Shown here: piece after piece, positions 1-44,380 of the stretch
Layout: each line of letters begins with the position of its first letter
Position numbering within the stretch: the first letter of the stretch is position 1
Source of the DNA: Zygnema cylindricum
Taxonomy: Eukaryota > Streptophyta > Zygnematophyceae > Zygnematales > Zygnemataceae
Direction of reading: 5' to 3'
DNA length: 44,380 nt
Assembly (NCBI GenBank): GCA_037447655.1
Contig: JBBHKE010000074.1
Location: 1 to 44,380, forward strand
The notes under the pieces: model-generated
Database searches by the model: none
The model's input: the letters and a program-made list of their open reading frames with translations, nothing else
Told to the model about the DNA's origin: nothing
Made by a program: the position numbers and the translations under genes

Positions 1-19
1 CCCTCACCTTAGTAGGTGT

Positions 20-360
20 GGAATTTTTTGCACCTTTTCCCTCTCTTTTGCTCTTTCCTGCCCTCTCCTCTTTCCCTTTCCCTCCTCCCTCTCTCTCTTC
101 CTCCCCTTTTGCCCTCTATCCCCTCTCCTCTCTCCCTATGTTCTTCCTTTCATTCCTCTCTCCCTCTCTTCACTACTCTCCTTCCTGCCCTTTCTCCCTC
201 CCCACTCGCTCTCCACCCTCCGTCGCTCCCTTTCGCTCTCCCCTCTCAGTTTCTCTTGCACTTTTGTTCTCTCCCTATCTCTCCTTCCCTCTCCCTCTCC
301 CTCTCCCTCTCGCCTCCCCCTCCCCCTCCGTCTCCCTCTCTCTCCCCCCCTCCCGCCCTC
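20..360 (+). repeat. Polypyrimidine (C/T) low-complexity tract, probably intronic
   Basis: Almost pure C and T on the plus strand, made of irregular CTC, CCT and TTC runs. Long open frames here are compositional artefacts rich in Ser, Leu and Pro. It ends about 100 bases before the exon at 460 and is most likely part of the intron before it. Confidence 0.7.
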
Positions 361-459
361 CTGATGCTATTTGTACCCCAAAATATGATTATATATAAAT
401 ATCAAATATTCATTTATTTTTTGGGGGGGAAGGAGGGGGGAGGAGGGAGAGGGTTACAG

Positions 460-1237
460 GGAAATCGTCGTCCCTTTGTTGTGGAAACGGTAAAAGCGGA
501 TGATAAAGCCACCATCGGTAAGTTTTTTATATTTATTATTCTTATTATTATTCTTGTTCTTATTATTATTGTCATTGTTATTATTATTGTCATTATTATT
601 ATAATTATTTTCGTCGTTTTTATTTTATTATTATTATTGTTGTTATTTATTTTCCAAAGAAGAATATTTGAAATTCTCGACTGGAAAATCCAAAACCCCA
701 TTTGTTTTCCATACAAAAAAAAATAATGGAAATAATAATATAACAATATATATGATTATCATCTTTGATAATATCATGTCCCAAGTTTTCTTTCGTATGG
801 ATGGATAGTATTTAGGATATTCCTATTTCTGTTTCTTTTCTATTTCTATTTCTATTTCATATATATTTTACCACTATAATGTTCTAGGTCTTATCTTTAT
901 TTATTCATGTATTCCTTTTTTTTTGCTATTGATTGGTTTTTTGTGAAATTTTTCCTTAAGATATGTTTGTGAATGGTTGATTTTCTCACGAATCTCTGTT
1001 TCTTTATTTCTGTTTATTTTTTGATCAATTTTATTTAAAAAAAAAAACGTTTTTACCTCTTAAATTTTTTCCTTCTTTTTCCTCTTTTTATTTTTCTTCC
1101 TTTCTTTCTCAATTTTTTTTTTAGGTGAAGAAAAACCTCCAACCCCTCACCAGTTGGAAATCTTATCCTTTTTGCTCCAAATGTATTGGCCCTTATTTCT
1201 ATAGGTTTGTCTTAAATTGTTTAACCCACATCTCAAG

Positions 1238-1316
<79 letters not shown>

Positions 1317-2513
1317 CCTCTCTCTCTCTCTCCCCCTCTCCCTCTCCCCTCTATTCCTCTCTCCCCTCCTTCATCTTTTCTCCTTCTCTCCGATTCCCCT
1401 ACTCTTTCCTATATCTTCTTCCTCTCGCCAACCTCTCTCTCCCTTCCCTTCCCTTCCTCATTCTCTCTTCTCCCTCTTTCCTGTTTCCCGCTCTCTTTTC
1501 TCCCTCTTATTCTCCCCCCCCGCCCTCTTCTCACTCTCACCTTCCTATTCCATCCCGCTTCCCTCCCTTTTTCCTTTCTCTCCAATCCCCCCCAATTCCC
1601 TCCTTTTCCCTCTCCCCTCTCCCCTCTCCCCCCCTCCCTCTCTCTTCTCTCTTCCATCTCTTCTCCGGTGTCTCCTGCCCGCTTCTTTCTCTCCCCTCTA
1701 TCTTCTTCCTCTTCTCTCTCTCTCCCCTCCCTCTCCAATCTCCCTCCCACTCCCTTCCCTCTCTTTTCCCCCCTCCCCTCCCGCCTCCTTCCTCCCTCCC
1801 CTTTTCTGTTCTCGTCCCTATACCCGTCCCCCTTCCCTCTCCCTCCCACTCTCTCCCCCTTCTCTCCTCTCTCTCCTCCTTCCTCACACCTTCCCTCCCC
1901 ATCTTCTCCCTCTTCCACCATTCTCTCTCTCGCCATAACCTCCTCCCCCCTGCACCTCCCACAACATTATAATTATTTAATTATTTTTTTTGTTGTTTTT
2001 TTCCCAGGTTTGCCTTCCCTCTCCTTCCCCTCCCCTCCCTCTTCCCTCCCTTCCTCCTTGACCTCCCCTCCCTCCCCTCTCTCCCTCCCCTCTCTCCTTC
2101 ACCTCTCTCCCATTCTTCCTCCCTCCCCTCCTCCCTTCCCGTTCCTCCCCTCCTCCCCCCTCTCTCTCCCACCCATCTCTCCCCCTCCCCACTTTTCTCT
2201 CTCTACCCTCTCTGTCCCCTCCTCTCCTCTCCCCCCTCCCTCCCCTCCCTCCCCTCCCTCCCTTTCCTCCACTCCCCCTCCTCCCTCCCATCCCTCCTCG
2301 CCTCCCCTCCCCTCCCCCCCCCTCCCTCCGCCCCCTCCATTCCCTCCTCCGTCTCCCTCACCAACCCCAAAAAAAAGCCCACCAAAAATAATGTGGATAC
2401 TTTGTCGTTTTTCTCCAGGTGGGTCCAACCGGATTGGAGTTTGGGCGATACTCCATCGACTATCACACAATACGGAACTATCTGCATGTGTACAGGACTT
2501 GGGGAAAGGAAAG

Positions 2514-2551
<38 letters not shown>

Positions 2552-2998
2552 CTCTTTCTTGCTCTCTCCCTCCCTCCCTTTCTCCCTCCCTCCCTCCCTC
2601 CTCCCCTCCATCTATTTTCCATTAATCATCAAGTTTCTTTCTCCCTCTCCCCTTTCTCATTTTTTTGTTTCCTTTTTTTTCTTTTTTTTTGTTGTTTCTC
2701 CTCTTTTTTTTTTCCCCTTTTTTTTTGCATTTTCCCCAGAGCCGATCGACACACTCCCACTTACGCCAAAAAATTAATTCAAATGTACAATGGGGATGGA
2801 GAAATCGACAAATTATTAAATTTAAAACTGAAAAACTCTGGTACAAATACCATGCCAAAACAATCGGAAATTTCAAAAAAAGATCAATTGGAAATTCCCA
2901 AAAATTATTTACAACTTTTTGTCTTGGGTTTTCTTTTGTTTTGTATATTCGTAACTTTTGGGGTACGGTTTTTTTACGGTTTTTTGGAAGTACAATAG
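460..2998 (+). CDS. 3' exons of an unidentified host gene with a C-terminal membrane segment
   Basis: Four exon-like blocks bounded by AG and GT signals join in compatible phase: 460-517, 1125-1204, 2419-2513 and 2740-2998. Exon 460-517 ends in phase 1 before GTAAG, 1125-1204 restores phase 0, 2419-2513 ends in phase 2 and 2740-2998 runs to TAG at 2996-2998. The last exon begins with a charged stretch (ADRHTPTYAKKLIQMYNGDG) and ends with one strongly hydrophobic helix of about 20 residues (core LFVLGFLLFCIFVTFGV) and a short tail, so the product may be C-terminally membrane anchored. I do not recognise the family. One problem remains: the last codon of exon 1125-1204 is TAG (1202-1204), directly at the donor. 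Either this copy is a pseudogene or the true donor differs. Upstream exons lie outside the window. Introns are pyrimidine-rich, and a possible poly(A) signal sits near 3206. Confidence 0.5.
530..655 (+). repeat. ATT-rich imperfect triplet repeat in an intron
   Basis: Dozens of interrupted TTA/ATT triplets follow the donor at 518. No coding signal is seen. The next exon-like acceptor is at 1123-1124. Confidence 0.6.
1242..1314 (+). repeat. Perfect CT dinucleotide microsatellite
   Basis: About 36 uninterrupted CT units lie just downstream of the donor at 1205. They open a 1.2-kb intron (1205-2418) that is nearly all pyrimidine. A second, shorter CT run lies at 2517-2548, again just after a donor (2514). 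Confidence 0.9.
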
Positions 2999-3830
2999 AT
3001 TTTAGTATTTTTATAAATAATTCGTTTTTTTAGTTTTTGAGTATCGGGTTTATTGCGAAAAATAATTGTAGTTTAAATTTGAAGTTCTGATTTAGAGTAT
3101 TTTGGTTTTGTTTTTTGCGTCGGTTTTTTTTTCTTTTTTCATTTTTTAATCTCTCTTTTTTTTGTTGTTAGTTATTTTTATGATATTGTTTAGAAAAGAT
3201 TTTCAAATAAAATATAATATCAATTTTGTACATAAAAAGTACATTTTGTCTTTATGTTAAAAGATGAATTATAATTTTCAACAAAATATCGACAATGTGT
3301 ACATACAAAAAAAGCTGAAATTAATTTTTCAGATTTATGTTTTGAAATTTTTTGCAGTGGTTTTTTTTTTGTTTTTTTTTTTTTTAATGAAGGGTTTTAA
3401 AATGTGCAAGCAGGATTCGCAGATTTATTTTTTTCCTTTCTGAACTTCGTCTCCTTCGGTTGTTTTCCTTTTTTCCTTTTCCGTTTTAAATTTGCGTTTA
3501 GATTTTTTTTTTGTATTTGTTTTAATTCTATATTAATTAACGCTTTAAGATTGTTCAAAAAATTCGAACATTCCAAATTAATTGGGTTTAAACTAGCAAT
3601 ATTTAGGTTTTGAATATAGGCAAAATGGTTTTTTTTGCTATTTCATGGTTGAATGCATTTCCCATTTTCTCATTCCTTTTCTTTTGTGGTGTTGTTTTTA
3701 TATATGTATGTCCATTTTATACGAATAATTCACTTATTTTTTGTTTTTTTGGGCAATGGGATCGTATTTTTTAGGATTTTTTGAAGATTCCAGAGTTTAC
3801 GTTAACTTTTTTTTCATTTTTTTTTAGGTT
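2999..3830. other. 3' flank of the host gene, AT-rich, no gene seen
   Basis: T-rich sequence with poly(T) runs follows the stop at 2998. A polyadenylation-like AATAAAAT near 3206 could end the transcript. I see no coding, RNA or repeat structure in the rest. Confidence 0.4.
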
Positions 3831-4109
3831 CTCGGGGATGCTTTAAACAAATTTGAGTTATTTTTTATATGTAAAGAAAAAATGGATAATATGCCCAATT
3901 GAGGTCGCACGTGATCGGAAGAAGTGGGAGACGGGGATCGTGACGCACGCCGCTTTTGAGGAGCCATGGAGAACTTCATCCTGAGGCGTACTGGGTGGAA
4001 GGGTAAAATTCGCCCGGAAAGCCCCCCTTGGTGGACCGGGGTAGGGAAAAGGAAAGTGAAATAAAGCAAGATTCTTGGGTCAGAAGAGAGGTAGTCAAAA
4101 AAACTTGCG

Positions 4110-4900
4110 GCCGACTGCACACCAAATTTGGCGCCGGATACCCGAAAAGAAAGCCAAAAAAAACTTTAGTAGAAAGCCATGGTCGGAGCCTCATGTACCG
4201 CCAGCGAACAAGAAATTCTTGGAAATACGAACTATTTTTGACGGATGAAGGCAGGAATTGCAAAAAAATCCTGATGACTGACTAGGGCTTTGGCAAATTG
4301 GGCGGCAAAGATGGTAGGAGACGGCCACAAAAGCAAAAAAGAAAATCGGCCGAAACTGGCAGAGCCGATTAGTAAAAAACCAGAGAGAGAGCCGATGGAG
4401 CTGATTTGACCACGAATAAAAAGGTTGTTGAAAATAATTTTCTTAGATTACCGACACGCCAAATTTGGCGCCGGATTCTCGAAGCAAAGGTCAAAAAACT
4501 TTAGGAGGTAGCCACGACCGAAGCTTCTGGAAGGCCGTCGGCTAAATAGCAATTCCCCGTACTACGACCTGATTTTGACGGAAGAAGGTAGTAAATGCAA
4601 AATGTTTGATGTCTGATTAATGGTACGCCAAATTGGGCGGCCATGGTAGTAGGAGAAGGACGCAAAAGGTAAAAAAAAATCCACCGAAACTGACACAGCC
4701 GATTATTAAAAAAATGAGATAACGGATGGAGCTGATTTGCACACCAAAATAAAGGTTTTTGAAAACACGTTATTTAGAGTGTCTGCACGCCAAATTTGGC
4801 GCCGGAGACACGAAGAGACGGTGAAAAAACCCTAGCAGGAAGCCATGGCCGAAGCTTCTAGAAGGCCGCCGGCGAAGAAGAGTGAGGTTCTATAACTTGG
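4110..4900. repeat. Diverged tandem repeat, unit about 335 bp
   Basis: The motif CCAAATTTGGCGCCGG recurs at 4122, 4459 and 4790, spacings of 337 and 331. A second shared segment within each unit (CAAATTGGGCGG, then a GCCGATTA block after a GAAACTG motif) recurs near 4290 and 4628. Each unit also carries GAAGCTTCT-like and GCCATGG motifs. The short open frames here differ between units and look non-coding. At least two full units and part of a third are present. Confidence 0.7.
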
Positions 4901-4916
4901 CAGTAACGGTGAAGTA

Positions 4917-5132
4917 GACCGTGAATCACAATTGGGGTTAATTTTTATTTTGCCACTTAAAACATCTTTTCTCCGTACACACATGTCGGATTGTGGATCT
5001 GACGGCTGGAATTGAAAGGTACAAATCTTAGCTTCTTAATGACGGTTTCAAATTGAAAATCGGACAAGTGTGTACGGAGAAAAGACGGTTTAAGTGGCAA
5101 AAAATTTACAACACTAATAGCGATACAGGGTG
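4917..5132. mobile_element. Short inverted-repeat element M1 (MITE-like)
   Basis: Arms 4944-4984 and about 5067-5107 are inverted copies sharing a core GTACGGAGAAAAGA with a GTGGCAAAA end. The outer ends (GACCGTGAATC on the left; CTAATAGCGATACAGGGTG on the right) match the terminal motif of other TA-flanked elements in this window, and TA lies on both sides. No coding capacity. Confidence 0.55.
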
Positions 5133-5139
5133 TACTGTA

Positions 5140-5640
5140 CACCGCGAATCGTAATTAGAGTAAATTACTCTAATTCGGTCGCTCGAAATTTCGACTCTAT
5201 CACATGAAATAGAGTAAATGATTCTAATTTTTTCATTATTCTATTTAAGGTAAAGTTTAATTAGCGTTTTTAATTCTAATATATGTTCGTTTTAAATAGT
5301 GTGGAATACGGACGACCTCCGACCGTGCAAAATTGTACTTTATTAAGTAAAAAAGTACAAATAGTGATTTAATACAGGCCGTTATCATGTAACTGCGTTT
5401 TAACAAACCGCGTAGTGCAAACGTCATAGTGACGATAAAATGTACGTTTTGCCAAATTCTGTACGAATACCTTATTTACAGTAGAGGATATTAGCGTGCC
5501 AAATTAGAGTACTTAAATAAATTAGAGTAAACTTCATAGTTGAAACAGCTCTATCACACAAATTAGCGTTCATTACTCTAATTTTTTTTTTTAGTTTTTG
5601 TACTCTAATTTTTTCATTACTCTAATTACGATTCGCGGTA
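5140..5640. mobile_element. TA-flanked terminal inverted repeat element M3, about 500 bp
   Basis: The left end CACCGCGAATCGTAATTAG and right end CTAATTACGATTCGCGGTA are inverted copies, flanked by TA at 5138-5139 and 5641-5642. The interior is AT-rich with further GAGTAA and TTACTC motifs and no reading frame. TA target duplications are typical of Tc1/mariner-type insertion, but that assignment is an inference. It is probably non-autonomous. Confidence 0.65.
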
Positions 5641-5642
5641 TA

Positions 5643-5815
5643 GTGTTGTAGTGAAGGGTTTTTTCGCCGGTTAAATCATCTTTTCTCCGCCAACCGGAAG
5701 GTGAGAATCTTGCTTTTCAGTAGCGACCGTCGGATGAACAATCCGCTAAATGTACTACGGAGGAAAGATGCTTAAAGTTACTAAAAAAACAATAACACTA
5801 ATAGCGATATAATGT
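5643..5815. mobile_element. Diverged relative of M1 (M2)
   Basis: Inverted arms around 5668-5700 (TCTTTTCTCCGCC) and 5756-5790 (ACGGAGGAAAGATG) resemble those of M1. It ends with AACACTAATAGCGATAT, as M1 does. Its left end abuts M3, so M3 may have inserted into it. Confidence 0.4.
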
Positions 5816-5983
5816 ACCACACGCAATTTCTATGCATTGCCGAGCTTTTTCAAACGAGCGGACAAAAAAGTAGAGAACTAAACAAATAGCATATATTTTG
5901 TGTTTCTTCAGAGCATAATGATTTATAACTGATTGTCAATTTAAATATAAATTTATTCAAAAACGATATTCAATTTTGTCTTA

Positions 5984-6657
5984 GGGTGACGTTCCATCAG
6001 GCGAAAAGTGGGGAAGTTTACAAAAATCCGCCACTCTCCGTACCGAATCGTACCACTTATTTTGTTTTTATACGAAAAACAACATTACACAGAATCTTGT
6101 CAATACTCTCCGAAGGTCTTGGAGGTAATACTGGCCGTCGGATGTTCATCTGCGAGGAGTTCGCTTCATTTTTCCCTGTAATTGTCAACCCACCTCTAGG
6201 AGGTGAGTTGGCAGATACAAAAAAAAAACCGTGACAAACTGGACGATTAAACTACGTGTCATGATGGAAAACCAACGAAAAATCTTAAGATTTACACATG
6301 ACACGCGCTTTTCAAAATACAACCGAAAATGAAAACGAACTTTCGTAACATTCCTTCGTCACGCTATTTTCGGTAACTTTTGTTCGTCACACTGTTTATC
6401 TCAAAGGACTTTCGTTATGTTTGAAAAAATAAACCCTAAACAATGAGCAGGCATACAGATTGGTGTCTGCAAAAAGTATAAAAGTTTTGTCGTATGATTA
6501 CTTCGTACGCAGGAATATGGTAGTAAAGTGAAGATATTAAATTAAGTTTGTCGGTGCTAAAAATCTGAAAGATATTCAATATCAGAAAGTAGCTTGCGTG
6601 GCGCCAATCAATTTAGAACACGTGGCTTACAGACTCTTCGTGATGGAACATCGACTC
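5984..6657. mobile_element. Relic with ends like the long inverted repeat element at 17955
   Basis: The left end (GGGTGACGTTCCATCAGGCG, then an AAAAGTGGGG stretch) matches the right-hand terminus at 19877 read on the minus strand. An inverted GATGGAACATCGACTC lies at 6642-6657. Only about 20 bp of the right end is recognisable and no target duplication is certain. No gene seen inside. Confidence 0.4.
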
Positions 6658-6707
6658 AATCGACCCGGTCTGTAGAGTTGGCCGTACGATTATGGAAACG
6701 TCTGATG

Positions 6708-7353
6708 TGTTGGGATATTGTCGTTTTCGCTACATTTTGCGAAGCGTCATACCAACTTGTATTTGTTTGACGCGAACTGTCTCGTCATCATACAAAAAGT
6801 ACTACGTCGTTTCGCGACGGTACTTTTGATGTCCGCGAACGAAACATACTATTTCGTTTCGCGTCACTTGTTTGTTTCGTGCGCAGGTGTTTCAATTTGC
6901 GTGCAGGTGTGTTCATAAAGCGACACGTGTTTAAGTCAACGTTTGGAGTTTGTCGTTTCGAAGGAAGCTTGTGCGCCTTCTTTCGTGGAACTTTCATTGA
7001 AGAGTGCACAGTCAGCTAGGGACAGACTTCGTCGCTACGCTAAGTTCTGCTTGTCTTATCTTGTTGTCTCTTAGTGCAGAGTAGCGAGTATATATAGGCA
7101 GCAGTGTACATGTGCATAGTATCGAATTAATTAATTTTATCTTACATGATTGAATCATAGAGGATTTGATATTGGAGTAAGAGATTATTTAAAGAGGAGA
7201 GAGAAGAGAGATGATGTAAAGAGGCTTAGGCCAAGAACACTTATAAATCTTTTTGGTTGAATATTCCTCTTGTCTTTTATGAGCTTCCGCTATGTAAATG
7301 ATTTATGTTTTTTGAATCAATTTAAGTGAAACTCTTTTGCTCAAGATCCTACA
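6708..7353 (+). repeat. 5' LTR of element D
   Basis: It matches 10910-11539 across its length, apart from a roughly 25-bp extra segment near 6735-6770 and scattered substitutions. TATATATA at 7089-7096 lies in GAGTATATATAGGCAG, a plausible core promoter. Confidence 0.9.
7089..7096 (+). promoter_or_regulatory. TATA box of the element D LTR
   Basis: TATATATA in the LTR, conserved at 11266-11273 in the 3' copy. Confidence 0.6.
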
Positions 7354-7355
7354 AT

Positions 7356-7367
7356 TGGTATCGGAGC
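7356..7367 (+). other. Primer binding site, initiator tRNA-Met 3' end
   Basis: TGGTATCGGAGC begins two bases after the 5' LTR. It differs by one base from the usual plant copia site TGGTATCAGAGC, which is complementary to the 3' end of initiator tRNA-Met. Confidence 0.85.
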
Positions 7368-7395
7368 TAGTGCTTCGGAGATAGAGAGAGAGCGC

Positions 7396-9212
7396 ATGGG
7401 GAGGAAGAAGAATAGAAATACTCCTTCCCCCATGTCGACTTCGGAGAGAGCAAGAGAGTTCAGTTTTTCGGGTTCTCAATTTGAGGAGACCCGGAATACG
7501 GAGAGACAAATTTGAGGAAATGTTTGATACATTAATGAGATATGTAGATTCACGATTTCAAACTCAATCTTGTGAGAAAAGAGAATTTGTTTCATTTCAG
7601 GCTGCCGATCCATTCAGTGGAGGAGCTAATGAGAGTGAGAAAAAAGAGAGAATTAGGAAAGGTAAAGCAAAGATAGAGGAAGATTCATATTTTGAAGAGG
7701 CATTGGATAATGAAAATGATTATAATATGTCGGGGAAATCCGTGGCCTTTAATGGCACCAATTATGCGGTTTGGAAGAAATTTATTTCAAATCAACTTAT
7801 TATTAAGAGGCTTTGGAGGATTGTCAATGGAGAGGAGAAGATGCCAACGGAGAGCAAGGCACGTGCTCAATGGAGGTTGAAGGATATTGCGGCAACGACC
7901 GGTTTGATGAAAAATTGCACTTCTTCCGTGCTTGATCATTTCCTCGCTCCCCCGGCACGGCCCATGAGTGTTGGCAAGCACTTGAGGAGCAATTTGAGAA
8001 AGGCATTGAGAACAAGGGTCATTATGTTTATACGGACTTTATGAATTTTAAAATCAAATCAAATGAAGTGATGGATGATGCCGTGAAGCGCTTCAATATT
8101 ATACTCAAGCAATTAATCAACAATGGCCGAGTTATCTTGGATGCGGATTAGTTAAGCGTTTTTCTTAATGCTTTACCAAAGAGGCTTTCGCATCTTAAAG
8201 CTATTTTACAAGCAAAGTCGGATAACACCTTCGGATTCACCGTCAATTTAATCAAAATGTCGGGGGGAACTCCATCGGCTTCTTCAAGTGGAGGAGGAGG
8301 AGTTCTCAACTCTACTACTCCCGAAACCCCGGATCTTAACTATGCCGGTGGTAGAGGAGGTGGTAAAGGAGGTGGCACGAGAGGTGGTGGTGGCGACCGA
8401 CGCAACAAGAGGGATCAAGGTCGTCCACCGAAAGTCCCTTCGGATCTTTCCAATGTGACATGCTACCGGTGTAACCGGCTTGGACATTTGTCTTCGTCTT
8501 GTCCGGATAAGGATAAGCAATGTCATTTTTGCGGTAAGTGGGGGCATACGATCCCTCAATGTTATGCAAAGAGTGGAGATTTCGGAAGTGGAAGAGGAGG
8601 TAGAGGAGGTGATAGAGGCGCCCGAGGTGGCGGCCGAGGAGGACGCCGCGGTGGTGGTCGTGGTTACGGTAATGCAAATTACTTTGACTATGGTAATGAA
8701 ACCGGTGATGAGTTTCCGGTTTTTAATCTTACCCTTGATTCGGTAAGTAGTGGAGGAAATTTGGAGAAAGAGTGGATCATTGATACGGGGGCATCTCACC
8801 ATGTTTGCACGGATGCCACCTTGTTTGATGACATGAGGGAACTTACGGTTCCAAAGTTTATTACGGTTGCAAGCGGCCATGTCATTTCGGTTGGTACGGT
8901 TGGCACGGTTCGGCTTGATCTCCTTTCATGGGATAATAATGGGAAAGAGAGATCGACAGGGTATCGTCTTCAAAATACTCTTTACATTCCGGACGGTTCG
9001 GTTAATTTGTTAAGCGTTCCACAAATCCAAAAGATTGGTGGAAGCTTACTTGCGAGAGGTGATCAATCTATTGAGATTTGGAATGAGAAGGGGAATGTTA
9101 TTGGAGAAGGAGTTGTAACGGATGCGAATCATAGTCGGCTCTTATGGAGGAGGCCGAAATCTAAAGTTCCCACCAAGGGAATTTCACGTCAAATTTCGGC
9201 GTTGAAAAGGTG
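7396..9212 (+). pseudogene. Copia D gag and protease, frameshifted
   Basis: ATG at 7396 opens gag. The frame stops at 7513, continues in another frame to about 7955 (including FNGTNYAVWKKF, typical of plant copia gag) and returns to the first frame up to 9212, with an in-frame TAG at 8149-8151. Two CCHC zinc knuckles follow: CYRCNRLGHLSSSC near 8461-8502 and CHFCGKWGHTIPQC near 8521-8562. Glycine/arginine-rich segments lie before and after them and may bind RNA. The aspartic protease active site is in WIIDTGASHHVC, around 8773-8808. Downstream IPDGSVNLLSVPQI is typical of copia protease ends. Gag would coat the RNA and protease would cleave the polyprotein, but the breaks make this copy defective. 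Confidence 0.85.
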
Positions 9213-10640
9213 ATCCTTACCTTATGGCATCATCGGATGTGTCACACATCCGAGGTAAGTTTGAAGAAGATGATTCGTCATTCTTCGGTGAGGGGTTTGG
9301 ACCTTGCATCCGGTGAGAAGGTGAACGGATGCGGAGGATGTAGCAAAGGACGTCAAATTCGGAAATCCCATCCGAATAAAGACATCAAGCATCGAGCTCA
9401 AAGTCCTTTGGAGGTTGTTCACCTCGATCTTTGTGGACATATTAAACCCGAGACAATTGGAGGTAACAAGTATACTTTGGTAATTTTTGATGACTTCTCT
9501 CGGAAGTCATGGGTGTATTTATTGAAAAAGAAATCGGATGCATTTGAAAAATTTAAGGAATGGCATGTAATGGCCGAGAGGAAAATTGATAAGAAGCTTA
9601 AGTCCATTCGTTCGGACAATGGAGGGGAGTTTGTTATTTTTGAGGGGTATTGTAAGGAGTGGGGGATAAGGCATCAATTCACGGTGCCTTATTCTTCGAA
9701 GTCAAATAGAGTGGCAGAGAGGAAGAATCGTACATTACAATAAATGGTCTGTGCGATGGTTCATAGCTCCGGACAAGAGATGTTTTTGTGGGGAGATGCG
9801 ATTCTTATGGCGAATTATATTTGTAACCGAAGACTCACTTCGGTTTCCGGAAGTAAAACACCGGAGGAGTTATGGAGTGGGAGAAAGCCCACGGTTCATC
9901 ATTTGAGAATTTGGGGATGTCATGCTACGGTTTATGTAGAATCAATTAAGAGGAAGGGGAAATTTGCACCAAGGTGTTGGCCGGGAATTTTTGTTAGTTA
10001 TAGTGCGAAGGGGAATTTGTATCGTGTGTATGATCCGGCTCGTCATACCGTGGAGGAATCTCGGAATGTTGATTTTCACGAGGATCTCAAATCCGCCATG
10101 AATTCAGTTGGGAAATTTAAGGAATATTTGGATTTTTATGAGGAGAGTGAAATTGAGAGTTTTCCGTACATTGGGGATTTGGAATCCGATGTGGAACCGA
10201 ATGAGAAAACTAAGAAAAAGAATTTGAAGAAATCGGTTGAAATTGAATTTGAAAGAAAGAGTAATGAATCTTTGGATTCCCTAGTGCCTTCGAACATTCG
10301 GAAATCTCAAAGCTCTAAATCGAGTTCTAAATCGAGTGAGAAGGAAATTGAAATTGAATCCGAGGAAGAGAAAGAGGAAAAGGAGGAGGAGCAAGTTATT
10401 AGGAGGAGCTCTCGGATTACAAAGGGGAAGAAACCGGAGAAACTCACTTACGATCGAAAAGGGGAAAATGCATCGAATTCGCATTATTTTGTTTCCAATG
10501 CTAAGGTGACGGAGTTTCTTTTGTAGCAATCACTTACGGAAAATATGACCGGCGACCCTCAATCTTATGTCGAGGATAGGAGGTCGGTTGATTGGGAGAG
10601 TAAGTGGAAACCGTCGTGGGAGAAAGAATTTAAGTCGGTG
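9210..10640 (+). pseudogene. Copia D integrase and linker
   Basis: A zinc-binding HHCC region (LWHHRMCHTS, then CGGCSKGR) is followed by the catalytic core: D in VHLDLCG, D in IRSDNGGEF and E in VAERKNRT. TAA at 9741-9743 interrupts just after RTLQ, where related proteins read straight on. The frame continues with PEELWSGRKPTVHHLRIWG, typical of the copia integrase C-terminus, then an acidic/lysine-rich linker to a stop near 10526. A further in-frame piece ending WEKEFKSVVV is the start of the RT region, where the sequence breaks off. It joins the protease frame by a shift near 9205. Confidence 0.87.
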
Positions 10641-10645
10641 GTTGT

Positions 10646-10876
10646 ATGACGATTTATTCTAACAGCGTGAGTTCGATAGCGTTGGCGAAAAATCCTGTGT
10701 TTCACAAGAGGACGAATCACATCGGGATCCAATGGCATTTTGTAAGAGAGTTGGTTACGGCGAACGAGATTGTATTTTCGTACATTCCAACAAAAGAGGA
10801 GGCGGCTGATTTGTTGACAAAGGCAGCCACACATGATGTGTTTGAGAGGGGGCGACCAAAACTTGGATTATTTTGA
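10646..10876 (+). pseudogene. Copia D RNase H C-terminal fragment
   Basis: The frame reads SVSSIALAKNPVFHKRTNHI, then IGIQWHFVRELV and TKEEAADLLTKA, the conserved end of copia RNase H. The whole RT and the first half of RNase H are missing between about 10640 and 10650, an internal deletion of roughly 2 kb compared with a full pol. Confidence 0.85.
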
Positions 10877-10898
10877 AAAGTTTGGCGATTACGACAAC

Positions 10899-10909
10899 AA
10901 GAGGGGGAT
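10899..10909 (+). other. Polypurine tract of element D
   Basis: AAGAGGGGGAT lies directly before the 3' LTR, the expected plus-strand primer position. Confidence 0.75.
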
Positions 10910-11539
10910 TGCTGGGATATTGTCGTTTTCGCTACATTTCTTGACGTGAACTGTCGCGTCATCATACAAAAAGTACTACGTCGTTTCGCGACGATACTTT
11001 TGATGTCCGCGAAGGAAACATACTATTTCGTTTCGCGTCACTTGTTTGTTTCGTGCGCAGGTGTTTCAATTTGCTTGCAGGTGTGTTCGTGAAGCGACAC
11101 GTGTTTAAGTCAACGTTGGGAGTTTGTCGTTTCGAAGGAAGAAGCGTGTGCACCTTCCTTCGTGGAACTTTCATTGAAGAGTGCACAGTCAGCTAGGGAC
11201 AGACTTCGTCGCTACGCTAAGTTTGGCTTGTCTTATCTTGTTGTCTCTTAGTGCAGAGTAGCGAGTATATATAGGCAGCAGTGTACATGTGCAGAGTATC
11301 GAATTAATTAATTTTATCTTACATAATTGAATCATAGAGGATTTGATATAAGAGTAAGAGATTATTTAAAGAGGATAGAGAAGAGAGAGAAGAGAGATGA
11401 TGTAAAGAGGCTTCGGCCAATAACACTTATAAATCTTTTTGGCTGAATATTCCTCTTGTCTTTTATGAGCTTCCGCTGTGTAAATGATTTATGTTTTTTG
11501 AATCAATTTAAGTGAAACTCTTTTGCTCAAGATCCTACA
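10910..11539 (+). repeat. 3' LTR of element D
   Basis: Nearly full-length match to 6708-7353, ending CCTACA. It is followed by the target duplicate TGATG. Confidence 0.92.
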
Positions 11540-11560
11540 TGATGGAGCTTCACCCGTATT

Positions 11561-11598
11561 GTGCCAGTGGTCTAGTGGTAGAATAGTACCCTGCCTCG
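11561..11598 (+). pseudogene. 5' half of a tRNA-Gly(GCC)-like gene
   Basis: GTGCCAGTGGTCTAGTGGTA, then GAATAGTACCCTGCC, closely matches the 5' half of eukaryotic tRNA-Gly(GCC), including the A box TGGTCTAGTGG. It breaks off in the anticodon loop, exactly where the 557-bp repeat block begins. I find no 3' half (no B box) nearby, so it is not functional. Confidence 0.75.
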
Positions 11599-12155
11599 TG
11601 TACGGAGGCATACCAGCCGTACGCTATCTACCAGCTACCTTTATTAATGTTGGTATACCCGAATACTTCAAGGTATGTCAGAAAATGAGTAAATCTACAT
11701 AAATAATTTATGCACAAAAAGACAAAACAATGTTCAATCAAAACATTTACACCGATGCTTCCGTAAAATCCGCGTACTGAGTATCAACTTGATTATTCAC
11801 TTGTGGACGAAACCACGTAGTGAATCGACATCACATATGTACGGTCCACTTGATACCGCGTCATCAAAATTATGATCTCTTAAAAAAAAAAGCCTGCGGA
11901 CGCCGTCCCCCCCTCCAAATGTACCATGACCCACTTGCCGAAATTAATCCGTACCTTCAAATATTTTCCGTACTGAAATTTCGTCCTTTGCAATAAATGC
12001 GCCTGTCGCAAATAAAGTACACATGACCAAATAGGATGCTCCGTACTAGAGGCGTACATATTCAACATTTCGTATATTTCACATCAGATCGCTTCCCGAT
12101 CCGCCGTCCATTTGCAAACGTATTCCAAGCCACTCAATTACTCCCTCACGTCCTT
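11599..12155. repeat. 557-bp block, copy 1
   Basis: Almost identical to 14296-14851, from TGTACGGAGGCATACC to CTCACGTCCTT, differing mainly in one C-run. The left edge touches the tRNA-Gly half and the right edge touches a gypsy protease fragment on the minus strand. It carries no convincing gene. Confidence 0.9.
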
Positions 12156-12765
12156 GTACTTCCGTCGGCCAATTGTACCGTCTCAGGATCCGATAGAACC
12201 ACGAGAGGGAGTTTCAACTTTTTCACCGTCATCTCGTTGATGAAGTTCTCCGACGCGCTAGAGTCCACCATGAAGCTAGCTGCGCTTACTCCAATCTGAC
12301 TCTAAAATATTAAAGGATCTCCCCCTTCACCAGCTAACCTCATGACTTAAGCTTGCCCTTTTTAGGACCTCTCCTTTTTGGGCATTCTCGCACCATATGA
12401 TCCGGGGAACTGCACTGGAAACATAAGCCGTTTTGCTTCCTCTATTAGAGCTCCTCGAGAGACAAGTCATTGGTTTTGGCCTTGGTAGTCTTCAACTTCT
12501 CCCGAAGCACGTTGACCACCTCCTTATCCTCATTAATCGCTTTGAGCTCTATGGGGGTTGGACCATCATCACGTCAACCTCCCCCGCCGCTACTCAACCC
12601 AAAGTGATAAGATCTCCTGAAGGTGAAGTCCACCGAATCGGTCTATTCCGCAAACTGGATAATTGCCGAGAGGCTAGGAGTCGTACTTTCTCGAACAAGC
12701 CATTATTCCACATCCTTACGAATGGAGGCTTTGAGTCCTTTCATGTAAGGATCCACCTCAAAAAG
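12156..12765 (-). pseudogene. Ty3/gypsy gag-protease fragment
   Basis: Read on the minus strand from 12765: a gag segment (VDPYMKGLKASIRKDVEWLV), a CCHC zinc knuckle CFQCSSPDHMVREC near 12410-12370, then a protease start reading FMVDSSASENFINEMTVKKL with VQLADGSTRT. The active-site DSG has become DSS. Stops interrupt it. The 5' end joins LTR sequence at about 12765 and the 3' end joins the 557-bp block. No RT or integrase of this element is present. Confidence 0.75.
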
Positions 12766-13157
12766 AATCACTGAAATTGCTCCCCTGAGCATTAAGTTAT
12801 GGCTGACCGAAGTTGGTCCATAAATACAAGTGCACTCTGGGAGAGAGGCTGAAAAACCAAAAATATTCTAAGTCCTAAGATACCTCTCTAAACCTATTAC
12901 TATGGTACTCGACCAATCACATGAGTGGAAAGTATAAGAAGATAGAAGTACCGCTGTACTTCTTGTACGACCATAGTACGGCATGGTCGGTCCGCTGACG
13001 CGTGTCAGTTTCGGAGCCGTTGTTGCTCCTCCCGTGATATCCGCTGTCCAACCATATGTTGCCATGTGTCATCGGCCAACATCTTTTCGACAAACCGCCA
13101 AACTGCTATTCCGGCATTCTGGCTCCACTGTCCACTATACCATTCCGGCTCCACTGT
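12766..13157 (-). repeat. Truncated copia LTR fragment G
   Basis: On the minus strand it carries the shared LTR landmarks of the A/B/C/E family: a GGACTTAGAATATTT-like block, a TATTTATGG box and GTGATTCTTTTTG. It cuts element E's integrase at about 13157 and the gypsy gag at about 12765. A short duplicated ACAGTGGAGCC lies at its start. Confidence 0.65.
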
Positions 13158-13802
13158 CCCCAAATATCTGTGTGGACCAAATCTAGTACTTTCTCTCCTC
13201 TATATGTGGCGGCTTTGGGAAAAGGGTGTCTGTGATTCTTACCTTGGGCACATCCACTACAGTCATCCATCATTTCTTTATCCCCAAACTGAATGCTTTG
13301 TACTACACCAAGCTTCTTCATTTCCCTCGGCCTATCAAAGCGCACATGCCCTAACCGCTTATGCCAAACCATCAAGTTTGGGACACCAACAAAGTAAGCA
13401 TTCTTCTTTTCATTACTCAGGTTAAGCCTAAACATTCCTTGGCTATCTTTATCTGTGAAGTAAACTTCATCCCGATACTTAGTTGTAAAAACTCCCTTTC
13501 TAGTGAAGGTATCAAATTCCTTATCATCTAATACACAGATAGAGACAAGATTTTTACTTAGCTGAGGAATGTTGAGTACATCTGAGAAGGAGAGTATAAA
13601 AGTCTTACCCTCCACTACGACTTTCAAATCTACCAAACCCGCTAGATTTGTTGTAACTACTCTCCTATCCCCATACTCTATCTCTACAGTAGGGATCTTT
13701 CTTAGCATGGTAAAGGGGTGCCTGTCATGACAAATATACATTGTTGCACCTGAGTCGATAATCCATCCTTCCTCTGGAGCTTCCCGAATGGCTCCAAGGG
13801 TA
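13158..13802 (-). pseudogene. Element E protease and integrase N-terminus
   Basis: On the minus strand it opens with KCTLGAIREAPEEGWIIDSG: the protease active site DSGA lies near 13755, then IPQLSKNLVSICVLDDKEFD marks the protease end. The integrase HHCC zinc region follows (WHKRLGHVRF, then DDCSGCAQGK) up to VLDLVHTDIWG, which holds the first catalytic Asp. The remaining core (second D and E) is deleted at about 13157. Confidence 0.85.
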
Positions 13803-13807
13803 CACTT

Positions 13808-15004
13808 TGTTGTCCATAGCCATTTCTAGCGATTGATTCACCCTTGGAAGCACAACAAACTACCCCAAAAATAGCCTACTTTGGATACACACAGAATTCA
13901 ACAGAATTACTAAAACAAGCTGAAACTATATTAACAGATATTATCTAGGCTATAGAAAAACCTCACAAAGTTTCAGACAAAAATAATAAACAGAGCGATC
14001 ACATCATCTAGTCAAAGTTGTAGAAAAACAGTCTGCCAGAACTTTGATAAAACATACTAACTTCATAATGAAGTCAAACACAGACCAGGCACACAATAGG
14101 CCTGCAAATCTGTGAGAATATTAAAAATATAAAGAAGAACAGACATACAGAATTTAGTATAATTCTGACATCAGATCTGAGAGCAATACTCAGACAAAAT
14201 TACCAAAAATGATCATAAACAGTTTTTGGTACAGAAAGTTCCTAAGTCCTAAAATGACTAAGTCTTACAAATATATACAAGAGCTTACTGCTGAATGTAC
14301 GGAGGCATACCAGCCGTACGCTATCTACCAGCTACCTTTATTAATGTTGGTATACCCGAATACTTCAAGGTATGTCAGAAAATGAGTAAATCTACATAAA
14401 TAATTTATGCACAAAAAGACAAAACAATGTTCAATCAAAACATTTACACCGATGCTTCCGTAAAATCCGCGTACTGAGTATCAACTTGATTATTCACTTG
14501 TGGACGAAACCACGTAGTGAATCGACATCACATATGTACGGTCCACTTGATACCGCGTCATCAAAATTATGATCTCTTAAAAAAAAAAGCCTGCGGACGC
14601 CGTCCCCCCTCCAAATGTACCATGACCCACTTGCCGAAATTAATCCGTACCTTCAAATATTTTCCGTACTGAAATTTCGTCCTTTGCAATAAATGCGCCT
14701 GTCGCAAATAAAGTACACATGACCAAATAGGATGCTCCGTACTAGAGGCGTACATATTCAACATTTCGTATATTTCACATCAGATCGCTTCCCGATCCGC
14801 CGTCCATTTGCAAACGTATTCCAAGCCACTCAATTACTCCCTCACGTCCTTTTAATTCCAATCGTTCAATTACTCCACACAATCCACAAATCCATTCGAA
14901 CCTCTATTCATACCACCACATTATTTCCAGTAATAATCTACGCACGAAACGTTGCGTGCGCACAAAATGTGGCGTACGCACAAAACTAACATTTCAAAAC
15001 AACA
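13808..15004. mobile_element. Solo-LTR-like insertion in element E
   Basis: This 1197-bp insert begins TGTTGTCC, ends CAAAACAACA and is flanked by the 5-bp duplicate CACTT (13803-13807 and 15005-15009). Removing it restores element E's coding sequence between the zinc knuckle and protease (QKC before, LGAIREAP after). TG/CA ends, a 5-bp duplication and the lack of any gene fit a solo LTR. TATATA at 14272-14277 could be its promoter. It contains copy 2 of the 557-bp block. The 13814-14295 part is AT-rich without genes. Confidence 0.7.
14296..14851. repeat. 557-bp block, copy 2
   Basis: Matches 11599-12155. It begins about 24 bp after the start of the TATATA at 14272, the usual distance to a transcription start, so the block may correspond to the transcribed part of this LTR. 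Confidence 0.9.
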
Positions 15005-15009
15005 CACTT

Positions 15010-16116
15010 CTGTCTACGAGGGATTTCCTTCTCCTCCAAATTCTCGTCAAGAAGGAGCTCCCCCTCCTCTTCCTCAGAGGACTCATCCTCCTTGGTCTCC
15101 CCTTTCACTTGTGTGACTACAAGTGCCTTTTTCTTCCCTCCGGAAGAGCCCCCTCCATGGTTCTCTTGAAGCCTCAGCTCTGATAGCTTCGTACACTCCG
15201 CGATAAAGTGTCATGGCTTTTTACAGAAATGACAAAGACCCTTGGAGGGCCTCGGTCCTCTAGACTAATCTCTTTCTCCTTTGAAGTTGCTGTATGGTTT
15301 CTTTCAATCCTTCCCCCACCGGTCTATTCGGGCAGCTAGAGCTTCGATGCTCTTTCCTCCTCTCTGAATCTCAATGGTGTTCTCTTCCACAAGTATCATC
15401 CAGACCACCGTATTCCACTTCCAAGAACTGTCATCCATTTCCTCCACTCGGTACAGTATGATCTCATACTCATCAAGCAACTTCATGATGAGGGTGTTGA
15501 CTTTCATTTTCATTGCACTTGTCCACCCGGCACTCTCCATCTTCATATACAAACAAGAGAGATCATTACAGTAGTCTAACATTTTTCCCCATTTGTAATT
15601 GTAATCCCCTAACCTTTGCTCGGCAACTACAGCTCTTGAATGGTACCATCTCTATTGATCTCCACTAAAGTCTTCCACAACTCCTCGGCCTTGAGAATGT
15701 GAAGGTGGGAGGTTGCCAGAGCTTGAGTAAGGTGCCTCAGAATGAAATGCTTGGCAGCCATGTTTGTGTATTCCAACGTTGGAATATCTTTTTCCTCAGT
15801 TTTTACGACCGCTTGTTCGGGTGACGTTGCGATAAGAGTGAGAGGTGTCTCCTTCCTTTTCCCTTTTTTTGACACATTGCAGTCCCAATTCTATGCCTCC
15901 TCCGTTGGGGCATATATTACCGCAGAAAAACCTCACTCCACTAAACCCTGGTGGGATTCCCTAAGATGGACGTTTCACTTGTCCACTAACGATATCCCAG
16001 TATCGTTTTTCACACAAAGCCTGTGTCATCATGGTTCCCCAGTAAATGAACCCAGATCCGTTGAAGATAGGCACCCTATAGGGTGGGCCCATAACCTGTA
16101 ATTTTATATCCCCCAT
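15010..16116 (-). pseudogene. Element E gag
   Basis: ATG at 16116-16114 lies in the LTR. The first codons read MGDIKLQVMGPPYRV across the LTR edge and primer site, then FNGSGFIYW and EKRYWDIVSGQV. Later blocks include EKDIPTLEYTNMAAKHFILR (gag core, about 15800), LVEINRDGTIQEL, and LDYCNDLSC with NTLIMKLLDEYEI (15580-15470). The CCHC knuckle CHFCKKP-HFIAEC near 15200 has TGA (15213-15211) where glycine is expected. An acidic segment follows to about 15010. Several stops and frameshifts break it. Gag would package the element RNA. Confidence 0.8.
16082..16096 (-). other. Primer binding site of E, half-tRNA type
   Basis: The minus strand reads GGTTATGGGCCCACC directly after the LTR end. This is an exact 15-base complement of the anticodon stem-loop of plant initiator tRNA-Met as I recall it (GGTGGGCCCATAACC). 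Confidence 0.85.
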
Positions 16117-17092
16117 TGTACTGCAGAATTCAGGAAGCCTCTAGATAGTTTTTGACTAACCCACTTTCAACGAAGTCAAGTGCTATTGAAGCAAGAAAAT
16201 AGACAATCTAATTGCACCCTTGTGTAGTCTAAACTTCTTTGAGTCCAAAGCAAAAAGAATCATAGAAAACGCCCAACCAGGCGATTAGTTATGAAGTGGC
16301 AAAGATGCTTATATATATACAAGTTTATTTGGTGAGTGGCGGCTACCTCCTCAGTCTTGTTGGTCCTAAAACCCTCTCACAACCCCTATCTAGTGATGTA
16401 TGAACCAATCAGAAGACTGTACAGTTGAGAAAGGTACTATGGCCGATAGCCTTTCTGTATGGCAGGTGTACGACAAGGCCATGGAGTGGACGTCTATCTC
16501 CTTCGAACTTGTCCTCATGCTCCCTGGGATTCTCACTTCCCAATGCTATTTTTCCATGTGGCGCCAAGTCATGCCATGCTGGAAAACCGCCAAAGCGGCT
16601 ATTCCGAGATCTCGGCAGATCTCGGATTCTAACCGGCTTTTAATACTAGTCGCTTAAAACAAATGTCTGGTACATTTGTTTCGTGCGGGTTTTTGTTCGC
16701 ACTATATTCTAACTAGTCTCCATGTCCTTTATCTCTAGTTCCGTTAATTACATTAAAGGTCCTAAACAATGTTTAAATAGCATTCAAACCCTATGTAGTG
16801 TAACGAACTCCTACATCACACCGGTTTGAGCTAACGGCTAGGCCTCGCTCTGCTGGTTGGAGGTTCGAGTCCTGCCAAACTCTATCTTTTTGTTAGAGAG
16901 TGACTTATGTCACTCTTTGGTCCTGCCTATGGAGTTGAGGCAGCCACGGCTCCACCTTCCTCTCTTTCCTTTGGTGACTACAACAAGTATGGGGGCTACG
17001 AGAGGAGGTGGAGGCAGGCTGCCTACGCTTTCTCTTTTACCTTTAATCTATTAAGACCTAGAGGATACCCCCTAAATATATTGATTTCAACA
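16097..17092 (-). repeat. 5' LTR of element E (996 bp)
   Basis: On the minus strand it starts TGTTGAAATCAATATATT and ends AAAATTACA before the primer site. Shared blocks with the element A 3' LTR: TTCTAGGTC-like start, GCCTCCACCTCCTCTC, a CACTTGTTGTAGTCAC-like block, GGACTTAG and GATTCTTTTTGC. It carries an oppositely oriented tRNA-like segment at about 16820-16880. Confidence 0.85.
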
Positions 17093-17953
17093 ACTTCCCT
17101 AGGTCTGCCACAAAAAGAATCAATCAATTTGCTTCCCTAAGCATTTATTATGAATGGCCAAAGATGGCCTATAAATACAGATGCCTTTAGAGAGGCGGCT
17201 ACCTCTAAGATGTCTAAGTCCTAAATCCCTCTCTAAACCCTCTTCTACTAAAGTACGGTACGAATCAGAAGACTGTGCAGTAGAGGAAAGTATAGGTGTC
17301 GGAGTTCTTTCTGTATGGCCATTGTACGACATGGCTATAAAGGTGACACCTATCACATCCAGACTTTTTGTGATGCTCCCAAGAGATTTCGCAAGTTACT
17401 GTGATGTTGCCACGTGTTATCCTGTGTGACTCTGACCGCAAACCACCAAAGCGACCATTCCGCGATGTTGGCTCGCACCATGGTCGTCCGATCCGAAGTT
17501 CGCTTTTGATACACAACATCGAAACAAATGTCCATAATATTTTTTTTGACAGGTCTATAAAGTACAACTCAATCTATGCCCTATATTCCGTTCATCTAGT
17601 TAAATGATATTTTCTACATGCACATGTTTAAATAGTTATTACATCCTATATATCCCATCATAATTCTTAGACTATCGGACAAGGCTAACGGCTACTTTCA
17701 CGGACGCTAGGTACCACGATCAAATCGTGAGTTCGTGAAACCTTTTTGGTAAATCTACTACTTTCACCTTCTTGTCTCGTTCAGACAACATAGACAGCCA
17801 TGGCTCTACCTCCCTCTCCAGTCTTCAGTGACTATGATAAGTGTGGGGGCCGGAGAGAGGAGTTAGAGGCAAAGTGTTTGTGCCTCTTTTCTTTCTTTTA
17901 TTATACATCCTGCAGACCTTGAAAATACAATACACAAACCTCTAATTTCTACA
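17093..17953 (-). repeat. Truncated copia LTR F
   Basis: On the minus strand it starts TGTAGAAATTAGAGG at 17953 and runs through the family landmarks (CCCCACACTTATCATAGTC-like block, GGACTTAG, TATTTATAGG, GATTCTTTTTG). It is cut where element E's LTR begins at 17092, suggesting E inserted here or joined by recombination. The rest of F is not found. Confidence 0.75.
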
Positions 17954-17954
17954 A

Positions 17955-19877
17955 GAGTGAGGTTTCATAACAGGAAAAATGGGGTAGTTTAATAACGTCG
18001 TACGTTTTCGTACAAAATCGTATCATTTTTTGTTTGTTTGTTAGACGGAATATGTTTACTAGATGATTGTCAAGATGCTCAATAATATTGGCGTAAATAG
18101 TGATCGTTGGATAATTCGCTTTTTCAAATCCGCGAAGTAATCATGCAAATCATCTAGTGTGTGGAAGCTATTTTCGCGAGGAGAGTTGCTTCACATTGGT
18201 CGTGTACCATAGGTAAACGTAAAAAAAAAAATGAGTATCCACGATGAACATGCGATCACACGCCTACAGGTCGTTCAGGCCATGTGCCTTCCGCCACGGT
18301 GTATGCAGGTCCACCGAAAGTATCCTCGCACACTCATTTTAACATCCACTGGCCTTCGAATTTTGTCGCGCCTTTTAGCCATTCCGTTTCCAAATTTCAA
18401 TTTCCATTTTCAAAGTTAAAATTTGGTCGCAAATTTTTGTACGAATCATTAATTACCTCCGCTGGTACAAATTTTACATTCACATTCTAAGTTTGAAAAA
18501 TATTTGTAGATTTTCAATATATGAATACTAACATACGTGTTCCCAACCAAATGAGCCAATTCAGGTGAGAGGTTGTTAAATGGCCCCACATAATAGAACC
18601 CAGATAATAGAACGCAACGTAGTAAGGCTTGTTCTCCATTAGGTGGTCTCAGTAAACATGTGGAGACGTCTATTTCTAGTGTTTACTTGGCACGACGTTC
18701 CATTATGACGCGCTAGTAAACATCGTTTCTCAATTATGATTGGCGCCACGTAGGTTACACTGCGAATCGTTATTAGTGTCAAAGTTTAAATAGTGTTTAA
18801 GAAAATTTATCGTACTAGGTGCTAATTAAGAATTTATTTTTTTTCCAAAAAAAGGTGTATTCTAAATTCGGCGTTAATGCTAATTTGGGAACAACAAAAA
18901 TGGAATTTTTGCAGTACAATAATAAACATTAATATGTGTATCCGTACAAAATATAAAAAATCGTACGCCGTCGCGAATTTCAAATATTCGTACATGCCAA
19001 ATTTACTAATTTACATGTCAAACTAACCCCCGTTTTTTTAAGCGCACGTTCTTATTCGTGCACGACTGATTTTATTCATTTATTGTAAAAAAATCACTTG
19101 AAAAGGTACATTTATGTACGTTTTGACATCGACCGTACACCACACTATTTATACCATATTGAATTTTCGTTCTTTACACTTTTTTGTACAGTACCTTAAT
19201 TAACGTCAAGGAAAAATAAAATCATGTATCCTATTTGAGGTGAAAAATAAAAATTTCAAGAACCCAAATTAGTGACTTTGACACTAATAACGATTCGCTG
19301 TGTAGTTTTCAGATTATTTAAATCTAAAAATATTCTTCAAACTGATAATTTGTACATAACATTTGTACAAGCGGAGGTAGTTAATGATTCGTATGAAAAT
19401 TTTGCGACCAAATTTTAATTTTGAAATTGAAAATTAAAATTTCGAAACGAAATGGCAAAAAGGAGCCGCAAGCTATGAAGGTCAACGGATGTCAGAAGGA
19501 GCATGCGAGGATATATTGGCCGACCTGTATAACAGAGTGGCGGAAGGCACATGGCACGTACGACGTGTTCTTTTTTCATCGCGTGTTCATGGTGGATACT
19601 TTTTTTACATCTCACGTGTACCAATGGTACGCGACCAGTGTGAAGAAACTCTCCTCGCCGAGGAGAGTTTCTTCACAATGGACAATGTGCGCGATTGTTT
19701 CGCGAATCTATAAAAGTGAAAAATCCAACGGTTGATATTTTCGCCTATAATAATGGAGCCATCCAGTCAACATGTTTCGTCATGTTTTGTCTAACAAAAA
19801 AAAAAGGGTACGAATCTGTACGAAATCATACAGCCTCCGATAAATAACCCCTCTTTTCCTCTAATGGAAGTTCACCC
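17955..19877. mobile_element. Long terminal inverted repeat element (MULE/foldback-like relic)
   Basis: The left half (17955-about 18500) and right half (about 19320-19877) are diverged inverted copies over roughly 550 bp. Examples: GGAGGTAGTTAATGATTCGT at 19374 against its inverse at 18453, and GGCGGAAGGCACATGGC at 19540 against its inverse near 18280. The ends read GAGTGAGGTTTC and, inverted, GGGTGAACTTCC. No transposase is visible. The middle is occupied by another element (18758-19302). Long inverted repeats without a gene suggest a non-autonomous Mutator-like or foldback element. Confidence 0.75.
18758..19302. mobile_element. TA-flanked inverted-repeat element M4 nested in the long-TIR element
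   Basis: The left end CACTGCGAATCGTTATTAGT and right end ACTAATAACGATTCGCTGTG are inverted with one mismatch, extending to the adjacent GTCAAAGT. TA flanks both sides (18756-18757 and 19303-19304). It is 545 bp with no reading frame, same terminal family as M3. Confidence 0.8.
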
Positions 19878-20048
19878 TAAGCCTGCCAATAGACGTATCC
19901 GTACATTTATTGGGACCGAGCCTAATAGTACTTTTAAAAATATATTGTATTACGGTATATAGAATGGCTTGCCACGTATGAAAATCTCTTCTGTACATGG
20001 AATGTAACGAACATATGTACGGTATAAACCGTACAATTATTGCCGATA

Positions 20049-20389
20049 CACCGCGAATCGCAATTAGCATTAATCTTCTAATTCGGTGCCTCTAAATTTT
20101 GACCCAAATTCTTAGAGTACATCCCCATGTAATCTCTACTTTGATAAAGTAATTTTGGACTGTAGTAAAGATTATTCATACTACTTTGAAGAGCATCCCT
20201 ATGTGCGAAAATGAAATCGGAACTTTAAAACATGACTTTTGTAGACGTAGGTACAACTTGTGATGACTGAAGCCAACTAGGAAACTATCGACGATTACCA
20301 ACGCCAACAAAAACAGCCATAGTGGTAGACAACTAGATTTTTGTGAAATTGTAGATGTTTAGGGTTTGGTGACATTCTGATGTCATGCT
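20049..20389. mobile_element. Left part of a TA-flanked element (M5), cut by an LTR
   Basis: Starts TA then CACCGCGAATCGCAATTAGC. The interior (ATCCCCATGTAATC, GAGCATCCCTATGTGCGAA, TGTGATGACTGAAG) matches 41600-41740, so both belong to one family. The right end is missing where the LTR starts at 20390. Confidence 0.65.
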
Positions 20390-21133
20390 TGTAGAAATTG
20401 ATGGTTCTTTTAGTATTTTCTAGGTCTAAAATATAATGTAGAAAAGAAGCCGAGGCAATTTGCCTCTAACTCCTCTCTTCAACTCCCACACTTGTTGCAG
20501 TCACTAAAAGTTGGAGGGGAAGGTAGAGTCATGGCTACCTAGGCTATCCAGAGGTTTACGCGAAATAGATTAGTTCATTTACAGATTGGTAGTTTCTTTA
20601 CTATAGGGAAGATTTCACATCCAGGGTTTGCTCTTGGTACCTGCCGTCCGATATAGCCGCCAGTAGCCGATAGACTTATCCATTAAGTCTAAAACTAGAG
20701 TTACATGCTATAGGGTTTGTTAGTTATTTAAACAGTGCCACGTAGGATAATTCATTTAACAACAATTGTTTACAGGATACATAGATTCAGTTATATAAAA
20801 GTACGGATTACGGTTTGGATAAAAAACGAGTACTGCGCATTTGTTTCTTTAAACGAAACAAATATCGCGCAAGTATTTATCACGCTACGATTGAAATCTG
20901 CATTCAATTGGACAGCCGAGAAGAATGCCGAGATCGCGGAAAAGAATCTCGGCGGTTTTTGGTCATCGCCACATCGGATGATACGTGGCACAACTACATT
21001 CGATCGAGGCATCTCCGAGGATTACGGGACCAAATCTGGATATGACAAGTGTCGACATTTATTCCATGTCGTACAATATTCGTATAGAAAGTACACCGGC
21101 AGCTGTACTTTTGTGTACGGCAGTGTAATATGA
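20390..21133 (+). repeat. Truncated first LTR of element C
   Basis: TGTAGAAATTGATGG onwards matches 21444-22170 for about 740 bp, then jumps directly into RNase H coding sequence at TTGATGTGGGTCAAG. The LTR's 3' third, primer site and almost all coding sequence are deleted. Confidence 0.8.
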
Positions 21134-21430
21134 TTGATGTGGGTCAAGTCTTTGCTTGGTGAGCTAGGTCACCTTAAGAGTGGTGTGCAAATTTTTTTTT
21201 GTGATAATGAGGCAGCGATCGCTATTTCTGCCAATCCTAAATATCATTTTAAAGCCAAACACATGGACATCAGACTCAGCTTTGTTAAAGAGAAAGTAGA
21301 AAACAAAATAATCAGTTTAGAGTACTGACTAGATAGTGAGATGGTAGCAAATATGGTGACCAAACCTGTGCCTTCCCCGAAGCTAATTTTCTGCAGGGAA
21401 AAGTGTGGTCTGAAATTAAAGAGTGACTAG
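21134..21430 (+). pseudogene. Element C RNase H C-terminus and pol end
   Basis: Reads MWVKSLLGELGHLKSGVQ, then CDNEAAIAISANPKYHFKAK and HMDIRLSFVKEKVE, the conserved end of copia RNase H, with an in-frame TGA near 21326 and a final TAG at 21428-21430. A purine tract (AAAAGAAGAAGAT, 21431-21443) follows, directly before the next LTR. Confidence 0.82.
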
Positions 21431-21443
21431 AAAAGAAGAAGAT

Positions 21444-22490
21444 TGTAGAAATTGATGGTTTTAGTATTTTCTAGGTCTAAAATATAATGTAGAAAAGAAG
21501 CTAAGGCAATCTGCCTCTAACTCCTCTCTTCAACTCCCACACTTGTTGTAGTCACTAAAAGTTGGAGAGGAAGCTAGAGCCATGGCTACCTAGGCTATCC
21601 TGAGGTTTACGGGAAATATATATTTGGGGTTTATTAAGTAAAAATATATGCGGCGGCCACAGGTTTTGAACCTGGTACCTGCCGGACGGCAAGCTGCCGG
21701 TAGCCGGTGACCTTAGCCGTTAAGTCTTTAACTAGTGTTACATACTATATGGTTTGATATTTAATTAAACATTGTCAAGTAGGATAATTTATTTAACTGT
21801 AACTGTTTACGAGAGACATACATCCATTAATGTAAAAGTACGGATTACGGTACGGATAAGAAACCAACACCGCGCATTTATTTCTTTAATGAAACGAATA
21901 CCGCGCATGTATTTATTACGGCTACGATTAAATGTGAATTTAATCGGACGGCCGGAATTAACGTCGAGATCGCGGAAGAGGATTTCGGGAGTTTGTGATC
22001 ATCGCCACATCGGATGACACGTGGCGGAATGACATTGGATCGCGGCATCTCCGAGGATTACGAGAGCGAATCCGGACATACCACGTGTCGACATTTAGGC
22101 CATGTCGTACAGTGTCCGTACAGAAAGTACACCGGCAGCTGTACTTTTGTGTACGGAACTGTAATCTGATTGGCTCCGTACATCAGTAGATAGAGTTTGT
22201 GAGAGAGATAGGACTTAGAAAAATTAGGAGATAGGACCCTCTCTCCCAGAGAGCTTCTGTACAAAAGGTCAACTTTGACCCTCCATAACTTACTGCTCAG
22301 GGGAGCAAATTCAGAGATTTTTTTTGCTATCGACTCAGGGGAGTCTTGCCTTCACAGGGGTGAAGTTGGTTAGAGTTATTGTCTGCCACGGTGGCAGTTG
22401 TTTTTGCTGAAACACAAAGGGGTCAGGGTTATCCTAGAGGCTTCTTGGAAGCTGTCCACTCTGAGGACTTATGGAGGTCTCAGAGTTTCA
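21444..22490 (+). repeat. Second LTR of element C (1047 bp)
   Basis: Starts TGTAGAAATTGATGG after a purine tract and ends GAGTTTCA before a primer site. It is therefore a 3' LTR for the RNase H fragment on its left and a 5' LTR for the gag on its right. GGACTTAGAAAAATTAGG and the family's GACTCAGGGGAGTC block are present. Confidence 0.85.
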
Positions 22491-22662
22491 GGTTATGGGC
22501 CCACCCTCTAGGGTACCAATCTTTAATGGAACTGGCTTCATATACTGGGAAAGTATGATGATAGGAGCTCTATGCGAAAAAAGGTTTTGGGGGATAGTGA
22601 GTGGACGATTGGGGCGTCCATCAAGTCTTGGAATTCCTCCAGGGTTTAAAGGAAGCAGATTC
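22471..22662 (+). pseudogene. Element C gag N-terminus
   Basis: ATG at 22471 lies 20 bp inside the LTR. It reads MEVSEFQVMGPPSRVPIFNG, then FIYWESMMIGALCEKRFWGI, as in A, B and E. Coding similarity ends near 22660, where the sequence turns into a gypsy integrase on the opposite strand. Confidence 0.75.
22491..22505 (+). other. Primer binding site of C, half-tRNA type
   Basis: GGTTATGGGCCCACC immediately follows the LTR, identical to the sites of B and E. Confidence 0.85.
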
Positions 22663-22664
22663 AC

Positions 22665-23216
22665 CAGGAAAGAGCTTGCTAAAATTTTCAATCATTATCA
22701 TGATGTACTGTTTCCCCTTTCGAGATAAAGGAAAGGGTCTAGCAAGATCGACGGACGAGCGATAAAACAATCCTTTGATAGGCAATGGCTGTAGCAACAC
22801 CTGCCGATTAGAGAAAGAGGTGCGTAACCGATCGCATTGGCGCATTTGTGGAGAATGGCCGCCACATCCGCTTGCATTGCGGACCACCAATAGCGTGCCT
22901 GTACAAGGCTCAAAGTGCGCTTGGTCTCGTAATGGCCATGCTCGGTATGTATCTGCTCAATCATGGACAAGCGCTTGGTTGGTCGGGGGACATGTCGATG
23001 ACAGCTGTCCGCCAGCAATCGAACTAAAGATCCGCCGAGCCACAAATACTTTTTGGCTCGTTTCTTTACTGGGTGGTCCTCCTCGGCGGTAGTACCGGGC
23101 CGAAAGGTTTGAGAGGAGAGGAAGAGGATTAATGGCCCGTCGCGCCACGAATCTGTGGTTGGCCGAGGGTGAGGTATAGAAGAGAGACGGTAAGTGATAT
23201 AGGGACCAGCCGACAT
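22665..23216 (-). pseudogene. Gypsy integrase, zinc domain and start of core
   Basis: The HHCC-type region reads IEQIHTEHGHYETKRTLSLV, then ARYWWSAMQADVAAILHKC. After a frameshift near 22880 comes VDLARPFPLSRKGKQYIMIM, the usual start of the gypsy integrase core with its first catalytic Asp. The rest of the core and any C-terminal or chromodomain are cut off at about 22665. Confidence 0.85.
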
Positions 23217-23284
23217 GGCCGTTACCTCGTCCTCATCGAGATCTTGCCGGACACCGTTATCGAAGGTCCACGGTAGTGGGTTCC

Positions 23285-23561
23285 GAGAAATCTAGTCGGC
23301 GTTCAAGCTTAACAAACCGGGCCGATGGATGATCTCAACGTCGTACTCTTGTAAAATTAAAGCCCATCGGGCAAGATTCCCTGAAAGCTTATCGTTGGTC
23401 ATCAACCAATGAAGGGGTTGATGGTTAGTTAGGAGCGTGAATGGCTTGCTGTACAGATAATGTCGAAAATGAACAATACCCCATACGGCGGCGAGACATC
23501 CACCCTCGTAACTACTGTAATTAGATTCAGCTCGGTTATTGCTCCGGCTAGCGTATTCCAC
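23285..23561 (-). pseudogene. Gypsy RNase H
   Basis: Contains NYSSYEGGCLAAVWGIVHFR, then HYLYSKPFTLLTNHQPLHWL and LQEYDVEIIHRPG, the standard Ty3 RNase H sequence. A stop separates it from RT at about 23563, in the same frame. Confidence 0.87.
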
Positions 23562-23564
23562 TAC

Positions 23565-24780
23565 CTATTCCTCTCCATTCAACTCTCTTTGCGTTAAAAT
23601 AGCCGCAATGCCTTGCTTCCCGAAATCGGTTTGTAGGCAAAAGGGGTGCTTCTGGTTAGAAGGTTGGAGAATGGGAGCGCTGGAAATGGCGGTTTTCAGT
23701 TTTTGAAAGGCTTCTACTTGGGCGGGTCCCCAAACAAAAGGCACTTCTTTTTTGAGAAGGTCATTAAGGGGAGAAGCAATCGTACTAAAGTTCAGTGCAA
23801 ATCGATGGTAATAAATGGCTAATCCGAGAAAAGCCCTCAGACTAGCGAAATCTGTAGGGGTCGACAGTTTAGTGATAGCCTCTACCTTAGCTTCCAAGGG
23901 AGTGATGCCCTCAACTGAAATAAAATGGCCGAGATAGGGCACTCCCTCCGCACCGAAAGTACACTTGGTTGGGTGACACTTCAACCCGACTTTCTTTAAC
24001 TCGGTGAGAACCCACTCAATATGGCGGGCGTGCTCCTCAGCCGTGGCGGAAGCGATTATAAAGTCATCGATGTAGCACCGGGCAAATTTACATCCACCCA
24101 GCACCGAATCCATGTCTTTTTGAAACACGGCGGGTGCGTTCTTAAGAGCGAAAGGCATGACTGCCCGTTCCCACCGACCATCACTGCCCCAAAATGCAGT
24201 TTTTTTGCCAATCTCTTTCCTCGATTTCAATCTGGTTAAACCCTTGACGCAAGTCAAGAATGCTAAAAAACTTTGCACCACCTACATGGTCAAATATTTC
24301 CTCCGCTAGAGGAAGAGGGTGACGGTCTTGAACGCTCCGTGCATTGAGTTCTCGGTAGTCCCCACACATTCTTCGCTCAGTAAAATTTCCGTCAAAATCT
24401 TTCTTCCTAGGCATGACTGTTGGGGCAGCAAAGGTGGAATCCGACCGATAGATTAGACCGGCTTCTTCAAATTCTGCGCAACTTTTGTCCACCATCTCCC
24501 ATTCCATTTCAAAGAGACTGTGTTTCGGCTTAAAGATAGGTCGATCGTCTTCAAGGTCGATTGACATTTTGTAAGCAGAATGACGTCCAAGGTCATTCAT
24601 GGAGAAAGCAAACGCATCTATATGACGGGTGATTGTGTCACTTAATAGTGCATGTTCCGCCTTTGTGAGACTGGAACCGAACTTCCACTTGGGCGTCTCG
24701 AGACTCTTGATAGTGAAAGCTTCCATGGCCTGAGCAAATGCAATTTGCTCATCGGCGATGAGTGAGTGGCCTAACTCGTA
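23565..24780 (-). pseudogene. Gypsy reverse transcriptase
   Basis: The N-terminal part, from about 24780, includes MCGDYRELNARSVQDRHPLP and FFSILDLRQGFNQIEI. A frameshift near 24200 is followed by VMPFALKNAPAVFQKDMDSV and the catalytic YIDDFIIAS with both Asp residues (near 24070). Downstream are GLKCHPTKCTFGAEGVPYLG and LRAFLGLAIYYHRF. All main RT blocks are present, so only the frameshift clearly breaks this domain. Confidence 0.92.
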
Positions 24781-24805
24781 TTTTACCGAGTTTGCTGCAA
24801 GCAGT

Positions 24806-26080
24806 TCACCCAGTGGTGCCAGCTACGCGTCGGAAATGCAGCTGTCCAGTGCGGTGCCAGACCAGGAAACAATGAAATTGGGGATTGAACGGCTGCATAG
24901 GCCGGGATTTCCCAAGACATATGACTGGGTTTGAGGAAATCATAGATGGAGATATCCTTAACCGCAGGTGTGAGAGAAGGGAAGAGAAAAAACTGAAATG
25001 GATTACCCTTGATACCATGAGAGGTGCGAGAGGAAACAAGACGTGAAGGAGCCGCCGTATTCCCCCCCTAGCTGGTTCCACGGGGTGATTCTGTGCGTAG
25101 CGACCAGCTGCAAGGCCGAGACCTAAGACAAATGATAAAAATTGAGGATCCATGACCCTACCCAATAAAGTGCAACGCTGTCTATCCGTAAGGTCGGGGG
25201 CCGCAGTAGTGCTTGGAATAAAATGCATGAGATGCTCACGTGCTGTGGCCGTAGGCTCCTCTAACTCTCCAGTGACATTATTCCGAAGCATGCCTGGACC
25301 GTTATGAGAGTATGCATGGGAATTAGGGTAAGACAATAAAGTAGGAAGGACCTTGAGGGGTTGGCCAGGTACATTAATGTTGTAATTCGGAGGTTAGTCA
25401 GATTCGACACATGATTCGACTTGGTGGAAGGGAAGCAAATCGGTCGTAATGTCTATAGTGGGAGGTTGTACCAACAAATTAGCCCACGAATACGACCAAC
25501 ATCGATTAGGTTTGTCGATTTTGGAGCGAACACGATGTGCCAAGGACCCATGCCGAGCGACATCAATAATTAGCGGGGGTCTAACAAGGTGTTCTATGCG
25601 CTTATAGTCAGCCAAAATTGAACGCCGATGATCATTAAAAGCTGCGATGTTCTCTAAAATGTATCCGACAGGCTTGGCCATGGTTTGAAGAAAATGAAGG
25701 ACACTCAAAAGCTCAAAAAACAATTTGGTACAAGGATCCCCCAAACGAAGACCTTTGCCGGCCCGAGACATGCCTTGACACTCCCACCCCCCAAAAACAA
25801 GGTCTATCGGTTCGACATCCCGTAGATGATGATTACTAAGGATGCGGATGTCTTGAGGAAGAGCGGTATGCATTTGTAGAAAGGCTAACTTTGGAAACAA
25901 CTGTGGATACTGTGAATGCAGGAGATTACAGTGGTGCAATTGTGCTTTTCTAGCTAATGCATCATTTTCTACTGCATAGTAGTAACGGACGAGGAGACCA
26001 TTCCGTAAACATGACAATAGTGAAGTTCCGATCCCAGCAAATAGATCTAAAATAACGACCCTGTTTGTATGAGGACTCAG
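24806..26080 (-). pseudogene. C5-cytosine DNA methyltransferase domain inside the gypsy polyprotein
   Basis: From 26080 the frame opens with VVILDLFAGIGTSLLSC, the SAM-binding motif I. Then EPIDLVFGGWECQGMSRAGK at about 25811-25752 is motif IV, with the catalytic Cys (codon 25780-25778) and Gln; the usual Pro-Pro before Cys is Trp-Glu. GYILENIAAFND (near 25650) is motif VI, with the Glu-Asn pair. HGSLAHRVRSKID (near 25535) fits motif VIII. After an in-frame TAA (25396-25394) the same frame continues to EEPTATAREHLMHFIPSTTA (about 25260-25200) and TDRQRCTLLGRVMD, a motif IX/C-terminal block. The domain ends near 25090; the last stretch to 24806 is a frameshifted linker. It is in frame with the upstream protease. 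Expected role: transfer of methyl groups from SAM to DNA cytosines. Two stops before it and one inside make this copy inactive. Confidence 0.9.
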
Positions 26081-26092
26081 CTATACGGGCTT

Positions 26093-27205
26093 CTAACTAA
26101 TAGGCAGGAAACCCGAAAGATCGGTTGCAACTCTAGGTATAGGAGGAATAGTTGTTAATGGAATAGATAATGTGGACTTATAAATATTGTCAAATGTGTG
26201 AGAATTGATAAGAAAACCCGGTTCTGCAAAGAGCTCGGGTAAGGGGGAACCATCCAGTATGATCTCTTCGGCCGAAAGAGAGTGGAAAATTTCCTCCCCA
26301 ACGGTGTTCCCCAAAAATGTTGGAAGAGCCGTAGCCGAGAGAGCCATAGTGGGCAAAGGTCGGCGGGCTAAAATGAGAGGGAGGCAGATTTTGCGCTCCA
26401 GAAAGGGTGTCGGTCGGTAAGAGAATGTTTGGTCGTGCATGTCCACACCACTGCCAATTCGGAATATAACGTCCTCACCCACCAAACACTCATAGTCGTC
26501 ACATTTAGTGACTTATGCTCTGACAGCAATTTCAACGGACTCATTTTCGGTTCCTGTCTCAAACCGAAAGATGAGCGGGTCCTTTGTGATTGCGAGGACC
26601 GGCTCCGTGGTCCCAGCCGAAGTAAGAAGGCGGGTAGTGGTCGCCTAAAGCTTGACTGCTGTCAGAGCAAGCTTAAGCGCAAATCCGGATCCGAGGATCA
26701 CGGGTTTGGCCCTGGTGTCAATGAGGGGAAGAGTGGGGTGAACACCGTTCACTGCGAATGATCCCCGAGAGTTATCAAGGAAAATGATATGGGGATCGAG
26801 ATTACGACGCTCTTCCGTAGTAACCGGTGGAACCGCTGAGAGACTGCGGTTTAACTGCAGAGCCCTCAAAGCGGCTGCTGCTGCAACCTCATCAACGACG
26901 GGAAGGGCTTTCGCTACATCCTCCAACATCGCTGAAAGAATACTTAATCGCTCCTTCACCCGATGAGCCTCATGAATAGTGCCATCCAATATGGTCAGTG
27001 ACTCTACCGCGATCGTAGGAGTGGTTTTCGGTAGGGAAGGCAGAGGCTCTTTTACAAATGAGAGTGGGACACAAGAATTTTGTAATTTTCCCACTCGGTT
27101 ATGGTCCGGTGAGCCTTTTTCAAATGTGGCCACCCGTTGTTGGACGGTGGAATCTCGAAGGGTTCGCCCGGCCAACGACGGCATGTGAATAACGGTCCTA
27201 GCCAT
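26093..27205 (-). pseudogene. Gypsy protease region
   Basis: A long region in one frame begins with a poorly conserved spacer. LPLIDTRAKPVILGSGFALK near 26720-26660 is the aspartic protease active site, in which the usual DTG is DTR, so activity would be lost. Two in-frame stops (near 26643 and 26512) split it. CLVGEDVIFRIGSGVDMHDQ follows, and the frame reaches a stop at 26095-26093, five codons before the methyltransferase frame opens. Confidence 0.75.
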
Positions 27206-27301
27206 CCTAGTAAACTAGGGTTTCATTTCCGCCATAAAAGCTGCAAATTGCTCTTTCATCATGGTCCCCATTGTGGCTTGAAGCTCGACCTTCTCTCTCT
27301 C

Positions 27302-28730
27302 TCAACAAGAGATCTTAGGGGGAGCTTCCTCTTTCTCGGTCTCCTTAGGCGGAGTGACTGGTTTCGCAAAACGGGCTGGAATTCCGCCGTTCTTTATTTG
27401 ATAGGTGAAGTTACGGTTTTTGATGTGGTACCGATGGATATAATGTCCCTTTTGGTGGCAATGAGTGCAATTGGCCGCCTTGTCAAGATACATGCGGGCA
27501 TCGTCCCAGTTTTTCCACATCAAAAATACATTCGGCTTCCGGGACTAGCACGTGGAGTTCCCATGGCTAGCGTCTTCTGGGCCTATTGGGGGACCATGGG
27601 TTTTTAGGTGGAGGAGGAGATAGATTAACCGGTTCTCTGTGAGGAGCTTTGGAACGTTGATGGGCGTCCCACCAAGATGTGTGCATCTCGTACTCTACCG
27701 CGTATTGAGCCGCTTGCTCAAAGGTGAATTTCAGTCCATACATTTGGCTGAGGTGGTTTTGGATGAACCTCTTTGATGGACCTGGAAACTGTCCCACAAA
27801 TTTCTGGACAGCCTCCGCATCAAACATGAGATCCGGTAATGCTTCCCGCAGAGTTTCCATCTGAGCTCGCAAGGCAGGGGCAGTTTCACCTGGCCTACGC
27901 TCGAAGTTCATTAACTCTTTGATCTGATCCGAATTTTGCATCCGGTACTCCTCTTAGAGGATGTCAAACATGACGGAGAGAGGGTCACGTAAAGGAATGG
28001 TTCCCCCCGCTCTAGCTAGGACCGCCGCTCGGGCACCCATTGCATACTGACGAGGAACCTCGGAAATAGATGGATACAACTCATCCCTATTAGCATCTAA
28101 TACCGCTGGTCTTAGTGCCTGATATGGGATATCCACTTGGCCTAAGACTTATGGTAACCCCGCAAAGGGAGCCACGTACTCTGTCATCCCAAGCACATCC
28201 TCTTACTTGCGAGTGTAGAGTGTGAGGGCCGTACCACGGAAGTATCGACCGAGAAGGGAAAAATCGACACGGAGGTCAAACCTATCCTGATATCTAAATG
28301 CTAAATCCCTCATTTCCGTATCGTATAACTTACGGAAATGCGATAACGACATGGTGTCCTTTAATCCGGAAAAGCATAATTGCATCCTTCCCATGGATCC
28401 CTCTGAAGAGGAAGCCATGTCGTAAAGGGTAGGATGGGCCGGTTGTGCCAAAGCTGGGCTGGCAGGGAACCTACGAGTGTGAGGAGTAAGAAAGGTTTCC
28501 TCCGGGAAGTCTTCTTCGGTCCCCTCTAGGTATGACCTAGATAAAACCGAGAACAACGATGACGTAGATGTGAGACCAAACTGCACTGACGGTGATCTGC
28601 GATCCGCAATTGGATCGGATGTGGTCCACGATTCGGGAAAATCCGAAGGATTAACCTGCGGAGGACGATACAGTGTACCACCTCGGGTGGACCCGGATAA
28701 ATAAGGAAGGTTATCCCAATCTGTGGGCAT
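27302..28730 (-). pseudogene. Gypsy gag with zinc knuckle
   Basis: ATG at 28730 (MPTDWDNLPYLSGSTRGG). One frame runs from 28730 to about 27570 with in-frame stops near 28204, 28148 and 27954. It contains FRKLYDTEMRDLAFRYQDRF and QKFVGQFPGPSKRFIQNHLS, a retrotransposon gag-like helical region. A frame change leads to CTHCHQKGHYIHRY near 27470-27430, a CCHC knuckle whose last Cys is Tyr. Proline-rich PVTPPKETEKEEAPPK follows. Confidence 0.75.
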
Positions 28731-28739
28731 AAACAAAAG

Positions 28740-30640
28740 GGAAAACCCTGACTACAATAATGAAATATTTTGCACGACCTAACCGAGATGCAACACGTGT
28801 CAGACCAATCCACTCGTCCAGTCCACACACTTAGTCACTATAAAGACCCGATGGTCATATCTAGCAAGAAGCGGGTTTACCAAAACCTCTACCCTGCAAA
28901 CAGTTGGCAAGGCCAAAGGGCCAGATCTATAAAAACAATAAAATTGCTATCCAGGCACCCTAGGGTGCAGATCTACAACAACACAGTCGGGAAAAGGTCT
29001 ACACGGTGCCACCCACGGCAAGATCTAGCAAGAAATCCCACTCCAGATAGTCACACGAAAATCCAAGGCCACTTAGGGCCAGATAGCATGCAACGAAAGC
29101 AAGAAAATGCAAATGCTCAATAAGAAAGGTTCACGATGGAACCCCTCCACACCGATCCCCTACACGAGTGTCCACACTAAATCGGAACGCTCTTGCACCC
29201 GTAAGGCATCGGCTACTTACAGATTCCTTTAGTGCTCTAGTGAGCACTAAGGGTGAACCGAACTTGTTCGAAGCAAGTCGGGTTTTGTAGAGCTCCCTGG
29301 GATAAAATTCACTCCAAGAAATTCGCTCCGAGCAACGTCTCCAAAATAACCCTCCGCTAGACCCGTCCGTACCGTGAAGATGTACGCCGTGGAATGTTAG
29401 GGGACCAATGGAAGGAAGGGAAGAAAGCGTTCGGTGGAAGAAAAATAAACAATAAGACACACAAATACGATAGATAGGAAAAGTGTGTTAGAATAAAGTA
29501 GGAGGCCGCTCAAACTCTAGATATGCAGCCAAACTTATGACCACAATAATCTAATGCCAGGAGCCAACCCTAATTCCACTTGGAAAACCCTAATTCCAAA
29601 GCCAAACCCTAATTTTAGACGGCCAAGACTCCAAATCTCCAGCCAAAAAATAGAAGGATACCGACCTACGGACTAGAATAAAAAGGAATAAATCCTACAT
29701 CTGCTACAACCCTAATTCTGCAGCCAAAACCCTAATTCTATCTCCAAACCCTAATTCTGCAGATTAACCCTAATTCTGCAGATTAACCCTAAATTTGATA
29801 CAAAATTTAGGTTGAGCACTAAAGCAAAGAAATATAGTGGCAGCAGAATAAGAGACAAAGGTTGAAAGAAAGAAATAGCGGAAAACAAAAATAAAATGTG
29901 TTTTTTTTTTATATATAATAAAATTTATATTTTTAATACATTTTTTTTTTATATATCTTTTGGATAAAAATACTCACCCACAAGGTAGCCACTAGGCTCT
30001 TGGGTCTTCAACGTATTCTTTACAAGAGTTATCTCATAGGAAAGCAACGAAGCAAAATAAATAATTCCAACCAAAAACAAGGAAAACTCCAAATTCGGCC
30101 AAAATTCACCCTTCCATTCCCAACCGAAAATACCAACAACACAAATACAAACACCCAAACCGTTCAGCTGTCCGTGGGAAGGGCAGCCGGATCCGGATGC
30201 TTCTCCAGACGAACTCCAATCCACCACTTCCCAAAAATGACACAAGTTGGAGGGAAACCTTTCGGCCTTGGCTTTGAGCCGCATGGATTAAAAGTGTGGG
30301 CAGAATTACAAGGGAGAATGTACGTAAACTATCTAGCCTCTACATCTAGCTAGCAAAAGAAAAGAAGAAACTTGAGCAATCGGTGAGAGAGAGAGCAAGA
30401 GAAAAGCTCCGCCGCCAAGAGAATTTCTTGTCCAAAAGCAAGAAATTATAAGTCTGAAAATAGACTAAGTATTAGCTACGCTACGCCTACGCAAACCCTA
30501 ACCTAAGTCTAGGCTAGTTCACATGAACGAACTACTTAAGATGTTTGGCCAATAGGCGACCAACATTGTCTGTTGTACGCCTAACAAAATCCACCGTCCG
30601 AGGGTAAAAACCCTCCCTATCTACATGTATGCGTGAACCT
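28740..30640 (-). other. Probable leader and LTR region of the gypsy element
   Basis: 1.9 kb upstream of gag on the minus strand, without a recognised gene. A possible LTR start TGTTAGGCGTACAAC lies at about 30578. Pyrimidine/TTTT-rich stretches near 29900-29950 and several AGATCTA motifs near 28920-29030 are seen. I could not find a matching second copy or a clear primer site, so the borders are open. Confidence 0.35.
29576..29795 (+). promoter_or_regulatory. Cluster of eight telobox motifs
   Basis: AACCCTA occurs eight times in about 220 bp, most followed by ATT, and twice within an 18-19 bp repeat containing TTCTGCAG. Teloboxes (AACCCTA) in plants bind telomere-repeat-binding factors in promoters. 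The spacing is too irregular for a telomere tract. Confidence 0.6.
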
Positions 30641-30699
30641 AAGTGGTTTAACGACTTTAAAGAATAAAAGTACATTGAAGCGCCACCAATGCTCCCGGA

Positions 30700-31090
30700 A
30701 ATCGCGCTTCGTCGCCAAACGATACTTGGCGTCTATACTCCAAAATCGCGTAAGTACGCACGAAACGAAACATATCGCACGAAATACTCTTAAAAATCGC
30801 GACGCGTCGCCCCAAACGATATTTGCGAAAGTACCATCGAGATCGTGTACCTACGAAATGAAACGAAACAAACAGTACGCACGAAATTAGTATGTATTCA
30901 ATTTGAAGCGTACCAAATCGCGTACACGTCACAAAAAAGTGAACCAACATGACATCGCACGTGCGAACGAAACTTGTATATACGTGCCGAAATATCGCGA
31001 GTGCGTGCATGATATCCTGCGCGCGCGACAGATAACTCCTGTGCGTGCACAATATCGTGCATGCGTGTGAAATATCGTGCACGCGTGCTA
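30700..31090. repeat. CG-rich diverged short repeats upstream of element A
   Basis: Two diverged copies of a roughly 95-bp unit (30703-30788 and 30797-30890) share CGTCGCC, AAACGATA, CGAAACGAAAC and TACGCACGAAA. Then 30985-31085 has repeated ATATCGTGCATGCGTG-like units rich in GTGC. No gene seen. It replaces the outer half of the element A 5' LTR. Confidence 0.5.
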
Positions 31091-31108
31091 CCGATACGAT
31101 GCGACATG

Positions 31109-31576
31109 ACACACATGGAGAGATAATATTCGGTCGCGCGAATTGCGGAGAACAAAAGGACAAGTTAAAAGTGGACACACGTCCACTCAATGGCCTTGTT
31201 GTACACATGCCGTACACAAAGTACATCGCCCGTAATACCTTTTTGTACTCTATAGTTGTTTGATTGGTTCGTACATCAGTAGATAAGGGTTGTGAGAGGG
31301 GCTTAGGACTTAGAGAATTTGGTAGGAAGGGACCTCTCTCCCTTAGAGAGTTTTGTATAAATTTGGCATTTTTGCCACTTCATACCTAATCGGCTAGTTG
31401 GCCGTTTTCATTGAGTCTTTTTTCTACGAACTCAGGGAGTCCAAGCTGCACATGGGTGCATTCAGATTGTCAATTTGTCCTCTTAGGCAGCAGTGGTTGT
31501 GGCTGAAAGTGGGTTAGTTAAAAGCTATTTAGAGGCTTCTTCAATTCTGTAGTCCAATGGAGGACACAGAATTGCA
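31109..31576 (+). repeat. 5' LTR of element A, outer half missing
   Basis: Matches the 3' LTR from about 40730 to 41193 (GGAGAGATAA, AAAAGTGGACAC, GGCTTAGGACTTAGAGAATT, TGTATAAA). The first half of the LTR is replaced by unrelated CG-rich repeats. TATAAA at 31356-31361 is a candidate core promoter. Confidence 0.85.
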
Positions 31577-32690
31577 GGTATTGGGCCCACCCTCTAGGGT
31601 GACCACCTTCAATGGATCTAGGTTTATCTATTGGGAAGCCATGATGATAAGGGCTTTGTGCGAAAAACGATACTAGGGTATTGTTAGTGGACAAGTGTAA
31701 CGTCCATCTCATGGAACTCCACCACGGTTTGGTGGAATAAGGTTTTTTGTGCAGCAACCTCTGGTGCAGCAGAGGAGGCAGATGATGGGGACACCACTAA
31801 GTCCAAAAAGTGGAAAGAGACGGAGACGCCTCTTACTCCTATTACCAAGGCACTCAAAGTGGCAACCGTGAAGATCGGTGAGTACGACACCCAAACGTGG
31901 GAAGACATCAACATGGCTGCCAAAAATTTCATTCTAAGATACCTCACTCAGGCTTTGGCAACCCCCCACTTTCACATTTACAAGGCCGAGGAGTTGTGGG
32001 TGAGTTTGGTGGAAATTTATAGAGCGGGTACTATTCAAGAGCTCCAGTTGACAAAACAAAAGTAAGGGAATTATACTTACAAAAGGGGAAAGATGTTAGA
32101 CTATTGTAATGATCTCTCTTGTTTCTATATGGAGATGGAGAGTACCGGGTGGACAGGTACAATAAAGATGAGATTTAACACTCTCATCATGAAGTTACCC
32201 GACGAGTATGAAAACATAGAGTACCGGGTAGAGGAAATGACTGACAGTTCATGGAAGTGGAACACAGAGGTGTGGATGATACTTGTGTAGGAAAACAGAA
32301 TTAAAATTAGGAGGGGGGGAAAGAGCATCAAAGCTCTAGCTGAAGGAGGAAACCGATGGGGGAAGGATCAAAAGAAACCATTCAAAGGAGAGAGAGATCA
32401 TTTGGAGGACTGATGCCCCGAAAGGGTTTTTGTCACTTTTGCAAAAAGCCATGACATTTGATAGCGGGTTCTGTCAAGTTGTCGGAGCTGAGGCTCCAAG
32501 AGAACCGTCGAGAGGGTTCTTCCAGAGGGAAGTAGAAGGCACTTGTGGAGACAAAAGTGAGAGGAGAGACCGAAAATGAGTCCTCTGAGGGGGAGGATGG
32601 GGAGCTTCTCCGTGACGAGAGTCTAGAGGACAAGGAGATCCCTCAAAAACAGAAGTGTGCTCTCGGAGCAATTCAGGAAGCTCCACAGGA
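31557..32690 (+). pseudogene. Element A gag
   Basis: ATG at 31557 is 20 bp inside the LTR and reads MEDTELQVLGPPSRV across the primer site, then FIYWEAMMIRALCEKRY and a stop near 31674. Later blocks: TWEDINMAAKNFILRYLTQA, LDYCNDLSCFYMEMESTGW and FNTLIMKLPDEYENI. The zinc knuckle starts CHFCKKP near 32431 and has TGA at 32452-32454 in place of Gly; its final Cys is also lost. An acidic segment (GEDGELLRDESLEDKEI) leads to protease. Confidence 0.8.
31577..31591 (+). other. Primer binding site of A, mutated
   Basis: GGTATTGGGCCCACC differs at two positions from the GGTTATGGGCCCACC of B, C and E. Confidence 0.75.
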
Positions 32691-33082
32691 AAGATAAATT
32701 ATCGACTCAGGTGCATCCATGCATATGTGTTGTGATAAGCACCTCTTTACTAAGCTAAGGAAAATCCCTACTGTAGAGATAGAGTATGGGGATGGGAGAG
32801 TGGTTACAACAGATCTATTAGGGTCGGTAGATCTGAAAGTCTTAGTGGAAGGAAAGACTTTTATACTCACCTTCACAGATGTACTTTACATTCCTCAGCT
32901 GAGTAAAAATCTTATCTCTAAGTCTGTGTTAGATGAGAAAAAGTTTGATACCTTCACTAGAAAGCGAGTCTTTACAGCTTAGTATGGGGATGAAGTCTAC
33001 TTCACGACATATAAGGGTAGCCAAAGAATGTTTAGGCTTAACTTCAGTAATGAAAAGAATAATGCTTACTATGATGGTGTTC
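32640..33082 (+). pseudogene. Element A protease
   Basis: QKCALGAIQEAPQER, a stop (32696-32698), then IIDSGASMHMCCDKHLF with active-site DSG. IPQLSKNLISKSVLDEKKFD marks the domain end. A TAG near 32980 and a frameshift near 33095 precede integrase. Confidence 0.82.
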
Positions 33083-33095
33083 CAAACGTGATGAT

Positions 33096-34022
33096 TTGAA
33101 GCGATTGGGGCATGCGTATTTTGATAGGTTGAGGGAAATGAAGAATCTTGGTGTAGTAGAAGGCATTCAGTTTGGGGATAATAAAATGATGGATGAATGT
33201 AATGGCTGTGCTCAAGGTAAGGCTCACAGACTTCCCTATCTCAAAGCCGCCACATATAGAGGTGAGAAAGTACTAGATCTTGTCTACACAGATATCTGGG
33301 GACCTGCAAAAGTACCTTCGGTTAGAGGAAAAAGTTTTATGTTGACAATAACCGATGACTGGTGTAGATACTCTAAAGTCTACTTCCTCAAAATAAAGTC
33401 TGAAACATCAACTTATTTCAAAGAATATAAAGTTTGGAGTGAGAAGTTGCATGGAACCCCCATTAAGAGAATAATGAGTGAAAATAGGGGGGAATATACC
33501 TCTAACCAGTTTGACGAATACTTGAGAGATTATGGAGTTCAACACTAGAAAAAGTGTACCATATAACCTTAAACAAAATGGGGTAACTGAGAGGTTGAAC
33601 GTAACACTAGGAGATAGTGCATGCAATATGGTGGCCAACAAGAAAATAGGAAAGAGATTTTGAGCAGAAGCCATAAACTTTGCCAACTACATTAAGAATA
33701 GAGTCCTTACCTCAGCTGTAAAGGGAATGACACCTTATGAGAGATGGGCTGGAAGGAAACCAGATATCTCTCACCTTAAAGTATTCAGAAGCCAAGTTTA
33801 CAGTTTTGACACGGATAGGAAAAACTGGAAACTAGATGCTATGGGAAAACATGGATATTTTGTAGGATATGATGAGGATGTCAAGGGATATACACTCTAT
33901 AGCTTAGCAAAGAGAGATATCATTTTGGTCAAACACCTAGTTGTCATAGATGAAGGGAAGTCAATTGACCCCTTCAAATATACGAAGAAAAAAAAAGCAG
34001 ATTTAAGTCTAAAGGTGAGGAG
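33096..34022 (+). pseudogene. Element A integrase, interrupted by B
   Basis: Zinc region KRLGHAYF with DECNGCAQGKAHRLP, then VLDLVYTDIWG (first Asp). The second catalytic position reads IMSENRGEYTS, Glu instead of the usual Asp. A stop at 33546-33548 and frameshifts follow; NGVTERLN carries the final Glu in another frame. MTPYERWAGRKPDISHLKVF and KHGYFVGYDED are the usual C-terminal blocks. Element B begins at 34023 within the linker to RT. Confidence 0.85.
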
Positions 34023-35203
34023 TGTTGATATTTGAGTATTTTCTAGGTCTTTATTAGGATAGAAAAAAAGCAGAGGCGGTCCGCCTCTGACTCCCTTCTC
34101 CAAGCCCCCACACTTGTTGTAGTCACTGAAGGCTGGAAAGAGAGCTAGAGCCATGGCTGCCTAAGCTCTCCAGAAAGACAGGTGTAGATAAATGGTAGAT
34201 TTACTAAAAAGGGTTTTGACAAACCCAGGAACTGATCCCGGTACCTGCCGTCTCTCAGATCACCCGTAGCCGATACCTTTAGCCCTTAAGTCTAGTTTAA
34301 GTGTTATGTAATATAGGGTTTGATAAATATATATAATAACACATGGAGTAATTCGTTTAACGGGAAATTGATACTTAGTGCATGGATACAGTTTCATTTA
34401 GTACGGAGTAGGTTACGGGGACGGAACGGATACCGCGCATTTGTTTCGATAGCGAAACAAATATCGCGCACCAATTTTCAACAGCTACAATTGAATGCTT
34501 GTTTAGATCTGACAGCCACGAAAGATGCCGATATCGCAGAGTAGGTTTTTGGCAGTTTGCGGTCACCGCCACGTCAAATGACACGTGGCAATACTACATT
34601 GGCTTCCGGCTTATCCGGAGATAATACGAACAAATCTGGATGTGGCATGTGTCGACATTTTGGCCATGTCGTACGATGGTCATACAAAAGGTACACCGCC
34701 ACGTGTACCTTTATGTACTTTAGAGTCTTGTTATAGGTTCGTACCTTAGTACTAGGGGGCTTAGAGAGGGGATTTAGGACTTAAAATATTTCTGGTAGGT
34801 AGCTGCCTCTCCTAGAGAGCACCTTGTATAAATGGCAAACTTTGGCTAGCCATAACTATCAATTCAGTTGACCATTTTTAGTGATTCTTTTTGCTGCGGA
34901 CTCAAGGGAGTCCAGGCTACAAAAAGGTGTAGTCGGTCAGAGTCTTTGCCTGCCTAGGTGGCGACATTTCTAAGGGAAAGTCAAAGTGGGTGAATGTGTC
35001 CAAATCTCATATTCTAACTTTGCATTTTGTGGTTGAACTAAGCACACAGAAAGTGTTATTTCATAAGGGTGAAGCTATATTGAGGTTCTGATTGTCAAGG
35101 GGTCAGTCATTTGGGTTTATATCAAGTGGGAGTCGGCACTATCTAGATTAGCTTCCTTTTCTACCTGCGAATTCTGTGTGGCAATGGAGCCCATAGAATT
35201 TCA
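34023..35203 (+). repeat. 5' LTR of element B
   Basis: Begins TGTTGATATTTGAGTATT and ends CATAGAATTTCA, followed at once by the primer site. TATAAA near 34828 follows the family's GGACTTAA block. Confidence 0.9.
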
Positions 35204-36251
35204 GGTTATGGGCCCACCATCTAGGGTGCCTATGTTCGATGAAACAGACTTCGCTTATTGGGAGTTTACAATGGAGGGATTCCTTTTCGAGAAGCACTTA
35301 TGGGGAATTGTTTCGGGAGAAGTGAGGTGTCCGCCACCGGGCTTTAGAGGAGCTCACTATGGAGAATCATCTGGGGCTGCCCATAAAACCAACAAGAGTT
35401 CAGATGCAACAAAAGGTGAAAGGAAAATCCTTTCCGCGGATGGGGATATAGGGGAGAAGGATAAAAGGACACCTATGGTGAGGGGAGCTAGGCTCTTGGC
35501 TACGGTTCCACTTGTGGGGGTTATAACTGAACCAAAAACTGAAGAAAATGATAGAAAAATTTGGGAATATAAAAACACTATAGCAAAACATCTCATACTT
35601 AGATATGTGTCTAAGTCCATAGCTATCACTCCTTCAAATCTAACTAAGTCTTCAGAAATTTGGGAAACACTAATTCAGATTTATTTGAGTGAGACTATAC
35701 AGAGGCAGCAGTTAGTAAAACAAGAAATAGAGGCCTATGTTTATAAAGGTGGTAGCATGATAGAGTTTTGCAATGATATTGCTGCGTTATATGTTGAGCT
35801 TGCTAGTGCGGGATATGTAGAATCTGAGGAGAGAAAGATTAATACACTAATCATGAAACTCCCAGATGAGTACGAAGACATCATTTACCGTATGTAGGGA
35901 ATGGATGGATCCTCATGGACTTGGAGCATTACCATGGGGATAATTCTTGTGAGGGAAAGCACTTTGGAGCTTCGTAGGGGAAGTAACAGGGTGAATGCAT
36001 TTACAGGTGGTGGTGACTGGCGAAGCATGATGAGAAGAACGGCGGTGACGAGCGGAAGCGTGATGAGAAGAACGGCGGTGATGAGCGGAAGAGTGATGAG
36101 AGGAAGAAAGACAAAGGTAAAACTTATCGGGAACTTTGGTGGAAAGAGAGGGAGAGGAAAAGAAAGGGGAGCTTTGAAAAAAATGGTTTGTTTCGCTTGT
36201 AGGAAACCGGGTCACTATATGGAGGAGTGTCCTTGTTTGGAAGAACTTTGA
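35184..36251 (+). pseudogene. Element B gag, one in-frame stop then zinc knuckle
   Basis: ATG at 35184 lies 20 bp inside the LTR: MEPIEFQVMGPPSRVPMFDE, crossing the primer site. The frame stays open to TAG near 35895, through KHLILRYVSKSIAITPSNLT and NTLIMKLPDEYEDI. After the stop it continues as MDGSSWTWS, with the frame shifted near 35900, to the intact CCHC knuckle CFACRKPGHYMEEC (about 36189-36230) and a stop at 36249. A 30-bp motif with GATGAGAAGAACGGCGGTGA is duplicated at 36028-36095. Far better preserved than the gag of A or E. Confidence 0.82.
35204..35218 (+). other. Primer binding site of B, half-tRNA type
   Basis: GGTTATGGGCCCACC directly after the LTR, an exact complement of the initiator tRNA-Met anticodon stem-loop. 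The next base (A) also fits. Confidence 0.87.
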
Positions 36252-36260
36252 AGTTGGTAT

Positions 36261-37067
36261 GTGAATGAGGAGGAAGAAGGAGAAGTGGAGAAAGAGGATG
36301 AAGAAATCTTGGAGCTTCTTCACATCGTTAGAATGGAGAAGAGAGAAAAATACACAGAAATTTCGGGAAGACAACACTGTGCTTTTGGAGGTATAAGGGA
36401 AGTAAAGAGAGTGGAGGCAATTGAGAATGTCAAAGAGTGTCGAGTGAATGACTTAGAAATGCGAAAGTCACATCTAGGATTCATAAGTGAAAATAGGAAA
36501 GATAAAATTAATGAGGATAATTTTATAGGTATTTCAGAATTAGAAAAATTGTCCGAAAGGGAGACTTCAACGAATTCCGAGGAAAGGGGAGAAGTGAAAC
36601 TAGAAGGGGTTTTAAAGGATAAAGGAGAAGAGGAATATTTAATGAAAGGTTTACGGGAGGAGAAATATTTATTGGGAATAAATTTAGAAAGTGAGAGTGG
36701 AAAAAAATCCATGGGAGAGAGTGAGGAAAGTTCATGTTTTGGGGGTATTGGGTTTGACATCACTAAAGGGAGTGATGACATTTATAAAGGAGTGCCTGTA
36801 AAAGGGTTAGCCTCAGGGTGTGTGTTGCAGATTGGAGATGGGGCTGGTTGTTTGAATTGCAAGAGGGAAAGTGGATTTAGTGTGGATGAAAAAGAGATGA
36901 GGTGGATAAAATCTTTGCTCGGATTTATGATAAGTGAGATGCTAAATGAAATGTGTGATGCAATTACTATTTCAGTTCATCTAATGCATTATTTTAAATA
37001 CGAGAGTATTTTTCTTAAGTTTTATAAAAAGAAAAAAGAAAAAGGAAAAAGGGGAGGAAGTGTTTGA
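36261..37067 (+). CDS. Element B long charged frame ending in an RNase H remnant
   Basis: A 268-codon open frame right after gag. The first part is acidic and includes GRQHCAFGGIREV, matching the pre-protease segment of A and E (QKCALGAI-like). The protease active site never follows; instead there are about 130 charged Lys/Glu-rich residues I do not recognise. The end reads SGCVLQIGDGAGCLNCKRES, then EMRWIKSLLGF and CDAITISVHLMHYF, which align with RNase H blocks of A and C (YVLYVGEGAYCWSS, MWVKSLL, CDNQAAIAI). So it looks like a deletion derivative of pol kept open. Whether it is translated is unknown. Confidence 0.65.
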   Translation: MNEEEEGEVEKEDEEILELLHIVRMEKREKYTEISGRQHCAFGGIREVKRVEAIENVKECRVNDLEMRKSHLGFISENRKDKINEDNFIGISELEKLSERETSTNSEERGEVKLEGVLKDKGEEEYLMKGLREEKYLLGINLESESGKKSMGESEESSCFGGIGFDITKGSDDIYKGVPVKGLASGCVLQIGDGAGCLNCKRESGFSVDEKEMRWIKSLLGFMISEMLNEMCDAITISVHLMHYFKYESIFLKFYKKKKEKGKRGGSV

Positions 37068-37104
37068 TTATTTGTTTGTAAGAATTGAAAAGAAGTACAC
37101 TAGA

Positions 37105-37116
37105 AAATAAGGGGAG
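37105..37116 (+). other. Polypurine tract of element B
   Basis: AAATAAGGGGAG directly before the 3' LTR. The same AAATAAGGGGAG precedes the 3' LTR of A at 40189. Confidence 0.75.
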
Positions 37117-38295
37117 TGTTGATATTTGAGAATTTTCTAGGTCTTTATTAGGATTGAAAAAGAGCAGAGGCAGTCCGCCTCTGACTCCCTTCTCCAAGCC
37201 CCCACACTTGTTGTAGTCACTGAAGGCTGGCAAGGGAGCTAGAGCCATGGTTGCCTAAGCTCTCCAGAAAGAGAGTGTAGATAAATGGTAGATTTACTAA
37301 AAAGGGTTTTGACGGACCCACGAAGTGATCCCGGTACCTGCCGTTTGTCAGATCACCCGTAGCTAGTAGCTTTAGCCGTTAAGTCTAGTATTAGTGTTAC
37401 GTAATATAGGGTTTGATAAATATTTATAATATCACATGGAGTAATTCGTTTAACGGGAAAGTGATACTTAGCGCATAGATACAGTTTCATTTAGTACGGA
37501 GTACGTTACGGGGACGGAACGGATACCGCACATTTGTTTCGATAGCGAAACAAATACGGCGCACCAATTTTCAACGGCTACAATTGAATGCCAGTTTAGA
37601 TCTGACGGCCACGATAGATGCCGAGATCGCGGAGTAGGTTGTTGGCGGTTTGCAGTCACCGCCACGTCAAATGACACGTGGCAATACTACATTGGCTTGC
37701 GGCTTATCCGGAGATAATACGAACAAAATCAGGATGTGGCAGGTGTCAACATTTTGGCCATGTCGTACGATGGCCGTACAAAAGGTACACCGCCACCTAT
37801 ACCTTTATGTACTTTGAAGTCTTGTTATTGGTTCATACCTTAGTTCTAGGGGGCTAAGAGAGGGGATTTAGGACTTAGAATATTTCTGGTAGGTAGCTGC
37901 CTCTCACAGAGAGCACCTTGTATAAATGGCAAACTTTGGCCAGCCATAACTATCAATTCAGTTGACCATTTTCAGTGATTCTTTTTGCTGCAGACTCAAA
38001 GGAGTCCAGGCTACACATGAGAGTAGTCAGTCAGAGTGTTTGCCTTCCTGGGTGGCTGCATTTCTAAGAAAAAGTCAAAGTGGGTGAATATGTCCAAATC
38101 TCATATTCAAACTTGCATTATGTGGTTGAACTGAGCACACATAAAATGTTATTTCACAAGGGTGAAGCTGTATTGGGGTTTTGATTGTCAAGGGGTCAGT
38201 CATTTGGGTTTATATCAAGTTGGAGTTGGCACTATCTAGATTAGCTTCCTTTAGACTTGCGAATTCTATGTGGCAATGGAGCCCATAGAATTTCA
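37117..38295 (+). repeat. 3' LTR of element B
   Basis: TGTTGATATTTGAGAATT to CATAGAATTTCA, close to the 5' LTR throughout. After it the element A reading frame for the pol linker resumes. Confidence 0.9.
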
Positions 38296-38324
38296 AGTAG
38301 GACTCCATCTTTCCCGAAAGGGAC

Positions 38325-39400
38325 ATGAGTGAAACAGGGATTGTGGATTCAAGGGAGATCCAAGGTATAGGAGATCCACTGGAAACCTCACATATTCCTA
38401 TAAACTTCGAGGAGACAGAAGAGGAGGAACTGGAACCAGCTTTGAAAGATTGGGGAGTTGATGAGACGATAAGGAGAAATCCAAGACTTCCTTTTATCTT
38501 AGCTTTTGAGTTTGAGGGAGGGAGAAAGAGTAGCAAAAGGATACAAGAAAAATAGGTTGCTCACGAAGTAACTAAGCTATTGCACCTAGATGAGCCTCAA
38601 TCATACTTGGAGGGAGTGAACAGTTTGGAGAAAGACAAATTGATAAGAGCCATAAATGATGAGATGGCCTCCATCATGTAAGCAAATACTTGGAAACTAG
38701 CGACTATCCTCTGGACAGAAAACCGATTGTTTGTAAAAGGGTGTTTAAAACTGAACCTAGATAATACCATTGAGAGATATAAGGCTCAATTGATAGCAAA
38801 GCGGTACACTCAAAAGGAGGGGATTGACTATGAGGAGACTTTTGCTCCAATTGTTTGGTTCCCATCAGTAAGGATTCTCCTCAGTCTGGCAGCAGCTAAA
38901 GACATGGAAATACACCAACTAGATATTAAGATTGCCTTTCTTACTGGTGAGTTAGAGGATAAAATTTTCATGATGCAACACAAGTGGTTCGTGGAGGAAC
39001 GAGAAGAGAGCAAAGTGTGCATGCTCATAAAGTCCTTATATGGACTGAAGCAGGCTCCTCGACAGTGGAATAAAAAACGAGATGAATTTCTCACCGGTTT
39101 GGGATATACCTGGATAATATTTAACCATTCTATCTATATGTTTGGAGATGAGAATGGTGTCATTTTTATTGCAATTTATGTGGATGATCTGCTTTTGTTA
39201 AGTAAATCCTTGGAAAAGATCAATAAGTTAAAGAAAGATCTTAAAACGGATTTGATATGAAGGATTTAGGTGATACACGATACATTTTGGGGATCCAAAT
39301 GGAGAGAGATAGGGGGAAAGGGATTATAAGACTTACTCAAAAAGAAGCAATAGGTAATATGGTTGAGAAATATAAGATATAAAAAGCAAACAATTGTGCC
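38325..39400 (+). pseudogene. Element A linker and reverse transcriptase
   Basis: One frame from 38325 to 39260 holds the variable linker, two stops (38553-38555 and 38679-38681), then RT: YKAQLIAKRYTQKEGIDYEE, FAPIVWFPSVRILLSLAA, MEIHQLDIKIAFLTGEL, LYGLKQAPRQWN and the catalytic YVDDLLLLS near 39178. After a frameshift near 39257 comes MKDLGDTRYILGIQMERDRG. These are all the Ty1/copia RT blocks. The catalytic Asp pair is intact; FLTGEL differs slightly from the usual FLNGEL. Confidence 0.9.
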
Positions 39401-40173
39401 ACTCCCATGGACTTGAAGAAAATAAGTGATGGAAATGTAGAACGAGGAGTGATTATCTTAGATGATCACATGAGTCTACAGGAGAGAGAGTTTATGAAGT
39501 CTATTCCTTATAGACAAGTTGTAGGAAGTCTGATCAACTTTATGAACTGTACAAGGCTGGACATAGCGGCAAAAATAGGAGTCCTCAGTAGGAGTCTTAA
39601 TGATCCTAGGAAAAAAAATTGGGAGGTAGCCAAGAGAGTCATGAGATATCTGGTAGGAACCAAAGAGTTATGGTTTCAATTGGGAGGGGAGCACACTGAT
39701 ATCACTACTTGGAGTGATGCGAGTTATGGGGATGCACCTATGAGAAGATGCACTTTTAGGTATGTGTTGTATGTGGGGGAAGGTGCTTATTGTTGGAGCA
39801 GCAAGCAACAAAAGGTGGTTGCTCAGTCTACTATGGAGGCTGAGTATATGGCCTATGTTCTGTTGTGAAAGAGTTGATGTGGGTCAAGTCCTTGCTGCAA
39901 GAACTGGGGTATATGAAGAAGGGAGTGCATAAGTGTTCTGTGATAATCAAGCTGCCATTGCAATTGCAGCTAATCCAAAACATCATTTCATTGCTAAGCA
40001 TATGGACATAAGGTTGAGTTTTGTGAGAAAAAAAGTTGAGAATAAGTTTGCGAATCTTGCATGTAGATCAGATGAGGTATTGGTGGCTGGTATGATGATA
40101 AAACTAGTGCCTTCTCCCACGTTAAAATATTGCAAAGAAAAGTGTGGACTAAAACTGAAGTTAAAGTTAGACT
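39401..40173 (+). pseudogene. Element A RNase H and pol end
   Basis: From ATPMDLKKIS through IPYRQVVGSLINFMNCTRLD and WSDASYGDAPMRRCTFRYVL to STMEAEYMAYVLL, stop at 39868. This covers catalytic Asp and Glu positions of RNase H. After a frame change, CDNQAAIAIAANPKHHFIAK and HMDIRLSFVRKKVE follow to a stop near 40173. The polypurine tract AAATAAGGGGAG is at 40177-40188. Confidence 0.88.
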
Positions 40174-40188
40174 AAAAAATAAGGGGAG

Positions 40189-41193
40189 TGTTGAAAATAT
40201 TAGATTTATATGGTGTTTTCTAGGTCTAAATGGATCAGTATAATAAAAAAAAGGGCAGACAGCCTGCCTCCACCTGCTCTCTCTACCCACCATACTTGTT
40301 GTATTCACTGAGGGATAGAGAGGGTGATTCAGCCATGGCTGTCCTAGTTCAGCACGCAGACTAAAGAGTGACTTATGTCATTCTCAACAAAAGGTTGAGT
40401 CCGGCAGGACTCTACCCTCGACCGGCAGAGCGACACGTAGCTATCAGCTCCAACCGGTATGTCGTAGAAGTTCGTTGTAATATATAGGGTGTTATATTTA
40501 TTTAAACTCTGTTTTTGACCCTTAATCCGATTAACGAAATGAAAAATGAAAAAACATAGAACCAAGAAATATATAGTGCGAAACATTATCTTACACGAAA
40601 CAAATGAATCGGACATTTGTTTCGACGGCCAATGTTGAATGTCGGTTTATGATCTGACTGCACATATCGCTGCCAAAATCCCGTAATGGTCACTTTGGCG
40701 GTTTTTGGACGTGGCGTGACCTGGCGACACGTGGAGAGATAACATTCGGTTGCTGGAATTTTGGAGAACAAAAAGACAAGTTAAAAGTGGACACGCGTCT
40801 ACTTAATGGCTTTGTTGTACACAGGCCGTACAAAAAGTACATCGATCGTAGTACCTTACTGTACTCTACTGTCGTTTGATTGGTTCGTACATCAGTAGAT
40901 AGGGGTCTTGAGAGGGGCTTAGGACTTAGAGAATTTGGTAGGTACGGACCTCTCTCCCTTAGAAAGTTTTGTATAAACTTGGCATTTTTGCCACTTCATA
41001 GCTAATCGGCTGGTTGGCCGTTTTCAGTGATTCTTTTTGCTACCGACTCAGGGGAGTCAAAGGTGCACAGGGGTGCACTCAGAGTGTCAATTTGTCCTCT
41101 TGGGCAACAGTGGTTGTGGCTGAAAGTGGGTTAGTTAAAAGCTATCTAGAGGCTTCTTGAATTCTGTAGTCCAATGGAGGACATAGAATTGCA
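40189..41193 (+). repeat. 3' LTR of element A (1005 bp)
   Basis: TGTTGAAAATATTAG to CATAGAATTGCA. The inner half matches 31109-31576. It includes the LTR-encoded gag start (ATG at 41174) and a tRNA-like segment on the minus strand at about 40394-40470. Confidence 0.88.
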
Positions 41194-41204
41194 AAAACGT
41201 GTAC

Positions 41205-41900
41205 GCTAATAGCGATTGGCGGTGTAATACCGTCAATGTCTTTAATTGCGGTACCCTTTTTTTTTACCCAAATTCTCAAATTGAGTTGATAAAAACCCTT
41301 TAAATAACAAATTAGAGTAACTAATTTCCCTCAAAACCCCCAAATTCCCAAATAGCGTAAATAACGCTAATTGATTCATTATGCTTTCTATTTCATTACG
41401 CTAATAGCGATTCACGGTGTTCTTCAACTAATATCACCCCCTTGAGGCGATTTTGGATGAAGTTTTTTTTTGGGCTGGATTCTCTTGCCCAGGGGTCAAA
41501 AAAGATGAAAACACCAAAATGCGTACATATGACGACAAACACACCGTACATCTAAAGTGTGAATTGTCGTTCACTCTACTTTGGTAAGGGTACGTCCCCA
41601 TGTAATCGGTACTTTGAACTGTAATATAGATTCACCGTACTATTGAAGAGCGTCCCTATGTGCGAATATGAAATCAAAACTTTGAAATGTGACGGTTGTA
41701 GACATAGGTACTACTTGTGACGACTGAAGACGACTTCGAAACTACTACGAAGGATGACGAACTCAAAAACCACGACGGTTATACACGTCTACAATACACG
41801 CGACCAATTGTGACGACTCAAAACCTAAGGCCGGTTGTACACATCTACAACGACAAACAGTGTCACAACACTCATGACATTATGTGACATCGTAATGTTG
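41205..41900. mobile_element. TA-flanked element relics (M6)
   Basis: CGCTAATAGCGATTGGCGGTG lies at 41204-41224 before TA, and CGCTAATAGCGATTCACGGT at 41399. Both are the right-end motif of the M3/M4 family, in the same orientation. The part 41590-41760 matches the interior of M5 (20130-20290). The order suggests at least two insertions or rearrangement. Confidence 0.5.
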
Positions 41901-42652
41901 CATGTGACATTGTAGACATCAGACCTCCAACGCTATTCAACAAACTGCTGCACTCCTACCACATTTTTGACCCCTTTTCGATAGCATGTCTGCACAAAAC
42001 CACGCAATTTCATTCCTAACAATTTCTTCCTTTTCCATATCTGCCACAAAAATACCAATTTCAATAGCTTTACATTGTTTGAGGGTTGTGTAAGTGGCAC
42101 AACCAGCTATATCTCGCACACTTTGAATCGCAAAAGGTGCCACTACCATTTAACGAATACCTTAACAACAAGTAAGTTTAGAGTGACATAACCGAATTAC
42201 ATATGGTGTGATTGATAATAAATACCAATTAGGGGGGAATTCAAACATCAAATTGAAATTTGGCAAACATTGAAGCCGACCATCTTTGTCTTTCACACCA
42301 AAATGGTGAGGTAAGAAAAAATCAAAATCAATATAAAGATTAAAAAAAATATGGATTGGTAAAATTGATATAAAATAATCAGAACCTGGAATTAAAGTTG
42401 ATATTGTAATTGAAATGCCACTTAAAAAATGAAAAATGTAACAAAAGGTAATATTTGTAAAAAGAAATAACCTACTAAAGTTTATCATGTAATTTGGAAA
42501 TCAACCTTCAAATTTTATTTTGAAATTAGAGTAAATTTTTATTTCACTTTTGAAAGTGAGGATGCAACTAAATATACAAAGGTAAAATTGGTGAATTGAA
42601 AAACAAATGGGGACTAAAATAAAGCATTGAAGGGTGGGAATTGTTTTCTAGG
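41901..42652. other. Region before the Harbinger transposase, nothing firm
   Basis: AT-rich. A 70-codon frame on the minus strand (42149-41937, with CKAIEIGIFVADMEKEEIV) has a protein-like composition but I recognise no family and see no splice context. No terminal inverted repeats of the Harbinger element were found here. Confidence 0.3.
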
Positions 42653-44131
42653 ATGACACCAAAACAAGAAAAAAGATACGTGTCATTGATGATTCAAAAT
42701 GTTACATTTGCATTGATGACGATCTTACAAATGATTTTGAGAACCCTATTGCCTCCTATATTTTACAAGCATCACGACCACCAATTGGTTTAAACTGCTA
42801 TTGCTAAGGTTATGCCTCGAATTTCAGCAAACTGCATCCATCAAAATACCAATTTCCAAGGTGATTTGAATGAAGACTACTACATTAGACCAAGAAGTAT
42901 ACATTGGGTGGACAAAGAGTTACCACGCTACAATGACAAACAATTTCGACAATTATTTCGACTAAAAAAAGACACGGTCCAATTTTTGGTAAATGAATTA
43001 AAAGATAAGTTAGAAACCAAACCCCCTCCAAGACTTCGTAATATTTCCAATAAGAAATTAAGCGTGGAAAAACAAATTTTAATAGCATTGATGCGTTTGG
43101 GACATCAAGGCGGGATCACACGTACTTTTGTTGAATTTGGTGTTGGACACTTAACTGCGGCAAGGATAACTCTTAATGTCACGGAGGCCATTGTCAAAAG
43201 GCTTGGGCATTGGGTAAGGTGGCCCACATCAGATGAAATTGAGGACACCAAAATATTTTTCATGGAAGAAAATGGGTTGCCGAATTGTGTAGGGGCTATA
43301 GATTGTACACATATAGAGATTACACTTGGAGATGAAATGTCACCAATCAATTATTATGATGCCAAACAGAATTATTCTACTGTAGTTCAAGCGGTCGTGG
43401 ACCGTATAATGAGATTTATCGACCTTAATTTAGGCTCTCCTGGGTCAATGCACCACTGTAGAATTTTTAGGACATACGAGTTGGGGGAAGACTTTCAAAG
43501 ACGTTTAAAAATGTGAAACCTTACCTTGTAGGAGATGACGGTTATGCCCTCCATCCGAACTTAATAGTTCCGTACCCTGGTTCGAAACTCAATGCGTCTC
43601 AAGCAAAATTCAACTTACAACATTCGTTGTTGAGGATGGTGGTAGAAAGAGCGTTCATAAAACTCAAGGCGCAATGGAGGTTAATCCACAAAAAAATACA
43701 ATCCAAAACTTGAATCTATGATCACTTTTATCGTTGTTGCATTTCTTCTTCACAACATCTCTATTGCGATGAATGAAACCGAAATTGATTGGGAGAAAGA
43801 ATTTAAAGTGGAGCTAAGAAAAAATGCATGCGGCATTGGAGAAAGATCCACACACATGAACGAAGCCGAAAGACGACAAGTACAAAAAGGTAGGGATGTC
43901 GAAAGACGGTTGGGTGGTTCACAAATGAACAAAATTCGAGGGTTTCAAACACGAGAAATTTTATGTGATTTTATGATGAGGGGAAACGCGAGTGACGAGG
44001 ACGATAGTGGTGTTTATGTTTCACATGCGGAAGGAGTGGACAACATAGATATGCTTGTTGAACAATATCACGATGATGAAAGTGACGATGACACTATAGA
44101 TGAGATAGATGAGATGGACATCGATGAATGA
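42653..44131 (+). pseudogene. PIF/Harbinger-type transposase, frameshifted
   Basis: ATG at 42653 opens a frame with an early TAA (42791-42793) that continues through 42812 to 43516: FRLKKDTVQFLVNELKDKL, TRTFVEFGVG and NCVGAIDCTHIEITLGDEMS, which holds the first catalytic Asp. A frameshift at about 43513 leads to KPYLVGDDGYALHPNLIVPY with the second Asp, and LLRMVVERAFIKLKAQWRLI with the catalytic Glu. A second frameshift near 43700 returns to the first frame (MITFIVVAFLLHNISIAM) and an acidic tail. This is the DDE arrangement of HARBI1/ALP1-like proteins; all three catalytic residues survive. I found no companion Myb-like gene. Confidence 0.88.
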
Positions 44132-44380
44132 TCGAGTGTTCATTATATTAGGTGGTGTAAAAGTAGTTGTATTTCACTTTATGGTGTGAGTTCCAAATGT
44201 TGACAATTCTTTTATTTATTAAGGATTCCATTTAAAAGTTTGACATGTTTGTTTCTCCATGAAATTTGTTTTTAATCAACACGTTGTTGTTTCTCGTTGG
44301 TTTTACATTAGATGATTTTTCCAAAACATGTTCTACTCCTTGAATGTCTCTTTCTAGGTTTTTTTTTATTTTCTCCCTCT
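44132..44380. other. 3' flank of the transposase, no gene seen
   Basis: AT-rich sequence after the stop. No terminal inverted repeat can be paired within the window, so the Harbinger element end is probably outside or lost. Confidence 0.4.

Follow-up and report, generated by a model that had tools for sequence, protein, structure and literature searches.

A Ty3/gypsy retrotransposon carrying a DNMT3-type C5-DNA methyltransferase (DNMT) between its protease and its reverse transcriptase (RT) has left an inactivated copy in the window (that is, the whole stretch of 44,380 nucleotides of Zygnema cylindricum DNA analysed here), and full copies elsewhere in the genome show terminal repeats split in the order A1-internal-B1-GC-A2-B2. 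The reading of this anatomy that we favour, at a probability of roughly 0.55, is that the two ends of the cDNA are joined and that a DDE integrase then cuts a palindrome inside the long terminal repeat (LTR), with the DNMT and a PHD finger contributing to the cycle. Such a route would depart from the accepted way in which elements of this type move. The broader proposition is that Ty3/gypsy elements with DNMT3 and PHD domains form a group spread widely through the green lineage and use end-joined cDNA for integration by way of an inherited internal palindrome, the integrated form being a permuted cDNA; it seems to us evenly poised.

An inactivated copy in the window

The decayed element occupies window positions 22676-31111 on the minus strand, and its recognizable parts are as follows (P0001 is the protein used for the tblastn projections, and C449 a further copy in the genome):

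29971..31111, minus strand: A1 terminal repeat, the left end of the element, starting with TGTCATG at 31111 (blastn)
27630..28730, minus strand: decayed gag region (tblastn to P0001 residues 41-417, 56% identity)
26590..26760, minus strand: approximate aspartic protease core, inferred by projecting P0001 residues 708-760 (Asp_protease_2, E = 0.012, under the Pfam cut-off) through the tblastn match 27502-24986
25061..26077, minus strand: DNMT3-type C5-methyltransferase domain, inactivated (PF00145, E = 8.5e-9; 86% identity to the open C449 domain)
23288..24546, minus strand: RT and RNase H, frameshifted (PF00078, E = 4e-16; PF17919, E = 1.6e-11; limits projected from tblastn to P0001)
22672..23015, minus strand: truncated integrase (PF17921, E = 5.9e-11; tblastn to P0001 up to residue 2065)
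22676..29944, minus strand: whole internal region (92.2% identity over 7292 nt to C449)

Among the copies compared, C449 is the nearest relative of the window copy (92.2% over 7.3 kb). By blastn, the window A1 is 82.8% identical to the A1 of C449 over 1116 nt (80% over the first 71 nt) and 89.5% identical to its A2 over 819 nt. The window element stops inside the integrase at 22676; B1, A2, B2 and the PHD finger are absent from it, and the downstream remainder of C449 is unmatched.

A preliminary description of this DNA had proposed, from the letters and their translations, that a C5-methyltransferase was captured by a gypsy element between protease and RT, and the profile match, further genome copies and open frames all bear this out. 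The Pfam DNA_methylase profile matches the window at 25394-26080 on the minus strand (E = 8.5e-9; score 35.7 bits, cut-off 22), and RVT_1, RT_RNaseH_2 and Integrase_H2C2 match in adjoining minus-strand open reading frames (ORFs). The DNMT and protease regions share a frame, as had been suggested, because one single-frame tblastn match (27502-24986) runs from behind the zinc knuckle via the protease region through the DNMT. Motif I (DLFAGIG), a Cys-Gln motif IV (GGWECQGMS) and the ENI of motif VI are all present as described. The motif IX-like block is likewise there, except that the window reads AREHLMHF where EREHLMHF had been given, while motif VIII is disrupted: where WTN is expected, the window contains a stretch unlike C449. 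Over 339 residues the domain retains 86% identity to the open frame of C449, but it is interrupted by an in-frame stop that follows ...CVESD, and the frame shifts near 25064, behind the domain; tblastn to P0001 places frame changes in the RT and integrase as well. The window copy is thus an inactive relic.

Several other repeats and transposon fragments lie in the window. Just past the truncated end of the DNMT element are direct repeats at 20408-21136 and 21459-22172 (80-94% identity, about 1.04 kb apart), and near its left part, at 29565-29794, are AACCCTAATT repeats, which we take to be similar to plant-type telomere repeats. A probable Ty1/copia-like element spans 6767-11539 on the plus strand, bounded by direct repeats at 6767-7353 and 10941-11539 (96% identity) that enclose ORFs of zinc-knuckle and integrase-like appearance. 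Direct repeats of about 1.1 kb at 34019-35159 and 37113-38252 (92-95% identity in pieces, 3.09 kb apart) adjoin a copia-like RT ORF at 38682-39260, with a third partial match at 41013. Finally, a fragment of a DDE_Tnp_4 transposase is found at 42794-43516 on the plus strand (Pfam, E = 4.2e-7).

Split terminal repeats and a proposed route of integration

Across the 353-Mb genome there are at least 123 DNA_methylase matches, all over the cut-off (123 rows scored from 782 first candidates, the window copy lying outside them; a single copy may be represented by several rows). The number of these matches, together with the profile score in the window, rules out a chance match or an isolated insertion, and other gypsy copies have the domain at the same site, contrary to the one-off insertion against which the preliminary description had guarded. 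Sixteen places, picked for open frames or score, were examined more closely. They fall into lineage A, which includes the window copy, and a second lineage B, and both contain long open copies. In lineage A, C1344 has a single open frame of 2395 residues with, in Pfam order, zinc knuckle, protease, DNMT, RT, RNase H, integrase and PHD finger; its A1 and A2 are identical over 931 bp, which marks it as young. In lineage B, C544 has 1525 residues with DNMT, RT, RNase H, integrase and PHD finger, and a protease in an upstream ORF. The DNMT, RT, integrase and lineage A PHD finger all score over their Pfam cut-offs; the zinc knuckle, the proteases of C1344 and C544 (E = 0.012 and 0.00017) and the PHD finger of lineage B (21.5 bits, cut-off 24) fall under theirs. 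Pfam places the DNMT inside the pol ORF in both P0001 and P0002.

The repeat order A1-internal-B1-GC-A2-B2 was observed in C1344, C829, C1915 and C449, with A1/A2 identities of 100%, 99.6%, 99.5% and 80%, respectively. The element termini are TGTCATG...CACGACA, and the 4-bp target duplications TTGG, AAGG and CCCT were read at the flanks of C1344, C829 and C1915; the flanks of C449 (TCAT/GCAT) match imperfectly. C228 and C1974, whose interiors are known from the DNMT match only, have the same two ends and junction, with duplications GTGG and AGGT, which brings perfect 4-bp duplications to five of the six full copies with both ends read. C1984 shows the junction, A2 and B2 in a stretch that stops short of the left end, and in lineage B the full split-repeat order recurs in C1042 with decayed ends. 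A canonical LTR-internal-LTR structure, in which C1344 would have plain LTRs of 920-931 bp, is ruled out by this order and its B2. In the four copies examined (C1344, C829, C1915 and C449), no TGG start directly follows A1, and from the element sequences alone we could recognize neither a primer binding site nor a tRNA used for priming.

Between B1 and A2 the right end of the element, two bases and the left end are fused internally as ACGACA-GC-TGTCATG, forming the palindrome GACAGCTGTC. The junction 17-mer CGACAGCTGTCATGCCG occurs at 132 places in the genome and its reversed control at none. In C1344, C829, C1915 and C449, a purine tract ending in a G run directly abuts B1. Eight further junction sites were sampled from the first part of the 132-place list, and at all eight the 270 bases upstream contain a purine run at least 11 long, although this is a lenient criterion that random sequence will occasionally satisfy. 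B2 lies within 2 kb behind A2 at five of the eight, in every case starting at most 4 bases from the tract end, and was not found within 2 kb at the other three; the right end reads GCACGACA in four of the five. Whereas the fused junction is constant, the A2|B2 joint varies by a few bases among close relatives (C1344, C1974 and C1984; C449 versus C228; C829 versus C1915). C1407, which is 99.9% identical to C1344 over 7.4 kb, has about 226 bases of A missing at the joint, and provides weaker evidence on the joint because the 5' part is absent.

To account for this anatomy, we propose the following cycle. The RNA would run from A1 to A2, and plus-strand synthesis would be primed at the purine tract adjoining B1, yielding a linear cDNA flanked by B-GC-A. 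Because the purine tract marks the plus-strand start, the true LTR would be B-GC-A, with B2 starting at the cDNA end. The two cDNA ends would then be joined imprecisely, in a two-LTR circle or a tail-to-head concatemer (equally compatible with the genome sequence), creating an A2|B2 joint that would be made anew in each round while B1-GC-A2 is copied from the RNA. The DDE integrase would skip the cDNA ends and cut the inherited palindrome GACA^GC^TGTC inside the LTR, after CA on each strand, leaving recessed CA-OH ends and a two-base overhang, and the observed form would result once the permuted molecule is inserted and 4 bp of the target are duplicated. Judging from domain identity alone, the DNMT may act on new copies or on target chromatin, and the PHD finger may guide the integrase.

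A route of integration through the circle junction was once proposed for retroviruses and then set aside; if the broader proposition is true, these elements would be an example of it in nature. The integrases of foamy virus and HIV-1 have each been reported to cut palindromic LTR-LTR junctions (PMC1180852; PMC1905944), and for foamy virus the loss of two bases between the CA ends is described, as here (PMC1180852). The viral junctions arise by joining of LTR ends, whereas we read the Zygnema junction as inherited inside the LTR, the cDNA ends being joined elsewhere.

Two other explanations of the repeat order deserve consideration. The elements could replicate in the manner of DIRS/PAT elements, with the B1-A2 junction templating the missing ends so that a circle forms without end joining, and with an integrase in place of the tyrosine recombinase. 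The repeat order is indeed that of the split direct repeats which PMC8969392 describes for DIRS, and the Fig. 4 legend of PMC5890265 likens the repeats of a Klebsormidium nitens element to those of DIRS. We nevertheless regard this as rather unlikely: B1 directly follows the purine tract, and the start of B2 coincides with the tract end or lies near it, as in LTR-type plus-strand priming, and templating would not yield an A2|B2 joint that varies between close relatives. DIRS/PAT elements have a tyrosine recombinase, which was not found in the five frames scanned here, whereas our elements have the rve and Integrase_H2C2 domains of a DDE integrase; DIRS elements are also described as free of target duplications (PMC8969392), in contrast to the full copies here. 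Still less probable, in our judgement, is an ordinary LTR element in which B was moved by one old rearrangement and has been copied passively ever since, an ordinary linear cDNA being inserted. The ordinary gypsy proteins with their DDE integrase, the TG...CA ends and the short duplications would all suit such an element, but a linear cDNA copied from RNA would not be expected to terminate in B2 and carry a variable A2|B2 joint, nor should B2 begin at the tract end, or close to it, in separate copies.

The joined-end model leaves one class of copies unexplained. Copies of the form A1-internal-B1 with correct termini occur in lineage B (C544 and C1374, loci L011 and L012) and in lineage A (C783 and C2577, loci L018 and L017), and a matching target duplication is absent in all four. 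Recombination between copies, B1 with B2, could account for them without transposition, and we give this account an even chance: the fused junction stands at many places in the genome and the matched duplications are missing in all four; against it, recombination within a copy would retain a duplication, which none of the four has.

The methyltransferase domain

By sequence profile and by the fold of a predicted model, the DNMT is nearest to DNMT3. For single sequences of both lineages, DNMT3A is the first PDB match, and a profile search of the PDB built from 13 homologues gave DNMT3A (3.6e-21), DNMT3B (1e-17), 4onj (1.5e-8) and HhaI (1.1e-7). The entry 4onj, named simply 'DNA methyltransferase', is presumably tobacco DRM. 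No chain named CMT or DNMT1 appeared in either the single-sequence or the profile searches of the PDB, and we rejected those types on that ground. For the Closterium homologue P0010, the structure predicted by AlphaFold reaches a mean pLDDT of just 59.6; within its DNMT part (residues 261-590), ten-residue blocks range from 60 to 95, with one at 54. Foldseek with this model gave 196 rows with E values no higher than 0.001; the 50 of these that were listed are without exception structures of DNMT3, with identities of 16-20%.

Motif IV retains the catalytic Cys, with the preceding proline replaced by Glu in lineage A, so the activity of the lineage A enzyme is uncertain. Among the 91 motifs matched in 99 proteins, the motif reads ECQ in 65, PCQ in 24 and PCE in 2, and the PCN of the DNMT3A chain is absent.

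Comparisons between copies point to purifying selection on the domain: dN/dS is 0.11-0.22 for nine lineage A pairs and 0.12-0.39 for nine lineage B pairs. These 18 usable pairs (dS 0.09-0.97, window copy excluded) share copies and are thus not independent, and stops occur in two lineage A copies; the remaining lineage A pairs were saturated, had dS above 2 or hardly differed. The window copy gives a dN/dS of 0.54 against C449.

In the interiors of lineage A copies the observed/expected ratio of CpG lies at 0.85-0.94, compared with 0.65-0.66 for lineage B; the former values give no sign of lasting CpG methylation in lineage A, and CpG composition does not support self-methylation there. The DNMT could be a mere passenger that does nothing for the element, as might be argued from this lack of CpG depletion, from the change of Pro to Glu in motif IV of most members, and from the K. 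nitens domain, which produced no methylation in yeast, a result that its authors call inconclusive (PMC5890265). We think this improbable, given the low dN/dS between copies, the retention of open frames and the presence of the DNMT at two positions in many related elements.

Relatives and known systems

Protein matches with names come from K. nitens, Closterium sp. NIES-54, Marchantia polymorpha and Haematococcus lacustris, alongside many that are unnamed. Of 64 proteins with both domains, 15 have the DNMT before the RT (lineages A and B, P0091 of K. nitens and P0062 of Closterium) and 49 have it after the RT, including P0030 of Haematococcus; an integrase match lies behind the DNMT in 47 of those 49 and in two there is none. 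A PHD-like pattern follows the RT in 44 of the 64. The placement of Marchantia is less sure because its DNMT-bearing proteins match neither the RT nor the motif IV pattern. P0015, P0017 and P0018 are DNMT relatives without an RT or integrase match, and motif IV is SPCQ in P0015 and P0018.

The position of the DNMT changes only once among the labelled rows of a DNMT tree (91 rows, with a DNMT3A piece added and 9 of the 99 proteins dropped as short; long-branch warnings were raised), and once in a tree of RT plus integrase (54 rows of the 64, SH-aLRT 100). Both trees were quick ones, built without bootstrap and without DNMT-free gypsy elements. This suggests a single capture of the DNMT. The history it points to would be older and shared, because the relatives span streptophytes and a chlorophyte and each tree holds one change of position. 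In PMC5890265, the retrotransposon DNMTs of dinoflagellates and of the K. nitens lineage are attributed to separate captures, and a 2025 paper (PMC12344493) cites DNMT3 in retrotransposons of streptophytes and dinoflagellates.

A gypsy element bearing a DNMT is of a kind already known, namely KnitGypsy-Dnmt3 of K. nitens (PMC5890265), and the statement in the preliminary description that such elements had been reported from charophyte algae holds, since the window element groups with this charophyte DNMT3-gypsy kind (K. nitens P0091 also has its DNMT before the RT). As described in that paper, KnitGypsy-Dnmt3 shares with our elements the gypsy domains, a DNMT3-type domain in the pol ORF, selection on the DNMT and DIRS-like repeats (Fig. 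4 legend). The elements described here differ in coming from another genome and forming two further lineages, in the motif IV Glu of lineage A, and in their terminal PHD finger, a term absent from the main text of PMC5890265 (its figures and supplements aside). Our account of the termini, target duplications and joints of such elements goes beyond the consulted part of that paper. The Haematococcus and unnamed environmental proteins resemble ours in the group to which their DNMT belongs, in their gypsy RT and integrase and, in many cases, in a PHD finger, but P0030 and the 48 others differ from lineages A and B in having the DNMT after the RT. SymbioDIRS-Dnmt3 and SymbioLINE-Dnmt of Symbiodinium are alike in being retrotransposons with a DNMT, but are a DIRS element with a tyrosine recombinase and a LINE, respectively, and represent a separate capture according to PMC5890265.

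The chlorophyte Chlamydomonas has its own unusual gypsy element, REM1. In the available text of the Chlamydomonas genomes paper, the terms methyltransferase and PHD do not occur. Among open-licence PMC papers, in the parts consulted and with subscription papers mostly outside this scope, we found no account of a gypsy element integrating by the route proposed here. If our reading of the integration cycle is true, the definition of the cDNA ends would be separate from what the integrase recognizes, and the question of circular integration precursors could be tested from genome sequence.
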